Below are positions 1 through 64,000 of a stretch of 64,000 nt of DNA, one piece after another. This DNA is from an uncultured Granulosicoccaceae bacterium (GTDB lineage: Bacteria; Pseudomonadota; Gammaproteobacteria; Granulosicoccales; Granulosicoccaceae). A program made the translations under genes and the position numbers. The notes beneath the pieces were generated by a model. That model was not told where the DNA came from. It searched no databases and saw only the letters and a program-made list of their open reading frames with translations. Positions within the stretch are counted from its first letter, which is position 1; the number at the start of each line of letters is the position of its first letter. The stretch lies in contig CAKZUP010000089.1 in the NCBI GenBank assembly GCA_937922945.1, positions 1 through 64,000 on the forward strand, written 5' to 3'.

Positions 1-617
1 GATGTATCCGATGTATTTGAATTATCCGGTGTCGAGGTCGCAACGGGCGTTGAGGTTGCAACCGGTATGCTCTCTGACACGCTTTCTACATTCCATTGAT
101 AATAGAAATTTGAAGTATTTGTAGCGCCGTTTGCGGCCGTCACTTTCAGTTTGAAATTTAGCCTGACTCTGTTAATCGCGGGTGTTGCGATAAACGAGGC
201 TTTCGCGGTATTCGCATTAACCAACTCTACGATAGGTTGCCCATTGTCTGGTTGTGACCACTCGTAGCTCACCAATTCGCTGTTAATCACAGTGCTACTG
301 CTACCATCAAGATAAACAGTATCACCTACGACCAACTGGGGCTGGAAAGTGGTTCCGATAAAGTTTATGGTTGGAACATCGGTGCCCGCTGCGGGCTGAG
401 CAATGTCTGGCGTCGAATTAGCGCTGGATGCGTTGTCGGCATCGGTTGTGGTCGAGTTTGTTCCGGATACAATCGCGGTCGGTGTGCCGTTATTCGCTGT
501 GCCAGAATTGGCCGCACCAAGTTGGATATCAGTGTCGCCTGAGTCTCCTGCTCCCTCTCCGCAACCACTGGTAACGATAGCGACTGTGAATATCAGTAAC
601 ACTGATAAGTATTTCAT
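1..617 (-). CDS. Surface lipoprotein with a PKD/REJ-like Ig-fold (5' part only)
   Basis: I derived this frame by hand. It is absent from the ORF track because it runs off the left edge without a stop. It opens with ATG AAA TAC and a lipoprotein signal peptide (MKYLSVLLIFTVAIVTSGC), so the mature protein should be lipid-anchored at Cys19. A low-complexity Ser/Thr/Asn/Gly stretch follows (about residues 20-75), then a beta-rich part with 'YLDGSSS' and 'SYEWSQPDNG', typical of PKD/K319L-like extracellular domains. The last visible residues are another Thr/Pro/Ser-rich linker in which PVATST occurs twice (two 18-bp near-repeats). The domain call comes from pattern recognition and function is unknown. 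The gene is divergent from the oxidoreductase gene to its right. Confidence 0.75.
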   Translation of the reverse strand, partial: MKYLSVLLIFTVAIVTSGCGEGAGDSGDTDIQLGAANSGTANNGTPTAIVSGTNSTTTDADNASSANSTPDIAQPAAGTDVPTINFIGTTFQPQLVVGDTVYLDGSSSTVINSELVSYEWSQPDNGQPIVELVNANTAKASFIATPAINRVRLNFKLKVTAANGATNTSNFYYQWNVESVSESIPVATSTPVATSTPDNSNTSDT

Positions 618-882
618 CTTCTTCTTCACCTTTCCATGGGGTTATTCTTAGCTAGCGGCCTGAATGATTGATTTATAAGAGAACCAGTCGTGATTTATTT
701 CATGCCATTGTCCCCGGGGCGGTGATAACGGGTGCTCTAAGTTGTAAACACGGCGAGTGGCAGCCTATTTATTGTGAGTGGGTGTGGTTTGTCTTGTGAG
801 CGTCGTCACGTATTGCTACGTTGCCCGAGCGCTGTGTAGGATGTATGCCTTGTATCAGTTGATGAATCCCGTTGGAAATACC

Positions 883-2982
883 ATGCGAAATAAGGACCCT
901 CTACTTCAACCCTTTACGCTGAATAACATCACATTGAAAAATCGTGTTGTTAGCACACCTCACGCTCCGGCTTATGACGAAAACGGTATGCCGGGTTTGC
1001 GCTATCAGCTTTACCATGAAGAAAAAGCCAAGGGTGGAATCGGTATGACCATGTTTGGTGGTTCTTCGTGCGTTGCACCCGATTCACCATCAGTTTTTGG
1101 CCAGTTGTATATAGGCGATGATCGCGTCATCCCGTATTTCGAAGACTTCTCAACCCGCATTCATCAACATAACTGCGCACTAGTCTGTCAAATGTCGCAC
1201 CTTGGTCGTCGAACTGTTTGGAATAACGGCGATTGGCTGCCAGTAGTTGCACCTTCGCGTGTTAAAGAACCCGCCCATCGTGCATTCCCCAAAGAGATGG
1301 ATCAGCACGACATAAATCGTGTCATACAACACTACGCTGATGCCGCCTGGCGTTGTCAGGCAGGCGGCTTGGATGGATGTGAGGTGCTTTTCCATGGGCA
1401 TTTGCCGGGCCAGTTTATGACAACGTACACCAATCGACGCACCGACAAATACGGCGGTACATTAGCGAATCGTATGCGGTTTTCGCTTGAGCTACTTGAA
1501 GCCATTCGAGAACGCGTAGGCCCGGATTTTATTGTAGGTATTCGATCAGAAATGACCTCAGGTACAGAGGACGGACCAAACGAAGACGAGTGCATGCAGG
1601 CCATGAAGATGGTAGATAAAGCAGGCTTGGCAGACTACATTAGTTTGAATTTTGGTCGTATTGACAGTGACTACCAATTGTCGCGACATTTACCGGCCAT
1701 GTGGGCACCACTTGCACCATGGGTCGCGTTGGCTGGAGTCTTTAAAAAGGAAATATCGTTGCCGGTAATACATGCGTGTAGAGTGAGCGATCTTGCCTCT
1801 GCGAGGCATGCCATTGAAGCAAATCTGGTTGATCTTGTTGGTATGACGCGCGCCCACATTGCCGACCCTCACATCGTTAATAAGCTGATGAGAGGGGAAG
1901 CAGATCGTATTAAACCTTGTGTGGGTGCGAGTTATTGCATCGATCGTATTTATGCAGAAGGCGAAGCGTTGTGTTTGCATAACGCTGCCACCGGGCGTGA
2001 AGCAACCATGCCGCACGTTATACAACCCAGCATCCAAAAAAAGAAGCACGTTGTGATTGTCGGTGCGGGTCCTGCAGGTCTTGAGGCTGCTCGCGTTAGT
2101 GCGCTTCGCGGCCACAAAGTCACGATGTTCGAAGCATCGGACAAGCCAGGAGGGCAGCTGCGACTCGCAGCAAAAGCAACTTGGCGTAAAGATCTTATAG
2201 GCATTGTTGATTGGTACAGTAGCGAGATTGAACTGTTAGGTGTGAACATCCATTGGAACAGTTACGCAGAGGCTGACAGGGTTATGGCCATCAACCCGGA
2301 TATTGTTGTAATCGCAACCGGTGGTATCCCGGACACAGATTTTGTCCCAGGTGGGGAGCTCGCAATGAGTGTTTGGGACGCGTTAGATGGTGCGGCGTTG
2401 AGTGGCAATATACTGATTTATGACGACAACGGCCAACATCAGGCTCCATCATGTTGTGACTATCTGTCTGAGCAGCTCAATACGTCAGTTGAGTTCGTAA
2501 CCCCCGATCGACACGCTGCAGCAGAAATGGGCAGCGTGAACTACCCCGAATACATGAAACGTTTCTACAAGAATAACGTGGTGGTTACCCCTGACTACCG
2601 GTTGGCCAGTGTTGAGAAGGTCGACAACCAGCTAAGGGTTGTATTCAATAATGAATTTACCGGTGCGTCGATGGATAGAATTGTTGATCATCTGGTGGTT
2701 GAGCATGGAACCTTGCCTGCCGATGAGTTATACGATGAACTGCGAGACAGAGCTGACAATCAAGGTATAACTGATATTGCTGCTCTTCTACAGGGTAACG
2801 AACAAGTAAAAGGTGACGAACAAGACGGGAAAGTAAAGGGACAGGTTCAAGCCGCTGTAAACGATCATGCCGTACCAGATAGCGGCTCGGGATATTTATT
2901 GTTTCGCGTGGGGGACGCTGTTGCAAGTCGGAACGTGCATGCGGCCATATACGATTCCTTGCGTCTGGCTAAGAACTTTTAA
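883..2982 (+). CDS. FMN/FAD-dependent oxidoreductase, TMADH/N-methylproline demethylase-like
   Basis: An N-terminal OYE-like TIM barrel (about residues 5-340) is followed by an FAD/NAD(P)-binding half beginning 'VVIVGAGPAGLEAARVSALRG'. This is the layout of trimethylamine dehydrogenase, 2,4-dienoyl-CoA reductase and the N-methylproline (stachydrine) demethylases. The cluster region reads CVGASYC then C about 12 residues later, so the second cysteine of the usual CxxCxxxC motif is Ala. The ATGREA segment after it recalls the methylproline demethylase subgroup. I therefore favour demethylation of a methylated amine or betaine over dienoyl-CoA reduction, as inference. The ORF track starts 35 codons earlier, but that extension is unlike the family. 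I chose the Met before RNKDPLLQPF, which has GGAA 6-7 bases upstream. The Met at 862 is an alternative. Confidence 0.8.
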   Translation: MRNKDPLLQPFTLNNITLKNRVVSTPHAPAYDENGMPGLRYQLYHEEKAKGGIGMTMFGGSSCVAPDSPSVFGQLYIGDDRVIPYFEDFSTRIHQHNCALVCQMSHLGRRTVWNNGDWLPVVAPSRVKEPAHRAFPKEMDQHDINRVIQHYADAAWRCQAGGLDGCEVLFHGHLPGQFMTTYTNRRTDKYGGTLANRMRFSLELLEAIRERVGPDFIVGIRSEMTSGTEDGPNEDECMQAMKMVDKAGLADYISLNFGRIDSDYQLSRHLPAMWAPLAPWVALAGVFKKEISLPVIHACRVSDLASARHAIEANLVDLVGMTRAHIADPHIVNKLMRGEADRIKPCVGASYCIDRIYAEGEALCLHNAATGREATMPHVIQPSIQKKKHVVIVGAGPAGLEAARVSALRGHKVTMFEASDKPGGQLRLAAKATWRKDLIGIVDWYSSEIELLGVNIHWNSYAEADRVMAINPDIVVIATGGIPDTDFVPGGELAMSVWDALDGAALSGNILIYDDNGQHQAPSCCDYLSEQLNTSVEFVTPDRHAAAEMGSVNYPEYMKRFYKNNVVVTPDYRLASVEKVDNQLRVVFNNEFTGASMDRIVDHLVVEHGTLPADELYDELRDRADNQGITDIAALLQGNEQVKGDEQDGKVKGQVQAAVNDHAVPDSGSGYLLFRVGDAVASRNVHAAIYDSLRLAKNF

Positions 2983-3021
2983 ACTGCACCCGTTAACTTG
3001 CACTCGTTAACTCGTGACGTT

Positions 3022-3648
3022 TCACCGATCAACGCCATCATAAACAGCACCGTCTGTTGGTCGCATAAGTTCGAATACGTCATCTACACTGGCATAATCA
3101 CGATAGCCACAGCGTGCCAAAGGATTCGCGGCAGCTGTGTCGAATCGACCATCTTTAATATACCTGTCGTTAATATGTATACCGACTACCTGACCAATAA
3201 CCATATGAATGTTGGTGGGTTGGTTATTGCGATCGAGTAACTCCGTGCAGGAAAGGGTGACGCATTCCATGGACGCAGGGCTGGCAGCCACTCGCGGGGG
3301 CGAAATTTGCTTGCAGCTAGCCATCTCAAGTTTTGCATTGGCGTATTCGTTTTCAGTAGGTGGTACTGTGTCGCTGCTAATATTCATCTCATTCTGCAGG
3401 GCAACTGTTGCCATTGAAAATGTAAATTCTCCGGTATCTCGCGCATTTCTTGCGCTGTCTTTTAATTTTTCGCTGGAGAACATCAGCATGGGTGGCAGAT
3501 TCGTTAGTGCATTGAAGAAACTGTACGGAGCCAGGTTAATATTGCCTTCGGTATCGATCGTTGATATCCAGCCAATGGGGCGAGGTGCAATAATGGCTTT
3601 AAACGGATCAAATGCCAGCCCGTGAGGTTGGTGTGCTTCGTAGTACAT
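3022..3648 (-). CDS. Flavin reductase-like protein, FMN-binding split barrel
   Basis: The sequence has the N-terminal signature of the flavin reductase/DIM6 family: a start of MYYEAHQPHGLAFDPF, then 'APRPIGWIST', 'NLAPYSFFNAL' and 'MLMFSS'. The conserved C-terminal 'LARCGYRDYASV' is also present. These proteins bind FMN in a split beta-barrel and often reduce flavin for partner monooxygenases. No partner monooxygenase is visible here, so the substrate is unknown. The gene converges on the oxidoreductase gene, about 40 bp away. I start at the Met matching the family N-terminus; the track's start adds 25 residues that look non-homologous. Confidence 0.8.
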   Translation of the reverse strand: MYYEAHQPHGLAFDPFKAIIAPRPIGWISTIDTEGNINLAPYSFFNALTNLPPMLMFSSEKLKDSARNARDTGEFTFSMATVALQNEMNISSDTVPPTENEYANAKLEMASCKQISPPRVAASPASMECVTLSCTELLDRNNQPTNIHMVIGQVVGIHINDRYIKDGRFDTAAANPLARCGYRDYASVDDVFELMRPTDGAVYDGVDR

Positions 3649-3744
3649 TGTGGGCAGCCCTTGTGTGGCGTGGAAGCTTGATATTCTACACTGGGACGAG
3701 TCAGGTGTTGGCTTCAAGTTCATTTATTCTAGTAAGGAAAATCT

Positions 3745-4179
3745 GTGCATAGCATTCGCGAAATGACGATTCAGGACTATGATCAAGTGATCGCATTATG
3801 GCGTGGCACAGAGAGTATGACGTTAAGAGATGCAGACTCAAAACAGAAGATAGCCGGCTATCTTGAGCGAAATAGCGGGTTGAGCTTTGTTGCGTTGAAC
3901 GAAGCGGACATTGTTGGTGCTGTTCTGGTGGGCACGGATGGCCGTCGGGGGTATCTACAGCACTTGGCAGTCGACAAGCAGTTTCGTAATCGAAAAATTG
4001 GTCGGGAACTCCTTATGTGTTCCATCCGGGCACTGGAAAAGTTGGGTATTCATAAGACACATTTGTTTGTTCATCAAGATAGTGTTCAAGCGCAACGGTT
4101 CTATGAGCAGATGGGGTGGTTTTTACGCGACGACGTGAAAATGTACTCTTACAACAGTTCAAGCTTCGACAACATTTAA
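3745..4179 (+). CDS. GNAT family N-acetyltransferase
   Basis: A 144-residue protein with the GNAT fold signatures: 'IREMTIQDYDQVIALW' at the N-terminus, the acetyl-CoA loop 'LAVDKQFRNRKIGRELL' (the R/Q-x-x-G-x-G/A region, about residues 74-90), and the C-terminal 'AQRFYEQMGWFLRDD'. It resembles the YpeA-type subgroup, but the acceptor cannot be told from sequence. The start is GTG with AAGGA eight bases upstream. It is divergent from the flavin-reductase-like gene. Confidence 0.85.
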   Translation: MHSIREMTIQDYDQVIALWRGTESMTLRDADSKQKIAGYLERNSGLSFVALNEADIVGAVLVGTDGRRGYLQHLAVDKQFRNRKIGRELLMCSIRALEKLGIHKTHLFVHQDSVQAQRFYEQMGWFLRDDVKMYSYNSSSFDNI

Positions 4180-4243
4180 GTTTTCATTGAAGTATTAATC
4201 TTAAGTTTTCATCGTTAAATTTTGAAATGCTCAATTTAAACTC

Positions 4244-4756
4244 ATGAAGCCTGCTATCTATCATGTACAAGCCATTGGACGGGGCTCGCTTAGTGTCATG
4301 GCCAAACCAGCTGGGTGTATTCCGCTGTCTGAGCAATTTTTAGCGATGGCGCAGTCCGGGGTGAATAGAGTGGTTTGCTTGCTGGAATGCGATGAAGCGC
4401 AGCAGTTGGGGCTGGTAGATGAACAGCTTGAGACAGAACAAGCTGGAATGGAATTTGTTTCCTACCCCATACAAGATATGTCGCTGCCGGTGTCGGTGCA
4501 TGATTATCTAAATTTCACTAAACGCCTGGTAGATGAGGCCGAAGACGGCATTCACACGGTTGTGCATTGTCGGGCCGGAATAGGTAGAACGGGAATGATT
4601 GCGGCTGGCATGCTACTGCACTGTGGGTATAACGCACTCAATGCGTTAGAGCACATATCGACGAAGCGTGGCGTGAATGTTCCTGATACGAAAGCCCAAA
4701 CCCAGTGGGTTATTGAGTGCGAAGTGGTTCTTCGAAAAAACCGTTATCTGACGTAA
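4244..4756 (+). CDS. Cyclin/dual-specificity-like protein tyrosine phosphatase
   Basis: The catalytic P-loop of the cysteine phosphatase superfamily is intact: HCRAGIGRTG (CX5R, about residues 106-115), preceded by the acidic-loop region 'PIQDMSLP'. The size of 170 residues and the loop sequence fit small bacterial dual-specificity/PTP-like phosphatases. The protein lacks a signal peptide and should be cytoplasmic. Its substrate is unknown. The gene follows the acetyltransferase on the same strand after an AT-rich 64-bp spacer and may be co-transcribed with it. Confidence 0.85.
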   Translation: MKPAIYHVQAIGRGSLSVMAKPAGCIPLSEQFLAMAQSGVNRVVCLLECDEAQQLGLVDEQLETEQAGMEFVSYPIQDMSLPVSVHDYLNFTKRLVDEAEDGIHTVVHCRAGIGRTGMIAAGMLLHCGYNALNALEHISTKRGVNVPDTKAQTQWVIECEVVLRKNRYLT

Positions 4757-4840
4757 AAACACAGGCACGCAAAGCACAAAGACTCTGTATGTAAAAGAAA
4801 TGCGGGATACCGACAACCAATAATATTTTCGACTTAGAGT

Positions 4841-4859
4841 GCAACGCAGGTTGCGTTGC
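4841..4859. repeat. Perfect 8-bp hairpin between convergent genes
   Basis: GCAACGCA and TGCGTTGC flank a 3-nt loop between the stop codons of the phosphatase and racemase genes. There is no T-run on either side, so it could be a weak bidirectional stop or an mRNA 3'-end stabiliser. It is not a textbook intrinsic terminator. Confidence 0.45.
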
Positions 4860-4880
4860 TAGTGGCACAACTTTCAATAC

Positions 4881-5651
4881 CTAGCGACCTGAATCATCCA
4901 ATTCCATTGAGAAACGTCTTGGCATTAAACCGGCTTGAAACCAGCTTACAAAAGAGTAGATAGAGTAAACCGGCACACCGGTTGCCTTTCTGATCATTGC
5001 GGCATACGGAACCATATTAGTGCATTCAAGTACTATAGCGCCGATGTTTTCATGCTCGCTCATCAAGTTCGTTGCGGCTATGATGTTTTCCTTTTTGCAT
5101 TGTTCAAAGTCCAGCTGAGCGCAATCGTTTAATATGCCAGACGAGAACTCGCTGTTTGGAGGGGTTCCGCCAATGGGTGTGTCTGCTGCTATGTTGGCGG
5201 CGTCAAGGTGTGCAGGTGTAAGTGTTTGCTTGGAAATGGTGAGTACGCCAACCCGTTTATCTGGTGGCAGCATGGATTGTATCCAGGGGACTTGCATCAA
5301 TGAAGATGCTGCAACTGGCACACCTATCGCTGAACTTAGTTCAGTTTGTATCAATGCCAGAAAACCGCAATTGGTGGTAATGCCATCGGCGCCACTGGCG
5401 ACGAGTTCCTTTGCAGCCTTAATGAATAATTGAGTTAACTCGGTTGCATCGTTTCTGACAACAAGGTCGGGGGTAGCGCCGCGCACCACGCGGTATTGCA
5501 CGGGAAAGGGCCACGTTAACGCATTTCCCATATCGCCGACAATGCGCGGAAATTGCGTTTCAAGCATCAATATGCCCACACTGGCACCGAATACGGTTTT
5601 ACCACCAATCTCTATTGCCACAGTTAAACTCGAACAGTCTAAAAGCAACAT
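4881..5651 (-). CDS. Aspartate/glutamate racemase family protein
   Basis: Both catalytic cysteines of the Asp/Glu/hydantoin racemase superfamily are present, in 'GITTNCGFLAL' (about residue 96) and 'IVLECTNMVPY' (about residue 210). The N-terminal motif 'GASVGILMLETQFPRIVGDMGNA' is characteristic of a cofactor-independent subgroup found in environmental bacteria whose substrate is not established. The length of 256 residues is normal. ATG at 5651 is used here, but GTG ten codons further in (before AIEIGGK) matches the family N-terminus almost as well. A second, different racemase-family gene lies about 12 kb downstream. Confidence 0.8.
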   Translation of the reverse strand: MLLLDCSSLTVAIEIGGKTVFGASVGILMLETQFPRIVGDMGNALTWPFPVQYRVVRGATPDLVVRNDATELTQLFIKAAKELVASGADGITTNCGFLALIQTELSSAIGVPVAASSLMQVPWIQSMLPPDKRVGVLTISKQTLTPAHLDAANIAADTPIGGTPPNSEFSSGILNDCAQLDFEQCKKENIIAATNLMSEHENIGAIVLECTNMVPYAAMIRKATGVPVYSIYSFVSWFQAGLMPRRFSMELDDSGR

Positions 5652-5801
5652 ACTACGTCAGCATTGTGCGTATTGGTAGTTTCCTGTTAGCGCGAGGTAT
5701 AGGGACAAGGATACGAGCGCACAAAGGGACTAGGCGATTAAGAACGGCTTTGCTACAGTGAGTGGATTGCTTCTCACTTATTCGATCAAGGTGTTTGCAC
5801 T

Positions 5802-7502
5802 ATGGCTTCAGGTATAAACTCACTCAACGGTGCGCAAGCACTGGTACGTATGCTTGAAGCCCACTCGGTGAAGCATATCTTTGGCCTATGTGGTGACACC
5901 ACTTTGCCGTTCTACGATGCGATGCGTACCCTCGATCACGATATAAACCATGTGCTCACTCGCGATGAGCGATCAGCGGCCTATATGGCTGACGGCTATT
6001 CACGCGTTACCGGTAAGCCGGGTGTGTGTGAGGGGCCTTCTGGTGGCGGTGCGACTTACATCTTGCCCGGTCTCATTGAATCCAACGAATCATCCTATGC
6101 TGTGTTGGGCATTACTACCGATATATCCGTTGCGAGTTATGGCAAATATCCCCTAACTGAAGTGGATCAAAAAGCGTTGATGGCGCCGTTAACGAAATGG
6201 AACACGGTCATTACACAAGGTGAACACATTCCTCGCATGGTGCGTCAGGCATTCCGGGCGATGACGACGGGTCGGGCAGGTTCTGCGCATTTAGGTCTGC
6301 CATACGATGTGCAATACCAAGCCGTTGAACACGATGATATTTGGGCAGATGCTAAACATACTCACTATCCGGCTTATCGCGTAGCACCTGAATCCAATGC
6401 AATTCAGGCTGCCGCCGATGCCATTCTTTCAGCTACCCGGCCCATTGTTGTTTGCGGTGGCGGGGTCGTAATCAGTGGTGCAATGGCAGAGTTAGACCGA
6501 TTAGCCGTTCGGCTTGATATGCCGGTTGCGACGTCCATATCCGGGCAGGGCAGTTTGGCGGACACCCATCCGAACTGTTTGGGTGTTGTGGGTTCCAATG
6601 GCGGAACTGACCAAACTTGGGCACTATTAGACGAGGCTGATCTTGTCATTTTTATGGGGTGTCGGGCTGGCTCAACAACCACGTCTCGCTGGGAAGCACC
6701 AACACCAGATGCGCGCATTGTTCAATTCGATTCCGACCCAATGGTTATAGGTGCAAACTATAAAACCGAGGTTGGTGTTGTGGGCGATTTACAGTTGGCA
6801 TTGCGCGCGTTAAATGCCGAGCTTGATAAAAGAAACCATGCTTTGAACGGTTTTGGTGGTGCCAGATCGGTCGCTCAGGCGAAGAAAATCAAATTCGATT
6901 TATTCAATGTGCTTGCGCAAAGTGACGATCAACCCATACGTCCCGAACGGGTTATTAATACGATGATGCAAGTGTTACCTGCAGACGCGACAATTGTGTC
7001 TGATCCGGGTACCTCGTGCCCGTATTTCTCGGCGTATTATCAATTACCCCTGGCGGGCAGACGCTTTATCACCAATCGCGCACATGGCGCGTTGGGTTAT
7101 TCGCTCAGCGCGGCCCTTGGCGCATGGTTCGGCCGGCCCGAAAGCAAGGTGGTTGCCATGATGGGTGATGGGTCGTTCGGGTTTACCTGTGGCGAGTTGG
7201 AAACGGTGGTACGGTACGCGGCTCCAATCACGTATATCGTTTTTTCTAACGCCGCATTCGGTTGGATAAAAGCCAGCCAGCATGCTGATTGCGATAAACG
7301 CTATTACAACGTTGACTTCAACCCGGTCGATCATGCGGCAGTGGCGAGTGCGTATGGCGTAAAATCGTGGAGAGTCGATAATCCGGCCGAATTGAAATCG
7401 ATTTTAACTGCCGCTGTTGAGTACGATGGTCCAACCCTAATCGATATTGTTACTCAACCATTAGAAGAAGCGAATGCACCGGTTCGACGCTGGATGGGTT
7501 AG
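5802..7502 (+). CDS. Thiamine-diphosphate-dependent enzyme, acetolactate synthase-like
   Basis: The three-domain ThDP fold is visible. The PYR domain has the cofactor-activating Glu in 'TRDERSAAYMADGYSR' (about residue 56). The central domain contains 'PIVVCGGGVV'. The PP domain has the ThDP/Mg motif 'MGDGSFGFTCGELETVVRY' (GDG...N-type) followed by 'FSNAAFGWIKASQ'. Overall it resembles the acetolactate synthase/benzoylformate decarboxylase superfamily. The substrate is undetermined. It is not a clear IlvB (no small-subunit gene beside it) and not IolD by length or motif, despite iolC/iolA 5 kb away. AAGGTG lies upstream of the ATG. A TGCTACAGT extended -10-like element lies about 45 bp before the start. 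Confidence 0.85.
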   Translation: MASGINSLNGAQALVRMLEAHSVKHIFGLCGDTTLPFYDAMRTLDHDINHVLTRDERSAAYMADGYSRVTGKPGVCEGPSGGGATYILPGLIESNESSYAVLGITTDISVASYGKYPLTEVDQKALMAPLTKWNTVITQGEHIPRMVRQAFRAMTTGRAGSAHLGLPYDVQYQAVEHDDIWADAKHTHYPAYRVAPESNAIQAAADAILSATRPIVVCGGGVVISGAMAELDRLAVRLDMPVATSISGQGSLADTHPNCLGVVGSNGGTDQTWALLDEADLVIFMGCRAGSTTTSRWEAPTPDARIVQFDSDPMVIGANYKTEVGVVGDLQLALRALNAELDKRNHALNGFGGARSVAQAKKIKFDLFNVLAQSDDQPIRPERVINTMMQVLPADATIVSDPGTSCPYFSAYYQLPLAGRRFITNRAHGALGYSLSAALGAWFGRPESKVVAMMGDGSFGFTCGELETVVRYAAPITYIVFSNAAFGWIKASQHADCDKRYYNVDFNPVDHAAVASAYGVKSWRVDNPAELKSILTAAVEYDGPTLIDIVTQPLEEANAPVRRWMG

Positions 7503-7516
7503 CCGAGTTACAGACA

Positions 7517-8377
7517 ATGAGTAATCGTTCACTGAACCCTCTGAGCGAATTTATAGAAGACGTAAGGCCGGTGTTGCCCTACATGGGGCATTGGTTGCGT
7601 GATTTACTCGACAGCTTGTCGATTGTGTTTGTTGATCCCTGGGTTGCTTTAGTAAGTGGTAAGTCGCGAGCAAAATCAAATGCCAGTTGGCGTATGCTGC
7701 TTAGGCATTTATGGTTAACGTTGCTCCGGTATCCAGCACAACTGGTGCTGACACTTGCAGCTTTATTGCTTAATGCGCTTGCCAGTTTAATCAATAACAC
7801 AGGTAAAAAAAGTCAAGAACGTGTATTAAGCGCAAACGAGATAGACTATCTTCGCGCTATTTTTAACGATAATCTTGACTATTCCGTCGTTAGAATTCAA
7901 TTTGGTGGTATCAAAGAGCAGTTGCGTATTGCGCCGCAAGCGGTCGGTAATGATATTTTCATTAGGCGTGTTTGGTGGGGAACCAATATGGTCAATGACG
8001 ACCTAAGCTTAACCAAACGCGGGTACAAATTGCTGGGTCATGAGGCCTGTCACGTATGGCAATTCCAACACAGTGGTGCCGGTTACATCGGCGACTCTTT
8101 ACTAATACAAGTGGGTATTGTGTTAGGTCCTCTGCTCAAAGTGAGAATGAGTGACGGTTATGATCTTCTACGTGCCTTGCGTCAGGGTCGCGTTAACACT
8201 GAATGCAATGTCGAGCAACAAGCCGTCATGGCAGAGCTTATAGGCGAGGCGTGTGCATCCAACGCTCGCGGACTGTTAGATCGAAGAAATTTTGAGAAAG
8301 CCTCGAACTGCAGGCTTCGCGACGATGAATTCGAGCTTGTTCTGCGTGCGCACGCGTGGCTTACGAAAAAAAGCTGA
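7517..8377 (+). CDS. DUF4157-like putative metalloprotein with HExxH motif
   Basis: A single likely membrane-associated helix (about residues 55-90, rich in Leu/Ala) precedes a C-terminal region with 'GHEACHVWQFQHSGAGYIGDSL'. The HEACH plus following Q is the zinc-metallopeptidase-like motif of DUF4157/eCIS-core proteins, which are often encoded near secretion or toxin loci. No such partners are visible here. The gene starts 14 bp after the ThDP enzyme's stop and is probably in its operon. Whether it is catalytic, and what it cleaves, cannot be judged from sequence. Confidence 0.6.
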   Translation: MSNRSLNPLSEFIEDVRPVLPYMGHWLRDLLDSLSIVFVDPWVALVSGKSRAKSNASWRMLLRHLWLTLLRYPAQLVLTLAALLLNALASLINNTGKKSQERVLSANEIDYLRAIFNDNLDYSVVRIQFGGIKEQLRIAPQAVGNDIFIRRVWWGTNMVNDDLSLTKRGYKLLGHEACHVWQFQHSGAGYIGDSLLIQVGIVLGPLLKVRMSDGYDLLRALRQGRVNTECNVEQQAVMAELIGEACASNARGLLDRRNFEKASNCRLRDDEFELVLRAHAWLTKKS

Positions 8378-8427
8378 ATACGGATCTCAATCGCGAAAAA
8401 AATTGCAAATTCAACCGCTTATACAAG

Positions 8428-8457
8428 TTCGAATCAGTCTGTCAAAGTTGCTACAAT
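8428..8457 (+). promoter_or_regulatory. Candidate sigma70 extended -10 promoter for the amino-acid ABC operon
   Basis: TGC-TACAAT (extended -10) sits 29 bp before the GTG start of the binding-protein gene. TTCGAA lies 18 bp upstream as a weak -35. The same TGCTACA(A/G)T or TGCTATAAT form recurs before the ThDP-enzyme gene and before iolC. Assigned by eye. Confidence 0.35.
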
Positions 8458-8486
8458 GGCTGTTCGACAACGGAGTCTAAAAGAAA

Positions 8487-9257
8487 GTGAATAAATATAT
8501 AAAACTTGCCGCATCGGCAATCGTGTGTATGGCATCTATCGGCGCTGCTCAGGCAGAATCGGTTCTCAACGAAATTCTTAGTGACGGAAAGCTGAAGGTG
8601 GGCACCACTGGAGATTGGAACCCAATGAGTGTTCGCGATCCGGCGAGCAACACGTACAAAGGCTTCGACATAGATGTCATGACAGAGCTCGCGAAAGATC
8701 TTGGTGTTGAACTGGAGTTTGTTCCAACCGATTGGAAAACGCTGGTTAATGGCGTTACATCAGGCAAGTACCACATCACCGGTTCAGCTTCCATATCGCC
8801 ACCACGAATGAAAGCCGCCGGTTTTTCAGAGAGCTACCTCTCTGTTGAAATTTATCCTTTTACAATGAAAGACAACGCATCTAAATTCGATGGTTGGGAT
8901 TCAATTAACCAGCCTGGAGTCAAGATTGCAACAACACTGGGCACGACGTTTGAAAAACACGCTCGTGAATGGTTTCCCAATGCTGAGATTAAAGTAGTCG
9001 AAGCGCCGGCGCGTGGCTTCAATGAAGTGGTCGCAGGCCGTGCCGATGTGTTTATTACGTCGAATATCGAAGGCGCTACACTAAAAGAAAAGTTCGATAT
9101 TACTCAAGTGGCCGGAACCGAGCCTCGTTCTCCTGCGCCTATAGCAATGTTGTTACCACAAGATGATCAGGTTTGGATCAACTACGTTAACAACTGGGTG
9201 AAATTGAAGAAATTGAAAGGCTTCTTCGATGCGACTAGTGCCACCTGGGGCATCTAA
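8487..9257 (+). CDS. Periplasmic substrate-binding protein of a polar amino-acid ABC transporter (PheC-like)
   Basis: Signal peptide MNKYIKLAASAIVCMASIGAAQA is followed by a type-II periplasmic binding fold (SBP_bac_3): 'LKVGTTGDWNPMSV', 'GFDIDVMTELAKDLGVELEFVPTDW', 'ITGSASISPPRMKAAGFS'. Downstream ATPase and permease genes support a transport role. The sequence also resembles the periplasmic cyclohexadienyl dehydratase PheC, and the Glu of 'TSNIEGATL' aligns, from memory, with the catalytic Glu of that enzyme. Enzymatic activity therefore remains an alternative. The start is GTG within AAGAAAGTG, and the signal peptide fixes it. A strong hairpin follows the stop. Confidence 0.85.
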   Translation: MNKYIKLAASAIVCMASIGAAQAESVLNEILSDGKLKVGTTGDWNPMSVRDPASNTYKGFDIDVMTELAKDLGVELEFVPTDWKTLVNGVTSGKYHITGSASISPPRMKAAGFSESYLSVEIYPFTMKDNASKFDGWDSINQPGVKIATTLGTTFEKHAREWFPNAEIKVVEAPARGFNEVVAGRADVFITSNIEGATLKEKFDITQVAGTEPRSPAPIAMLLPQDDQVWINYVNNWVKLKKLKGFFDATSATWGI

Positions 9258-9321
9258 AAGCAGGCGTACTATCGCATTAAAATGCGTTGATCGTTCGAAA
9301 GACTTTCACGGCTAGAGTTAA

Positions 9322-9351
9322 GGCAAGTAGAGCAATCAAGCTCTACTTGCC
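9322..9351 (+). promoter_or_regulatory. Perfect 12-bp stem-loop between binding-protein and ATPase genes
   Basis: GGCAAGTAGAGC and GCTCTACTTGCC pair perfectly around the loop AATCAA. No U-tract follows directly. Such stems between a binding-protein gene and the rest of an ABC operon usually protect the upstream message from 3' exonucleases, giving excess binding protein, or act as partial terminators. The placement fits that role. The function is inference. Confidence 0.6.
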
Positions 9352-9459
9352 GAGCAACTCGTCCGCCCTTGTGTTTTTTGAGTCGTTATCTTTTTAGTTT
9401 TACAACTAATCCTGATAAGCTCTCATAAGCCTTCACATATAAAGATCACTACACAAACC

Positions 9460-10206
9460 ATGACCATCAGCGCTCCTGCCATTGAAATGAATGGTGTACA
9501 CAAATGGTTTGGTGATTTTCATGTTCTGCGAAATATTGATTTAACCGTCAACGTCGGTGAGCGCATTGTGATTTGCGGTCCGTCCGGATCAGGTAAGTCG
9601 ACCGTGGTGCGTTGTTTAAACGGATTGGAGTCACACGAGAAGGGCCGAATCTTGGTCGATGGTATTGAGCTGACGAAAAATCGCCAATCGATTGCAAGCA
9701 TCCGCGCTGAAGTAGGTATGGTGTTTCAACAATTCAACCTGTTCCCTCACCTTAGTGTCATGGACAACCTAACCCTTGGCCCAATAAAAGCACGTGGCCT
9801 TTCGCGCGATGAGGCTGAAGCACGGGCGAAGACGTATCTTGAACGAGTTCGCATACCCGAGCAGGCCCATAAGCGACCGGGTCAGCTATCGGGCGGGCAG
9901 CAGCAGCGCGTGGCCATAGCTCGGTCTTTGTGTATGGAGCCCAAGATCATGTTGTTCGATGAGCCAACGTCGGCGCTCGATCCGGAAATGATCTCTGAAG
10001 TGCTTGATGTCATGCTGGAGCTGGCTGAAGAGGGCATGACGATGATTGTTGTGACCCATGAAATGGGATTTGCGCGTAAAGCTGCCGACATGATGGTGTT
10101 TATGGATGAGGGTGAGATTGTAGAGACCGGTACTCCCGATCAGTTTTTCGACAACCCTAAAACCGAACGCTGTCGCCAGTTTCTGAATCAGATTTTGCAG
10201 CATTGA
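9460..10206 (+). CDS. Polar amino-acid ABC transporter ATP-binding protein
   Basis: All ABC ATPase motifs are present: Walker A 'GPSGSGKST' (about residue 43), Q-loop '[13 protein letters not shown]', signature 'LSGGQQQR', Walker B '[12 protein letters not shown]', and switch His 'VTHEMGFA'. The sequence is of the GlnQ/HisP/ArtP type. It would drive uptake together with the binding protein upstream and the permease that starts about 10 bp after its stop. The 200-bp gap before it holds the stem-loop noted separately. Confidence 0.93.
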
Positions 10207-10216
10207 ATCATTGACT

Positions 10217-11014
10217 ATGCGAGCCTTGGGTAAATACTTCGTTTCTTACACACTGCCAGTGTTAATTGTGCTGGTGTTGTTTTTCGCGCTGTTTTATTTC
10301 TTTGCAAGTGGTGGTGACAGCAATCTTAAATGGTACGTGGTATCGCCGTTTACCCAACAGGGCGCCTTAAACCTTAAATTTTTATTTGCCGGAACCTGGA
10401 ATACGCTTGCCATGTCTTTTCTGGCTTTGCTTATTTCTATTGTGCTCGGGTTACTTATTGCCATACCGGGGATTGCCAATAATCGACCCCTGCGTGCCAG
10501 TAATTACGCTTACGTGGAAATCGTCCGGTCGATTCCTCTGTTGCCGCTGATACTGTGGGTGTATTACGGGTTACCAGAAATTGCAGGCATTCAGTTTGAT
10601 TACTTCTGGGCGGGCGTTTTTGCACTGGCATTGTCCGATAGTGCGTTCGAGGCTGAGATATTTCGTGCTGGGATTCAGTCGGTTCCGCGCGGGCAATCAG
10701 AGGCGGCAAGCACTGTTGGTTTAAATTATGTTCAAACCATGCGGTACGTCGTGTTACCGCAAGCCATACGTCGCATCCTTCCAGCATTGGGTAATCAATT
10801 TGCGTATATGGTGAAGATGTCGGCGTTGGTTTCAGTCATTGGGTTGCAGGAACTGACCCGCAGAGCGAATGAGCTCATAGTGACCGAATATCGCGCGCTG
10901 GAGATTTATACGGTTCTCATACTCGAGTATTTAATCATCATTCTCATTATCGGCCAGGCCGTGCGTTGGTTAGAGCGTAAAATGAATGCTGATGAGCAGA
11001 GCAGCAAACGCTGA
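10217..11014 (+). CDS. Polar amino-acid ABC transporter permease
   Basis: An integral membrane protein of about 265 residues. It has an N-terminal TM helix (about 10-32), a periplasmic loop, then the HisM/GlnP-type core with the EAA loop 'SEAASTVGLNYVQTMRYVVLPQAIRRILPAL'. Only one permease gene is present, so the transporter would be homodimeric in the membrane. The track begins at TTG two codons earlier; I take the ATG before CGA GCC. The gene is directly coupled to the ATPase gene. Confidence 0.9.
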   Translation: MRALGKYFVSYTLPVLIVLVLFFALFYFFASGGDSNLKWYVVSPFTQQGALNLKFLFAGTWNTLAMSFLALLISIVLGLLIAIPGIANNRPLRASNYAYVEIVRSIPLLPLILWVYYGLPEIAGIQFDYFWAGVFALALSDSAFEAEIFRAGIQSVPRGQSEAASTVGLNYVQTMRYVVLPQAIRRILPALGNQFAYMVKMSALVSVIGLQELTRRANELIVTEYRALEIYTVLILEYLIIILIIGQAVRWLERKMNADEQSSKR

Positions 11015-11142
11015 TATGTGCTGTCAATAAATTACGCGAAATGGCGAGATTACAACATTTTACATTTGCTTCCTTTCGAGTAAAATCCAGTATGCGACAC
11101 TTTGTCGTTCTTTAACCACAATCTGCGTTGCAGAGGATTTTC

Positions 11143-11451
11143 ATGAAACTCATAACTACCATCGCACTACTATTACCCGTTATGGTAATGACCACTGGAT
11201 GTTCAATGTTGCCTGGTAAAAAGGCATCCGATGAGCTGGTTATTACTGAGGCTGAAGCACCTCCACAAATTCAATCGACGTTTCTCGAAGGCGATACCCT
11301 GTGGGAATTTGCCGAGCGCACCACTGGCAGTGGTTTTAACTGGGAGCGCATTAAGGAACTTAACGCTATCGAAGACGAGAAAAAAATCGATGCTGGTCTG
11401 GTTTTACTCGTACCACCTGAGCTGGCATTGGATACCATCAAATCACAGTAG
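11143..11451 (+). CDS. Small LysM-domain lipoprotein
   Basis: A lipoprotein signal peptide ending at the lipobox 'VMTTGC' (Cys about residue 18) precedes a short acidic linker and one LysM-like repeat. The repeat runs from 'EGDTLWEFAERTTGSGFNWERIKELN' to 'LVLLVPPE'. LysM modules bind peptidoglycan, so the protein probably lies in the periplasm, anchored to a membrane and touching the wall. At 102 residues it has no catalytic domain. GAGG lies upstream of the chosen ATG; the track's earlier start lacks support. It is probably transcribed separately from the transporter genes. Confidence 0.75.
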   Translation: MKLITTIALLLPVMVMTTGCSMLPGKKASDELVITEAEAPPQIQSTFLEGDTLWEFAERTTGSGFNWERIKELNAIEDEKKIDAGLVLLVPPELALDTIKSQ

Positions 11452-11545
11452 TCGGAAAATCGCAGTAGCTGGTTTGCATCGCATATTGTTATTTTCCGCT
11501 GCGATCTGGTTACTTCTGCGACTTTCTCTATTGCGACTGGCAGGT

Positions 11546-11576
11546 AAAAAAACTGGCCCATATCCTATGGGTCAGT
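11546..11576 (-). terminator. Intrinsic terminator oriented on the minus strand
   Basis: Read on the minus strand, AACTGACCCATA-gga-TATGGGCCAGTT forms a 12-bp stem (one G:U pair) followed directly by seven U residues. It is a near-ideal rho-independent terminator. No minus-strand gene lies upstream of it for several kb, so it either blocks antisense transcription or ends an unannotated small RNA. On the plus strand it has only an A-run before the stem, so it would be a poor terminator for the LysM gene. Confidence 0.7.
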
Positions 11577-11780
11577 TGATGTAAACCGAGTGGGCGCTAC
11601 GCTCAATCGTGGCTAATGCAGCTTTAAAGACCTTGCAAAAGAGATCTGTTCGTGATTGACGAACTGGGGTTCATCCCCCTGTAACTATCTGGTAGGCCAA
11701 ATAAAATCAAGTAGTTATGCCTGTTTCCGGCAGGCTTGCCCTCGATTGGACTTTCTAGCCTTATTCACCATTCGCTTTGC
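11546..11780 (-). ncRNA. Candidate minus-strand small RNA ending at the orphan terminator
   Basis: On the minus strand this segment carries several compact hairpins in series and ends in the strong intrinsic terminator. It has no convincing ORF. The candidate 5' end, near a TATAGC-like element around 11780, is a guess. No known RNA family was recognised. The structures could instead belong to a plus-strand readthrough leader of iolC. Confidence 0.25.
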
Positions 11781-11820
11781 TATAATTTGCCGCTCCTACG
11801 ACGCGGTAGTCGAAAGGAGC
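11775..11820 (+). promoter_or_regulatory. Extended -10 promoter and leader hairpin of iolC
   Basis: TTTGC-TATAAT is a consensus extended -10 with no good -35. A nested hairpin begins 5 bp downstream: GCTCCT-a-CGAC-gcggta-GTCG-aa-AGGAGC. The transcript would therefore begin with or just before this structure, about 90 nt ahead of the iolC start. It may stabilise the 5' end or be a regulatory target. Confidence 0.5.
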
Positions 11821-11911
11821 TTGCTTATTAATTCTCACTGATTTGGTGGGCGAGCCCGCGAAAAAATGTCATCGTGCCGCTTTTGAGCTACCCCGTGGCC
11901 AGAGGTTAACC

Positions 11912-13834
11912 ATGAGTGATTCGTCTTCGGCCTTCGATCTAATCTGTATTGGGCGTGCTGGCGTTGATTTCTATGCTGAGCAAGTCGGCGCTCGACTCGA
12001 AGATGTGGGTAGTTTTGCCAAATACATCGGTGGTTCATCAACCAATATTGCCTGTTGTTCATCGCGAATGGGTTTGAACGCCGCGCTTATTACACGCGTT
12101 GGCAACGAGCACATGGGAGAATTTATTCGCGAGCAGTTGCAGCGCGAAGGCGTCGATACGTCCCACGTGATCACAGATGAGGATCGACTCACAGCCCTGG
12201 TTGTCCTTGGCATCAAAGATCAAGACACCTTTCCGCTCATTTTCTACCGGGAAAATTGCGCCGATATGGCCATCGCCACGGACGATTTTGACGAAGGTTT
12301 TATAGCTCGTTCAAAAGCATTGCTCATAACCGGAACTCACTTCTCAACCGAACAGGTTTACAACACATCACGCCATGCGTTGCAACTGGCGCGCAAGAAC
12401 AAGGTAAGGACGGTGTTGGATATTGATTATCGGCCAGTGCTCTGGGGGCTTACCAATAAAGGCGATGGTGAAACCCGTTTTATCGCGAATGAATCGGTAA
12501 CACAGCACTTACAAAGCATTCTTCCTGAATTTGACCTTATCGTTGGCACAGAAGAAGAAATACACATCGCAGGCGGTAGCACGGACACTCTTCAGGCTTT
12601 GCGCAATATACGTGACATTAGCGATGCGGTGCTGGTACTTAAACGGGGCCCCTATGGTGCAAGCGTTTACGAGGCCGGCATCCCGATCCCGGATGAACTC
12701 GATGGCGGAGTAACGGTTCAGGGTGTAACGGTTGATGTACTTAACGTGCTGGGGGCGGGCGATGCGTTCATTGCCGGTTTTTTGCGTGGATGGATAAATG
12801 AAGAAGGGCATGAACAGGCACTTCGCTACGCTAATGCGTGTGGCGCATTAGTGGTATCCCGTCATGGCTGTACGCCAGCAATGCCAACGCGAGAAGAACT
12901 CGATTATTATCTGGCGAACAGCGCCAGCATCCCCAAACCGGATGAAGATACCGAACTCAATTATCTGCACCGGGTTACAACGCAAGTCAGGCAATGGCCA
13001 GCGCTGCATATTCATGCCTTCGATCATCGTATTCAGCTTGAAGAGATGGCTGCCGAGGCCAATGCGCCAATATCTCGAATTCCTCAATTGAAAGAGCTGC
13101 TGCTTAAATCAACGCAGCAGGTGGTCGATGAGCTTGGATTGCAAAGCTCGGCAGGTTTGTTGTGCGATGGTAAATTTGGCCAAAGTGTACTGAACGCGGT
13201 TACGGGTACGCCCATGTGGATAGCACGCCCGGTGGAGCAACCAAAAGCCATTCCGTTTGAATTCGAAAATGGACAAAGCATCGGTACCATCCTTGAGACC
13301 TGGCCACTGGAGCACATCGTGAAGGCGCTGTTTTTCTATAGCACTGCAGATGCGCCGCAGCTCCAGGATGCGCAGGATGCAAAAATCATTGAGCTTTATG
13401 ATGCTTGCTGTCATAGTCAACACGAGTTGCTGTTAGAGATTATTCCTCCATTTGAAGCGTTATCAGTAGGCGAATCCGTTTTTAACAGCATCACTCATTT
13501 ATTCAGTCAGGGTATTCGTCCAGACTGGTGGAAATTGCCTTGTATGGATGCTGAATGGGTCGAAAAAATAGACGATCTAATTCTGCGTACCACGCCCCAC
13601 TGCAAAGGAGTTGTGGTTCTGGGGCTCGATGCGCCGGCGGCAGAGCTGGCGGAGGGCTTTAAATCATTTCGTAATGCCCGACTAGTACGGGGTTTTGCGG
13701 TTGGTCGAACCATCTTTGGACAACCGGCAAAAGCCTGGCTACGCAATGAAATAGACGACGCACAATTGATTAAAGACGTTGCAGCAAACTATTCCGAAGT
13801 CACTCATAGTTGGCTCAGTGCAATGCAGTCTTAG
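11912..13834 (+). CDS. iolC: IolC: 5-dehydro-2-deoxygluconokinase fused to DUF2090 aldolase-like domain
   Basis: The N-terminal PfkB-type sugar kinase (about residues 1-320) shows 'DLICIGRAGVDFYAEQVG', 'YIGGSSTNIACCSSRMG' and the catalytic 'NVLGAGDAFIAGFLRGW'. The C-terminal half (about 330-640) is the DUF2090 domain, including 'MWIARPVEQP', 'LGLDAPAAELAEGF' and 'RGFAVGRTIFGQPA'. This fusion is known from myo-inositol catabolism, where the kinase phosphorylates 5-dehydro-2-deoxygluconate and the second domain is thought to be the aldolase step. The product, malonate semialdehyde, is the substrate of the next gene. I start at the ATG preceded by AGAGGT; the track's longer N-terminus is non-homologous. 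The stop codon lies inside a tandem repeat. Confidence 0.9.
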   Translation: MSDSSSAFDLICIGRAGVDFYAEQVGARLEDVGSFAKYIGGSSTNIACCSSRMGLNAALITRVGNEHMGEFIREQLQREGVDTSHVITDEDRLTALVVLGIKDQDTFPLIFYRENCADMAIATDDFDEGFIARSKALLITGTHFSTEQVYNTSRHALQLARKNKVRTVLDIDYRPVLWGLTNKGDGETRFIANESVTQHLQSILPEFDLIVGTEEEIHIAGGSTDTLQALRNIRDISDAVLVLKRGPYGASVYEAGIPIPDELDGGVTVQGVTVDVLNVLGAGDAFIAGFLRGWINEEGHEQALRYANACGALVVSRHGCTPAMPTREELDYYLANSASIPKPDEDTELNYLHRVTTQVRQWPALHIHAFDHRIQLEEMAAEANAPISRIPQLKELLLKSTQQVVDELGLQSSAGLLCDGKFGQSVLNAVTGTPMWIARPVEQPKAIPFEFENGQSIGTILETWPLEHIVKALFFYSTADAPQLQDAQDAKIIELYDACCHSQHELLLEIIPPFEALSVGESVFNSITHLFSQGIRPDWWKLPCMDAEWVEKIDDLILRTTPHCKGVVVLGLDAPAAELAEGFKSFRNARLVRGFAVGRTIFGQPAKAWLRNEIDDAQLIKDVAANYSEVTHSWLSAMQS

Positions 13835-13896
13835 TTCAATGCAGTCTTAGTGCAATGCAGTCTTAGTGCAATGTAGTCTTAGTGCAATGCAGTCTT
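13817..13896 (+). repeat. Tandem repeat, 16-bp unit x 5, across the iolC stop codon
   Basis: Five consecutive copies of AGTGCAATGCAGTCTT are present. Copies 1, 3 and 5 are identical; copies 2 and 4 each have one substitution. The first copy encodes the last residues of IolC (SAMQS) and the TAG stop is completed at the junction with copy 2. Because 16 is not a multiple of 3, changes in copy number leave the stop unaffected. The array fills most of the iolC-iolA spacer. Confidence 0.95.
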
Positions 13897-13941
13897 AGTG
13901 AGAGTCTGCGCCAATTACCACCGCTAATAGGTAGATAGGAA

Positions 13942-15429
13942 ATGATCGAAAATCTGATTAACAATCAACGCATCGCTAGCACCAGCGGCCGTGAGCAACC
14001 GGTTTACAACCCGGCGACAGGCGAAACCATTGACTCGTTGGGTTTATCCACCGTAGAGGAAGTTAATGCGGCCATCGATGCGGCGGCAGCAGCGTTTCCG
14101 GCCTGGTCGAATACACCGCCATTGAAACGCGCCTCCGTCATGTTCAAGTTCAATGAGCTTATTGCGCAGAATGCAGATGCACTTGCTCGCGAAATTTCAC
14201 GAGAGCACGGTAAGACCCATGAAGATGCGCTGGGTGAGGTGCAACGTGGCAAGGAAGTCGTTGAGTTTTGTTGCGGTATACCCCAATTGCTCAAAGGCGA
14301 GTTCTCTCGCAACGTGGGTCCAAGTATTGATAGTTATTCCGACAGACAAGCATTGGGCGTTTGTGCGGGAATAACACCGTTTAACTTTCCTGCGATGGTG
14401 CCTTTATGGATGTACCCCGTGGCTATTGCATGCGGAAACACGTTCGTGCTCAAGCCATCGGAGCGTGATCCTTCTGCGGTCATGATGATGGCAGAGCTGT
14501 TTCACCAGGCTGGTTTGCCTGAAGGGGTTCTGAACGTCGTGCATGGCGATAAAACAGCAGTCGATGCCATTCTCGATAACCCGGTTGTTCAGGCGGTTAG
14601 CTTTGTTGGCTCCACCCCGATAGCAGAGTATGTGTATCAACGTGGAACTCAGTCCGGCAAACGGGTGCAGGCACTTGGTGGTGCCAAGAATCATATGATT
14701 GTGATGCCAGATGCTGATCTCGATCAAGCTGTGGATGCACTTATGGGGGCAGGGTTTGGTTCAGCGGGTGAACGATGCATGGCTATATCTGTAGCGGTGC
14801 CGGTAGGTGAAGAAACAGCCGACCGGTTGGTTGAGAAGCTACGGCCTAAAGTTGAAGCGTTAAAAGTAGGGCCTGCAGATCATAGCGACTCGGAAATGGG
14901 ACCGGTTATAACTCGCGACGCGAAAGATCGTATTGTCGGGCTAATCGATGATGGCGTCTCTGCGGGTGCTGAATTGGTTGTAGACGGACGAAACTTAAGC
15001 CTACAAGGTTATGAGAACGGGTACTTTCTCGGTGGTAGTTTGTTCGATCGCGTCACAACCGATATGCGTATCTACAAAGAAGAAATATTCGGGCCGGTAC
15101 TGTCTATTGTTCGTGCGGCTCAATACGATGATGCTGTTGACATGATCAATGCGCATGAATATGGAAATGGCACGGCTATATTCACCCGTGACGGTGATGC
15201 GGCCAGAAGCTTCACCAATGATATTCAGGTTGGTATGGTTGGAGTGAATGTGCCCATTCCGGTGCCTGTTGCGTATCATAGTTTTGGCGGCTGGAAGCGC
15301 TCACTGTTTGGTGATCATTCAATCTACGGACCTGAAGGTGTACATTTTTATACTCGCCTGAAAACCATAACGGCTCGATGGCCCACCGGTATAAAAGAAG
15401 GTTCGGTGTTTGCTTTCCCTACTGAATAG
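13942..15429 (+). CDS. iolA: CoA-acylating (methyl)malonate-semialdehyde dehydrogenase
   Basis: An aldehyde dehydrogenase of the MmsA/IolA class. It has the '[18 protein letters not shown]' active-site loop, '[12 protein letters not shown]' for NAD binding, '[24 protein letters not shown]', catalytic Cys in '[11 protein letters not shown]' (about residue 285), and the C-terminal '[10 protein letters not shown]'. It converts malonate semialdehyde to acetyl-CoA, or methylmalonate semialdehyde to propionyl-CoA, with CO2 release. Its position after iolC suggests inositol breakdown; a role in valine catabolism (mmsA) is the alternative. Length 495 is normal. Other iol genes (iolG, iolE, iolB, iolD) are not in this window. 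Confidence 0.9.
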
Positions 15430-15455
15430 GCCGATTGGAAAACCCTTGCTCAACG

Positions 15456-15483
15456 CGCCCTGAGTAGCATATTTCTCAGGGCG
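15456..15483 (+). terminator. Stem-loop after iolA, probable transcript end
   Basis: CGCCCTGAG and CTCAGGGCG form a perfect 9-bp stem with a 10-nt loop, 26 bp after the iolA stop. A T-rich tract (TTTTTG...TTTTTTC) lies only some 15-25 bases further on, so it is an imperfect intrinsic terminator, or a 3'-stabilising stem. Confidence 0.5.
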
Positions 15484-15654
15484 TCTGCTGCTCTCCACTT
15501 TTTGTTTCGTTTTTTCGCGCTCCATCCTGCTCTCATTACGGTTGCGCTGTGCCGTTTGAATTTGTCATGCTCTGCGAAGACCAACCGTGCAACCGCACCG
15601 TTTACCAGCTATCACTTTAGAGCGCTATAAGTCATCACAACACTACGAACGACA

Positions 15655-15981
15655 CTACAAATAAAGTGTACAGGCAGTTTCGTGAGTGCGCTTATTAGCC
15701 TGATTAAACGAGCGTTTGCGTTCGTCAGGAATGTCGTAAAAGCTTCGGTTGTACTCGATGCGCACCATCTCCGGTGTAATGCCAATGTCTTTTATATGTT
15801 CGTCGCTGAGTAGTTCCATTTCGCGCCGTTCTCGCCAAACCGTGTTCATTACGGGTATGTTTATCAATAGTTCAATGAATGCGATGAACAAGTTGCTCAG
15901 CAAACCTGAAACGGTTCGTGGGTTGGATAACTTTCTGATTGCCTGAATATGCGACAGTGTTCGTGGGAATCTTATACCCAT
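15655..15981 (-). CDS. DUF1127 (YjiS-like) small protein
   Basis: The C-terminal half carries the DUF1127 signature: 'WRERREMELLSDEHIKDIGITPEMVRIEYNRSFYD'. An Arg/hydrophobic helix precedes the conserved 'D..L.DIGI' segment. Small DUF1127 proteins have been linked to phosphate and carbon metabolism or RNA turnover in alphaproteobacteria; the role in this organism is unknown. An upstream amphipathic part with 'LFIAFIELLINIP' makes this one longer (108 residues) than the roughly 50-residue minimal form. I chose the ATG with AAAGAGG nine bases upstream over the track's GTG, which has no Shine-Dalgarno sequence. Confidence 0.75.
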   Translation of the reverse strand: MGIRFPRTLSHIQAIRKLSNPRTVSGLLSNLFIAFIELLINIPVMNTVWRERREMELLSDEHIKDIGITPEMVRIEYNRSFYDIPDERKRSFNQANKRTHETACTLYL

Positions 15982-16320
15982 TTGCATCATCCTCTTTATT
16001 GCGGTAAACATACTTGAATCAAGTGTTGATGAATTTGATGAATAGGTGAAACGATTTAATGTGATTTCAACTATCACCGAATTTGATAATCCTGTTCGCG
16101 TTTTATGTTTTCTTTTTCGCTTGAAGCGGTGTACATTAATTGTGGGTTGCGCATGTCTCGTTCACACTTTGCCATGCGGTTGATTTTTTTAACCGTGCGT
16201 CGTTTAGGTCGCTTTGGCCGTTTACGTCTATTTAGCGGTTCATGTTTAATTAAAACTTGCTTAGTCGAATAATTTAAATTTTCTAAACTCGCTTTACTCG
16301 TTAATACGTTGGGTAGCACC
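15982..16320. other. 339-bp AT-rich divergent intergenic region (DUF1127 gene / LysR gene)
   Basis: Probably contains the promoters of both divergent genes and the LysR autoregulatory site. LysR-type regulators usually bind T-N11-A palindromes in such gaps, but I could not single one out with confidence. A minus-strand open frame crosses the region and encodes a very basic segment (RRKRPKRPKRR). I do not call it a gene. Confidence 0.5.
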
Positions 16321-17178
16321 ATGCATAGAAATCTCGATCTGGTTTCGCTGCGAACCTTAATTGCAGTGGCAGAAACAGGTGGTATGACCAGAGCCGCAAA
16401 CCTTTTGCACATGACACAGTCGGCTGTGAGCATGCAAATGAAAAGGTTGGAAGAACAACTATCGGTTCAACTGCTTCGCCGTGATGGCAGGAAGGTGGTT
16501 GCCACGATTGAAGGCGACCGGCTCATTTCCTATGCACGACGCTTGCTGGATATAAACAATGAAGCGGTCCGCAGTTTAAGCGAGTCTTTGTACGACGCCA
16601 GTATTACGTGCGGTGTTTCAGATGATATTGTTCATCCCTTTATGCCACAGATCCTTGGCGGCTTAAGAGATACTTATCCGCGTCTGGGTTTAAATATTGA
16701 ATTGGATTTCAGTTACTTTCTGCGTCGCGGGCTGAAAAACGGTGTCTATGATGTCATTCTTACCACGGAGTTGTCGCCGGCAGAAGGTGGTGAAGCTTTG
16801 GTGAAGCGACCACTGGTATGGATGACTAAAACGGGTGGTGTGTGTTGGAAGCGTCGCCCGTTACCGGTCGCGTTATCACATAACTGCATGTTCAGAAAAC
16901 CGGCCATTGAAGCATTGGACAAAGCCAATATCGCATGGATAGATGTTACTCAAAGCATGAACGATACATCCGCATTGGTTAGCTCTGCAGCCGACATTGG
17001 TGTAAGAGCAGAGATGGAGGGGAGTAGTTACCACGTTCTAGAAGAAATTGGGCATAACGATGAACTACCCGAACTGCCCGCATACAGCGTGGTCATGTAT
17101 TTTTCGCCTGGCCTGAATCGGGAAATTGCTGATGAGTTCGCAAACGTCGCTCGCCGCGTTTTCAGTAGCGATTGGTAG
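16321..17178 (+). CDS. LysR-family transcriptional regulator
   Basis: The N-terminal winged helix-turn-helix is clear: 'SLRTLIAVAETGGMTRAANLLHMTQSAVSMQMKRLEEQL' (residues about 9-47). A linker helix and a type-II periplasmic-like effector domain follow (about 90-285). Length 285 is typical. The target cannot be read from sequence. It is divergent from the DUF1127 gene, with the racemase gene converging downstream. The track's TTG start is replaced by the ATG four codons later, matching the usual MxxLDL start. Confidence 0.9.
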   Translation: MHRNLDLVSLRTLIAVAETGGMTRAANLLHMTQSAVSMQMKRLEEQLSVQLLRRDGRKVVATIEGDRLISYARRLLDINNEAVRSLSESLYDASITCGVSDDIVHPFMPQILGGLRDTYPRLGLNIELDFSYFLRRGLKNGVYDVILTTELSPAEGGEALVKRPLVWMTKTGGVCWKRRPLPVALSHNCMFRKPAIEALDKANIAWIDVTQSMNDTSALVSSAADIGVRAEMEGSSYHVLEEIGHNDELPELPAYSVVMYFSPGLNREIADEFANVARRVFSSDW

Positions 17179-17219
17179 CCTGCAGTTTTTATAATCTGAA
17201 GTTGTATAGCAACCTCTTC

Positions 17220-17918
17220 CTATGATGAATGCAACGCAAATTGCAATGCTGCTTTTGCATGAAGCTCAGTTGTATCGAACGCCTTTACAGGCACGTCGTT
17301 GGCGGATAACAGTAAGCCAACTTCGGTGCAACCGAAGATAACGCCATCAGCGCCGTCGTTTACGGCATCTTGAACAATTCTCTGATATTGCTGCCGAGAT
17401 TTTGTTTCGATAATACCTTGGCAGAGTTCATTGTAAATAATGTTATGTACTACAGTGCGGTCGCCTTCATTTGGCACCAAGACATTAATTCCGTGTTTAT
17501 TGTGCAGATGACCTTTATAAAAATCCTGCTCCATTGTGTAGCGTGTGGCTAGCAGTAACGGTTTTTGTATTTTGGCTTCTTTAATTGCCGTGGCTGTTGC
17601 ATCAGCGATATGGATAAGCGGAATATCGACAGAGGCTGCAACCGCGTCTGCCATTTTATGCATGGTGTTCGTGCATATGATGATGCACTGAGCGCCACCG
17701 AGCTGTAATCGATTAGCGGCGTCTACCATTGCGCTGGTCGCTGCGGTCCAATCGTTGTTTGCCTGCATGGCTTCAATTTCGGCAAAATCGAATGACCAAA
17801 GCAGTAGCTGCGCTGAATGTAATCCGCCGCATTGCTCGCGGGTTAGGCGGTTGAGCAATTGGTAGTACACCACGGTACTCTCCCAGCTCATTCCACCAAT
17901 AAGTCCAATGGTTTTCAT
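17220..17918 (-). CDS. Amino-acid racemase of the YgeA-type Asp/Glu racemase family
   Basis: The N-terminal 'MKTIGLIGGMSWESTVVYYQ' is the hallmark of the YgeA/aspartate racemase branch. The two catalytic cysteines lie in 'CIIICTNTMHKM' (about residue 83) and 'IFGCTEVGLL' (about residue 197). It is cofactor-independent and cytoplasmic. E. coli YgeA is a broad-specificity racemase, and similar breadth is likely here. Length 232 is normal. It converges on the LysR gene. An intrinsic terminator for the next upstream minus-strand gene lies just 15-40 bp before its start, so it must have its own promoter within that short interval or depend on readthrough. Confidence 0.88.
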   Translation of the reverse strand: MKTIGLIGGMSWESTVVYYQLLNRLTREQCGGLHSAQLLLWSFDFAEIEAMQANNDWTAATSAMVDAANRLQLGGAQCIIICTNTMHKMADAVAASVDIPLIHIADATATAIKEAKIQKPLLLATRYTMEQDFYKGHLHNKHGINVLVPNEGDRTVVHNIIYNELCQGIIETKSRQQYQRIVQDAVNDGADGVIFGCTEVGLLLSANDVPVKAFDTTELHAKAALQFALHSS

Positions 17919-17932
17919 GCGGAAACTATAGC

Positions 17933-17959
17933 AAAAAAAAAGGCCGCCTAAGCGACCTT
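17933..17959 (-). terminator. Intrinsic terminator, minus strand
   Basis: On the minus strand AAGGTCGC-ttag-GCGGCCTT (8-bp stem, one G:U) runs straight into nine U residues. It would end the transcript of the small membrane-peptide gene at 18041-18172. Confidence 0.8.
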
Positions 17960-18040
17960 GATCAGTAATGTGTTCCGCGGAGCAGTAATGAGAATGTCTG
18001 AATGTTTAGGGACTTTCTACGCCGCCACTATTGTGAAATA

Positions 18041-18172
18041 TTAATCTTCAATTTTTGTTGCTTTGCCTGCATTTTGTAACTTGGGCTTCACTTTGTCATG
18101 GTACATCTGTTTTACCATGTCCCAGTTTCTACCTACCCACCAACCGATGCCTAACCAAATAATAAACGACAT
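18041..18172 (-). CDS. 43-residue membrane peptide, function unknown
   Basis: The track lists an 81-residue frame. The Met at 18172 has a near-perfect Shine-Dalgarno sequence (GGAGGG, 6-7 nt upstream), so I call a 43-residue product. It has one hydrophobic helix (residues 2-13, 'SFIIWLGIGWWVG') followed by a charged, Lys-rich tail ending KATKIED. A dedicated intrinsic terminator lies downstream, so this looks like a monocistronic small-protein gene. No family recognised. Confidence 0.6.
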   Translation of the reverse strand: MSFIIWLGIGWWVGRNWDMVKQMYHDKVKPKLQNAGKATKIED

Positions 18173-18473
18173 AATATGCCCTCCGAAAGTTTTAATGTGC
18201 TTGCGCACGCTAGATGAATCTGTCGCGCACAACGAAATCTGTGAAAAGAAATTGGATCTATATACAAACCAGTAAATTACTGCCATTGGTCGTATCTACT
18301 AGCCCGTTAGTTAACACGTCATTGACGTGTAACCAACTTTGGCCTTAACCAAGGAACAATAGGGGCGAAAACTTACTTTTCAACAGGTTACCAGCGCTTG
18401 CGCTGGCTGCGCAAGCGTAGTAATGCGGGGATCCTGCAAATAAGCGTTAACTCTTACAGACGGTAACGTTTGC
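18173..18473. other. 301-bp intergenic region with a hairpin at 18310-18333
   Basis: No gene seen. ACACGTC-att-GACGTGT forms a 7-bp stem, extended by GTT/AAC past a bulge, and CCTT-aacc-AAGG follows shortly after. Neither is followed by a U-run. They lie between the 3' end of the ETF-QO gene and the promoter region of the small membrane-peptide gene, and may be a weak terminator. Confidence 0.4.
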
Positions 18474-20132
18474 TCACATGTTGGGGTAGTTCGGACCACC
18501 GCCACCTTCCGGTGTAACCCAAGTAATGTTTTGACTGGGGTCTTTAATATCGCAGGTTTTACAGTGTATGCAGTTCTGAGAGTTAATCTGGAACTTGGGA
18601 ATATCATCTTCCACCACGACTTCATACACGCCCACTGGACAGTAACGTTGTGCAGGCTCCGCAAACTTGGGCAAGTTTTCCTTGATGGGTATGCTTGGGT
18701 CGGCCAAGGTCAGGTGCACCGGTTGGTTTTCTTCGTGATTGGTGCTCGATAGAAACACCGACGACGCTTTGTCGAAGCTGATTTTGCCGTCCGGTCGCGG
18801 GTAGCTTATTGGACGACAGCTATCAGCGCGCTTCAGCGTTTCATGGTCAGGAATATCGTCGCGCAGTTTGAATGGCAGTTTGCCGCCAAAAATATTCTGG
18901 TCAACGAAGTTGTATCCCCCACCCAGAAACATGCCGAACTTGTGCATGGCAGGTCCGAAGTTTTTAGTTGATTCGAGTTCGTCGTACACCCAACTGGCTT
19001 TGAAGTTATCAGCGTACTGCGTAGCATCAATGGCACGGTTATCACCTTTGGCTAGTTCGGCGGCCAGAGTTTCCGCTGCGATCATGCCGGACTTCATAGC
19101 GGTATGGGTACCTTTGATTTTTGCAAAGTTCAGTGTGCCTGCATCGCAACCAACGAGAAGCGCACCAGGCATGTGCATGCGCGGCAGCGAATTCAATCCA
19201 CCTTTAATAACAGCGCGGGCACCATAGCTGACGCGCTTTCCACCTTCAAGCTGCTTTGCAATAAGCGGGTGGTGTTTAAACCGTTGAAATTCATCGAAGG
19301 TGCTCAAGTGTGGATTGGAGTAGTTCAGGTCGATGACTAGACCCACCACGACTTGATTGTCTTCAAGATGATATAAAAAAGAGCCGCCAGTGGTTTTCGT
19401 TTCATTTAATGGCCACCCTGTACCATGCAGAACGAGGCCTGGTTTGTGTAACTTGGGGTCGACTTCCCATAGCTCTTTCAAGCCAATGCCATAATGTTGC
19501 GGAGAACAACCTTCGTCCAGTTTGAATTTGCGGATGAGTTCTTTACCTAAATGCCCGCGACAGCCTTCGGCAAAAATGGTGTACTTCGCGTGCAGCTCCA
19601 TGCCGACCTCATGACTGTCCTTTGGTTCGCCGTTTGCATCCAGACCCATGTCACCGGTGGCAACACCTTTAACGCTACCATCGTCGTTATACAGAATTTC
19701 AGCAGCGGCAAACCCGGGGAATATTTCAACGCCCAGGCTCTCTGCCTGTTCACCTAGCCAGCGCGTCAGGTTGCCCAGGCTTGCGATGTAGTTACCATGG
19801 TTATGCATGGTTTTCGGCGCCATCCAGTTCGGTACTTTAAACGCACCATCGGGCTTGGTGAACAGATAAATCTCATCGTTGGTTACTGCTGTTTTTAACG
19901 GAGCGCCCATCTCTTTCCAGTCAGGGAACAGCTCGTTCATGGCGCGCGGTTCTATTACAGCACCGGATAATATGTGCGCACCCACTTCAGAGCCTTTTTC
20001 GAGCACAACAACGCTGATTTCCTGTTCTTTTTCTTGCGCAATTTGCATGAGCCGGCACGCTGTGCTGAGCCCGGCAGGCCCTGCGCCAACAATTACAACA
20101 TCGAATTCCATCGATTCGCGTTCAGTAGTCAT
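18474..20132 (-). CDS. Electron transfer flavoprotein-ubiquinone oxidoreductase (ETF-QO)
   Basis: Passes electrons from reduced ETF (fatty-acid and amino-acid dehydrogenases) to ubiquinone at the inner membrane. The FAD motif 'DVVIVGAGPAGLSTACRL' lies at the N-terminus. The family-specific 'GAHILSGAVIEPRAMNELFPDW' and 'FAEGCRGHLGK' follow. The C-terminal 4Fe-4S site is intact, with Cys in 'QNCIHCKTCDIKDPSQNITWVTPEGGGGPNYPNM'. At 552 residues it is full length. The ETF alpha/beta genes are not in the window. The gene fits the CoA-catabolic genes at 30-37 kb, and those and the demethylase-type oxidoreductase could supply ETF electrons. Confidence 0.96.
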   Translation of the reverse strand: MTTERESMEFDVVIVGAGPAGLSTACRLMQIAQEKEQEISVVVLEKGSEVGAHILSGAVIEPRAMNELFPDWKEMGAPLKTAVTNDEIYLFTKPDGAFKVPNWMAPKTMHNHGNYIASLGNLTRWLGEQAESLGVEIFPGFAAAEILYNDDGSVKGVATGDMGLDANGEPKDSHEVGMELHAKYTIFAEGCRGHLGKELIRKFKLDEGCSPQHYGIGLKELWEVDPKLHKPGLVLHGTGWPLNETKTTGGSFLYHLEDNQVVVGLVIDLNYSNPHLSTFDEFQRFKHHPLIAKQLEGGKRVSYGARAVIKGGLNSLPRMHMPGALLVGCDAGTLNFAKIKGTHTAMKSGMIAAETLAAELAKGDNRAIDATQYADNFKASWVYDELESTKNFGPAMHKFGMFLGGGYNFVDQNIFGGKLPFKLRDDIPDHETLKRADSCRPISYPRPDGKISFDKASSVFLSSTNHEENQPVHLTLADPSIPIKENLPKFAEPAQRYCPVGVYEVVVEDDIPKFQINSQNCIHCKTCDIKDPSQNITWVTPEGGGGPNYPNM

Positions 20133-20193
20133 AGTGGTTACCCAAGTAGTTCTTGTTAATGAGTGCGACCGTTTTGTTATCGGTTAAGGTCAA

Positions 20194-21600
20194 TTAAAAT
20201 TTATCGAGTGCCAGCAGGTCGGTAGTTCTGCCTTTCTTGGCGGGATAAGCGCGCGCACCATGTACTTTGCGAAGGCGCTTTGCCAGCACTTTTTGTGCTT
20301 TCTTTTCACCGTGAACCAACAACACGGGTGGTGTTGATTTAAAGCCAGCATACCAGTCCATCATACCTTGTTGGTCAGCGTGTGCCGATAGTCCACCGAC
20401 CGTATGAATCTGGGCCGCAACCTTGATGCGTTGTCCCCACAATTTAATGAAAGGCTCGCCGTCGACCAGCTTACGGCCAGTGGAACCAGGAGACTGGTAG
20501 CCTGCAATAATCACGTGGCATTCCGGTTTCCATACATTGTGTTTCAGGTGATGGCGAATTCGTCCGCCAGTGCACATACCGCTACCAGCGATAACGATAG
20601 CGCCGGATTGAATGCGATTGACCGCCATGGATTCTTCCGGTGACTTGGTGAACGCAAGGTTGGGCATATTCAACAGCGGGCCATGTTCTTCGTAGTAGGC
20701 TGCAGCGGTTTCATCGTACAGCGCGGTGTGCTTCAGATAGATTTCCGAAGCTTCGATGGCCATCGGGCTATCGAGAAAAATCTTCCACTTATCAAGACCC
20801 CATTCGTTGAAATAACGCGCGAACATATACAGAATCATTTGACTTCGACCCACTGAAAAAGCGGGTATCAATATATTGCCCTTGCTGTTTTTTACCGCTT
20901 CTGCAATGTGGCTCACTTCATCAAAGGTATCAGACCAATCACGGTGCAGGCGATTGCCATAGGTGCTTTCCATTAGCACCAGATCTGCATGGTCCAGGTA
21001 CGTGAAGTCGCGCAGTATGGGGGCACCACGATGACCCAGGTCACCGCTGAAAACAACTGTTCGGGTCTGGTCACCCTCTGTTAGTGTCAGTTCAACGATA
21101 GCCGACCCCAATATGTGGCCAGCATCGAATAGTCGAATACTGACGCCATCGATAACCTCTTGGGTCTGTTCGTAGCGAACCGTACGGAAACGCTTCAGCG
21201 TTTGCTCAACATCTTGTCTGGAGTACAGAGGCTCCAATGGTGGCTTGCCTTTGCGCGCGCGAATTTTATTGCGAAACTGCACATCGCGTTCATTCAGGCT
21301 TGCTGAATCCTTGAGAAGCACGTTGCATAAATCGCTGCTGGCTTCGTGTGTATAAATCGGACCTTTAAATCCGAAGCGGATTAGCATGGGTAGTCTGCCA
21401 CTGTGGTCGATGTGCGCATGGCTAAGCACCACAGCATCCAACGTGGCAGGATCGAACGGGAAGCCATCATGATTGCGCAACTCGTCTTTGGAGCGGCCCT
21501 GAATCAATCCGCAATCGAGTAACACCTTTCGGTCTCCCACTTCGAGTAGGTGGCAAGATCCGGTAACTTCTTCGGCAGCGCCGTAACTGGTCAATTTCAT
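20194..21600 (-). CDS. MBL-fold / beta-CASP RNA-processing-type hydrolase
   Basis: Metallo-beta-lactamase motif 2 'LSHAHIDHSGRLP' (HxHxDH, residues 61-66) binds two zinc ions. A beta-CASP domain follows with 'LMESTYGNRLH', 'IPAFSVGRSQMILY' and 'IAGSGMCTGGRIRHHL', and the C-terminal motif is 'VGGLSAHADQQGM'. The family (YSH1/CPSF73-like) is an RNA or DNA nuclease family, but the bacterial substrate is not established. I replaced the track's start, which adds 47 residues of non-homologous sequence, with the ATG before KLTSYGAAEEVTG, the normal family N-terminus (468 residues). The neighbour rlmKL diverges. Confidence 0.88.
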   Translation of the reverse strand: MKLTSYGAAEEVTGSCHLLEVGDRKVLLDCGLIQGRSKDELRNHDGFPFDPATLDAVVLSHAHIDHSGRLPMLIRFGFKGPIYTHEASSDLCNVLLKDSASLNERDVQFRNKIRARKGKPPLEPLYSRQDVEQTLKRFRTVRYEQTQEVIDGVSIRLFDAGHILGSAIVELTLTEGDQTRTVVFSGDLGHRGAPILRDFTYLDHADLVLMESTYGNRLHRDWSDTFDEVSHIAEAVKNSKGNILIPAFSVGRSQMILYMFARYFNEWGLDKWKIFLDSPMAIEASEIYLKHTALYDETAAAYYEEHGPLLNMPNLAFTKSPEESMAVNRIQSGAIVIAGSGMCTGGRIRHHLKHNVWKPECHVIIAGYQSPGSTGRKLVDGEPFIKLWGQRIKVAAQIHTVGGLSAHADQQGMMDWYAGFKSTPPVLLVHGEKKAQKVLAKRLRKVHGARAYPAKKGRTTDLLALDKF

Positions 21601-21739
21601 GGTGTTTGGGTCAGGTCTTTTGCAATTGAATAGGGCTGGATGTCCGGTATTACAGGCTATAGTGCAGAGACTGTGCCTCCGGTGAGTGCGGTTATGTTCG
21701 CACGGACACATCCTCGGGTTAAAATAGCGATATAACCCC

Positions 21740-21763
21740 ATTATAGCCTGCCAAAATCAGGCT
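21740..21763 (-). promoter_or_regulatory. TATAAT box and small hairpin in the divergent MBL/rlmKL promoter region
   Basis: On the minus strand CTATAATGG offers a consensus -10 about 140 bp before the MBL start. A perfect 6-bp inverted repeat (AGCCTG-ccaaaat-CAGGCT) overlaps its upstream edge, where an operator could lie. No convincing -35 was found. Confidence 0.3.
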
Positions 21764-21785
21764 CCACAGCCTTACAAATTACCTG

Positions 21786-24203
21786 ATGCCAGCGAACCAA
21801 TCACTATATGCGACCTGCGCCGCTGGACTCCAGCATTTGCTGGCCCGCGAACTAACCGATTTGGGCGCGCGCTCGGTATCCACGGCGGGTGCCGGTGTCC
21901 GTTTCGAGGCGGAGCTGCCAATGGCCTATATGGCCTGTTTGTGGTCTCGATTGGCGAACCGTGTGTTGTTGCCAATCCATTCAGGCGCTGCTGACTCTCC
22001 AGAGGCGCTTTATACGCTTGTCAGAGAAGTCGATTGGTCAAAGCACATGTCATTGAAGGGCACATTGGCGGTTGATTTTTTTACGGCCAACTCAAATATA
22101 ACGCACTCGCAGTATGGGGCGTTAAAAGTCAAAGATGCTGTTGTTGACCAATTTCGCGAAGCCACCGGTGAGCGTCCGAACGTCGAGCGTGAGACCCCTG
22201 ATCTGCGAATTAATGTGTATCTGTTCAGAAATAAGGCGCGAATTGCCATCGATTTATCCGGCAGTAGTCTGCATCGCAGGGGATATAGAGAGCAGGCAGG
22301 GCCGGCACCGATAAAAGAGAATCTTGCCGCAGCACTGCTATTGCAGTGCAATTGGCCCGAACGGGCGGAACGCAGTGAACCGTTTATCGATCCGCTGTGT
22401 GGTTCTGGCACTTTGGTTATTGAAGCCGCCATGATGGCTTGCCATATAGCACCCGGTCTCAAGCGGACCCATTATGGCTTCACCGGTTGGTTGGGGCATG
22501 ATGAATCTGCGTGGCATGGCGTGCTAAGCGATGCTCAAGCGCGTGTTCGTAGAGCACCTTGTGATATTGGTGGTGCTGACAAAGACACGAAAGCGATTGC
22601 CATTGCTATCGAGAATGCGGAGCTAGCGGGAGTTGCCGATGCGGTCAATTTTACTAGCGGCAACGTCTTGACGCAGGGCTTGAGCGTGCCTGTCGCGCAA
22701 GGGCTGGTGTTGTCGAATCCCCCTTATGGCCAACGGCTTGATATCGATGCTGATTTCTACCGACAGTTAGGCAGTGCGCTGAGCGCCAGCTACGCAGGTT
22801 GGCATTGTGGCTTGTTTACCGACATCGATGCGCCAATAAGGCAAACCCGATTGCCGCTTAAATCCAGCTTGCCAGCACGTAATGGCGCAATTGAATGCGC
22901 ACTGTATGAAGGCCGGATACCCGATGCATCTACTGGCGGTCTTCATTTACAGAGCGATACGCCAGTAGCTTCATCAGAGGGCGCTCAGCAGCCGTCAAAC
23001 GTATGGGCTCAGGCGAGTTTAAATCGAACAACAAACAGTGCTGAAGGTGATGGGGCTGAAGATACTGAGGCGTCGATGTTGTCGGAGACGAATAGCACGC
23101 AGGGCACAGCATGGCCTGCTGGCGCTGATGCCACACCATTTGTAAACCGTCTGAAAAAAAATCTCAAGCGATTAAAATCCTGGCAAAAGCGTGAATCCAT
23201 CAATGCGTATCGTGTGTATGATGCAGACCTTCCGGAGTTTGCGGTTGCCATTGATATATATGATTGCGACCAAAGGCACGTCGTGGTTCAGGAATATCAA
23301 GCGCCTGCAACAGTTAATGTGGCCATGGCTGCCGCGCGCTTACGTGCTGTATTAGACGCTGTGCCAGCCACGTTAAATGTTGATGTCAGCTGCATGCACG
23401 TAAAAGTCAGGGAGAAACAATCCGGCTTGGCCCAATATGAAAAGCAAGCCTCGAGTAAGGTGACCGGATTGGTGGAAGAGTTTGGCTACCGGCTGGAATG
23501 TAACTTTAGTGACTATCTTGATACAGGTGTTTTTCTGGATCACCGTAAAGTACGTGAGTTTATTCATAAAAATGCCGACGCAAAGCGCTTTCTGAATTTA
23601 TTCTCATACACCGGCAGCGCGACTATCGCTGCGGCGACAGGTGGTGCCAATTCGAGCGTATCCGTTGATCTGTCGAATCGCTACTCACAATGGTTAACAC
23701 GGAACCTTGCCCACAACCGACTGGACGACAAACAACATCAGGTTGTTAAGAGTGATGTCAATCTTTGGCTTAAGGAAAACCAGCGGGAACGCTTTGACTT
23801 GATTTTGCTCGATCCGCCAACATTTTCTAATTCTACTGGTATAGATGCAGATTGGAATGTGCAGCGCGATCACACGGCGTGTATTCATGCTTGCATGAGT
23901 ATGTTGGAACCTGACGGCGTATTGGTGTTCTCAAATAATTACCGTCGCTTTAAGTTGGATGCTGCGCTGGGTAACGTGCGTGGTGCCGGGCAAGCAAAAC
24001 ACCAGGCGAGGCGCGAGGGCTCGACAGAACAACGCAGCAAGAATTCGGTGCACAACAAGCAGTCTGATAAGCGAGCTAATTCAGGCCCTGCAGTGAATGC
24101 TGTGCAGTATGATATTGAAGACAAGACGCATTGGTCGCTCGATCAGGATTTTCAGCGAAATAGTCGTATTCACCAATGTTGGTTTATCCGGCACAGTAAG
24201 TAG
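21786..24203 (+). CDS. rlmL: Bifunctional 23S rRNA methyltransferase RlmKL
   Basis: Two fused SAM methyltransferases. The N-terminal RlmL part, with a THUMP region (about residues 45-155) and 'DPLCGSGTLVIEAAM' and 'LSNPPYGQRL', makes m2G2445. The C-terminal RlmK part, with 'LNLFSYTGSATIAAATGGA' and 'LLDPPTFSNST', makes m7G2069 (E. coli numbering). At 805 residues it is about 100 longer than E. coli RlmKL. The excess is a Ser/Thr/Gln-rich linker between the halves (about residues 385-445) and a basic insertion (about 740-785, rich in Lys/Arg/Gln) just before the conserved 'WSLDQDFQRNSRIHQCWFI' end. The insertions keep frame, so the gene is probably functional. Confidence 0.95.
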   Translation: MPANQSLYATCAAGLQHLLARELTDLGARSVSTAGAGVRFEAELPMAYMACLWSRLANRVLLPIHSGAADSPEALYTLVREVDWSKHMSLKGTLAVDFFTANSNITHSQYGALKVKDAVVDQFREATGERPNVERETPDLRINVYLFRNKARIAIDLSGSSLHRRGYREQAGPAPIKENLAAALLLQCNWPERAERSEPFIDPLCGSGTLVIEAAMMACHIAPGLKRTHYGFTGWLGHDESAWHGVLSDAQARVRRAPCDIGGADKDTKAIAIAIENAELAGVADAVNFTSGNVLTQGLSVPVAQGLVLSNPPYGQRLDIDADFYRQLGSALSASYAGWHCGLFTDIDAPIRQTRLPLKSSLPARNGAIECALYEGRIPDASTGGLHLQSDTPVASSEGAQQPSNVWAQASLNRTTNSAEGDGAEDTEASMLSETNSTQGTAWPAGADATPFVNRLKKNLKRLKSWQKRESINAYRVYDADLPEFAVAIDIYDCDQRHVVVQEYQAPATVNVAMAAARLRAVLDAVPATLNVDVSCMHVKVREKQSGLAQYEKQASSKVTGLVEEFGYRLECNFSDYLDTGVFLDHRKVREFIHKNADAKRFLNLFSYTGSATIAAATGGANSSVSVDLSNRYSQWLTRNLAHNRLDDKQHQVVKSDVNLWLKENQRERFDLILLDPPTFSNSTGIDADWNVQRDHTACIHACMSMLEPDGVLVFSNNYRRFKLDAALGNVRGAGQAKHQARREGSTEQRSKNSVHNKQSDKRANSGPAVNAVQYDIEDKTHWSLDQDFQRNSRIHQCWFIRHSK

Positions 24204-24233
24204 TTTTTCGTTGCTCGATATCATTACCGGCAT

Positions 24234-24274
24234 AGTGATTACGTGATCAAGTGAACCAGTGATTAAGTGATCAA
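24234..24274 (+). repeat. Two 17-bp direct repeats upstream of sohB
   Basis: AGTGATTACGTGATCAA and AGTGATTAAGTGATCAA (one mismatch) are spaced 24 bp start to start, and each contains the palindrome TGATCA. They lie about 120-160 bp before the sohB start. They look like a duplicated operator or a short duplication; no known regulator site was recognised. Confidence 0.7.
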
Positions 24275-24391
24275 TTGTTATTTAAGTGTTGTTTGGTCAA
24301 TACGTGTTGTTGGTTTTACACGACGTTAGGCCAAACCAAATTTTTATTTGTTGGTGTTCGTTTTTATTAACTGTTATTAGGAGAAAGCCTG

Positions 24392-25486
24392 GTGGGTGAA
24401 TTTTTTGCAAGCTATGGACTGTTTTTACTCAAAGTCATCACTTTTCTAATCGCTATTCTCATTGTGATCTTTGCTATTACCATGGCGAGCACTCGTGGCC
24501 GTAAATCCGGTAAGGACGGGCGTATCGAAATTACCAATCTAAACGAACACTATGAAGACTTGAAAGAGTCTCTGTCTTTTTCTCTGCTTGATGATGAGGC
24601 GCAGAAAATGGCCTTGAAAGAGAAAAAAGCCGAAGAAAAGGCGGAGCGCAAAGCCAAAAAAGCGGCTGCAAAAAAGGCCAAAAAGCAACGTGGCGATGGT
24701 GAAACCCTGGTTGATGAGCCAGGTAAAAACCGCGTTTATGTCATGGATTTTGATGGTGATATTCGGGCCAGTGCCGTGGAGAATATGCGTCGTGAAATTA
24801 CCGCAATTCTCACCACGGCTGAAGATAATGATGAGGTCGTGCTTCGATTGGAAAGTGGTGGTGGCATGGTGACAAGCTACGGCCTTGCCGCATCGCAGCT
24901 TGACCGCATTCGTGATAAGAACGTACCCCTGACTATTTGCGTAGACAAAGTCGCTGCCAGTGGAGGGTACATGATGGCATGCGTTGCAGATAAACTCATT
25001 GCCGCACCGTTTGCGGTGCTCGGCTCGATTGGCGTGGTTGCGCAAATTCCGAATTTTCATCGGTTGCTTAAGCAATTTAATATTGACTTTGAAATGCTCA
25101 CTGCGGGTAAATACAAGCGCACGCTCACCATGTTTGGTGAGAATACTGATGAGGGACGAGAGAAATTCATTGAAGATATTGAACGCATACACACTCAATT
25201 TAAACAATATGTTCATGATCGCCGACCAAGTTTGGATATAGAACAAGTCGCTACTGGCGAGATATGGTCAGGTCAGGACGTGTTGGATCTGGCACTGGCG
25301 GATGAATTGCAAACCAGTGATGCATACCTCATGGGCCGAAGCGATGAGGCCGAAGTAATTCAGGTAAAATTCAAGAAAAAGAAACCGATGTCAGAGCGTT
25401 TTTCCATTGGTATACAAAATACCGCAGATGGTTTACTCATGCGTTGGGTAGACAGGGCGTTCAAAGCGAGGTTTGAGTTGCATTGA
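24392..25486 (+). CDS. sohB: SohB-type S49 peptidase, inner-membrane anchored
   Basis: An N-terminal TM helix (about residues 8-30) precedes a Lys/Glu/Ala-rich coiled region (about 65-100, 'EKKAEEKAERKAKKAAAKKAKK') and an S49 protease domain. The nucleophile is the Ser in 'AASGGYMMACVADKL', and the catalytic Lys lies in 'TAGKYKRTLTMFGEN'. Length 364 agrees with E. coli SohB (349). It is a probable periplasm-facing quality-control protease. The start is GTG with TTAGGAG upstream. The 3' end runs just ahead of a VOC gene. Confidence 0.92.
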   Translation: MGEFFASYGLFLLKVITFLIAILIVIFAITMASTRGRKSGKDGRIEITNLNEHYEDLKESLSFSLLDDEAQKMALKEKKAEEKAERKAKKAAAKKAKKQRGDGETLVDEPGKNRVYVMDFDGDIRASAVENMRREITAILTTAEDNDEVVLRLESGGGMVTSYGLAASQLDRIRDKNVPLTICVDKVAASGGYMMACVADKLIAAPFAVLGSIGVVAQIPNFHRLLKQFNIDFEMLTAGKYKRTLTMFGENTDEGREKFIEDIERIHTQFKQYVHDRRPSLDIEQVATGEIWSGQDVLDLALADELQTSDAYLMGRSDEAEVIQVKFKKKKPMSERFSIGIQNTADGLLMRWVDRAFKARFELH

Positions 25487-25514
25487 GTTTGAGCGCGCTA
25501 CTCTGTCAGCTAGC

Positions 25515-25877
25515 ATGATCGATCATTTCAATCTGCCGGTTTCGAATCTTTTAACCAGCCGAAATTTCTACAAAACCGTGATGCACACACTGGGGCTTGA
25601 GATTCTGGTTGAAGAGACTGATGCTATCGGTTTCGGGCAGGAGAGTTGGACTTTCGGGATTGTAGAAGAATCATCGCCGTTTGTGCCGATACACCTAGCG
25701 TTCAGAGCCAACTCACGTTCTCAAGTTAATGCGTTCTACCTTGCTGCAATGAAAGCAGGCGGTCGCGATAACGGACCGCCTGGCGTTCGAGCGGAGTATG
25801 GGCCGAATTACTATTCGGCTTATGTTCTGGATATTGATGGGCACAATGTTGAAGCCGTGTGCCGGGATGAGGCCTAG
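25515..25877 (+). CDS. VOC (glyoxalase/dioxygenase fold) family protein
   Basis: A single vicinal-oxygen-chelate domain of 120 residues. It has metal-ligand candidates His4 ('MIDHFNLPVSNL') and Glu near the C-terminus ('DIDGHNVEAVCRD'), and the typical 'FYKTVMHTLGLEILVEE'. Such proteins include glyoxalases, dioxygenases and antibiotic-binding proteins; the substrate is unknown. The ORF-track start overlaps the sohB end; I use the next Met, which matches the family. It converges on the cupin gene 20 bp away. Confidence 0.8.
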   Translation: MIDHFNLPVSNLLTSRNFYKTVMHTLGLEILVEETDAIGFGQESWTFGIVEESSPFVPIHLAFRANSRSQVNAFYLAAMKAGGRDNGPPGVRAEYGPNYYSAYVLDIDGHNVEAVCRDEA

Positions 25878-25897
25878 TATTGAAACACGGTTGAGGT

Positions 25898-26278
25898 TTA
25901 AATACGCACCACTTTTGCTGCCGTTTTTTCATCGCCTGTATTCGGCGTGCCAGCAGGCTCGATTAGCAGTAAATGGGTTTCTTCAGCAGCAGATGTGCAG
26001 TGCTCAACACCTTTTGGAATAACGTACATTTCTCCCGCAGCAAGTTTTATATCCTCCTGCTCCTTTAAATGTATGGTCAGCTCACCGGAGAGCACCAGAA
26101 AAAAATCGTCGGTATCATCGTGTTTGTGCCAATTAAATTCGCCAAGCACTTTAACTACCATGACATCATGGCCGTTAAATGCGGCAACCGATTTCGGGCT
26201 CCAGTGTTCGTTAAATGTCTTGAGTTTTTCATTCAAGTTTATTGCTTGTGCGTCCAATCTCGTTCTCCCTGTACTCAT
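25898..26278 (-). CDS. Cupin-domain protein
   Basis: A small (126 residues) single-domain cupin. It has the metal-binding motif 'FNWHKHDDTDDFFLVLSGEL' (His, His, and a Glu/Asp position) and the second motif 'MYVIPKGVEHCTSAAEE'. It resembles the cupins annotated as mannose-6-phosphate isomerase-like or oxalate-binding. No partner gene indicates a substrate. Its promoter lies in the 200-bp gap before the DUF2461 gene, on the opposite strand. Confidence 0.85.
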   Translation of the reverse strand: MSTGRTRLDAQAINLNEKLKTFNEHWSPKSVAAFNGHDVMVVKVLGEFNWHKHDDTDDFFLVLSGELTIHLKEQEDIKLAAGEMYVIPKGVEHCTSAAEETHLLLIEPAGTPNTGDEKTAAKVVRI

Positions 26279-26480
26279 CTGTAAAGTTCGCTGCTGTAAA
26301 GTTCGCTGCAGATTTCGCGCTATCCTAGATAAAAGTTTAGCGAATTAATTCAGCGGTCAATTAAGTTAATCTATGGTTGCTACCGCTGGATTGCAATAAG
26401 ACAGCTCAGGTTCAAACACCCTAGCCAAAGTGATAGGATGATAGGCAAGCTGTTTTTTTTTAAATAGTCGTGAGGGTGTC

Positions 26481-27158
26481 ATGTTTGATCAAAAAACGAT
26501 TAAGTTTCTAAAAGAGCTGGAAAAAAATAATCAGCGCGACTGGTTTGAGAAAAACCGGCAACGCTATGAGAGTGAAGTACGTGGCCCGGCGCTTAACTAT
26601 ATCGAAGCCATGCAAGATCCCATACACCTGATTTCCCCGTATTTTGATGTGTCTGCCAAGAAAACCGGTGGCTCGCTGATGCGCGTTTTCAAAGATATGC
26701 GGTTCAGTAAAGATCAAAAGCCTTATAAAACCAACGTGGGAATCCAGTTCAGGCACGTTGCTGGAAAAGATGTTCATGCGCCTGGATTTTATTTGCATAT
26801 TGAGCCGGGTCAGATGTTCCTGGCTGCTGGTATCTGGAGCCCCGATAACCCAACGCTACACAAAGTTCGAACCATGATAGATGAGTACCCGGATGAGTGG
26901 TTGGGCATTAAAAAGAAATTAGTGAGTGGTAAAAGTCAATTTGAAATGCACGATGGATCATTAAAGCGTGCACCCAAAGGGTTTCCAGTAGATCATCCCC
27001 TAATTGAAGATTTGAAACGAAAGCACTTTATTGTGTCGATAAAGCTTTTGCAAAAAGATATTTTCGGCAAACCTGCCGTAAGCAATACGGCCCGGCTATT
27101 CAAGAATACCGCACCGTTGGTTAAGTTTATCTGTGAATCCTGCGATCTGGATTTTTAG
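26481..27158 (+). CDS. DUF2461 family protein (TIGR02453)
   Basis: The family signature is complete: 'TIKFLKELEKNNQRDWFEKNRQRYE' at the N-terminus, 'GGSLMRVFKDMRFSKDQKPYKTNVGIQF' and 'PGFYLHIEPGQMFLAAGIWSPDNPTLHKVR'. The length of 225 residues is standard. The biochemical role of the family is not established. It appears monocistronic, with an RBS-like GAGGGTGTC before the ATG. Confidence 0.9.
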   Translation: MFDQKTIKFLKELEKNNQRDWFEKNRQRYESEVRGPALNYIEAMQDPIHLISPYFDVSAKKTGGSLMRVFKDMRFSKDQKPYKTNVGIQFRHVAGKDVHAPGFYLHIEPGQMFLAAGIWSPDNPTLHKVRTMIDEYPDEWLGIKKKLVSGKSQFEMHDGSLKRAPKGFPVDHPLIEDLKRKHFIVSIKLLQKDIFGKPAVSNTARLFKNTAPLVKFICESCDLDF

Positions 27159-27524
27159 TTTTTTGTCGATGTAAATGTATCATTTAAGTTTCTTCCAACA
27201 ATTCAAAATACTGCGTATTGTAGGCGTGAATACTTTCTTTAGCGATAAACTGCTGCATCGCTTAGGGTGAGTTCTACCGTAACCAGTGTTGCGCGCTGTA
27301 TTAAACTGTCCGTGTTCTTCGATAGGCGAGGAAAGTTCACGCCGATAGCGTCAATAAAAACTGTATAAAGGTGCACATAAAAACTGTGACCGGGCGCGAG
27401 AACCCCTTAGCACAGAGCCCAATAATTGCATCTAACGGTTTCATGGTGGTAAAGACAGTATTTGTGTAGGGCGATACGCTGGCATTGGCTGGTAAACGTA
27501 TCGGTCGCGTCTGGACATATAATC
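27159..27524. other. 366-bp gap upstream of the diguanylate cyclase, with an 11-bp direct repeat
   Basis: No gene is seen. ATAAAAACTGT occurs at 27354-27364 and 27377-27387, 23 bp apart (about two helical turns), and AATAC-tgc-GTATT is a small inverted repeat near 27210. The paired repeat could be a regulator site for the downstream GGDEF gene. I recognise no riboswitch. Confidence 0.4.
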
Positions 27525-28445
27525 ATGCAAGCTTATTCGTCATTAGCTTTAGCAACTGAAGTATTGGATATCCTTCCCAACCCAGTCTTGGTAAAAAACG
27601 AACAACTGGAATACGTTTGGGTTAATGCCGCGTTCGAGAAACTATTTAATGTTAGCAGAGATGGTGTTATTGGAAAGCTGGATGCTCAGCTGTTCCCTGA
27701 CCGGCAGGTGTCTCAATGCAACGGCGGTGATTTAAGGGTCCTGAAGGATGGTGAAGTAGATGAAGCTGTTGAAACAGTTTTTGAAACCAGCGGTGCAGAA
27801 AGAGAGACCATAACCAGAAAAAGCAGGCTCGAACTTGACACTGGTGAGATCTATCTTGTGGGCGTAATGCACGACATCACTGATATAACTCACGCTAACG
27901 CTGCCCTGAAAGCAAGCGAGTCTAAGCTACAGGAACAGGCTCAAAAATTGTCAGTGCTCGCCACAACTGACATGTTGACGGAATGCAGAAACCGGCGTGC
28001 TCTTATGGAAGTTGCTGAGCAAACCGTTGAGAATCAATTCAGTTCCGTTGCGTTGTTGTTAATGGATTTAGACAAATTCAAGCATATAAACGACCGATTC
28101 GGCCATGATGCTGGGGATGCTGCGCTTCAACATTTTTCTACAGAGATAAAAAGCCAACTTCGCTCGCCAGAAAATCTGTTCAGGCTTGGCGGAGAAGAGT
28201 TTGTGGTATTACTCGATGCAGACTCTGCAGATGAGGCATTAGCCAAAGCTGATGAACTGCGTGCCCACATTGAAAATTCCGCTTTTTTTCACGATATGCA
28301 GCACATTCCTTTTACCATCAGTGTAGGCTTGGTATTCAAGAAAAAGGGCGTTAGATCTAATACGAACGACATTCTGTCAAAGGCCGACGAGTGTCTTTAT
28401 CAAGCTAAAAATGAAGGCAGGAATAGGGTAAAGCTAGCGGCGTAA
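27525..28445 (+). CDS. PAS-GGDEF diguanylate cyclase
   Basis: A PAS domain (about residues 8-125, 'VLDILPNPVLVKNEQLEYVWVN') is followed by a short coiled coil and a GGDEF domain with active-site 'RLGGEEFVVLL' and 'DLDKFKHINDRFGHDAGD'. GGEEF is a catalytically competent variant, so the protein should make cyclic di-GMP. The position of the inhibitory I-site reads RSPE rather than RxxD, so product inhibition may be weak or absent. No TM segment or signal peptide is seen in the chosen form, which makes it a cytoplasmic sensor. I start at the ATG before QAYSSLA rather than the track's start. Confidence 0.88.
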   Translation: MQAYSSLALATEVLDILPNPVLVKNEQLEYVWVNAAFEKLFNVSRDGVIGKLDAQLFPDRQVSQCNGGDLRVLKDGEVDEAVETVFETSGAERETITRKSRLELDTGEIYLVGVMHDITDITHANAALKASESKLQEQAQKLSVLATTDMLTECRNRRALMEVAEQTVENQFSSVALLLMDLDKFKHINDRFGHDAGDAALQHFSTEIKSQLRSPENLFRLGGEEFVVLLDADSADEALAKADELRAHIENSAFFHDMQHIPFTISVGLVFKKKGVRSNTNDILSKADECLYQAKNEGRNRVKLAA

Positions 28446-28515
28446 CGCAGGTTGCACTCTATGAAAACTGGGTGCGTTCACTGTTGCTTGTTCCTGTGAT
28501 AGATTAAAATATTTC

Positions 28516-28996
28516 ATGGATGATCAAGGGGGAAAAAAGGAATGTACAACCTACTATAACTGCACACTTGCTCTGAACGCACACGATTTTGCCCGCATTG
28601 CGATTGCACTGAGTACAAAAAACACGGCACGTTTCACAAACATTAGCCCATACAAATCAAAATTCTTTACATGATAAATTACAGGAAGCGGCTAGCCGAA
28701 TTTCAAAACAAGCAAAGAATGATATTTTCGTATACGACACTGGTATCGTGTTAAAGCGCATTGTTGCTACACGAAAAAACTTAACTCACAGATCAAAACC
28801 ATCTAAGAATTCAAATGTTGTGGTTGGAGAAGAATTGCATGATTGCGTTGAGTCATTGTATTGGGTAATCTAAATTCTGCTACTTAGTGAAACTCAACTG
28901 TCTGACGAACATATGTCCGAGAAAATGGCCAGTTCGTATTTGATAAAAAATCAACGCCTTGGTCCACTTATGCCTAGTGAAAGGGGTGAGATTTAG
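28516..28996 (+). pseudogene. Decayed gene with HEPN-like (ApeA-type) C-terminus
   Basis: Read by hand in two frames. The first frame (ATG at 28516) ends at TGA after 52 codons. The second, open from about 28613, reads '...LHDKLQEAASRISKQ...IVLKRIVATRKNLTH', a stop (TAA at 28871), then 'ILLLSETQLSDEHMSEKMASS'. The 'R-K-N-L-T-H' (Rx4H) in a helical context, followed by a 'GEELHDCVESLYWVI.ILLLSE' helix, matches my recollection of the C-terminal HEPN domain of ApeA-like antiphage proteins. The frameshift and stop indicate a dead gene. The family call is inference from a short stretch. Confidence 0.42.
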
Positions 28997-29444
28997 ATGC
29001 GTTTATGACTATGGAGCTGTTCATAGGGCATATGCGTCTCGATTCTGTTTGAATATCATCCTAAATCAAACGCGGGGAAAGATTGGTGAACTATTAGGGC
29101 GAGTAGCGTTAACCCAGCAGACAAATGCAACTGACTCTAGTTTAGTTACAGATAAGGCAGCGTTCAATACGCCCTATGCTTAAAGGCGTATTGATGTTTA
29201 TTGGAAGGAAAATGGTCTTGCCGTTGAAACCAAGATGGGCTAAAAGATACCCGGTGAAGCGCAAGAAAGTATTGTGTCCGCGTTCCAAGAGAAGCTAAAT
29301 CTGCGAAACGAGCTAGCTGACGCTGGCTGTGCATACGATTTTTCGAAAATAGTTATGTCGGTACAGCGCCTCTTTGATCGGACACGCATCGGCGAATTTG
29401 AGATTGTTCGCGCCCCAGTCATTTCTGACGGCAAGAACGCGTAA
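28959..29444 (+). pseudogene. Decayed gene with PD-(D/E)XK-nuclease-like signature, interrupted by two stops
   Basis: One continuous frame is broken by two TAA codons (29181 and 29241). It reads 'GKIGELLGRVALTQQTNATDSS', then a stop, 'RIDVYWKENGLAVETKMG', then another stop and 'KIPGEAQESIVSAFQEKL...'. Asp...ExK spaced this way, flanked by hydrophobic strands, is the core of PD-(D/E)XK endonucleases. The final TAA (29442) lies inside the 5' core box of the attC site, as in integron cassettes. It may be an inactivated restriction-type nuclease; no specific family was recognised. The last 56 codons could still be translated from a GTG. Confidence 0.4.
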
Positions 29445-29532
29445 CTGTGATTGCAGCCGTCGCTTGGCCCGGTGCTCCCTTCGCTACCGCTACGGGCACC
29501 AGCCTCAAGCGCAGCTTAATGCTCTGTTATAT
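29439..29532 (+). mobile_element. Integron attC recombination site
   Basis: A 94-bp imperfect palindrome has all attC parts: R''-like GCGTAAC, then TGTGATTGCAGCCGTCGCTTG, a central stem (GGTGCTCCC/GGGCACC), CAAGCGCAGCTTAATG, and the R' box GTTATAT(GC). The 3' half (GCTTAATGCTCTGTTATATGC) and the 5' half (GCGTAACtgtgaTTGCAGCCG) closely parallel the aadA1-type attC (GCTTAATTCAAGCGTTAGATGC; GTCTAAC...TTCAAGCCG), recalled from memory. An upstream frame ends with TAA inside the R'' box, and a downstream ORF starts 18 bp after the site. No integrase gene is in the window. Confidence 0.75.
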
Positions 29533-29549
29533 GCTAAGGCAAATATTCC

Positions 29550-29942
29550 ATGTCCTATATCGAACCCGATCCACGTGTTGTTCAGTACTTGTACGATTCG
29601 GCAGAGCTTTTTATACCGATTATTGTCGGCTACGCCTTTGCGTATTGCGGTGCAATTGGATTCCTGTGGAAAGAACAAGGTGAACATTTTGACGCAATAT
29701 TTTTTACTCTCTCATCAATAAGTGTTCTTTTGCTAATCGGTGCTTTGGGGCTTTGGTGTGGAGTAATCGCTTTTTGCATTTGGTATGTCGATACTAATTT
29801 GGACATCTGGCTGATACGAGGAAGGTGGTCGGGACGATTTGGCTTGATATTGTTCTTTGCTTCTGTCTTCTTGGGAGCTTTGGCGCTATATCTAAATCTA
29901 TGGAGAAACAGACGTGCAAGAACCGGCCTAAACCATTCATAG
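29550..29942 (+). CDS. Putative integron-cassette protein with three TM helices
   Basis: A 130-residue product starts 18 bp after the attC R' box, the usual cassette arrangement. Predicted membrane helices lie at about residues 20-42, 50-80 and 93-116. A short charged loop precedes the last helix (LIRGRWSGR) and the tail is basic (RNRRARTG). No family is recognised. Its codon use and AT content look different from neighbouring genes. A second, well-formed attC is not evident in the 190 bp after the stop, so the cassette's 3' end may have decayed. Confidence 0.6.
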   Translation: MSYIEPDPRVVQYLYDSAELFIPIIVGYAFAYCGAIGFLWKEQGEHFDAIFFTLSSISVLLLIGALGLWCGVIAFCIWYVDTNLDIWLIRGRWSGRFGLILFFASVFLGALALYLNLWRNRRARTGLNHS

Positions 29943-30134
29943 CATAGGCGAATGAGCAACTTGCTTTTTCAAGCGGTCAAAGATTTGGAAGTCGAGTTAA
30001 TTTGAATTCGACTAGCATAACGTACGCAGACGAAAACTTGATGGGTAGCCAATTTGCTTTTAAAGCGGGCAGAATTTTTATGTAAGGCATGCCCTTATTA
30101 GTTAATCCTTTTTCATATTAACTAGGCTCAGCCC

Positions 30135-31775
30135 TTAAACATCATTAGCCCATTCGCGCAGTTTAAACTTCTGCACTTTGCCCGTAGAGGTTTTGGGTAA
30201 CTCACGAAAAACGACTTTACTTGGGCATTTAAAGTGCGCCATGTGTTCGCGACAGTAGTCAATAATGGCTTGTTCTGACACATCGGCACCATTGACTAAC
30301 TGCACGAACGCGCACGGTGTTTCTCCCCAGTGCTCATCATCTTTTGCCGCAACTGCAGCTTCCAGAATATCCGGGTGAGAATAGAGCACGTCTTCAATTT
30401 CTATAGACGATATATTTTCACCACCGGAAATTATGATGTCTTTTGCGCGGTCGAGAATTCTCAGGTAGCCGTCGGGGTCCATAACGGCCAGATCGCCACT
30501 GTGGAACCAGCCTCCATGAAATGCTGCATCGTTGGCTTCGGGGTTCTTGTAATAACCTCGCATAACAATGTTGCCGCGAAACATAACCTCACCAATGGTT
30601 TCACCATCTCTTGGAACTGGCTGCAACGTATCCGGGTTCAGTACATCCAGTTCGTCGAGCACCTGGTAGCGAACGCCTTGTCGTGCTTTAAGTACTGATT
30701 TCTGTTCTTCATCTAATGTATTCCATTCGGACTTCCATGCGCACATAACCGCAGGGCCATAGGTTTCTGTTAAACCGTATACGTGAGTGATATGAAAACC
30801 CAGCGCTTCCATGCGTTGCAGCACACTTGCCGGCGGTGGCGCAGCGGCGGTCATGACCTCAACAGGCTTTGAGGGCTTTTTTACCAAAGCCGGGTCGGCG
30901 TTAATAATGAAATTTAATATAATGGGGGCACCACAAAAATGGGTAACGCCGTGTTGTTCTATGCTGTTGTAAATCACTTCCGCACTGACGGTTCGAGAGC
31001 ACACACTCACACCCGCGTTAGCTGCTAGCGACCACGGAAAGCACCAACCGTTGCAATGGAACATGGGGAGCGTCCACAAGTAAACCGGGTGTGGGCCCAT
31101 GTGCCAACCGGTGATGTTACTCAGGGCGTTAAGATAAGCACCGCGATGGTGATAGACAACGCCTTTCGGATTACCGGTTGTGCCCGATGTGTAGTTCAAT
31201 GAAATGGAAGCCCACTCATCGTTTGGCAGCGACCAGTCGTAAGCTGCATTACCCTCGGCCACAAACGCCTCGTACTGGTTGTCGCTTATCGCGTCTCCGG
31301 TTGCATCTGAATCGTGTATGTCGATAAGCAGTGGTTTGGACTGCATGAGTGCCAGTGCCTTTTGCACCACACTGGTAGAGTCACGATCGACGAACAGCAC
31401 CTTGGCACCAGAATGCTCAAGAATATACGCAATGGTTTTTGCTTCAAGCCGTGTGTTGATAGCGTTCAGTACGCCACCACACATTGGCACCGCGAAATGA
31501 GCTTCGTACACTTCGGGTATGTTGGGCGCAATAATAGAAACAACATCGCCCGGGACAACGCCCAGCTGGTTTAATCTTGACGCTATTTTCACACACCGCT
31601 TGTACACCTCGGCATAAGTCAAAGTGCGACTACCATGTACAACCGCTGTGTGTTCCGGGTATACATCTGCTGATCGCTTTAGAAAGCTCAGCGGCGATAA
31701 AGGCGTATAGTTGGCAAGGTGCCTGGGAAGCGGATAGCTATCATCACCAGGCTGTGCATTACTGTTAGTGTTCAT
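30135..31775 (-). CDS. Acyl-CoA synthetase, AMP-forming
   Basis: A member of the ANL superfamily. P-loop 'LNYTSGTTGNPKGVVYHHRGAY' (about residues 184-205), 'GLTETYGPAVMC', the hinge region 'GWFHSGDLAVMDPDGYLRILDRAKDIIISGGENISSIEIE', and the catalytic Lys in 'LPKTSTGKVQKFKLR' are all present. It activates a carboxylic acid to its CoA thioester through an acyl-adenylate. The chain length or identity of the acid is undetermined. The gene is divergent from the CaiB/BaiF gene with about 30 bp between start codons, so the pair shares a promoter region and probably a regulator and pathway. Confidence 0.92.
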   Translation of the reverse strand: MNTNSNAQPGDDSYPLPRHLANYTPLSPLSFLKRSADVYPEHTAVVHGSRTLTYAEVYKRCVKIASRLNQLGVVPGDVVSIIAPNIPEVYEAHFAVPMCGGVLNAINTRLEAKTIAYILEHSGAKVLFVDRDSTSVVQKALALMQSKPLLIDIHDSDATGDAISDNQYEAFVAEGNAAYDWSLPNDEWASISLNYTSGTTGNPKGVVYHHRGAYLNALSNITGWHMGPHPVYLWTLPMFHCNGWCFPWSLAANAGVSVCSRTVSAEVIYNSIEQHGVTHFCGAPIILNFIINADPALVKKPSKPVEVMTAAAPPPASVLQRMEALGFHITHVYGLTETYGPAVMCAWKSEWNTLDEEQKSVLKARQGVRYQVLDELDVLNPDTLQPVPRDGETIGEVMFRGNIVMRGYYKNPEANDAAFHGGWFHSGDLAVMDPDGYLRILDRAKDIIISGGENISSIEIEDVLYSHPDILEAAVAAKDDEHWGETPCAFVQLVNGADVSEQAIIDYCREHMAHFKCPSKVVFRELPKTSTGKVQKFKLREWANDV

Positions 31776-31805
31776 AGCACCAGATTAAACCTGTTGAGTG
31801 TAGAT

Positions 31806-33014
31806 ATGGCAAGCAAAAAACCACTAGAGGGCATTCGGGTTTTGGAAATGGGTCAACTCATTGCCGGGCCTTTCGCCGGCCAGATGCTGGCCTATTTTGG
31901 CGCGGACGTTGTCAAGATTGAACCGCCTGGCAAAGGCGACCCGCTGCGCACCTGGCGTTTGCTTGATGATTCTGGTACCTCGTATTGGTGGTCAAGCATA
32001 GCGCGCAACAAACGCTCACTCGCGCTGGACTTATCCAGCCGCGAAGCTCAGCAGTTGGCCCGTTCGCTCATTAATGAAGCTGATGTACTAATCGAGAATT
32101 TTCGCCCCGGCAAAATGGAAAGTTGGGGGCTTGGCCCCGACGAATTTAAAACGAGTAATGCCAAACTCGTTTACACCCGCGTTTCCGGCTATGGTCAGGA
32201 TGGTCCATATGCGTCGAAGCCAGGCTTTGCATCGGTGTGTGAGGGTGTTGCCGGTATGCGATACGTTAACGGGTTTCCCAATGAAGCTCCGGTCCGGGCA
32301 AATTTAAGTCTGGGTGATACCTTTGCAGGCATGCATGCCGTTATCGGTATCTTGTTGTCGTTGGTCAATCGACATCACGATCAGGGCAGAGGGCAAACCG
32401 TCGATGTATCCATTGTGGAATCTGTGTTTAACATGATGGAAGGTGTTGTGTCTGAGTACGATGGCAGCAATGCCATCAGAGAACCCTCCGGGACAACGGT
32501 CACAGGCATAGTGCCAACCAACACCTACGCTTGTGCAGACGGAAAATACATAGTCATAGGCGGCAATGGTGACTCCATTTTCAAACGCTTGATGGAAGCC
32601 ATTGATCGAAAAGACATGGCCGAGGATCCGGCCCTTGCTGTCAACAGTGGCAGAGTGCAGCACGAAGCTAAAATAGATGCAGCCTTGGCGCACTGGGCCG
32701 CTGCCTGTTCGTCAGAGGAGGCGCTGGCAACGCTTGATGCGGCTGGTGTCCCCGCTGGGCCAATCAACTCGGTGGCAGATGTGCGAGCCGATCCACACTT
32801 TCAGGCCCGTGGCAGTTTTGAACCCATAGAAGTAAACGGTCAAAGCCGCGTGGTACCCGCGGTTCACCCCAAGTTAATGCGTACACCGGGCGCAACCGAT
32901 CGAGGAGGCCCCGAACTCGGGGAGCACACCGAAATCGTGCTTCGCGAGTGGCTAGGTGCTGATGATCAGCAGATTCTTCGCTGGACTGAATCCGGTGCAA
33001 TCCCCGACAGGTAG
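31806..33014 (+). CDS. CaiB/BaiF family CoA-transferase
   Basis: A type-III CoA-transferase that moves CoA between carboxylates. It has 'LEGIRVLEMGQLIAGPFAGQMLAYFGADVVKIEPP' at the N-terminus, the conserved 'RNKRSLALDL', 'LIENFRPGKMESWGLGPDEF', and the Asp of 'NLSLGDTFAGMHAV' in the catalytic-loop region. The length is 402 residues. I use the ATG immediately before ASKKPLEG; the track start extends into the divergent promoter and lacks homology. Substrates are unknown, but pairing with a divergent acyl-CoA ligase suggests use of an organic acid imported or released by another pathway. Confidence 0.92.
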   Translation: MASKKPLEGIRVLEMGQLIAGPFAGQMLAYFGADVVKIEPPGKGDPLRTWRLLDDSGTSYWWSSIARNKRSLALDLSSREAQQLARSLINEADVLIENFRPGKMESWGLGPDEFKTSNAKLVYTRVSGYGQDGPYASKPGFASVCEGVAGMRYVNGFPNEAPVRANLSLGDTFAGMHAVIGILLSLVNRHHDQGRGQTVDVSIVESVFNMMEGVVSEYDGSNAIREPSGTTVTGIVPTNTYACADGKYIVIGGNGDSIFKRLMEAIDRKDMAEDPALAVNSGRVQHEAKIDAALAHWAAACSSEEALATLDAAGVPAGPINSVADVRADPHFQARGSFEPIEVNGQSRVVPAVHPKLMRTPGATDRGGPELGEHTEIVLREWLGADDQQILRWTESGAIPDR

Positions 33015-33334
33015 CTGGAAAACTGCCACTTAACAGCCTCGGCGCTGGTTAATGACTTGCGAATCGGGCCAGTTTGCAATTTGTCGATTTTTTCTAAATG
33101 GCTTGCGCTTCCGCGCTTGAAAATCAGTTTTGCTACAGCGGAAATCTAACTTATTGAAAGTTAAAGAAAAAAATGTCGGATTTTTTTCTTGGACCGGTTT
33201 CAAGTGTTTTCGACTGCTGGTTTATTGTCTTGGAAAATTCACCTTCTCGTTAAGTTGTGTGTTGCGCCGTCGCTAAAAAGGTGTACGGCTAGCATCGGCG
33301 CTGCGCAGCTGATGGGGCTCTAGTCCACTCGCGA
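33015..33334. other. 320-bp gap containing a perfect A/T palindrome (33164-33190)
   Basis: AAGAAAAAAAT-gtcgg-ATTTTTTTCTT is an 11-bp perfect inverted repeat made almost only of A/T. In RNA the stem would be weak. Its U-run makes it a possible bidirectional terminator for the CaiB/BaiF gene, or a bent, protein-bound site. Promoters for the signalling operon should lie after it. Confidence 0.45.
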
Positions 33335-33739
33335 GTGCGAAAGCGTCTGCACGCAGCGGGTTGGGATCGAGAATTACAAACCGAGGAGCAGGTTTTGCGT
33401 TGGGATTTGTTTTTAAAAGCTGGTAGCGCACTGGCCATGTATGTCGCGTTGATGTGTGGGTTTATTGCTGGAATTAATCCTGTTGGGTACGCGTTGTTCA
33501 CGGCTATTGTTTTGGCGCTGGGTTTGTCTGTGCAGGCAATTGGCACACCGGATCTGCGCACGTCAATCCCAAGTAAAGCAAAAACGGCTAACCCCGAGAA
33601 CGCATTGTTACCCTCTCTTGGCAAATCGATGGCTGAGTTGCACGCGTTGCAACGGGATATCAACACATTGCAGGCACAATTCACAGCAGAAAATGCAGAA
33701 CGATCCAGCATAGCGAATCAGGACGATTCGAACAGCTAG
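33335..33739 (+). CDS. Small two-helix membrane protein preceding the Hpt gene
   Basis: A 134-residue protein with a basic N-terminus (MRKRLHAAGWDREL), two adjacent TM helices (about residues 28-48 and 50-70), and a cytoplasmic tail predicted as a coiled coil ('SMAELHALQRDINTLQAQFTAENAE'). The gene begins with GTG and lacks a strong Shine-Dalgarno sequence, so the start is tentative. It lies 17 bp upstream of the Hpt gene and is probably co-transcribed with it, suggesting a role in the same signalling module. No family recognised. Confidence 0.5.
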   Translation: MRKRLHAAGWDRELQTEEQVLRWDLFLKAGSALAMYVALMCGFIAGINPVGYALFTAIVLALGLSVQAIGTPDLRTSIPSKAKTANPENALLPSLGKSMAELHALQRDINTLQAQFTAENAERSSIANQDDSNS

Positions 33740-33756
33740 TAACGGAGAACGCACAC

Positions 33757-34113
33757 ATGAATATACTTGATCAATCAGCATTGGATAATATCCGCGCACT
33801 ACAGCGTCCGGGTTCGCCAGATTTGCTGGGGCGTATTGTAGAGCTGTTTTTAACAGACGCGCCGCTGGGTGTCGCGAAGGTTCAAACCGCGATAGCTGCA
33901 GCCGATCTTGAAACCGTTTCGATCACCGCACATTCCTTGAAATCAAGCGCGAGTTACCTGGGTGCTACTGCATTCTCGCAACGCATGGCTGGTTTGGAAA
34001 GAGCTGCACGTGATGAAGACTTGGCCGCTTGCCAGCAGTTAAATCAGGGCTTGGAAAGCGATTGTCAGGATGTTGTAGACGCGTTGTTGCAGTTGAAGGA
34101 TAAAGCTGCGTGA
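33757..34113 (+). CDS. Stand-alone Hpt (histidine phosphotransfer) protein
   Basis: A four-helix Hpt domain of 118 residues with the phospho-accepting His in 'ITAHSLKSSASYLGA' (about residue 49). The Lys two positions later and the Gly further on are conserved as in ArcB/BarA Hpt domains. It relays phosphate between a hybrid kinase and a response regulator. No kinase is encoded nearby. The downstream gene, which overlaps its stop codon (GTGA), encodes a REC-GGDEF-EAL protein that is the obvious partner. Confidence 0.9.
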   Translation: MNILDQSALDNIRALQRPGSPDLLGRIVELFLTDAPLGVAKVQTAIAAADLETVSITAHSLKSSASYLGATAFSQRMAGLERAARDEDLAACQQLNQGLESDCQDVVDALLQLKDKAA

Positions 34114-36311
34114 AAACAACGCAAGACACCACGCCACAGACAACTCGTAGCGAGGTTGTCTCGCAGACCAAACCGGTCATATTGCTGGTGGACGATGATC
34201 ACGTTAGCCTGATGATGGCTGAAGGTCCGCTAATGGACGCCGGTTTTCAGGTGATACAAGCCACTGATGGTCTTCAGGCCATAGAGCAGTTTCAAAAGTA
34301 TTCTCCTGATTTAATCATCATGGACGCCGTCATGCCGAACATGGATGGCTTCGAGGCGATCTCGGAAATTCGCAAAACCGCTTTGGGTGTGCACGTGCCT
34401 ATCTTGATGATTACCGGGCTCGACGATCTGGAATCAATTACTCGAGCTTATGAAGAAGGTGCGACTGATTTTCTTGCAAAGCCTGTAAACTTTTTTATCC
34501 TGCCTTATCGAATGCAATACATGCTGCGATCGAAAGAGACAGCTGATGAGCTTCGTTCCAGCCAGGCTCGGTTAGACAACGCGCAACGGATAGCCAGATT
34601 GGGTCATTGGGAGTGGGATATCGCCTCTAACACGGCGAACTGGTCGTTGGAAGTAGCGCGTATGTTTGGTTTCGACAAACGGCTGTTACGAGGCTCGATG
34701 GATAGCTTGTTTGAAAAAGTGGATGCTCAGAAGCGCCAGGCTGTTCGTCTGGATGCTGAACATGCTGTTCAATCGGCCAAATCGATTAGCCTTGAATTTA
34801 ATATCGATGATAACCGGGGCTCTGATGTGCTGTCCGTTCGATTTGAGGCGGAGCCCAAGCTTGATCATGAAGGCAATTGCACGCATATGCTTGGCACCAT
34901 TCAAGACATCACAGAGTCTGCCAATGCCCGTAAAGAAATTCACAACCTGGCTTATAACGATATAGTGACTGGTCTGCCTAATCGAGCTCAGCTAAGAGAA
35001 AACCTGTCAAACGCGCTTAAGCTTGCGGAAAGACAAGATGTTCAGTTTGCATTGCTATTTCTTGATCTTGATCATTTTAAAAAGGTCAACGATACGCTCG
35101 GACACGATGCCGGCGATGACTTGCTCATGCAGGTGTCGCGTCGTTTGTCCAGTGTGTTGCGCGATTCCGATATCCTCAGCCGGCCCGTTGATGCGCCAGA
35201 ATATGCTGAGCAAGCTTTCAACAAAGATACGGTTGCACGGATTGGTGGTGACGAATTTGTGGTGTTGTTAGGCGACATTCAAGCGCCAGAAGATGCAGCG
35301 CGGGTTGCCCAGCGAATCGCTGACTCAGTTAGCGAACCGTATAACATTGCTGATGTAGAAGTGGCAATCACCACCACCATCGGTATCAGTGTTTATCCGT
35401 CAGATGGACGTGACTCAGAAACACTGATGAAACACGCTGACGTTGCCATGTACCACGCTAAAGAGAATGGGCGTAACGGATTTCAATTCTATTCTCGTGC
35501 AATTCACGAACAGGCATTGTCACGTTTCTCGATGGAGCGAGAGCTAAAGCTGGCTATTGAAGAGAATGGACTTTCTTTGTTATACCAACCCAAACTGGAT
35601 ATGAAGACGGGACTTACCGTTGGCGTAGAAGCGCTGACGCGTTGGAATCATCCGGAGCGAGGGGAAATCAGTCCAAATGATTTTATTCCCATGGCGGAAG
35701 AAACGGGATTAATACTTCCGCTTGGTCGGTGGGTCTTGAATGAGGCGACCAGACAAATTCAGAAATGGAAAGAGAAGGGGTTAGGTGAATTTTCCGTAGC
35801 GGTTAATTGCTCGCCTATCCAGTTCACGCGCGGCAACATGATTGGTGATATCGAGGGCGCGTTAAAACAGGTGGATATCGACCCGTCATTACTTGAAATT
35901 GAATTAACCGAGAATCTATTTCTACACAACATAGAGAACGGTATACAGTTGCTGGATAACATGAAGCAATTGGGCGTTCAGATAGCAATAGACGATTTCG
36001 GTACGGGCGTGTCATCACTGAGCTATTTAAAGCGCTTGCCGGTTGACATGCTGAAAATAGATAGAACGTTTGTTGAAGACTTGCATCGGGATAAAGGCGA
36101 TCAAGCGATTGTTTCTGCTATCGTCACGCTTGGTCATAACCTTGGTTTGTCGGTTGTGGCCGAAGGCGTTGAGAAAAAAGAGCAATATGAAATATTGCAA
36201 GAGCTTGAATGCAACGAAGTACAGGGATACTATTTTAGTTACCCGCTTACTGTCGCGCAGTTCGAACAGTGGGTGTTGGAGCAGAAAGGTCCTATTAAAC
36301 AGGTCGGTTAA
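34110..36311 (+). CDS. Response regulator with REC-PAS-GGDEF-EAL domains (c-di-GMP turnover)
   Basis: The REC domain (residues about 22-140) has phosphoacceptor Asp in 'LIIMDAVMPNMDGF' and conserved Lys in 'LAKPVNFF'. A PAS/PAC region lies at about 155-280. The GGDEF domain has an intact 'RIGGDEFVVLL' but no RxxD I-site; an insertion (SRPVDAPEYAEQAF) sits just upstream instead. The EAL domain has 'GVEALTRWNHP', 'VNCSPIQF', 'ELTENLF', 'IDDFGTGVSSLSYL' and 'LKIDRTFV', so the phosphodiesterase site looks complete. The start codon is GTG overlapping the Hpt stop. Both activities may exist; the net effect cannot be judged from sequence. Confidence 0.93.
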   Translation: MKTTQDTTPQTTRSEVVSQTKPVILLVDDDHVSLMMAEGPLMDAGFQVIQATDGLQAIEQFQKYSPDLIIMDAVMPNMDGFEAISEIRKTALGVHVPILMITGLDDLESITRAYEEGATDFLAKPVNFFILPYRMQYMLRSKETADELRSSQARLDNAQRIARLGHWEWDIASNTANWSLEVARMFGFDKRLLRGSMDSLFEKVDAQKRQAVRLDAEHAVQSAKSISLEFNIDDNRGSDVLSVRFEAEPKLDHEGNCTHMLGTIQDITESANARKEIHNLAYNDIVTGLPNRAQLRENLSNALKLAERQDVQFALLFLDLDHFKKVNDTLGHDAGDDLLMQVSRRLSSVLRDSDILSRPVDAPEYAEQAFNKDTVARIGGDEFVVLLGDIQAPEDAARVAQRIADSVSEPYNIADVEVAITTTIGISVYPSDGRDSETLMKHADVAMYHAKENGRNGFQFYSRAIHEQALSRFSMERELKLAIEENGLSLLYQPKLDMKTGLTVGVEALTRWNHPERGEISPNDFIPMAEETGLILPLGRWVLNEATRQIQKWKEKGLGEFSVAVNCSPIQFTRGNMIGDIEGALKQVDIDPSLLEIELTENLFLHNIENGIQLLDNMKQLGVQIAIDDFGTGVSSLSYLKRLPVDMLKIDRTFVEDLHRDKGDQAIVSAIVTLGHNLGLSVVAEGVEKKEQYEILQELECNEVQGYYFSYPLTVAQFEQWVLEQKGPIKQVG

Positions 36312-36334
36312 CACACCCTTGTCTGGATAGTTAC

Positions 36335-37144
36335 TTACCGGTGCGTCCATGATGGTTTACGTTTTTCTTTGAACGCGTCAATTCCTTCACCAACATCTTC
36401 TGCCATCATATTGCAGGCCATGATTTCACCGGCGTGCGTATAGGCTTGTTCCAAGGGCATCTCAAGTTGTTTATAAAACAGTGCTTTGCCGGTAGCCACC
36501 GCTACCGCTGATTTTCCGACTATGCGGTTAGCAAGCGCAAGAACGGTATCGTTAAGATCTTTTGCGTTCACCGTATCGTTTAGTAATCCCCAGTCCACCG
36601 CTTTTTGCGCGCTAATGAATTCTCCTGTCATGAGCATTTCAAATGCGCGTTTACGAGAAATGTTGCGTGATAAGGGTACCGAAGGTGTGCTGCAGAACAA
36701 ACCCACATCAATGCCTGATACGGCAAATCGAGATGTGTCAGAGGCAATCGCCAAGTCGCAATTCGCGACTAATTGGCAACCTGCTGCAGTAGCGATACCG
36801 TCGACCTGTGCGATAACCGGTTGGGGAATAGCGAGAAGCGAATTCATGAAGTGACTGCAGGTGCGGAATAGTTTGTTGTAATACGCTTGTTGCGGGTTGT
36901 TGCGCATTTGTTTCAGATCGTGGCCGGCGCAAAAAGCTTTACCGTTGGCTTTAATTATCACCACACGTTCATCAGAAGTGATTGAGTCGATAACGCTTTG
37001 CAATTGCGCCAGCATGTCTTCAGACAGGACGTTATAACCGGCTGGATTGTTTAGAGTGATTTGGACAATGCCATTCTCGGAATGCGTGAGTATCAGCGAC
37101 TTATCCGATGCTGATTGTTCAGATTCGACTTTGGAATGGGTCAT
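36335..37144 (-). CDS. Enoyl-CoA hydratase/isomerase family protein
   Basis: A crotonase-fold protein of 269 residues. It has oxyanion-hole residues in 'KAFCAGHDLKQMR' and 'IATAAGCQLVANCDLAIASDTSRFAVSGIDVGLFCSTP'. The Glu-Glu pair of classical hydratases is not evident in the second motif (VGLFCSTP). The N-terminus 'VQITLNNPAGYNVLSEDMLAQLQSVI' is typical. It may be a hydratase of restricted substrate range or another crotonase reaction. It is divergent from a PaaI-type thioesterase gene, as is common in CoA-ester pathways. Confidence 0.88.
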   Translation of the reverse strand: MTHSKVESEQSASDKSLILTHSENGIVQITLNNPAGYNVLSEDMLAQLQSVIDSITSDERVVIIKANGKAFCAGHDLKQMRNNPQQAYYNKLFRTCSHFMNSLLAIPQPVIAQVDGIATAAGCQLVANCDLAIASDTSRFAVSGIDVGLFCSTPSVPLSRNISRKRAFEMLMTGEFISAQKAVDWGLLNDTVNAKDLNDTVLALANRIVGKSAVAVATGKALFYKQLEMPLEQAYTHAGEIMACNMMAEDVGEGIDAFKEKRKPSWTHR

Positions 37145-37335
37145 AAGGCTGTCCTGTCAATTATAGTGCCCGGCAATGAGTCAAGCACAGGCGGCCATCG
37201 ATTTGGTATAACTTAGTCTGACACTAAATCGGGTCAATTATCAATCCTGGCCTTACATTGTTATGCTACGTGATCGCGTAATGTTGGCGATTAGGCATGC
37301 GTATTAGACATGGGAAGGAGACATGGAAACTAGAC

Positions 37336-37797
37336 ATGGGAAATAACTCGGTCAAACAGGCAAAAATCAGCGTCGCTCAGTTTCATAAGCTTTGTGAAGA
37401 GCGCTTGCCCTTTGCTCACGAAATGGGTTTGGAGCTGTTGGAAATCAAGGATGGTACTGTTCTTATGCGCGCCAATTATTCAGAGAAATATTTACGCCCG
37501 GGTGGCACCGTATCAGGGCCTGTCATGATGGCTTTGGCTGATGCTGCCATGTACGCGTTAGTGCTCAGCCGCATTGGTCCAGTGGAATTGGCAGTAACAA
37601 CAAACTTGTCGATCAATTTTCTACGCAAGCCACTACCCGGCGATATTCTGGCTGAAGCGCGTATGCTTAAGCTGGGAAAGCGTTTGGCTGTCGGGGAAGT
37701 GAGCCTGTACAGCGATGACAAGTCTGGTACTTTACCGCGAGACAATCCCGTGGCCCACGTTACTGCCACTTACTCGATACCGCCGCAGAGCGCCTGA
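37336..37797 (+). CDS. PaaI-family hotdog thioesterase
   Basis: A hotdog fold with 'RPGGTVSGPVMMALADAAMYALVLSRIG' containing the catalytic Asp region, and 'TTNLSINFLRKPLPGDILAEARMLKLGKRLAVGEVSLYS'. It probably hydrolyses acyl- or aryl-CoA esters. The track start at 37297 adds 13 residues encoded by a short repeat (AGACATGGGAA occurs twice, AGACATGGAAA once). I take the ATG before GGAAATAAC. The AAGGAG that could serve it is 15 bases away, so the start is uncertain. Confidence 0.82.
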   Translation: MGNNSVKQAKISVAQFHKLCEERLPFAHEMGLELLEIKDGTVLMRANYSEKYLRPGGTVSGPVMMALADAAMYALVLSRIGPVELAVTTNLSINFLRKPLPGDILAEARMLKLGKRLAVGEVSLYSDDKSGTLPRDNPVAHVTATYSIPPQSA

Positions 37798-37895
37798 TAT
37801 CAACCAATCATATAAACTAAGCTTATAAATCGAGCCCATAAACCAAGGTCGATTACCCCTCAATTAAACCTGCCCACCCGGCACAGAGACGAGAC

Positions 37896-38585
37896 ATGAG
37901 CGATTGTTCAATTAATGGTATTGAAGCGTGCGTATTCGATGCATACGGAACCCTTTTTGATGTGCATAGTGCTGTGGGAAGTTTGCGTGATGAAGTAGGG
38001 CCGCAATACGCCGAATTATCTCAGCTATGGCGCACCAAACAACTTGAATATACGTGGTTGCGTTCGCTCATGCGTTCGCATTGTGATTTCTGGCAGCTCA
38101 CCTCCGATGCGTTGCAATATGCAATGGATGCTAAAAACATCAGTGATGCGAAGCTGCACGAAAAATTAATGCAAAGCTACTTGCAATTGGATGCGTTTCC
38201 AGAAGTTCTCGGCGTACTTAGTGTATTGAAAAAAGCAGGTTTACCCACCGCCATTCTGACAAACGGCTCGCCTATGATGATAGACGCTGCTGTTAATAGC
38301 GCATCACTGAACAATGTTATTTCGCATAAACTGTCCATCGAGTCGGTGGGTATCTACAAACCCGATCCACGCGTTTATCAATTAGCAGCCGATACGTTGG
38401 GGTTGGCGCCAGAAAAAATTTGCTTCCAATCGTCTAATGCCTGGGATGCCGCAGGGGCTGCACATTTCGGATTTCAGGTTGCCTGGGTTAATCGGTATGC
38501 TCAACCGGCTGAGCGCTTGCCCGGAACACCAGGCGCTGTGATATCCGATCTGGACGGCTTATTGGGAGTGATTGGGGTTTGTTAG
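37896..38585 (+). CDS. Haloacid dehalogenase type II-like HAD hydrolase
   Basis: HAD motif I 'CVFDAYGTLFDVHSAV' carries the nucleophile Asp15. The L-2-haloacid dehalogenase branch features are 'LWRTKQLEYTWLRSLM', motif II 'ILTNGSPMM', the Lys of 'GIYKPDPRVYQLA' and 'CFQSSNAWDAAGAAHFGF'. The family hydrolyses L-2-haloalkanoates such as chloroacetate. All key residues of the type II branch are present, so dehalogenase activity is plausible but not certain. Its 3' end overlaps the opposite-strand DUF1289 gene by 27 bp. Confidence 0.87.
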   Translation: MSDCSINGIEACVFDAYGTLFDVHSAVGSLRDEVGPQYAELSQLWRTKQLEYTWLRSLMRSHCDFWQLTSDALQYAMDAKNISDAKLHEKLMQSYLQLDAFPEVLGVLSVLKKAGLPTAILTNGSPMMIDAAVNSASLNNVISHKLSIESVGIYKPDPRVYQLAADTLGLAPEKICFQSSNAWDAAGAAHFGFQVAWVNRYAQPAERLPGTPGAVISDLDGLLGVIGVC

Positions 38586-38804
38586 AACGGATGCGTTTTG
38601 CTCATGTTCATCGGCGGTTTTCGTTGCTTGTCTGGCGCGGCGCCGAGCGACGATTTCGTCAATGACTGCTAATTTCGAGTCATTGTCCATGCGCGACCAA
38701 AGCGTGATCTGCTCAATCGTTCGATCGCAACCGGTGCAGCGCTGGGTAGGCTCATCAATTTTGCAAACATTGATGCACGGGGAATTGACTTGAAACTCTG
38801 ACAT
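38559..38804 (-). CDS. DUF1289 small Cys-rich protein
   Basis: The DUF1289 signature is present: 'SPCINVCKIDEPTQRCTGCDRTIEQITLWSRM', with four cysteines (CxxxC...CxxC) that could bind zinc or an Fe-S cluster. An Arg-rich helix follows (EIVARRRARQA). Start chosen at the Met before SEFQVNSPC, giving 81 residues as usual for the family. The track's 148-residue version adds an N-terminal part not seen in the family. No strong RBS. Convergent overlap with the dehalogenase gene. Confidence 0.75.
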   Translation of the reverse strand: MSEFQVNSPCINVCKIDEPTQRCTGCDRTIEQITLWSRMDNDSKLAVIDEIVARRRARQATKTADEHEQNASVLTNPNHSQ

Positions 38805-39010
38805 GGATAGCGGTGCACGTTCCAGAGGATTGGAGCGATATCCTACACAAACTTGGGGAACACTGCTGACAGGATTTTCACCATCGCTATACATGCATGC
38901 AGCTGTTTTGCCCGCAAAAACTGCCACAAGTGAAAGTGTGAGCCGATAGCCGTTGTAATCACTGACGAAAGTGGCCAAACTGACGATTGATTTGATGAGG
39001 CGCAAGAACG

Positions 39011-39961
39011 GTGGCAGTTTACAACTTCGGTTCTATTAATATCGACTACGTTTACCGGGTTGAACGATTTGTGCAGCCAGGCGAAACGCTTTCGAGTGTA
39101 TCTCTCGATACGGTGCTGGGTGGCAAAGGAGCCAATCAGTCTGTTGCTCTGGCCCGCTCAGGCGCGCCGGTTGCGCATTTGGGTAGGGTTTCCGAGGGCG
39201 ATGCCTGGGCGAAGCAGTCGATGCTCGATTTCGGTGTTGATGTCGATGGCATTGAGCTTATCGATGCGCCGAGTGGTCATGCGATTATTCAGGTCGATGC
39301 GAATGGCGAGAATGCGATTGTGCTGCACGGCGGGGCCAACCAGAGTTTTGATCAGGAGGCAGTGCAGGGCCTGCTATTCAATGCAAATGCTGGAGATTGG
39401 TTGTTAATCCAGAACGAGTGTAATGCGCTGCAGCACGCGTTCGACATTGCACATCAAAAGCAGATGAAAATTGCGTTCAATCCCGCGCCGATGAATCGTT
39501 CAGTAGCCGAGCTGCCGTTGCATCTGTGTGATTTACTGATTCTGAATGAAGTGGAAGCCGTGCAGTTGGCGAATGCAACCTACACTGATGCATCGCCGCT
39601 TTCTGAAAATGCACAGAACGATGTTGCCTTGCACGCTCACTTACAAACCCAGTATCCCGATAGTGCCATCGTACTGACTCTGGGTAGCAAGGGAGCGATA
39701 TTGTTGCATCAAGGACAGACACATCGAGTGGGTGCTCCGTCGGTTGAAGTGGTTGACTCAACTGGTGCCGGTGATACATTTGTTGGTTACTACTTGTCAG
39801 GACTTATCGACAATTTAGCGCACGAAACGTGTTTACAGCGAGCCTGCGTTGCAGGTGCCTTAGCCGTTACGGTTGCAGGTGCAACACCGGGTATACCGGT
39901 TTGCTCTGCGGTAGATGAAGCAGTTGATGCCATGTTAAAAGGAAAACCCAGTGGTTCATAA
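39011..39961 (+). CDS. Ribokinase-type PfkB sugar kinase
   Basis: PfkB signature 1 is 'TVLGGKGANQSVALARSGAPVAHLG' and signature 2 is 'VVDSTGAGDTFVGYYLSGL', with the catalytic Asp in GAGD. The N-terminal 'FGSINIDYVYRVERFVQPGETL' resembles RbsK. It would phosphorylate ribose (or a related sugar/nucleoside). The start is GTG. The stop overlaps the following nucleoside hydrolase gene, so ribose released by that enzyme is the likely substrate. Confidence 0.9.
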   Translation: MAVYNFGSINIDYVYRVERFVQPGETLSSVSLDTVLGGKGANQSVALARSGAPVAHLGRVSEGDAWAKQSMLDFGVDVDGIELIDAPSGHAIIQVDANGENAIVLHGGANQSFDQEAVQGLLFNANAGDWLLIQNECNALQHAFDIAHQKQMKIAFNPAPMNRSVAELPLHLCDLLILNEVEAVQLANATYTDASPLSENAQNDVALHAHLQTQYPDSAIVLTLGSKGAILLHQGQTHRVGAPSVEVVDSTGAGDTFVGYYLSGLIDNLAHETCLQRACVAGALAVTVAGATPGIPVCSAVDEAVDAMLKGKPSGS

Positions 39962-40952
39962 AGTCATACTCGACACCGATCCAGGCATTGATGATGCCAT
40001 GGCGATTGCCTATGCCATGGCACACCCGGCTATCGACCTTCTCGCATTAACCACGGTGTTCGGCAATGTGAGCATTCAAAAAGCCACGCGTAATGCTCAG
40101 TACATACTGGATGTGTTTGGTGCAACTGAGGTGGAGGTTGCGCAAGGTGCGAAGGTGCCTGTGGTGCAAGCGCCGCTTCCGCACTCAGAATTTGTGCATG
40201 GTGAAGATGGTATTGGCAATTGCTATCCGGAGAGTGAGCCAGCATTAAACTCGGCGGCTAAACACGCTCAGTTGCACAACATGAGCGCGGCTGACTACAT
40301 CGTCGATCAGGCTAGAAAGCATCCGGGTGAAATCACGCTGGTGGCTGTGGGTCCATTGACTAATCTGGCATTGGCGTTGGAAAAAGAGCCTGAGCTACCC
40401 AAGCTTGTCAAACAACTGATTGTCATGGGCGGGGCCGTGGATGAACCTGGTAATGTCACACCACTGGCGGAGGCCAACTTTTTTAACGACCCACATGCTG
40501 CAGACAGATTACTCGCGCACGACTGGCCGATGGTTGTGGTGGGGCTTGATGTTACGCACAAAGTCATGATTTCCGATACCCATCTTGCGCGACTGCGGGA
40601 TGAGGCTGGCGTTACGGGCGACTTCCTGTGGCGATCGAGTCGATTTTACGTTGACTTCTATGCCAGCAAGGGCGCTGCAAAAGACGCAAGCGAACGGCAG
40701 TGCGCCATGCATGACGCCGCCGCACTGGTTTACCTGGTGGAGCCAGATGCCTTCTCGCTCGTCTCTGGAGCTGCACGGGTCATCGATTCAGGCATTGCTT
40801 CAGGTCAGCTGGCGCTTGATCAGAAAGGCTATCAATACGCCACCAACGACTGGGCTGATCGGGCCACGGGCAATGCTGCCTGTATGGCTGTCGATGCAGA
40901 GCGGGTGTTGGATTCGTTCCTGGACAACATAATCAATCATCGCATCACCTGA
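39951..40952 (+). CDS. Nucleoside hydrolase (inosine-uridine preferring family)
   Basis: The N-terminal Asp cluster 'LDTDPGIDDAMAIAYAM' binds Ca2+ and is diagnostic of the IUNH family. It is supported by 'TTVFGNVSIQKATRNAQYIL', 'VAVGPLTNLALAL' and 'NFFNDPHAADRLL'. It cleaves nucleosides to base and ribose. Length 333 is typical. It starts with GTG inside the ribokinase 3' end (11-bp overlap), forming a salvage pair. The BMP-type nucleoside ABC transporter encoded 6 kb downstream would supply substrate. Confidence 0.93.
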   Translation: MVHKVILDTDPGIDDAMAIAYAMAHPAIDLLALTTVFGNVSIQKATRNAQYILDVFGATEVEVAQGAKVPVVQAPLPHSEFVHGEDGIGNCYPESEPALNSAAKHAQLHNMSAADYIVDQARKHPGEITLVAVGPLTNLALALEKEPELPKLVKQLIVMGGAVDEPGNVTPLAEANFFNDPHAADRLLAHDWPMVVVGLDVTHKVMISDTHLARLRDEAGVTGDFLWRSSRFYVDFYASKGAAKDASERQCAMHDAAALVYLVEPDAFSLVSGAARVIDSGIASGQLALDQKGYQYATNDWADRATGNAACMAVDAERVLDSFLDNIINHRIT

Positions 40953-41109
40953 GCGTGGTCGGCCTTATCGCCAGTACTGGGCTGGATGCGCGCCCGCAGC
41001 GGTGCAAACCGGCCAACTGGGTCACGGGCTGATCAAGCTGTAACGCGTAATCTGACGTTGTATAACAATGTCCGCTGGTCTTATGGCGCCGATGGCATAC
41101 AATAAGGGT

Positions 41110-43089
41110 ATGCGTACTAAAAAAATCATTGCGTTAACGCTCTCTGGTCTGCTGATCAGTCTGCTTGCGGCTTGCGACTGGGTCGATTCTACCGGTCGCT
41201 CCTCAAATAGTGCCCCGGTTACGCAGATCAGCTTTGCCGATGGTCAACAGACCGAGGTAAGCGAGATCGATGAGCTCAAATCCATCACATTAAGCGTTCG
41301 CGCCACCGATGCCGATGGTGTTGTTAATCGATTTGAGTGGAACGACAACCCGGTGAATCAGGGAAAATTGGCTGAGTGCGAGGCACTACCGAATTTCAAC
41401 CGCGAGCTCGCTGTTGATTCACTCGATGCTGCTTGCGCTGAAGATGCCAATTGCCGCGTCAATATCGAGAAACTGGTTACCGAAGGTGACGAGGTCGATT
41501 TTTTAGTCAGCGCGCCAAAGTTGAAAGCGAACGTGGGTGTCACCTTTGAGCTCAGCGCGGTTGATAATGAAGGCGGCACTGGCCGTCAACAATCCACATT
41601 TTGTCTTATCGCCATCAATGAAGCACCCGATGCAGGTGATGACAGTTTCACGGTACTGGAAGGTGAAACGCTGGTCGTTACTGCCGATCAGGTTAACTTG
41701 CTAACCAATGATTCAGATGATGAACACATTGGAAACAGCGACACGCTGGAAGTCCTGATAGAGCCGAAGACGGAACCTTCGCTAGCGCGATCGTTAACAT
41801 TATCGGCCAATGGCGGGTTTACGTATGAATCATCGCCGTTGCCAGATCGTGGTGGTGAACTGGCCATCGATACATTTGATTACTGGGTTACCGATGGCTC
41901 TCAGCGAGCCGATGCAACGGTAACCATTCGCATTCTGGCAAAAAACGATCCTCCCGAATTACTGGCCGCCATCCCATTGCAGGAAGTGGTTGCCGGCGTG
42001 CCGTTTGAATCAGATATCAGTACCTATTTTGATGATGCCGAAGGCACTAATTTAAACTTCTCGCTGGCAAGTGGCGCATTACCGCGTTCCGGAGGTCTGA
42101 CGCTTGAGCCCACCGGATTGCTATCCGGTACGGCTGAACAGTTGGATGTGGGTAGTTACCCCATTGAAATCATTGCGTCTGATGGCAGTGAAACCGTTAC
42201 AGCCGATGTCACCATCACTGTTGCGGATAACTTACCGGTTGAGGCCTTTTCCATTCTCGAACAGTCGGTAGATTTGGGTGAGCTGCTCACTCTCGATGTC
42301 AGTGACAGCTTTGACGATCCTGAAAATCAACCACTGGAATACTCGGTTGATACTGCCTATGCCAATGCTGAATTGGATATGGATGAAGAAACGGGTGTTT
42401 TTGAAGCACGCTTCGAGGAAGTCGGGCGTTACACGATCGATGTCAGTGCCAACGATGGTGTGACCAGAGCCTCCAGCATACGTTTTGTCGTGACGGTTAC
42501 AACCGACAATGAAGAACCTATATTCACTGGTCGAATCGCAAACCAGATTATCGAGCTTGGCGATCCTATAACGCCTATTGCGGGTAGCTTCAGCGACCCA
42601 AATTCTGACGTGTTGGCGTATTCAACGGTGGGTGATCTACCGCCGGGCGTGACAATTAACGCCAACGGTGTTTTGTCTGGTCGTCCCACTGTTGCAGGTA
42701 CTTATGCCGGGTTAAGAATTATTGCTACCGATCCACTGGGTGAATTTGTACGCAGTAATGCTTTCAGAATTATTGTTGAAAGCCCGGTTGCACCCCCGGC
42801 CAACACAGCCCCCGAGTTTGAAGACAGCGATTCGGTTTTTAATCAGGGCATTACGCTCGGGCAGCCGATTACGCCAGTCTCGCCCGAGTTCAGTGATGAC
42901 GATGACGATCCGCTGTCTTATCGGGTTATCGGCGGTACGTTGCCAGATGGCGTGACGATAAATTCGGCAACAGGGCTCATTTCAGGCAGACCAACTGCTC
43001 GTGGTTTTTACAATGGATTAATCGTACTGGCCACAGACCCAAGTGGAGCATCAGCTCAATCAGATGCGTTCTGGATAGTCGTGCGCTAG
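41110..43089 (+). CDS. Large lipoprotein with Ig-like / cadherin-type repeats
   Basis: A lipoprotein signal ends at the lipobox 'LLAAC' (Cys about residue 21), preceded by MRTKKIIALTLSG. Downstream lie a VCBS/Big-type domain ('NEAPDAGDDSFTVLEGETL', 'FDYWVTDGS') and several He_PIG/cadherin-like modules. These carry the typical 'LPPGVTINANGVLSGRPTVAGTY' and 'ILATDPSGASAQSDAFWIVV' patterns; the last two modules are recent-looking duplicates. It is probably exposed at the cell surface. It begins 157 bp after the nucleoside hydrolase gene. The ORF-track start is 14 codons earlier; I take the Met with AAGGGT before it. Confidence 0.8.
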   Translation: MRTKKIIALTLSGLLISLLAACDWVDSTGRSSNSAPVTQISFADGQQTEVSEIDELKSITLSVRATDADGVVNRFEWNDNPVNQGKLAECEALPNFNRELAVDSLDAACAEDANCRVNIEKLVTEGDEVDFLVSAPKLKANVGVTFELSAVDNEGGTGRQQSTFCLIAINEAPDAGDDSFTVLEGETLVVTADQVNLLTNDSDDEHIGNSDTLEVLIEPKTEPSLARSLTLSANGGFTYESSPLPDRGGELAIDTFDYWVTDGSQRADATVTIRILAKNDPPELLAAIPLQEVVAGVPFESDISTYFDDAEGTNLNFSLASGALPRSGGLTLEPTGLLSGTAEQLDVGSYPIEIIASDGSETVTADVTITVADNLPVEAFSILEQSVDLGELLTLDVSDSFDDPENQPLEYSVDTAYANAELDMDEETGVFEARFEEVGRYTIDVSANDGVTRASSIRFVVTVTTDNEEPIFTGRIANQIIELGDPITPIAGSFSDPNSDVLAYSTVGDLPPGVTINANGVLSGRPTVAGTYAGLRIIATDPLGEFVRSNAFRIIVESPVAPPANTAPEFEDSDSVFNQGITLGQPITPVSPEFSDDDDDPLSYRVIGGTLPDGVTINSATGLISGRPTARGFYNGLIVLATDPSGASAQSDAFWIVVR

Positions 43090-43242
43090 TGTTTTTGGCA
43101 TCCGCACGACCCTAAACCAGCCACGACATCTTCACGAATCGACAATTGCTCCGAGGCACGCGTTCTTGTAGAACGTAAGAATGCACTTTTTTGTGCCGCA
43201 TGAGTCACAATGTCATTGATGAGTCAGTCGGAGTGCAGTTGA

Positions 43243-44889
43243 ATGCGTAAACAGTTTGTTGTCTGGTCCGTAGTTGCAGTGTTGGTCGTGCTGTTCTTGT
43301 GCTCCGTCTGGAAGCCATTCTGGTTACTCTTTTTGTTGGTTGTCCCAGCTATTGCAGTTGGGTTTTACGACATGCAGCAAGAGGAGCACTCGCTGAGGCG
43401 TAACTTTCCACTTGTGAGTCGAGGACGATGGTTTCTTGAATCCTTAAGACCTTTTCTGCGTCAGTATCTTTTTGAATCTGAAACCGATGGTACGCCGGTT
43501 AACCGCATGTTTCGTTCGGTGGTCTATCAACGTGCAAAAGGTGCGCGCGATACGGTTCCCTTCGGTACCAAAATGGATACCTATCGCGATGGTTATGAAT
43601 GGATTGCGCATTCGGTGGCAGCGGTGGATACCCATGATGCAGATAAAAACCCGCGAGTTTTAGTCGGTGGTCCCGATTGCTTGCAACCTTACTCTGCAAG
43701 CGTGCTTAATATTAGCGCGATGAGCTTTGGCTCGTTAAGTAAAAACGCGGTGGAAGCCTTGAACCGTGGTGCGGCAAAAGGCGGGTTCGCACACAACACC
43801 GGGGAAGGAGGTGTTACGCCTTATCACAATGAACCCGGCGGCGATCTTATCTGGCAAATTGGCACAGGTTACTTTGGCTGTCGTGCAGATGATGGCGGGT
43901 TTGATGCTGATCGCTTTGCGAAAACGGCATCGGCCGATAACATTAAGATGATCGAATTAAAAATGTCTCAGGGAGCCAAGCCTGGTCACGGTGGTATTTT
44001 GCCTGCCATAAAAAATACTGAAGAAATAGCGCTTATTCGCGGTGTGCCGGCGAATACCACCGTGCTGTCTCCACCAGCCCATACCGCTTTTTCAACACCT
44101 GTTGAAATGATGGAGTTTATTGGTTTGTTGCGTGAACGAAGCGCCGGCAAGCCGATTGGTTTTAAGCTCTGCGTGGGTCGGCAAAGCGAGTTTGTGGCGA
44201 TGTGTAAAGCGATGCTTGAAACAGGTATAAAACCGGATTTTATTACTGTGGATGGCGGTGAGGGTGGCACCGGCGCAGCTCCGCTGGAATTTACTAATTC
44301 GGTTGGCATGCCGTTACGTGATGGTCTGGCTTTTGTTTGTGATTGTCTATCAGGGTTTGGTATCAAGAAAGACATAAAGGTTATCGCGGTTGGAAAAATG
44401 TTCAGCGCTTTTCATCTGGTAAAAAATTTAGCGCTGGGTGCAGACATCTGCTATTCGGCACGTGGATTCATGTTGTCATTGGGGTGTGTGCAGTCTCTTA
44501 TATGCAATACCAATCACTGCCCAACAGGCGTTGCCACACAAGATGATAATCTTGCCAGTGGTCTTGTAGTAACTGATAAAGCTGAGCGCGTGGCACGCTT
44601 CCATAAGAACACCATGGAGCACCTGGTCGAAATTGTCGGCGCTGCCGGATTGCGATCGCCCGATGAACTCACCAGAACACATATCTACCGACGTATCGAT
44701 CAGGATTCCATCCGGCGCTATGATGAAGTGTTCGAATACGTAGAGGTGGGCAGCCTGTTAAGCCAGCCGTATCCGTTGCGTTTCGAGCAGGCAATGTCCG
44801 AATCCAGTGCAGACAGTTTTCTGCCCAAGCGTTATATTGCTCAACATGGTGAGGGACTTAAAAAGGTTGATATGGCGGCGAGTGCTTAA
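43243..44889 (+). CDS. FMN-binding glutamate synthase-like protein with N-terminal membrane helices
   Basis: The N-terminus has two hydrophobic segments (residues about 5-22 and 24-40). The TIM-barrel domain is that of the glutamate synthase large subunit: 'SMSFGSLSKNAVEALNRGAAKGGFAHNTGEGGVTPYH', 'VDGGEGGTGAAPLEF', and the 3Fe-4S-type cysteines of 'GCVQSLICNTNHCPTGVATQD'. The amidotransferase domain of real GltB is missing, so an ammonia-generating partner or a different reaction must be involved. It is a stand-alone archetype seen in many proteobacteria, of uncertain substrate. Not linked to gltD here. Confidence 0.87.
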   Translation: MRKQFVVWSVVAVLVVLFLCSVWKPFWLLFLLVVPAIAVGFYDMQQEEHSLRRNFPLVSRGRWFLESLRPFLRQYLFESETDGTPVNRMFRSVVYQRAKGARDTVPFGTKMDTYRDGYEWIAHSVAAVDTHDADKNPRVLVGGPDCLQPYSASVLNISAMSFGSLSKNAVEALNRGAAKGGFAHNTGEGGVTPYHNEPGGDLIWQIGTGYFGCRADDGGFDADRFAKTASADNIKMIELKMSQGAKPGHGGILPAIKNTEEIALIRGVPANTTVLSPPAHTAFSTPVEMMEFIGLLRERSAGKPIGFKLCVGRQSEFVAMCKAMLETGIKPDFITVDGGEGGTGAAPLEFTNSVGMPLRDGLAFVCDCLSGFGIKKDIKVIAVGKMFSAFHLVKNLALGADICYSARGFMLSLGCVQSLICNTNHCPTGVATQDDNLASGLVVTDKAERVARFHKNTMEHLVEIVGAAGLRSPDELTRTHIYRRIDQDSIRRYDEVFEYVEVGSLLSQPYPLRFEQAMSESSADSFLPKRYIAQHGEGLKKVDMAASA

Positions 44890-44931
44890 TACTCAGCCTT
44901 CGCAGGCTTTAACGGGCCTAGAGATTAACGC

Positions 44932-46647
44932 ATGACGGGCAACGACAGTTTGCTGACCAATGCCTTCATTTTTTTACTCGTAGCGCTGGTTGCCGTCCCG
45001 ATTGCCCGTCGTGCGGGTCTGGGTCAGTCGGTGGGTTACTTGCTTGCTGGCATGTTCATCGGTCCATGGGGGCTGGCCATTATTCGCGATGCCGACACCG
45101 TGGCATCGGCGGTGCGCATCAGCACATTCCTCCTGTTGTTTGTGGTTGCACTGCAAGCCACTCCTGCTCGTATACGACGCCTGGCGAAAGATTTTTTCTC
45201 GCTCAGCATGTTGCATTTTGGTCTGACAACGTTACTGGTGTTTATAGTATCGATGCTCACCGGCGTTCATTGGCATCACGCTCTGGTTATTGGCGTAACC
45301 TTGGCGCTATCTTCCAGTGCACTGGCGAATCAGGCTTTCAATGATAGTTATCCATCCGGTTCACCATTAACTGAAACCGGTCGACGTTTGCTGCTTTCGC
45401 AGAATCTTGCTGTCATACCGATTTTAATTTTCTTCCCCTTGTTGAGCTTTTCGGCCGTGGCTATTCAGGGAAGTCCATGGCCATTGGTTCTGCGCTCCTT
45501 GTTTATGGTTATCGGGTTCGCCTTGTTCGGTCAGTATTTGTTGCGACATCTTTTTCGCGTCATCGCCGCAACCGGGCTCGATGAAGTGTTTGCAGCGTTT
45601 GCACTGATTCTTGTCATTGGTACGCTACTGCTTGCGCAAGTCTTGGAAGTGCCGTTGGAACTGGGTGCCATGCTGGCAGGCTTGTTACTGACTCGTTCAG
45701 AGTACGGCTCCGCTATCAATATTTCGATCAGGCCGTTCAGAGGTTTAATGGTAGGTCTGTTTTTTATCTCAGTGGGCATGACGGTAGACTTCAGCACCTT
45801 TATTGGAAAGCCTGTGCAACTGATCGTATTAACGATTTTGTTGGTGAGTATAAAAATCTGGGTACTGCGAAACATACTGCGTTATTCATCAGTACCCAGA
45901 GCCCAACGAATCTGGTTGGCTACTGTGTTATCGCAAAGTGGTGAACTGGCTTTTATCGTGATTGCATTTGCGGTTAACTATCAAACCATCACACCGAAGT
46001 TAGGCTCGGAACTAACTGTTTTGGTGGCCTTGTCCATGCTGGCCACACCCATCCTGCTTATACTTGCGCACAAGCGTGGCTTAATTCCGGCTCATACACA
46101 AAGTAATACTGGTCTTGAGCTGGGCGCCATTGCCGATTCGCAAGTGGTTATTGCAGGCTACGGCAGGATAGGGCGCGTTATCGCTCAGCTGTTAAAAAAC
46201 AACGGTTATAGAACGGCTGTTATCGACCACAATCCGGAACGCTTCGCGGCGTTACGAAAAGATGATTTTGTTGGATTTTATGGTGATGTCATGCGGCCGG
46301 ATTTACTCACCGCTGCCGGTATCGACCATGCCGCGGTTTTAGTGGTCGCAATCGGTAACAGTGAAAAAGCGGAGGAGCTAATCATCAAAGCACGTCGTGA
46401 GTTTCCGGGGATGACCATCGTGTCAAGTGCGGTGGATGCACATGGAAAAGCGAGTTTGATCGCCCACGGAGCCGATCGGGCATACGCCGAGACATTTGAA
46501 ACTGCGCTGCTGATGGGCGAAGATATACTCGAATTGGTTGGTGCCAGTCCACTCGATGCACAGTCCATGACGGAGGCTTTCAGGGATGCCTCTGACGACG
46601 TGGCAATAACTGATAGTGAGGCTACAGGACGTGGTAGACCGGCCTGA
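44932..46647 (+). CDS. Kef-type CPA2 cation:proton antiporter with TrkA-N domain
   Basis: About twelve TM helices occupy residues 1-385 ('LGQSVGYLLAGMFIGPWGL', 'LPLELGAMLAGLLL'-like). The cytosolic end has a Rossmann TrkA-N domain 'VVIAGYGRIGRVIAQLLKNNGYRTAVIDHN' (about 400-520) for NAD(H) or glutathione-adduct gating. It likely mediates K+ or Na+/H+ exchange at the inner membrane. The 3' end overlaps the extended frame of the following small gene, suggesting a transcript continuing into it. Confidence 0.92.
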   Translation: MTGNDSLLTNAFIFLLVALVAVPIARRAGLGQSVGYLLAGMFIGPWGLAIIRDADTVASAVRISTFLLLFVVALQATPARIRRLAKDFFSLSMLHFGLTTLLVFIVSMLTGVHWHHALVIGVTLALSSSALANQAFNDSYPSGSPLTETGRRLLLSQNLAVIPILIFFPLLSFSAVAIQGSPWPLVLRSLFMVIGFALFGQYLLRHLFRVIAATGLDEVFAAFALILVIGTLLLAQVLEVPLELGAMLAGLLLTRSEYGSAINISIRPFRGLMVGLFFISVGMTVDFSTFIGKPVQLIVLTILLVSIKIWVLRNILRYSSVPRAQRIWLATVLSQSGELAFIVIAFAVNYQTITPKLGSELTVLVALSMLATPILLILAHKRGLIPAHTQSNTGLELGAIADSQVVIAGYGRIGRVIAQLLKNNGYRTAVIDHNPERFAALRKDDFVGFYGDVMRPDLLTAAGIDHAAVLVVAIGNSEKAEELIIKARREFPGMTIVSSAVDAHGKASLIAHGADRAYAETFETALLMGEDILELVGASPLDAQSMTEAFRDASDDVAITDSEATGRGRPA

Positions 46648-46678
46648 TGCGGCCAGTGGGCGAAAAAGTGAGGTGGGT

Positions 46679-46990
46679 ATGAAAGGCTCAGATGTAGAAT
46701 CGATCACCAAATTGCTAAAAGAGCACGATGTGCCTCTGTCAGCGGTCAGGGCTAACAAGCTGTTGCTCTCACTTGGCTTTCTGGAAGAGGCAGAGCGACC
46801 CAGCTCCACCCGGCCGGGGGTTGTCAAGAAATACAAGGTGCTCACCGGTAAGGGCCTTGACTATGGCGTTAATGAAGAAAATCCGCAGAGCCCAGAGCAA
46901 ACCTCACCGTATTATTACAGGGACAGTTTTGAGGAGCTGGGTAAAATCCTTGTGGCCGCTCGCGACGCGGAGGATGGCGAGAAAAAATGA
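46679..46990 (+). CDS. Small protein with a winged-helix-like fold, antirepressor-tail similarity
   Basis: A 103-residue product starts at an ATG with GAGGTGGG in front. The middle segment 'LSAVRANKLLLSLGFLEEAERPSSTRPGVVKKYKVLTGKGLDYG' resembles the small winged-helix module at the end of phage antirepressor-type proteins ('...LGL......y.lT.kG...'). No phage genes are nearby, and the module may act as a small DNA- or RNA-binding regulator. It lies 31 bp after the antiporter gene. Identity is uncertain. Confidence 0.5.
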   Translation: MKGSDVESITKLLKEHDVPLSAVRANKLLLSLGFLEEAERPSSTRPGVVKKYKVLTGKGLDYGVNEENPQSPEQTSPYYYRDSFEELGKILVAARDAEDGEKK

Positions 46991-47042
46991 TCGTGATACA
47001 CTCAGCCGTGAAGCCAGATATCCAAACAAGGGGACACTTCGA

Positions 47043-48044
47043 ATGCGCAAATATTTAATCGGGAAAAGTGCTTTTGCAGCGCTGTTACTTGGGGCATCAG
47101 TTGCACAGGCAGCTGATATTTCCCCAGCTGTTATTTTTGACATGGGTGGTAAGTTCGACAAGTCGTTCAACCAAGGCGTTTACGACGGTGTAGAGAAGTT
47201 TAAAACAGAGACTGGTATCGAGTACCGTGAGTTTGAGGTCACGAATGAAGCCCAGCGTGAGCAGGCATTGCGTCGTATGGCTGAACGGGGTGCAAACCCT
47301 ATTTTGTCCATTGGATTTGCTCAGGCAGGTCCGTTGGAAATTGTGGCCAAGGAATTCCCTGACACAAGCTTCACCATTATCGACGGTGTTGTCGATCTAC
47401 CTAACGTTCGTTCCGTGGTGTTCAAAGAACACGAAGGCTCGTTTCTGGTCGGTATGTTGGCCGCCATGGCGTCTGAAGGTGACCCGGTTGGATTTGTTGG
47501 CGGCATGGACATTCCGTTAATCCGTCGTTTTGCTTGTGGGTACCTGCAAGGCGCAAAACATGTTAACCCTGAAGTCACCGTTATTGAAAACATGACTGGT
47601 ACAACACCATCGGCGTGGAACGATCCGGGGCGTGGTAGCGAGCTGGCTAAAGGTCAATTCGATAAGGGCGTTAAGGTGGTATACGCGGCTGCGGGCGGCA
47701 CCGGTACAGGCGTTTACCAAGCTGCAAAAGACTCTGGCAAATTAGCCATCGGTGTCGATTCAAACCAAAACTACTTGCATCCGGGCACTATGCTGAGTTC
47801 TATGCTCAAGCGCGTAGATGTCGCGGCCTACAATACGTTTAAAGACGCAATGGATGGCACATGGAAGCCTGGTATGGAAGTATTGGGACTGGCAGAAGAA
47901 GGTGTGGGTTGGGCTCTCGATGAGCACAACGAAAGTATGATTACCGATGATATGAAAGCATCGCTTTCTACGGCTGCAGCCTCTATTGTTTCAGGTGACA
48001 TGAGCGTTCATGACTACATGAGCGATAACAGTTGCGCGTACTAG
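47043..48044 (+). CDS. BMP-family (nucleoside) ABC transporter substrate-binding protein
   Basis: Signal peptide MRKYLIGKSAFAALLLGASVAQA is followed by 'ISPAVIFDMGGKFDKSFNQGVYDGVEKF', the hallmark of Bmp/PnrA-type purine-nucleoside binding proteins, and 'IDGVVDLPNVRSVVFKEHEGSFLVGMLAAM'. Next are 'GFVGGMDIPLIRRFACGYLQGA' and 'VVYAAAGGTGTGVYQAAKDSGKLAIGVDSNQN'. The 438-residue track frame starts earlier in the preceding gene; the signal peptide and AAGGGG RBS fix the ATG used here. It begins the transporter operon 47-52 kb. Confidence 0.93.
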   Translation: MRKYLIGKSAFAALLLGASVAQAADISPAVIFDMGGKFDKSFNQGVYDGVEKFKTETGIEYREFEVTNEAQREQALRRMAERGANPILSIGFAQAGPLEIVAKEFPDTSFTIIDGVVDLPNVRSVVFKEHEGSFLVGMLAAMASEGDPVGFVGGMDIPLIRRFACGYLQGAKHVNPEVTVIENMTGTTPSAWNDPGRGSELAKGQFDKGVKVVYAAAGGTGTGVYQAAKDSGKLAIGVDSNQNYLHPGTMLSSMLKRVDVAAYNTFKDAMDGTWKPGMEVLGLAEEGVGWALDEHNESMITDDMKASLSTAAASIVSGDMSVHDYMSDNSCAY

Positions 48045-48150
48045 TTGGTTGACTCGTTCTAGCTTTTATTACTAGCTCGTACAGTGGTTTTGTACACTAG
48101 GTTCTTTAAGAACGGTTATGTTGTTATGGCCATTGTGATATTAACGCTCA

Positions 48151-49800
48151 ATGGCTGATCAACTCAATAACTTAGCCGCGGCAAATTCTGCCGCGGTTAC
48201 TCCCGCTACCGCTCGCGCGGATAACGATTACGCGATAGAGCTGCGAAAAATATCCAAACGCTTCGGGCCGGTTCGTGCCAATCAGGATATCGACCTTGCC
48301 GTCAAAAAAGGCACCATTCACGGCATTGTTGGCGAGAACGGGGCTGGCAAATCCACGTTAATGAGTATTCTCTACGGCTTTTATCAAGCCGATTCCGGAG
48401 AGGTGCTTATTAATGGTCGGACAACCCACATTAAAAGCTCACGCGATGCTATTGATGCCGGAATCGGTATGGTGCATCAACACTTTATGTTGGTTGATAC
48501 GTTTACTGTGCTTGAAAACGTCATGCTCGGTGCGGAGGATCACGCACTGATCTCACACAGTGCGGCTGACGCGCGACGTGAACTTCAACATCTTTCGGAC
48601 ACTTACCAGCTTACGGTCAACGTGGATCAGCTCGTGAGTGAATTGCAGGTTGGTGAGCAACAGCGAACCGAGATCTTGAAAGCGCTGTATCGAAACGCTG
48701 AAATACTTATTCTCGATGAGCCTACCGGCGTGTTAACGCCGCAGGAAGCCGATCAATTGTTTGAAGTGCTAAAAGCACTCAAAGCTCAAGGCGTCACGGT
48801 TATTCTGATCACGCACAAGTTGCGGGAAATAATGGACATCACGGATACGGTGTCCGTGTTGCGTCAAGGGCAAATGGTAGAACATTTGAATACCCATGAA
48901 ACGTCCATGCAGGAATTGGCCGAACTCATGGTGGGGCGCAAGCTCATTGAAAAAAGTCATCAACGTGACTCTGATTTACCTGCCGATACACAAACGCGCA
49001 TAGAAGTGGTGGATTTATGCGTTACCGATAGTCGTGGAAAACAGCGACTGAAGAATGTTAATTTCACGGTGAAAAGTGGAGAGATTCTAGGTATCGCAGG
49101 CGTTGCCGGTAATGGACAAAGTATGCTGCTTGAAGTGCTGGCGGGCATTTCTTCTCCAACGAGCGGCCACTTTGTAATGAATGGAACCAAAGTCACCCGA
49201 TCAGAGCCGTTGAACCCATTGATGATGCGCCAGCTGGGTGTCAATCATGTTCCGGAAGATCGTCTCAAGCTCGGTTTGGTTAAAGCGTTTACGGCCGCCG
49301 AATCGTCCGTGCTCGGCTACCTGCACAAAAAAAAGTTTAGCTGGCGAGGACTCTTGCAATTGCAAAGCATAAAATCCATGTGTGCGAAACTGATGCAAGG
49401 GTTCGATGTACGGCCGGGTAATCCAAAATTAAAATCAGCCTCTTTTTCTGGCGGTAATCAGCAAAAGCTCATTCTGGCTCGCGAGCTTGATAAATCACCG
49501 GATGTATTGTTGGTCGGACAACCTACACGTGGTGTGGACATTGGTGCAATTGAGCTTATCCATCAGAAAATTGTCGATATGCGTGATACCGGCTGTGCTG
49601 TGTTGCTGGTATCTGTTGAACTCGATGAAATCATGGCCTTGAGCGATCGCATACTGGTTATGTACGAGGGGCGCGTTGTTGCTGAAGTGAATGGTCGCGA
49701 CGCGGAGAAAACCACGCTGGGTTTAATGATGGCCAATGCACACACCGGATCGGTATCAAGCGGTGATTCGGCTATGTCCAACGGAAGCCCTGCTGCATGA
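48151..49800 (+). CDS. Nucleoside ABC transporter ATPase, two ABC domains
   Basis: Tandem ABC domains. The first has Walker A 'GENGAGKST', signature-like 'LQVGEQQR' and Walker B 'ILDEPTGVL'. The second has the degenerate P-loop 'GVAGNGQSM', signature 'FSGGNQQK' and 'LVGQPTRGVD'. This asymmetry is normal for the YufO/RbsA-like subfamily. With the binding protein upstream and two permeases downstream it forms a complete BMP-type nucleoside importer. It overlaps the first permease gene by four bases (ATGA). Confidence 0.94.
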   Translation: MADQLNNLAAANSAAVTPATARADNDYAIELRKISKRFGPVRANQDIDLAVKKGTIHGIVGENGAGKSTLMSILYGFYQADSGEVLINGRTTHIKSSRDAIDAGIGMVHQHFMLVDTFTVLENVMLGAEDHALISHSAADARRELQHLSDTYQLTVNVDQLVSELQVGEQQRTEILKALYRNAEILILDEPTGVLTPQEADQLFEVLKALKAQGVTVILITHKLREIMDITDTVSVLRQGQMVEHLNTHETSMQELAELMVGRKLIEKSHQRDSDLPADTQTRIEVVDLCVTDSRGKQRLKNVNFTVKSGEILGIAGVAGNGQSMLLEVLAGISSPTSGHFVMNGTKVTRSEPLNPLMMRQLGVNHVPEDRLKLGLVKAFTAAESSVLGYLHKKKFSWRGLLQLQSIKSMCAKLMQGFDVRPGNPKLKSASFSGGNQQKLILARELDKSPDVLLVGQPTRGVDIGAIELIHQKIVDMRDTGCAVLLVSVELDEIMALSDRILVMYEGRVVAEVNGRDAEKTTLGLMMANAHTGSVSSGDSAMSNGSPAA

Positions 49801-50915
49801 ATACGAGCAACATAGAACTTCCGGCTTGGCTGGAAATCATCGTTCTGCCAATCCTGAACATTGTTATGGCCTTGTTCTTTGCCGGGCTCATCATGTTGGC
49901 AATTGGTGTCAACCCGGTCGAAGCGGTAGGCATCATGTTGAAGGGCGCGTTTGTGTTTAAAGGTGGTCTTGGTTACACACTGTATTACACCACCAACTTT
50001 ATATTCACGGGTTTGGCTGTCGCTATTGCGTTTCATGCCAACCTTTTCAACATTGGCGGGGAAGGGCAAGCCTACATTGGTGGTTTAGGTGCAGGTCTTG
50101 CGTTTCTTGCGCTTGATAGTATTTTACCCGGCTTTCTGCTGGTACCTATTGGCATCATGGCAGCGGCCTTGTTTGGTGCGGCATGGGCGTTTATTCCTGG
50201 CTGGTTACAAGCCTATCGTGGCAGCCATGTGGTAATCACAACCATTATGTTCAACTTTATCGCGTCTGCGTTAATGGTGTATCTATTGGTTAACGTACTG
50301 ATAAAGCCTGGACAAATGTCACCCGAATCGCGCTATTTTGAAGACACTGCCTGGTTGCCTCAAATGCATGAGTTTCTCGGATGGTTTGGATTCACTGTGT
50401 CGAAAACTCCATTAAACGTATCGTTCATATTGGCGCTACTTTGTGCGTTGCTGGTCTGGGTTTACATTTGGCGTACGCGCTGGGGTTATGAATTGCGCAC
50501 CGCGGGTTTTAGCGAATCGGCGGCTGTTTATGCTGGTATCAAACCCAAGCGCGTTATTGTTAGCGCGATGTGTATTTCAGGTGCGCTTGCCGGCATGGTC
50601 GCCGTTAATGAAATCATGGGCGTTCACCACCGGCTTATCATGAACTTTCCGGCAGGCTACGGTTTCACTGGCATAGCCGTGTCGTTGATGGGACGTAATC
50701 ATCCGGTTGGTATCATCATGGCAAGTTTGCTGTTTGGGGTTTTGTATCAGGGTGGCGCTGAGCTTGCGTTCGAAATACCCAAAATCACGCGTGAAATGGT
50801 GGTGGCTATTCAGGGGCTTATCATTCTGTTCTCAGGCGCGTTAGCACTTATGTTGCGCCCTTGGCTGGTCAGGGTTTATTTGTTATTCAAGCCAGTAAAA
50901 GAGGCGGTGGGCTGA
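49797..50915 (+). CDS. Nucleoside ABC transporter permease, YufP/BmpB-type
   Basis: A ten-helix-type permease of the BPD_transp_2 family: 'LAIGVNPVEAVGIMLKGAFVFKGGLGYTLYYTTNFIFTGLAVAIAFHANLFNIGGEGQAYIGGLGA' and 'AGFSESAAVYAGIKPKRVI'. Length 372. It overlaps the ATPase gene by ATGA and the second permease gene by one base (TGATG), so all are translated in step. Confidence 0.92.
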   Translation: MNTSNIELPAWLEIIVLPILNIVMALFFAGLIMLAIGVNPVEAVGIMLKGAFVFKGGLGYTLYYTTNFIFTGLAVAIAFHANLFNIGGEGQAYIGGLGAGLAFLALDSILPGFLLVPIGIMAAALFGAAWAFIPGWLQAYRGSHVVITTIMFNFIASALMVYLLVNVLIKPGQMSPESRYFEDTAWLPQMHEFLGWFGFTVSKTPLNVSFILALLCALLVWVYIWRTRWGYELRTAGFSESAAVYAGIKPKRVIVSAMCISGALAGMVAVNEIMGVHHRLIMNFPAGYGFTGIAVSLMGRNHPVGIIMASLLFGVLYQGGAELAFEIPKITREMVVAIQGLIILFSGALALMLRPWLVRVYLLFKPVKEAVG

Positions 50916-51889
50916 TGCTCGACAACCTCTCTGCTGTTTACGCCATCATTGATGCAACCTTTCGCGTATCGACACCGCTGATACTGTGCGCAATGGCAGG
51001 CTTGTTTTCTGAACGCTCCGGTATTGTTGATATCAGCCTTGAAGGTAAAATGCTGGCAGGCGCATTCGCCGCCGGCAGTGTCGCAGCCGTTACCGGCTCA
51101 GCCTGGTTGGCATTGGGTGTGGCGATGCTGGTCAGTATTGCTTTGGCATTGGTGCATGGTTTTGCCTGTATCACTCACCGTGGCAATCAGGTCGTTAGTG
51201 GCTTAGCCATTAACATTTTGGCATCGGGGCTCACGGTTGTACTGGGTATTGCCTGGTTCAGAACGGGTGGGCAAACGCCATCGCTGACCAACAGCGCGCG
51301 CTTTATGCCGGTAGAACTGCCGTTTGCACAAAGCTTGTCCGATGTACCTGTATTCGGTCGTTTTTATGCCGAAGTGGTTAGCGGGCACAGCGTGCTCGTG
51401 TACATCGCGCTGATATTGGTCGGCGTCACCTGGTGGGTGGTGTACCGGACGCGTTTTGGCTTACGCCTGCGCGCTGTTGGCGAGAACCCGTTGGCTGTTG
51501 ATACCGCTGGTTTATCGGTAAGCCGCCTGCGCTATGCCGCAGTAGCCATATGCGGAGCACTCTGTGGCATTGCCGGGGCCTACCTGTCCACATCTCAAAA
51601 TGCCTCGTTTGTAAGAGAAATGACGGCGGGTCAAGGCTACATTGCGCTGGCGGCACTTATCTTCGGCAAATGGCGACCCGTGCCAGCAATGCTTGCGTGT
51701 CTGATGTTCGGCTTTCTCGATGCGGTTGCCATTCGCCTGCAAGGCGTTGAATTACCGGGGATAGGCGAGGTTCCCGTTCAATTGATCCAGGCCTTACCGT
51801 ACATTCTTACTGTGGTTCTGCTGGCTGGTTTTATCGGTCGCGCCATTGCCCCTAAAGCCGTCGGAATTCCGTTTGTTAAAGAGCGCTAG
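50915..51889 (+). CDS. Nucleoside ABC transporter permease, YufQ-type
   Basis: The second BPD_transp_2 permease, with 'ATFRVSTPLILCAMAGLFSERSGIVDISLEGKMLAGAFAAG' and 'GENPLAVDTAGLSVSRLRYAAVAICGALCGIAGAYLS'. Length 324 from the Met in TGATG; the track's 342-residue start lies in the previous gene. It completes the heterodimeric membrane part. The TAG stop sits inside a 12-bp palindrome (AGCGCTAGCGCT). Confidence 0.92.
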   Translation: MLDNLSAVYAIIDATFRVSTPLILCAMAGLFSERSGIVDISLEGKMLAGAFAAGSVAAVTGSAWLALGVAMLVSIALALVHGFACITHRGNQVVSGLAINILASGLTVVLGIAWFRTGGQTPSLTNSARFMPVELPFAQSLSDVPVFGRFYAEVVSGHSVLVYIALILVGVTWWVVYRTRFGLRLRAVGENPLAVDTAGLSVSRLRYAAVAICGALCGIAGAYLSTSQNASFVREMTAGQGYIALAALIFGKWRPVPAMLACLMFGFLDAVAIRLQGVELPGIGEVPVQLIQALPYILTVVLLAGFIGRAIAPKAVGIPFVKER

Positions 51890-51939
51890 CGCTTGGTGTT
51901 TGGTAAACTGTTGAGCTGAATTCCCTCGTAAACTCCTGA

Positions 51940-53292
<1,353 letters not shown>

Positions 53293-53353
53293 TGCGGAAT
53301 GGTGCTGCGATGTCATTCCTGATAATGGCGTCATCGCCGCAAGGCGTGAGCTA

Positions 53354-54469
53354 ATGCTTAATGCTCAGGAAAGTTGTAACTACCACTCAATTTTTGCAAG
53401 CGATGCACCGTTGCTCGATGTTCGGGCACCAGTTGAATTTGCCAAGGGTGCTTTTCCGGGTTCGTTTAACATTCCTTTGCTCGATGATAATGCCCGACAA
53501 CTTGTTGGTGTTGAGTACAAAGCAGCCGGTCAGCAGCGTGCGATAGAGCTTGGTGCGAAATTACTAGCCGAAGAGGCGCGGGAGAAACTTGTTCAGCGTT
53601 GGTTGGCGTTTTCGACCGCACATCCAGAAGGGTATCTGTATTGCTTTCGTGGTGGCTTACGATCACGTATCACACAACAATGGTTGCGCGATGCCGGGTG
53701 CGAATACCGCTTGGTTAGTGGTGGCTACAAAGCAATGCGCCAATACCTGATTCAATCGCTTGCGAACCACTGTTCAAAATTACCGTTGTGCTTAATTGGC
53801 GGGCGAACGGGAACCGGTAAAACGCGCCTGTTGAATAAATTGCCTAACGCCGTCGATCTTGAAGGACTGGCCAAACATCGTGGTTCAAGCTTTGGTCGCA
53901 TGGTCGTAAAACAACCGTCAAATATCGATTTTGAAAATGCGATTGCTATCGAGTTTATCAAGCAGGCGCTTGAACCACGTAAGCAAGTGTTCCTGGAAGA
54001 TGAAGCCCGTATGATTGGCTCTGCTTGCATACCGGAACCACTGCGAAATCAAACGCTTTTATCGCCGGTAGCCATTTTGGAAACGCCGTTAGAAACGAGA
54101 GTGGGCTACGCCGTAGAAGACTACGTGGTTGATTTATTACAACGCTATCAGCAGCATCATGGGGCAGAGCGCGGGTTTGCTTTGTTTGCAGATTATCATC
54201 GTGAAAGCTTGGGCCGCGTACAAAAGCGCTTTGGCGGTGTTCGATATAAAAACGCCTTGGACTTACTGAACTGCGCATTAAAACAACACGAATCGAATGG
54301 CGAGCTTGCGCTGTATCACGCGTTTATAGAAACGATCCTCACAGATTACTACGACCCCATGTACGACTATCAAATGAAGAAAAAGCAAGGAAGAGTCGTC
54401 TTTACCGGTAATGCCGATGCCTTACTTAGTTGGTGTCTGCAAGCCGAAAACTTAACAGCACCCATATGA
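53354..54469 (+). CDS. mnmH: tRNA 2-selenouridine synthase
   Basis: An N-terminal rhodanese-like domain with catalytic Cys97 in 'GYLYCFRGGLRSRITQQWL' (same position as in E. coli SelU). A P-loop domain with 'GGRTGTGKTRLLNKLP' follows (about residue 152). It replaces the sulfur of 2-thiouridine at tRNA position 34 with selenium, using selenophosphate. It is paired with selD by a 4-base overlap (ATGA), which supplies the selenium donor directly. Length 371 is typical. Confidence 0.95.
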   Translation: MLNAQESCNYHSIFASDAPLLDVRAPVEFAKGAFPGSFNIPLLDDNARQLVGVEYKAAGQQRAIELGAKLLAEEAREKLVQRWLAFSTAHPEGYLYCFRGGLRSRITQQWLRDAGCEYRLVSGGYKAMRQYLIQSLANHCSKLPLCLIGGRTGTGKTRLLNKLPNAVDLEGLAKHRGSSFGRMVVKQPSNIDFENAIAIEFIKQALEPRKQVFLEDEARMIGSACIPEPLRNQTLLSPVAILETPLETRVGYAVEDYVVDLLQRYQQHHGAERGFALFADYHRESLGRVQKRFGGVRYKNALDLLNCALKQHESNGELALYHAFIETILTDYYDPMYDYQMKKKQGRVVFTGNADALLSWCLQAENLTAPI

Positions 54470-57003
54470 AGGTTGCGCCTGTTGTACAAGATGTCGTTTT
54501 GGTAGGCGGTGGTCACAGCCACGTTATTTTTATGCGGATGTGGGCCATGCAGCCTATACCCGGTGTGCGTCTTACGCTGGTATCAGAAAAAGTAGACACC
54601 CCTTATTCGGGGATGTTACCAGGACTTATCGCTGGCCATTATTCACCCGAAGATGTCCACATCGATTTAGCACGCTTGTGCAGTTGGGCCAATGTGCGTT
54701 TTATAGAACGCCGTGTTGACGGTATCGATCTGACATCGAAAACGATCACTGTAAGCGATGATCGTCCTCCTATCGAATTTGATGTTCTGTCGTTAGACAC
54801 AGGGTCCACTCCAGAATTAAAAGTCAGTGGCTCTGACCAATTCAGTGTGCCTGTAAAACCGGTCCACGGTTTTTATTCGCGCTGGCTTTCTATTCTTGAG
54901 CGCATTGATCATCACAGGGATTCATCCAAGAAACCACAGAAGGTGTCCGTTGGGGTCGTAGGTTCGGGAGCCGGTGGTTTTGAACTTATCATGGCCATGC
55001 GGCATGCGTTGCATAGCGAGGTTGCCGATTGTCATTGGTTTGTGCGTGGTAAAAGGGCGTTAAAGGGCAGGCCTGAAAAAGTGTCCGACCTGGCGATAAG
55101 CCGGGCTAAAGAAATCGGTGTGGTTGTGCACCGTGGTTTCGATGTTGTGGATGTTGGTCCGAATGAGCTCCACGCTGGTGATGGCCGACGTATTACATTG
55201 GATGAAATCATCTGGTGTGCGGCTGCACAAGCACCAGATTGGCCAAGGCATGCCGGGCTGGATGTTGATGCGCGAGGGTTCGTTTACACGAATGAATTTC
55301 TGCAAAGTGTTTCCCACCATTTTGTTTTCGCAACCGGTGATATCGGCACGCAGAAAAAGACCCCAAGTACCAAGGCAGGCGTATTCGCTGTTCGTCAGGC
55401 ACCGGTGCTGTTTCAAAACATACGTCGGTATCTGTTGGCAAAACCGCTCAAAGTCTATCGACCGCAATCCGATTTTCTCTCGTTAATGGCAACCGGCGGA
55501 AAGCATGCGATTGGAAATCGCGGTGCAGTTACTGTCCATGGTGGCTGGGTCTGGCGCTGGAAAAACGCAATTGATCAAAAATTTATGGACCGCTTTCGCA
55601 AGCTTCCTGAGATGCATCAGGTGCGTCAAAAAAGTTCAGTTGGTGTCATACCCGAAGTTTTGCTGGGGCAAAGCAGTATGAACGCAGAAGAAGCCTCAGA
55701 CACTGCGATGCGTTGTCGAGGCTGTGGTGGCAAAGTGGGTGGATCCATTCTCGACTCGGTGCTGCAGGAACTTCAGGTGGTGCAATCACCAGGGGTATTG
55801 GCTGGTTTGGACATAGCCGGCGATGCTGCGATTATTGATACCAGCGTTGATGGACATCTCACGGGTGGACTTAGCACGAACAAATCAAGCACGATCAAAT
55901 CAAGCACGATCAAAACAAGCACTAACAAAACGAGCACTAACGAGACTAGTGCTGATGCAACCGGCACTAATACAACCGGCACTGGCAGAACTGGCACTGA
56001 TCTATCCAGCGAAAGTAATACGCTTATGAAGGGTGCAATGCGATTGGCGCAAAGCCCGTTAATCCAATCGGTCGATCAGATTTCGGCTGTATGCGACGAC
56101 CCGTATGCATTTGGTCGTATCGCTGCAGTGCACGCGCTAAGTGATGTTGTTGCCGCCGGAGCAATCCCACACTCGGGTCAGGTCATTGTTACCTTGCCAT
56201 TCGCCGACAAGCGCATTGTGAAGCGTGACTTAAAGCAGCTAATGGCAGGTGTCGTCGATGCATTGAATGCCGATGCCTGTGCCTTAATCGGCGGCCATAC
56301 TGCAGAAGGGCCAGAGTTGACACTTGGCTTTGTCGTCAATGGATTTATGCGCACCGAGCTTTTCAATCGCGATTATCGTTACCATGATAAACATCACTAT
56401 CCTGTAGACCACCAAGTTGCAGACCACCACACCTCACAGCAGGGTAAACCTGTCGCCGGTGACGTGCTCGTCTTGACCAAGCCACTGGGTACGGGTGTTC
56501 TGCTTGCCGGCATGATGCAACAGCTGGCCTCTGGCAAGGATGTACAGGCGGTGCTGAAGCAGATGCAGTGCAGTAACACCTCTGCCGCCGGCGTACTGTA
56601 TGAGAACAATGTCACAGCCGTTACCGATGTCACAGGCTTTGGGTTGCTCGGACACTTGCATCGATTGCTTGCACGCGCAGGTGTGGGGGCGCAATTGGAG
56701 CTACCGCTAGCAGCCTTTTATGATGGTGCCATTGAGTTAGCTCAGCAGGGTATCAAAAGCACCTTGCTGGAACAAAATCAGCAAGTATTAGCTAGCGTCG
56801 ATGTTATTGAATCGACCAAAGCCGAATTAAAAGATGTATGGATGAATTTGCTGTGCGACCCACAAACCAGCGGTGGCCTGTTAAGCGTTGTGCCAGCGAC
56901 ATCGGCTGATGCGGTGTTGACATCGTTGCGTAACAGCGGTTGTGAAGCTGCCTGTGTCATCGGTACGATCAACGACTCTACCCGTATTCAAGTGAAGGTC
57001 TAA
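54466..57003 (+). CDS. selD: Selenide, water dikinase fused to an N-terminal FAD oxidoreductase
   Basis: Residues about 1-400 form an NDH-2-like FAD/NAD(P) oxidoreductase ('VVLVGGGHSHVIFMRMW', 'GVVGSGAGGFELIMAM', 'FVFATGDIG'). The SelD kinase follows from about residue 413: 'RCRGCGGKVGGSIL' (catalytic Cys/Lys), 'CDDPYAFGRIAAVHALSDVVAAGA', 'ALIGGHTAEGPELTLG', 'DVTGFGLLGHLH'. It makes selenophosphate from selenide and ATP; the oxidoreductase presumably supplies reduced selenium, as inferred from fusions of this type. The domain carries a 15-bp repeat insertion (listed separately). The Cys lies at the E. coli Cys17 position. Start chosen by the ATGA overlap with mnmH. Confidence 0.92.
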   Translation: MKVAPVVQDVVLVGGGHSHVIFMRMWAMQPIPGVRLTLVSEKVDTPYSGMLPGLIAGHYSPEDVHIDLARLCSWANVRFIERRVDGIDLTSKTITVSDDRPPIEFDVLSLDTGSTPELKVSGSDQFSVPVKPVHGFYSRWLSILERIDHHRDSSKKPQKVSVGVVGSGAGGFELIMAMRHALHSEVADCHWFVRGKRALKGRPEKVSDLAISRAKEIGVVVHRGFDVVDVGPNELHAGDGRRITLDEIIWCAAAQAPDWPRHAGLDVDARGFVYTNEFLQSVSHHFVFATGDIGTQKKTPSTKAGVFAVRQAPVLFQNIRRYLLAKPLKVYRPQSDFLSLMATGGKHAIGNRGAVTVHGGWVWRWKNAIDQKFMDRFRKLPEMHQVRQKSSVGVIPEVLLGQSSMNAEEASDTAMRCRGCGGKVGGSILDSVLQELQVVQSPGVLAGLDIAGDAAIIDTSVDGHLTGGLSTNKSSTIKSSTIKTSTNKTSTNETSADATGTNTTGTGRTGTDLSSESNTLMKGAMRLAQSPLIQSVDQISAVCDDPYAFGRIAAVHALSDVVAAGAIPHSGQVIVTLPFADKRIVKRDLKQLMAGVVDALNADACALIGGHTAEGPELTLGFVVNGFMRTELFNRDYRYHDKHHYPVDHQVADHHTSQQGKPVAGDVLVLTKPLGTGVLLAGMMQQLASGKDVQAVLKQMQCSNTSAAGVLYENNVTAVTDVTGFGLLGHLHRLLARAGVGAQLELPLAAFYDGAIELAQQGIKSTLLEQNQQVLASVDVIESTKAELKDVWMNLLCDPQTSGGLLSVVPATSADAVLTSLRNSGCEAACVIGTINDSTRIQVKV
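55873..56007 (+). repeat. In-frame minisatellite in selD, 15-bp unit x 9
   Basis: Nine 15-bp units starting with AGCACGAACAAATCA encode STNKS, STIKS, STIKT, STNKT, STNET, SADAT, GTNTT, GTGRT and GTDLS. The first units are nearly identical and later ones diverge progressively, consistent with growth by tandem duplication. The block lies between 'DAAIIDTSVD' and 'SPLIQSVDQI' of the SelD fold. It is low-complexity, hydrophilic and should loop out. Multiples of 15 keep the frame. Confidence 0.92.
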
Positions 57004-57014
57004 TAGCATTCCCC

Positions 57015-58118
57015 ATGCAGTCTAATCCCAAAAAATCAGTCAATTTATGGCTGCGATCTGAACATAAGCCACACGAGGCACGTACACCGATAACACCACG
57101 GAGCGCGAAAATATTAGTAGACGCGGGTTACACGCTTAAGGTTGAACGATCTGAATCCCGAGCCTTTGCCGATGAGGCTTATGCCGATGCAGGTTGTGAT
57201 TTAGTCGCAGAGTTTGCCTGGCGTGAAGCACCTGCAGATTATATTGTTGTGGGTTTAAAAGAACTGTCTGCCGATTTAGGGCCCTTCGTCCATCGCCATA
57301 TTCACTTTGCACACGTGTATAAGAATCAGGACGGATGGCAAGGCTTTCTTGAACAATTCAGCCTCGGTGGTGGTTTGTTGTACGATCTTGAATATCTGGT
57401 CGATGAGCAAGGTCGGCGGGTTGCAGCCTTTGGTTACTGGGCCGGATATGTTGGCGCTGCCATTGCTTTATTGCAGTGGGCGGCGCAACAGTCGGGCTCC
57501 AATCTCGAGGCCTTGCAGCCGTGGCAAAGCAGGGATGCATTGCAACAAACGGTGTCAACGTCGTTAAAACCTTTTTTGAGCGAGCTGCCAAAGGCCATGG
57601 TGATCGGTGCGAAAGGGCGTAGCGGTGGTGGTGCAGTGGAATTGTTAGAGCGCTGTGGTGTTAAGGTAACCCAGTGGGATCAAGCCGAAACAGCAAACGG
57701 TGGCCCGTTCGATGACGTGCTGGAGCATCAGATTTTGGTTAATTGTGTGTTTCTGAATAGCCCCATAGCCCCCTTCACAACGATAAACCATTTACAGCAA
57801 TCGTCGCGGCAATTGAGTGTTGTCTGCGACGTTAGCTGTGACCCTTTTAGCGATGCCAATCCGTTGCCGATCTATAACGAGTGCACCACCATGCACACGC
57901 CCAGTATAAGAATATTAAACGATGAAAATGGTGCTCTCGATCTTATATCGATAGATCATCTTCCGTCGTTGTTACCTGTAGAGAGTAGTAACGAATTCGC
58001 TGATGCTTTACTACCGTTCCTTCTTGAAATTGATCAGCCTGAAAAAAGCGTTTGGCATCGAGCCCAAGCTGTCTTTGAACAGAAGTGTGCTGAGGCACAA
58101 CATGGAGAAAAATTGTGA
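57015..58118 (+). CDS. Saccharopine dehydrogenase, lysine-forming (LYS1-like)
   Basis: A Rossmann-fold protein with 'LWLRSEHKPHEARTPITPRSAKILVDAGYTLKVERSESRAF', the alanine-dehydrogenase-like N-terminal signature of the AlaDh/PNT-type saccharopine dehydrogenase (NAD+, L-lysine-forming). 'HFAHVYKNQDGWQGFLEQF' and 'AMVIGAKGRSGGGAVELLERCG' follow (NAD-binding GxGxSG-like). It interconverts saccharopine with lysine plus 2-oxoglutarate. The next gene, overlapping by GTGA, supplies the glutamate-forming partner enzyme. It follows selD after only 11 bp, perhaps in the same transcript. Confidence 0.85.
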   Translation: MQSNPKKSVNLWLRSEHKPHEARTPITPRSAKILVDAGYTLKVERSESRAFADEAYADAGCDLVAEFAWREAPADYIVVGLKELSADLGPFVHRHIHFAHVYKNQDGWQGFLEQFSLGGGLLYDLEYLVDEQGRRVAAFGYWAGYVGAAIALLQWAAQQSGSNLEALQPWQSRDALQQTVSTSLKPFLSELPKAMVIGAKGRSGGGAVELLERCGVKVTQWDQAETANGGPFDDVLEHQILVNCVFLNSPIAPFTTINHLQQSSRQLSVVCDVSCDPFSDANPLPIYNECTTMHTPSIRILNDENGALDLISIDHLPSLLPVESSNEFADALLPFLLEIDQPEKSVWHRAQAVFEQKCAEAQHGEKL

Positions 58119-59284
58119 GTAGAGTTCATTGGTTAGGCGCGGGTTTGTCCACTGTTCCGGGTATTCGACGATTGGCAAACACCGGTCAACCATTAATTGT
58201 CTGGAACAGAACCTTAAAAAAAGCCACGGATGCCATAAAAGGAACGGTTGGCGAGCAACATGGTACTGCAGAGGCTGCCAGTCTTGATTGGGATGTTCTG
58301 GATGCGAGTATAGAGCCGGGCGATGTATTGGTATCGATGCTGCCCGGTGACCTGCACGTCAAGGTGGCAACCCTGTGTGTAGAAAGTAAAGCCCATTTTG
58401 TATCCAGCAGTTATCTTTCTCCAGAGATGTTGAGCCTGAACAATGCCGCAGTTAAACAAGGCGTGTCATTGGTTAACGAGGTGGGCCTCGACCCGGGTAT
58501 CGATCATTTGTTTGCGCATGCACTTGTCGACGCCTATCGGGCTTCAGATAAGTGTTCAGTTGATAACAAATTGTATTTTCGATCGTATTGCGGCGGCGTG
58601 CCGGCCGTCCCCAACGATTTTAAATACAAATTTTCGTGGTCGCCGTTTGGTGTTCTTAAGGCGCTTACGTCACCGGCCAAATGGATTGAGCATGGCGACG
58701 AGCAAAATACTCAAACGCCCTGGAAAGCTGTGTCCGACTACAAAGTGCAATGCGCAAACGGTAAAGCCGAGTTATTTGAGGCGTACCCCAATCGGGATTC
58801 TCTTCCCTTTATGGATGCATACCGTTTCGATGACAACTGGCGAGTGGAAGAGTTTGTACGCGGCACATTACGTCTTTCTGGTTGGACAAAAGCCTGGGCA
58901 AGCTTATTTCAGGAAATTGAAAGCATGGACGAGAAAGACGTGCATTCTCGCCTAACTGCCATCAGCGATGACTTATGGAAAAAACACGCTTATGCGGACG
59001 GTGAGCACGATCGAGTGGTACTGGTGGTTGAGCTAGAGGTGCAGGACGCCAACGGACAAGTGGTTTGGCATCAGATTCGCTCCATTGACGATGAAGGTAA
59101 CGCTGAGGGCAGCTCGATGGCTCGGCTGGTATCGCACACGGTTAGTCTGGCGGTTCAAATGAGTGTGAACAAGGCTTTCAAGCCCGGTGTGCATGCTGCG
59201 CCACACGACGCTGAAACCGTCGAGGAATGGTTAAGTGAGCTATCTGTACTGAACGGTGGGTTCAGCCATAGGGTTATTGTCTAG
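58115..59284 (+). CDS. Saccharopine dehydrogenase family protein (LYS9-like, glutamate-forming type)
   Basis: An N-terminal NAD(P) domain with 'VHWLGAGLSTVPGIRRLANTGQPLIVWNR' is followed by the saccharopine-dehydrogenase C-domain with 'SSYLSPEMLSLNNAAVKQGVSLVNEVGLDPGIDHLFAHALVDAY' and 'YCGGVPAVPNDFKYKFSWSPFGVLKAL'. In lysine breakdown the two-gene pair yields 2-aminoadipate semialdehyde and glutamate from lysine. The start is GTG overlapping the upstream stop. Its TAG stop shares the palindrome CTAG with the stop of the convergent DUF3429 gene. Confidence 0.85.
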   Translation: MSRVHWLGAGLSTVPGIRRLANTGQPLIVWNRTLKKATDAIKGTVGEQHGTAEAASLDWDVLDASIEPGDVLVSMLPGDLHVKVATLCVESKAHFVSSSYLSPEMLSLNNAAVKQGVSLVNEVGLDPGIDHLFAHALVDAYRASDKCSVDNKLYFRSYCGGVPAVPNDFKYKFSWSPFGVLKALTSPAKWIEHGDEQNTQTPWKAVSDYKVQCANGKAELFEAYPNRDSLPFMDAYRFDDNWRVEEFVRGTLRLSGWTKAWASLFQEIESMDEKDVHSRLTAISDDLWKKHAYADGEHDRVVLVVELEVQDANGQVVWHQIRSIDDEGNAEGSSMARLVSHTVSLAVQMSVNKAFKPGVHAAPHDAETVEEWLSELSVLNGGFSHRVIV

Positions 59285-59727
59285 GCCAGTAAGCCTGCCA
59301 TAAGACACAGCACAGCTCCTGCGGTGAGCACGGTACGCAGGCTGGCGTACCATGCCGGCAGTGCACCAAGTCGAACTGAATCGGTGTCCAGAAAATATTG
59401 TGTGATCAGTGCTGCTGCCAGCAGGCCAATCTGGAGGTTTGTCGGCAGCAGTAATGCAAACCAGGCGACAATGCTTGGCAGCACACTCAGGGCAAGTGGC
59501 GCCCATTGCCCCAAAGCCTCAGGGTTGTGCAGCACGGCCCCCCATCTTATTCCACCTAAAAAGCTCAAAATCACCGCACCGTAAGCACCCAGAGCAAACA
59601 AAGCCCGTTGTTGTAACTCGGCATCGAGTACCAAGCCTGCCAGCGCCGTTGCTGCAAAAGGTAAGAGCCCTGCCAATCCGAGCGTAAGTGCCGAACGAGG
59701 AATTTGCTGAAAACTGGAATTGCCCAT
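59281..59727 (-). CDS. DUF3429 membrane protein
   Basis: A small integral membrane protein with four to five hydrophobic segments: 'LGLAGLLPFAATALAGLVL', 'AYGAVILSFLGGIRWGAVL' (the DUF3429 signature, with conserved 'FLGGIRWG'), 'LALSVLPSIVAWFALLL' and a C-terminal helix. Function of the family is unknown. Start at the Met before GNSSFQQIP, which gives 148 residues; the track start adds four. Its TAG stop is formed from the same CTAG as the opposite gene. Confidence 0.85.
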   Translation of the reverse strand: MGNSSFQQIPRSALTLGLAGLLPFAATALAGLVLDAELQQRALFALGAYGAVILSFLGGIRWGAVLHNPEALGQWAPLALSVLPSIVAWFALLLPTNLQIGLLAAALITQYFLDTDSVRLGALPAWYASLRTVLTAGAVLCLMAGLLA

Positions 59728-59852
59728 GTCAATGCCCAAGGTAGAATATCAATTAGTTGAGTGTAGCCTGATCAACGGCTTCATGGCATACGGCACGTTA
59801 AAATCCACGCGTTGGGTGGACTCGGAGGGTGTAATTCCGGTAGCCTGATTGC

Positions 59853-61502
59853 GTGTTGAAAGAAAACTACTATTTAACGAATTTCCACTCGTTACTCGAA
59901 TTTGTCGGTCAGAATTATGCGGGTTTGCTCAACGATTCCGAGCAGCAATGGTTGGCCGCAATTACCAGTGCAAGTGAATCAGCGCAGCGGCTCTACGTGC
60001 GTCTGTCTAACAGGCGCGCGTCGGTATTTCGCATTGCAAAGCTTGCGTATCCAGAAATTGAATCCATTAGCGGTTCGGCATTAGAACTGAGTGAGCGTGG
60101 ATTGGCAAGCCTGGATGCCCCTGATGATTTGCTGGAGCTGGTTGCAGCTTTCACCAAACCCGAGTTAATCAAACTGCTCTTGCTGCAAGATCAGCGACAT
60201 TTAAATCGTGCCGATTTGGTGGATCACATTATAAATCGGCAACTACCCGAAGACTTAGAACGTCTGCAATTAGCTGATATGCGGCATTCTCAACAATGGA
60301 TTGCCATCAGTGGGCTGGATTCTTACACTGTATTTAAGCTCTGCTTTTTTGGCAATTGTTATCAGGACATGTCTGAATTTGTTTTACGGGATTTAGGAGT
60401 ATTCAACTACGAAGCTTACCGAATAGACAGCCAGTCCAGAGTTTTTCATTCAAGAGCGCAGCTAGATGCACACCTACAGTATTTCCATTGCGCGTCCATG
60501 TTGGAACTGGTTGATCATTCAGATGTTAATGCGCTGCTTCAAGTAGAAAAAAAATTACCTGTCATCAAAACCTACGATAACCATTTAAACCGACGGGTTG
60601 ACAGGTTACGTAATACTATTGCCAGGCAATTGGAAAGATTGAATTGTCTGGATGAAGCGCTGGCGATCTTTAGCCAATCAGATCAACCACCGTCGCGCGA
60701 AAGACAAGTTCGGTTGCTGATGAGGAAGGCTTGTTATACAGAAGCGCACGCCCAGTGCGAGAAGATGTTGGAAAACCCGGTTAATTCAGAAGAAGTGCAA
60801 TTTGTCGAAACTATTACACCGAAACTCAACAAACAACTTGGGTTAAAGCTTACTCAAAAAACGCGTTTCCGACCGCTGACCAGTAAGTTGACCTTAAGTC
60901 GCTCAGATGCACGAGTGGAGATGATCGCCAGAGATTTTTATGCGCAATTTGGAGAATGTTTTTACGTAGAAAATTCGCTAATCAACGGCGTGCTAGGTTT
61001 GTTTATCTGGGATATTATATTCTCTCCAGTTGAAGGGGTTTTTTTTAATCCCTTTCAGAGCGCGCCGGCCGATTTTTATCAACCTGAGTTTGCTTTAAAA
61101 CGATCAGCGCTGTTGGAAGCGCGTTTTCTTGAACTGGATGAACCTTTACGTTTTTCCGCGCGAGTATGGGAGAATTATGAATCCAAGCAACGGGTTATGA
61201 ATCCGCTTGTTAATTGGAATTATTTGACCGATGATTTACTGTCACTGGCGCTGATTCGTATTCCGGTTAACGATTGGCGTGTTTTGTTTAAACGAGTGAT
61301 GCAGGATTTTAAAAACCACACCAATGGATTCCCCGACCTTATATTATTTCCTGGCAAAGGTTCTTATGAAATGTTGGAGATTAAGGGGCCGGGCGATGCG
61401 CTGCAAAAAAATCAAAAACGTTGGATGTCGTATTTTTCAGAACACCGCATTCCTTATCGCGTGGTACATATTCGTTGGGCAAAACAAACATCCCCAGTTT
61501 GA
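59853..61502 (+). CDS. VRR-NUC domain nuclease, FAN1-like
   Basis: The C-terminal VRR-NUC domain (about residues 450-549) has a complete PD-(D/E)XK core: 'NGFPDLILF', 'YEMLEIKGPGDALQKNQKRWMSYF', 'YRVVHIRW'. The upstream 400 residues resemble the SAP/TPR-like helical part of FAN1-type proteins ('ELIKLLLLQDQRHLNRADLVDHI', 'RNTIARQLERL'). Bacterial FAN1 homologues cleave branched or 5'-flap DNA. Start is GTG at the track position. The adjacent helicase gene overlaps its stop, indicating joint function in DNA repair. Confidence 0.88.
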   Translation: MLKENYYLTNFHSLLEFVGQNYAGLLNDSEQQWLAAITSASESAQRLYVRLSNRRASVFRIAKLAYPEIESISGSALELSERGLASLDAPDDLLELVAAFTKPELIKLLLLQDQRHLNRADLVDHIINRQLPEDLERLQLADMRHSQQWIAISGLDSYTVFKLCFFGNCYQDMSEFVLRDLGVFNYEAYRIDSQSRVFHSRAQLDAHLQYFHCASMLELVDHSDVNALLQVEKKLPVIKTYDNHLNRRVDRLRNTIARQLERLNCLDEALAIFSQSDQPPSRERQVRLLMRKACYTEAHAQCEKMLENPVNSEEVQFVETITPKLNKQLGLKLTQKTRFRPLTSKLTLSRSDARVEMIARDFYAQFGECFYVENSLINGVLGLFIWDIIFSPVEGVFFNPFQSAPADFYQPEFALKRSALLEARFLELDEPLRFSARVWENYESKQRVMNPLVNWNYLTDDLLSLALIRIPVNDWRVLFKRVMQDFKNHTNGFPDLILFPGKGSYEMLEIKGPGDALQKNQKRWMSYFSEHRIPYRVVHIRWAKQTSPV

Positions 61503-63847
61503 GTAAGCATACCCTTAAGCTATCAGTCACAACGCTTGCTGATTTTGCGTGTCGCGTTGGCAATCTGGAATTGTCCGGCAACGTCGGACCGTCGGCAAGG
61601 GACGGGTTGCGAGCCCATCAGCGAATTCAGGCACAACGCAAAGTTGAATCTGAAATAAGACTCAAAACGCAATTAGAAATTGACGATGTGTCTGTCACCC
61701 TGACCGGCAGAGTCGATTTACTCGATAAGCAAAATCACCGGTTAAGTGAAATAAAGTCAACGCTGGTGCCAGCAGACCGTGTGAGCGAGTCTCAACAATT
61801 TCTCCAGTGGGCACAAGTAAAACTGTACGGGTTTATTTACTCAATTCAACAACGGGGCACTGGTGATTTATTACCGGATCAACGTATTGAGGTAGAACTT
61901 ATCCACGTTAATTTACGCACAAACACTGAACAATCTCAAGTGAATCGACTAAGTATTGAGGAGCTCGAGCAGTTCGGCATTGATGCCCTGCGGCGCTATG
62001 TGCATTGGAAAAAAATCATTTGGCGGGTTCAGGAACAAACAAAAAAATCTGCGATCGCAGTGCAGTTTCCGTTTCAACCGTATCGAGCGGGCCAGAGAGA
62101 CATGGCGGCAGCTATATTTCGCAGCGCCCGTGATGGCGAGAGCCTGTTGTGCGAGGCGCCAACAGGAACCGGTAAAACCTTGAGTAGTTTGTTTCCCGTT
62201 GTCAAAGCTATCGGCGAGGGGTACGTGAAACACGCGGTTTATCTCACGGCAAAAACATCGGGACGGCAAAGCGCGATGCACGCAGTCCGCGCTTTGGAGT
62301 CAGCTGGTTTAACAATAACGTCGGTGATGATTCGGTCGAAATCGCTCACGTGCTTTTGTAGTACTGGTCGCTGCGAACGAGATGAAAAAAACGTGTGTCC
62401 GATGACCTTGGGTTTCTTTGATCGTTTGCCGGCTGCGCGGGAAGAGGCTATATCCAGTGGCGTTCTTGATGGTGAAGCGCTGGATGAAATTGCATGGCAG
62501 CATCAACTTTGTCCGTTTGAGTTTGCCTTGCAGATGCTGCCATGGGTTTCGTTTGTCGTCGCCGACTACAACTATGTGTTTGATCCGTTGGTTCGAATTG
62601 CGCGCTTTAGTGAGTCTCGATCAGACACCGCGTTATTAATTGATGAAGCCCATAATCTGGTTGATCGGGCGCGTGGTATGCATTCTGGCCACCTCGACCG
62701 CACGGAACTATTGTCGGCTTATAAATTGGTTGAGTCCAGTCATCCGAAGCTAGCGAACAGCATTAAACGATTGTGCGATACGCTACTGCGTGCTGCTAAA
62801 ACCATCGATGATATAGCGGTATCAGATGCAGTCGAGAAAAAATGGGTTACTGCTGCATCGGACGTGGTTGAGGCTTATATGGATGCGGCAGATGCCGGTC
62901 CTGCTATGCCTGAAGCACTTTTCGAGGCCTTTAAAATGGCCTGTCGCTTTATCGCTATTAGCGATCTTTTTAATGATCAACATAAAGTTGTCATTACGAA
63001 GGAGACGCGGAATCGCTCAACGGGCGTGTACATCAATTTGAAATGTCTGGATGCTGCTCGATTTCTGAAGCCACAGTACAAGCTTTTCCGAAGTAGTGTG
63101 GTGTTCTCGGCCACCCTACGACCACCCCCGTTTTATCGGGATTCGCTCGGGCTTGCCGAACAGACACGTCAGCTTGTTCTTGGTTCGCCATTCTCATCAG
63201 ACCAAGTGCTGCACTGCACGGTTTCCCACATCAACACCCGGTATCAGAGCCGTACAAACTCGTTGAACGACCTGGTCGATTTGTTGTTCACAACCATTAA
63301 TAGTATGGCTGGAAGCTACATTGTATTTTTTCCATCCTACGCATACCTTGAACAAGCTTATAGCGAATTCACTCGACAACACTCGCAAATCGATACATGG
63401 ATGCAGTCTCGGGATGCAGATGCTGCAGAACGAGAACGATTAATCGACGGGCTTAGCGACAAAGAAGCAAGCCTTGGCTTCGCCATTCTAGGGGGTGTTT
63501 TTGGCGAAGGGGTGGATTATGTTGGCGATAAGCTGATTGGTGTGGTGCTCGTGGGGGTTGGTTTGCCGGGTTTAGGTACTGAGCAGGATTTAATTGCTGA
63601 GCACTATCGATCGCAAGGGCTTGATGGCTTCGACTACGCCTATCGCTATCCGGGGTTTACCAAGGTTCTGCAAACAGCGGGTAGAGTTATCCGCACTGAA
63701 ACCGACAGAGGTGTTGTATTACTGGTGGACGATCGGTTTAATCAAGGTTTTTATCAGAACCTATATCCTCCACACTGGCACAGACAAACCGCCGACTCGT
63801 TAGGCGCCGTTGAGCAGCTATTAGAGAAGTTTTGGAACACCCATTAA
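61499..63847 (+). CDS. XPD/DinG-type DNA helicase with N-terminal Cas4-like nuclease segment
   Basis: The N-terminal part has 'GRVDLLDKQNHRLSEIKSTLVPADRVSESQQFLQWAQVKLYGFIYS', a Cas4/RecB-like D...EIK...Q-x-x-Y core. The helicase follows with Walker A 'CEAPTGTGKTLSS', an Fe-S cysteine set (CFCSTGRCERDEKNVC plus C in 'QLCPFEFAL'), DEAH box 'LIDEAHNL', and motif VI 'YRYPGFTKVLQTAGRVIR'. I use TTG in the TTGA overlap as start. The track's earlier ATG (61421) would overlap the nuclease gene by 82 bp. A link to recombination or repair is well supported, but the exact substrate is not. Confidence 0.87.
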   Translation: MSKHTLKLSVTTLADFACRVGNLELSGNVGPSARDGLRAHQRIQAQRKVESEIRLKTQLEIDDVSVTLTGRVDLLDKQNHRLSEIKSTLVPADRVSESQQFLQWAQVKLYGFIYSIQQRGTGDLLPDQRIEVELIHVNLRTNTEQSQVNRLSIEELEQFGIDALRRYVHWKKIIWRVQEQTKKSAIAVQFPFQPYRAGQRDMAAAIFRSARDGESLLCEAPTGTGKTLSSLFPVVKAIGEGYVKHAVYLTAKTSGRQSAMHAVRALESAGLTITSVMIRSKSLTCFCSTGRCERDEKNVCPMTLGFFDRLPAAREEAISSGVLDGEALDEIAWQHQLCPFEFALQMLPWVSFVVADYNYVFDPLVRIARFSESRSDTALLIDEAHNLVDRARGMHSGHLDRTELLSAYKLVESSHPKLANSIKRLCDTLLRAAKTIDDIAVSDAVEKKWVTAASDVVEAYMDAADAGPAMPEALFEAFKMACRFIAISDLFNDQHKVVITKETRNRSTGVYINLKCLDAARFLKPQYKLFRSSVVFSATLRPPPFYRDSLGLAEQTRQLVLGSPFSSDQVLHCTVSHINTRYQSRTNSLNDLVDLLFTTINSMAGSYIVFFPSYAYLEQAYSEFTRQHSQIDTWMQSRDADAAERERLIDGLSDKEASLGFAILGGVFGEGVDYVGDKLIGVVLVGVGLPGLGTEQDLIAEHYRSQGLDGFDYAYRYPGFTKVLQTAGRVIRTETDRGVVLLVDDRFNQGFYQNLYPPHWHRQTADSLGAVEQLLEKFWNTH

Positions 63848-63858
63848 CCCCAGACAAG

Positions 63859-63892
63859 AAAAAGGCCCGGCTTCACAGAGGAAGCTCGGGCC
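63859..63892 (-). terminator. Intrinsic terminator on the minus strand
   Basis: Read on the minus strand, GGCCCGAGCTTC-ctctgt-GAAGCCGGGCC forms an 11-bp stem (one bulge), followed by UUUUUC. It ends the transcript of the basic protein gene at the right edge. On the plus strand there is no U-run after the stem, so it is a poor terminator for the helicase gene. Confidence 0.82.
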
Positions 63893-63913
63893 GTCAATAC
63901 TCGCCGGAGCTAA

Positions 63914-64000
63914 TTAAGACTTTCGACGGCGCGTGCTTGACGATGCACGACGGGCAGACGCCTTACGTGTGGTAGATTGACGAGCTGTCTTTTTAGCAGG
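63914..64000 (-). CDS. Histone H1-like basic protein, 3' end only
   Basis: A partial minus-strand frame of 28 residues ends PAKKTARQSTTRKASARRASSSTRRRKS. The composition of Lys, Arg, Ala, Ser and Thr only is that of H1-like or AlgP/AlgR3-type DNA-binding tails. The intrinsic terminator downstream supports a real gene. It is missing from the ORF track because it runs off the edge. The N-terminal part lies outside the window. Confidence 0.7.
   Translation of the reverse strand, partial: PAKKTARQSTTRKASARRASSSTRRRKS

Follow-up and report, generated by a model that had tools for sequence, protein, structure and literature searches.

We identified a single attC site, the recombination site of integron gene cassettes, in a 64-kb stretch of DNA (referred to as the window) from a marine draft genome of a genus that we call Granulosicoccus, meaning the genus common to the window genome and the genome G009. 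Our analyses very strongly favor a bona fide attC that derives from at least two once-adjacent integron cassettes, now stranded, with the last attC and any integrase presumably lost. Integron integrases (IntI) recombine the folded bottom strand of attC sites, and cassettes are joined at G^TT. We describe the feature as a single-attC remnant of two or more cassettes, and not as a formal CALIN, whose integrase and terminal attC are lost or absent. The window attC is a relic of cassette capture of a known and ordinary kind. Taken alone it is of minor weight, but it led to a genus that is rich in integrase genes or attC sites.

Layout and fold of the attC site

The site and its boxes are as follows.

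29439 to 29532, + strand: attC site, 94 bp, with the hairpin on the bottom strand (R1 covariance-model match and bottom-strand fold)
29439 to 29445, + strand: 5' core box (R''), GCGTAAC (sequence; positions 1 to 7 of the R1 model)
29450 to 29459, + strand: left inner box (L''), ATTGCAGCCG, including the additional unpaired G (of ATTG) that an attC should have (R1 alignment)
29510 to 29520, + strand: right inner box (L'), CGCAGCTTAAT, pairing with L'' and nearly identical to the aadA-type inner box (R1 alignment)
29526 to 29532, + strand: 3' core box (R'), GTTATAT (sequence)

The complete site, GCGTAACTGTGATTGCAGCCGTCGCTTGGCCCGGTGCTCCCTTCGCTACCGCTACGGGCACCAGCCTCAAGCGCAGCTTAATGCTCTGTTATAT, is bordered by core boxes that each deviate by one base from RYYYAAC and GTTRRRY, respectively, and whose TAAC and GTTA are complementary. 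Core boxes, paired arms, and unpaired spacers all lie where the initial annotation had placed them, with exact coordinates. One of its details needed adjustment. An ORF had been described as ending in the 5' core box; a TAA stop is present there (29442 to 29444), but it closes the tail of a decayed gene. The new ORF proposed to follow the 3' core box is also present, with its ATG at 29550, 17 bases past that box.

In single-stranded DNA folding, the bottom strand formed an imperfect hairpin with an unpaired spacer and an extrahelical base at -20.6 kcal/mol, compared with -14.8 kcal/mol (standard deviation, 2.5) for shuffled sequences (z, -2.3), of which 6 of 200 folded equally well. The top-strand fold was ordinary (z, -0.1). 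This asymmetry is expected of attC sites, in which the bottom strand serves as the recombination substrate (see also PMC2727003).

A covariance model of Granulosicoccus attC sites recognizes the site

Covariance models of attC sites that are specific to a taxon are an established approach (PMC8352920). Our model, R1, was built from 29 attC sites in the integron arrays of other Granulosicoccus genomes, with none from the window genome. Integron regions were scanned for head-to-tail sites by a core-box and hairpin scan of our own making, the structure was drawn by hand on the 29-site alignment, and the model was calibrated. Changes on both sides were found in 21 of the 26 pairs. Pairing held in 87.5% of cells versus 66% in shuffles, with covariation of 0.497 versus 0.129, and all of these signals collapsed once partners were slid by one column. 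A single unpaired G was invariant in all 29 training sites.

R1 gave one match in the window, at 29439 to 29532 on the + strand, with 39.6 bits and an E value of 9.7e-8; the next candidate reached 12.1 bits. Over the whole genome (~5 Mb), this site (E = 7.7e-6) was the sole match at E <= 1 among the 150 of 1154 first-look candidates that were scored, which agrees with the initial description of the attC as isolated. A covariance-model search had been proposed as a check on the site, with a lack of any match counting against it; with R1, such a search returned a match. The alignment retains most of the 26 pairs and sets the unpaired G of L'' at the position that is G in 29/29 training sites, although the score is below that of most genus sites, many of which reach 55 to 101 bits. 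An Rfam search at the gathering threshold gave no match for the site, consistent with the lack of an attC match in the Rfam library.

On class 1 integrons of plasmids, R1 detected attC sites right beside genes of the aadA type and ant(2'')-Ia, with scores of 32 to 34 bits that are below the score of the window site, and missed several other class 1 sites. R1 is thus specific rather than sensitive, and its recovery of textbook class 1 attC sites supports R1 as a true attC model. Judged by its core boxes, its predicted bottom-strand hairpin, and its R1 score, 29439 to 29532 appears to be a genuine attC.

Probable remnants of two cassettes flank the site

Three features flank the site on the same strand.

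28446 to 29444, + strand: region of the decayed gene in the upstream cassette (three-frame translation with stops; its stop codon lies in the attC core)
~28679 to 28909, + strand: ApeA-like HEPN remnant (PF18739 HEPN_Apea, E = 2e-9; PADLOC Cas13-ApeA, E = 2e-6)
29550 to 29942, + strand: gene of the downstream cassette, encoding a 130-aa protein that looks membrane-embedded (ORF)

The upstream gene is defense-like and decayed, with no open frame of at least 80 aa in 28446 to 29373 and no intact gene between the end of a GGDEF gene (28445) and the attC. Its C-terminal tail runs to the TAA in the 5' core box; relatives of this tail were absent from 48 family genomes and the fetched loci, and a plasmid search with the decayed tail matched nothing. 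A stop codon at this place is in keeping with the Granulosicoccus arrays examined, whose core is often GCCTAAC. The upstream gene has its own attC at its 3' side, as a gene cassette does.

The downstream protein weakly resembled Phage_holin_2 (Pfam E = 0.003, under the cut-off) and had one relative among the sequences searched, in a cassette array (locus L010) of the Granulosicoccus MAG G009. Besides the window genome, G009 is the only genus genome with this gene. The relative is 79 to 82% identical over 71 to 73 aa (80% over 212 bp of coding DNA) and is itself interrupted by a stop codon. In both the window and L010, the ATG lies 24 bases past the G of GTTATATGCT. Homology to L010 lies past the cassette junction G^TT at 29526/29527, and the DNA before the junction could not be convincingly aligned. 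Since the junction distance is the same in L010, the upstream DNA is unrelated, and the L010 copy lies in an array with attC sites, the downstream gene bears the signature of a cassette gene, being placed directly past the R' junction with the same boundary elsewhere among other neighbors. GTTATATGCT is near the general 3' core consensus, so that its sharing alone is modest evidence.

Upstream of the L010 copy, R1 found two strong attC matches (132 to 249 and 1170 to 1287) and a weak, short one (1762 to 1817); the attC directly before the copy was too degenerate for R1 to recognize. The short match is a 56-bp attC-like site of 10 bits amid 118-bp sites, and it follows a macro-domain-like gene. 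In the window, no attC was found after the downstream gene in 29943 to 30134 with filters off. With no 3' attC of its own, the downstream unit can be no more than a truncated cassette. Viral contigs searched with the downstream protein contained no relative, and plasmid searches with the locus DNA and the downstream protein matched nothing.

Integrase search and the locus in relatives

No integron integrase exceeded the TIGR02249 cut-off in the whole draft assembly of the window genome, and curated equivalog cut-offs identify the two best matches as XerD and XerC. The initial remark that no integrase was in view thus extends to the assembly, which, lacking a match over this cut-off, shows no complete integron (intI and attI beside an array). 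The assembly comprises 5.04 Mb in 225 contigs and is 94% complete, and its missing part may hold an integrase or an array.

Comparison with related genomes delimited the following interval around the site.

25474 to 30134, no strand: variable interval between conserved blocks (synteny and blastn breakpoints)

The flanking blocks, 18474 to 25486 and 30135 to 36311, keep their order in three relatives (G021, G013, and G020) and in most of a fourth (G023), with G022 covering the right-hand block only, and homology to the relatives breaks at ~25474 and ~30134. The syntenic interval of the relatives contains other genes and no attC, and the downstream gene is missing from it. The upstream GGDEF gene has no synteny in the relatives, so that no clean empty site can be read. 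The interval 25474 to 30134 is a variable spot and not a fixed integron position. Its equivalents in relatives hold ORFs resembling LysE-type exporters, MerR-like regulators, glyoxalase-like proteins, and others, as in a chromosomal exchange hot spot.

Proposed origin of the stranded cassettes

Our favored reading is that a cassette carrying the HEPN/ApeA-like gene once stood upstream of, and next to, one carrying the gene for the small membrane protein. Most likely these cassettes came to this variable part of the chromosome in one of two ways: either an IntI active elsewhere, in the same cell or in an ancestor, inserted them off-target, or they came as an array fragment that was later severed from its integrase. 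Loss of the last attC and any integrase after arrival would have left the cassettes stranded, and the upstream HEPN/ApeA-like gene is now decayed. Related origins have been proposed for attC sites that lack an integrase, namely off-target insertion by an IntI encoded elsewhere, loss of intI, and rearrangement (PMC8618304). Three observations support stranding: the boundary is shared with L010, the assembly lacks IntI, and relatives have no attC in the syntenic locus. The initial annotation had suggested one stranded cassette as a CALIN-like remnant: stranding is upheld, but two cassettes are implied rather than one, and a single attC does not make a CALIN.

We considered three other explanations. 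A complete integron may exist in the organism but be missing from or split in the draft, with the lone attC as an outlying cassette of an active system. We regard this as possible but unlikely: the genome is an incomplete draft in many contigs, integrases of several relatives lie at contig ends, as would be expected if repeated attC sites break assemblies, and drafts are known to overestimate integrase-less clusters (PMC9024848), but the window site lies in the middle of a 65-kb contig, between chromosomal flanks that are conserved, the assembly has no further attC among the 150 of 1154 first-look candidates scored, and the attC is isolated with or without an integrase elsewhere. We are considerably more doubtful that a single cassette, consisting of the HEPN gene and the attC, inserted at a secondary G^TT before a resident gene. 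Detection of only one attC in the window, including the filter-free search of 29943 to 30134, would suit such an event, as would the off-target insertion proposed for integrase-less clusters (PMC8618304). However, the downstream gene would then be no cassette, whereas its only other occurrence in the genus, in G009, is also 24 bp past GTTATATGCT in a cassette array, and it is absent from the syntenic interval of relatives. Finally, a chance hairpin or a REP-like or terminator element resembling attC is barely credible. Hairpins are common and the fold z of -2.3 alone is slight, but Rfam gave no match, and the R1 match (E = 9.7e-8) is unique in 5 Mb among the 150 of 1154 first-look candidates scored and follows the genus attC family position by position, including the invariant unpaired G. 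A REP element, a refuting case raised at the outset, was ruled against by blastn, which found no second full copy of the site in the genome.

Integrons across Granulosicoccus

Of 27 genus genomes, 16 encode an integron integrase that passes the TIGR02249 cut-off, against 0 of 14 control genomes, and R1 found attC sites, forming one covarying family, in 24 of the 27. Several genus genomes carry two or three integrases, and one integrase from G018 is 51% identical to IntI1. G001, a single-contig genome, contains three attC clusters and a partial integrase plus an isolated attC at 2.259 Mb, indicating that lone sites are not only assembly artifacts. Next to this isolated site (L083:7158-7254; 65.6 bits) are two small genes and a pair of ORFs resembling a split transposase. 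In addition, G004 carries two integrases and two arrays, L035 (G004:C101) and L039 (G004:C18), whose attC sites are of two clearly different sequence types, which suggests that integrase and attC types are paired within one cell.

Full-text literature searches for Granulosicoccus together with integrons returned only an unrelated review, and the cassette pool of the genus is apparently undescribed in the literature searched. The genus-wide occurrence of integrons with an attC family is the wider new point of this work and the one most worth following. Tentatively, and with rather less than even confidence, we propose that the genus is a major, as yet undescribed host group of chromosomal integrons and possesses an attC family of its own, that its integrases scatter single cassettes, some of them defense-like, off-target across the chromosome, and that lone attC sites testify to past captures even in genomes whose integrase has been lost. 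Lone attC sites of this kind would record past off-target cassette capture, and default software settings discard them.

Comparison with known systems

Like a CALIN, the window feature combines an attC and a cassette gene with no integron integrase nearby. By the IntegronFinder 2.0 default, however, a CALIN requires at least two attC sites, and the window and genome hold one among the 150 of 1154 first-look candidates scored; the program reports clusters from two attC sites upward, although single ones can be real (PMC9024848). A further counterpart is the isolated attC of G001, which is also single, with no second site within the 14 kb examined. Unlike the window genome, G001 also has the three attC clusters and the partial integrase noted above.

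The aadA-type attC sites of class 1 integrons share the architecture of the window site, and the inner boxes of the two are nearly identical, GCCG(T/A)CGC and GCGC(A/G)GCTTAAT. R1 finds both, and the inner right arm of the window site, GCGCAGCTTAAT, differs by one base from that of aadA7, GCGCGGCTTAAT. The resemblance to the aadA1 attC that had initially been noted is thus borne out by a model trained on Granulosicoccus only. The aadA-type sites differ in length (60 bp versus 94 bp) and, unlike the window site, are carried by mobile integrons that encode IntI1 and resistance genes.

Compared with attC sites of Granulosicoccus arrays (such as L052:7927-8023, L051:14385-14481, and L050:4235-4331), which sit head to tail, several beside IntI, the window site stands alone and scores lower. 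It nonetheless belongs to the same length class, with the same core boxes, inner boxes, and unpaired G, and both arms of the array sites are recognizable in it, as in the CGCTACCGCT loop and the CCAGCCTCAAG right arm.

Follow-up and report, generated by a model that had tools for sequence, protein, structure and literature searches.

A conserved FAN1-EndoDinG gene pair in an uncultured Granulosicoccaceae bacterium, a probable two-gene DNA-repair operon

Structural and biochemical work has used bacterial FAN1 as a stand-in for the human enzyme, and FAN1 and EndoDinG have so far been described separately. In humans, the same two protein families, FAN1 and helicases of the XPD/FANCJ type, serve crosslink repair; there they are encoded by separate genes of the Fanconi pathway and the helicases have no nuclease domain. 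DinG/XPD helicases travel 5'-3' along single strands. The AddAB and RecBCD systems also combine a helicase with a RecB-type nuclease, but their helicases are of the SF1 type, they act in double-strand-end resection and they contain no FAN1. FANCJ serves in crosslink repair (PMC11981726). FAN1 of Pseudomonas aeruginosa, PaFAN1, and other orthologues are monomeric, cut 5' flaps and unhook crosslinks (PMC4103454, PMC9635880). EndoDinG is the name already given to a nuclease-helicase fusion in a 2025 review, which cites unpublished data for the endonuclease of Bdellovibrio DinG (PMC11981726). In archaea, XPB-Bax1 is a coupled repair helicase and nuclease, the latter with a VRR-like nuclease fold (PMC7293015).

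We analysed a stretch of 64,000 nucleotides, hereafter the window, from an uncultured Granulosicoccaceae bacterium. Close to its end, a FAN1 homologue and an EndoDinG are encoded on the same strand and overlap by 4 nt. Both proteins are members of known families. The pair resembles XPB-Bax1 in the coupling of helicase and nuclease and in the VRR-like fold, but XPB belongs to a different family of helicases and Bax1 is distinct from FAN1. The features of the locus are as follows.

59837 to 59848, plus strand: CCGGTAGCCTGA, with a -10-like TAGCCT at 59841-59846, 6 nt before the GTG of FAN1
59853 to 61502, plus strand: FAN1 homologue, GTG start, 549 aa
Within 59853 to 61502: Pfam domains FAN1_HTH (residues 6-84) and C-terminal VRR-NUC (residues 434-542)
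61499 to 61502, plus strand: TTGA, 4 nt shared by the start codon of EndoDinG and the stop codon of FAN1
61499 to 63847, plus strand: EndoDinG, TTG start, 782 aa, a RecB-type PD-(D/E)XK nuclease fused to an XPD/DinG Fe-S helicase
61616 to 61828, plus strand: PD-(D/E)XK active site, H40, E52, D73, E84, K86, Q106 and Y110
62156 to 62179, plus strand: helicase motif I (Walker A, APTGTGKT, residues 220-227), with the invariant K226 at 62174-62176
62351 to 62512, plus strand: predicted Fe-S cluster cysteines C285, C292, C300 and C338
62642 to 62653, plus strand: DEAH box (D382-E-A-H385)

The product of the upstream gene matched the Pfam models FAN1_HTH (1e-20) and VRR_NUC (1e-23), and it matched the PaFAN1 crystal structures from end to end (E 5e-82). 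The VRR-NUC site holds all of the catalytic residues E373, D495, E509 and K511. Across 26 sequences, E373, D495 and K511 are invariant, E373 being an additional invariant acidic residue; D495, E509 and K511 correspond to D507, E522 and K524 of PaFAN1 (PMC9635880). Judged by its domains and catalytic residues, both of which are those of FAN1, the ORF is a full-length FAN1. The initial annotation had called it a VRR-NUC nuclease, which is right as to the domain; the protein is specifically FAN1 and not a stand-alone VRR-NUC resolvase. Homology to PaFAN1 (P. aeruginosa PA1865; PDB 4R89 and 5Y7G) covers the full length, including the HTH, the VRR-NUC domain and the catalytic D/E/K, but the two sequences have clearly diverged. 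By analogy with the characterized relatives, the FAN1 of the window would cut 5' flaps and act on crosslinks.

The downstream gene product matched DEAD_2, Helicase_C_2 and, barely over its cut-off, PDDEXK_1 (1e-4). It also matched the DinG of Finegoldia magna in the PDB (9kqh, E 3e-112). Its AlphaFold2 model has a mean pLDDT of 91 and a pTM of 0.90; the closest solved structure is again 9KQH (TM 0.82/0.87, 30% identity), followed by archaeal XPD and, at rank 5, by 8REV, in which an XPD is stalled at a Y-fork carrying a crosslink. Together with the four cysteines, these matches bear out the XPD-type Fe-S helicase of the initial annotation. The protein agrees with the EndoDinG subgroup of the review (N-terminal H, E, D, E, K; XPD/DinG core; four-Cys Fe-S), and the PD-(D/E)XK domain, XPD-type core and four-Cys Fe-S site are alike in the Bdellovibrio DinG of that subgroup (PMC11981726) and in F. 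magna DinG (9KQH). In the window, EndoDinG is apparently coupled to FAN1, whereas the review mentions no FAN1, VRR or EndoDinG gene neighbourhood (PMC11981726).

The nuclease residues H40, E52, D73, E84, K86, Q106 and Y110 are the same in 35 of 35 aligned sequences. The only active-site deviation among the named EndoDinG loci checked was a gap at H40 in locus L129, where the N-terminus is lost at a contig end. A core written D...EIK...QxxY had been proposed at the N-terminus; D73, E84-I-K86, Q106 and Y110 are there, but the spacing is Q-x3-Y (QVKLY). It had also been allowed for that catalytic residues might be missing, and the active sites of both proteins turned out to be complete. Each of C285, C292, C300 and C338 is kept in 31-34 of the 35 EndoDinG sequences, a pattern consistent with an XPD-type Fe-S cluster. 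All four are jointly absent from six EndoDinGs of Lactobacillaceae. From characterized relatives, we infer that the EndoDinG of the window probably has endonuclease and 5'-3' helicase activities.

The label Cas4-like, given earlier to the N-terminal domain, holds in so far as there is a second nuclease domain. None of the 35 EndoDinG sequences matched the Cas4 Pfam models. Cys18 is the only cysteine of the nuclease domain, and a cysteine is found at that position in 7/35 sequences. Since the domain has neither a conserved cluster cysteine nor a Cas4 Pfam match, RecB-type is the preferable label, and the domain belongs to the RecB/AddB/RecE/EXO5 class. Identity with Cas4 was rejected on these two grounds and on the housekeeping genes around the locus. 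It is very improbable that this EndoDinG represents a CasDinG of CRISPR type IV or an adaptation protein related to Cas4, as the Cas4-like label and a match to the PADLOC model typeIV_DinG (E 9e-102) might suggest. The PADLOC match looks like a naming trap because the score against the NCBIfam Csf4 model (TIGR03117) is 19.2 bits, far under the cut-off of 400. EndoDinG moreover retains its N-terminal nuclease and all four Fe-S cysteines, whereas the Fe-S domain of CasDinG is vestigial (PMC10450177), and the best structural match, 9KQH, carries a DinG annotation. Type IV CasDinG (Csf4) was therefore rejected on the Csf4 score and the presence of the Fe-S cysteines.

The TTGA overlap that had been read as co-translation is present, and it suggests translational coupling of FAN1 and EndoDinG. 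In 30 pairs from whole genomes, FAN1 comes first in all; the genes overlap by 1-17 nt in 25 of them and by exactly 4 nt in 16. FAN1 was found in 31 and EndoDinG in 30 of 57 relatives, and none of them has EndoDinG without FAN1. Within the genus of the window, 24 of 27 genomes have FAN1, in single copy. Among 352 genomes of the class, 12 encode both genes, adjacent to each other. A set of 349 Pseudomonadota genomes gave FAN1 in 55, EndoDinG in 43 and both in 36, of which 35 have them adjacent on the same strand with FAN1 upstream (Fisher p 4e-28 for co-occurrence, uncorrected for phylogeny). Across 80 named EndoDinG loci, no other neighbour is shared nearly as widely as FAN1, which adjoins EndoDinG in Pseudomonadota and, head to head, in one myxococcal genome. 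The pair is kept across very divergent lineages, down to approximately 30% identity, usually with an overlap. Because full-length homologues occur in the same order, usually overlapping, in dozens of genomes, the pairing is real and far beyond chance. The comparison of neighbourhoods proposed with the initial annotation thus revealed conservation, not the absence that was to count against it.

The gene trees of FAN1 and EndoDinG have a cophenetic r of 0.83 and 29 of 47 splits in common. This is expected from co-inheritance, and shared vertical descent alone would also give it. Mapping the pairing on a tree required 9 label changes, which would fit a single old association together with losses in Burkholderiales and two outliers, L115 and L136.

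Either gene is found without the other in some lineages, which counts against a joint role in repair. Of the Pseudomonadota genomes, 19 have FAN1 without EndoDinG; 10 of these fall in groups with long open frames, in whose sequenced examples FAN1 is fused to a DEDD exonuclease, and 6 belong to one family (f170). Vibrio plasmids also carry FAN1 without EndoDinG. EndoDinG without FAN1 occurs in Firmicutes, Verrucomicrobiota, Chloroflexota and some Burkholderiales, and beyond Pseudomonadota it is mostly solitary. A search of 20 whole genomes behind the named EndoDinG loci found no FAN1 in 18, the exceptions being the myxococcal genome and that of P. cichorii, with FAN1 elsewhere. The solitary genes would fit two independent repair genes placed on one transcript by common regulation or chance linkage, with no joint substrate, as would P. 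cichorii and genome G592, which keep both genes on different contigs or stretches. We nevertheless consider such independence unlikely, given the usually overlapping adjacency across lineages as divergent as approximately 30% identity, the head-to-head genes in the myxococcal genome and a different coupled nuclease in Legionella. Plasmids of Legionella carry an EndoDinG that overlaps an exonuclease/GIY-YIG nuclease gene by 8 nt and has Ku, LigD, UmuDC or DinB as neighbours, that is, a different nuclease partner in a repair setting. The wide adjacency, the myxococcal pair and the Legionella nuclease suggest selection for a nuclease partner.

The initial annotation left the role unsettled between repair, recombination and defence. 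This can be narrowed, and we favour DNA repair over defence because of the LexA-type boxes in relatives (see below), the fixed chromosomal position in the family, the single copy, the lack of a confirmed FAN1 in viral contigs and the repair genes beside the Legionella plasmid EndoDinG. In 16 of 20 loci from the family of the window, selU/selD, a dehydrogenase gene or DUF3429 is found close to the pair, a fixed housekeeping neighbourhood that is unlike a mobile defence module. The pair showed neither a patchy or mobile distribution nor a defence-island context. Viral contigs yielded no confirmed FAN1 match and one full-length EndoDinG. A phage collection gave 16 EndoDinG matches; among the ten matches listed none is annotated and several are Listeria records, and these matches may be host DNA.

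Helicase-nuclease pairs are frequent in defence systems, and an anti-phage or anti-plasmid module degrading invading DNA could be read from the PADLOC typeIV_DinG match of EndoDinG. FAN1 has no PADLOC match, and the near-core presence in the genus as a single copy, the housekeeping neighbourhood, the near absence from viral contigs and the LexA-type boxes of relatives make such a module improbable. An anti-phage or CRISPR function was checked with PADLOC and NCBIfam, against the gene neighbourhoods and in collections of plasmid, phage and viral sequences, and was rejected as the main role.

Of 48 loci, 12 have a perfect CTGT-N8-ACAG box no more than 200 nt upstream of FAN1. For other genes the figure is 12 of 788, and several of these 12 adjoin FAN1 in the same loci and probably have the intergenic region in common with it. 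LexA-type boxes with at least 7/8 matches precede FAN1 in 20 of 50 cases (3.6 expected from shuffles) and lone EndoDinG in 6 of 58 (3.2 expected). Eighteen further genomes gave 6 perfect boxes and 8 with a 7/8 match, mostly 33-95 nt upstream, one of these box matches (L208) being doubtful. Many Pseudomonas, Paraburkholderia and Microbulbifer relatives have LexA-type boxes before the operon, but the family of the window does not.

It should be noted that no SOS/LexA box was found upstream of the operon in the window, where the best match is 5/8, or upstream of it in close relatives, which counts against the repair reading. A scan of the window's own genome for CTGT-N8-ACAG gave 56 sites, compared to 36 in a reversed control, and one site, on contig C12, has the full consensus CTGTATATTTATACAG. 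Scans for sigma-70 promoters and terminators gave no signal clearly over shuffles. TAGCCT stands a few nt 5' of the start codon in the window and in the four relatives closest to it, but is missing from the more distant relatives listed; it may be a candidate -10 element, and hence promoter, of a leaderless operon transcript.

In P. aeruginosa, PA1865 and PA1866 reportedly change with UV-C, and PA1865 also with ciprofloxacin, and both are placed outside the three known damage regulons (PMC12796719). As the gene order is conserved, we take PA1866 to be the EndoDinG of this species.

The evidence consists of the identities of the two proteins, their intact active sites, the conservation of gene order, the overlap, the co-occurrence and the LexA-type boxes in many relatives. 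Based on these observations, we consider it probable that FAN1 and EndoDinG form a two-gene DNA-repair operon acting on blocked or crosslinked DNA at stalled forks. On the simplest model, EndoDinG, an XPD-family Fe-S helicase with 5'-3' polarity, would load at single-stranded 5' ends or forks and unwind the duplex as far as the lesion, and its own PD-(D/E)XK nuclease would trim the displaced strand. FAN1 is one of the structure-specific nucleases that cut 5' flaps and unhook interstrand crosslinks, and it would make its cuts while EndoDinG opens and trims the fork or flap. Produced together, the two proteins would lay bare and cleave DNA that is blocked or crosslinked at stalled forks. We infer that both act on a single substrate and that the pair is used to repair crosslinks. 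A more speculative and less likely reading is that the two proteins assemble into a physical complex, one that is induced by damage in many proteobacteria and unhooks interstrand crosslinks unaided.

No description of the operon turned up in the literature searched, a body of papers that did not extend to the main structural papers on PaFAN1, and the operon partner of PaFAN1 is not mentioned there. With its conservation, its overlap and the LexA-type boxes of many relatives, the operon provides each of the two proteins with a likely partner and pathway, and it may explain why PA1865 and PA1866 respond to damage outside the listed regulons (PMC12796719). It also opens the way to testing crosslink repair with just two genes in ordinary laboratory bacteria. 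If the speculation on a complex is true, FAN1-EndoDinG would be a minimal bacterial counterpart of the eukaryotic crosslink-repair arm of FAN1 and an XPD/FANCJ-type helicase.

In one locus from another genome (L075:6585-7850), the genes for the FAN1 nuclease and EndoDinG, the RecB-type nuclease fused to an XPD/DinG helicase, are separated by one gene for a HigB-type toxin and one for an HTH protein, which probably form a HigBA pair. On either side of the toxin and HTH genes, the gene junction is present as an exact direct duplicate of 89 bp. In a genome consisting of a single contig, two overlapping frames replace the one EndoDinG gene (L078:6856-9152), encoding a nuclease of 121 aa and a helicase of 654 aa, respectively. 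A myxococcal EndoDinG gene adjoins FAN1 and is transcribed divergently from it (L115:3142-7304). FAN1 itself carries a C-terminal DEDD exonuclease fusion in L083, L084 and L085, and we did not find EndoDinG in the genomes of these loci.

On Legionella plasmids (L173:5998-9976, L175 and L176), EndoDinG is coupled, with an 8-nt overlap, to a gene encoding an exonuclease and GIY-YIG nuclease; Ku, LigD, UmuDC or DinB are encoded nearby.

Downstream of EndoDinG in the window, a GC-rich hairpin (63864-63892), accompanied by a T run in the negative strand, adjoins a convergent, histone H1-like lysine/alanine repeat gene that extends beyond the window end.

All six Lactobacillaceae EndoDinG (L108, L112, L113, L134, L147 and L152) have jointly lost the four Fe-S cysteines and retain all nuclease residues. 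In this respect they resemble the type IV CRISPR protein CasDinG, whose Fe-S domain is described as vestigial.

The EndoDinG of the window (61499-63847), apparently a non-CRISPR protein, matches the PADLOC model typeIV_DinG (PDLC01439) with an E value of 9e-102. Automatic tools may therefore wrongly label EndoDinG as CRISPR-associated.
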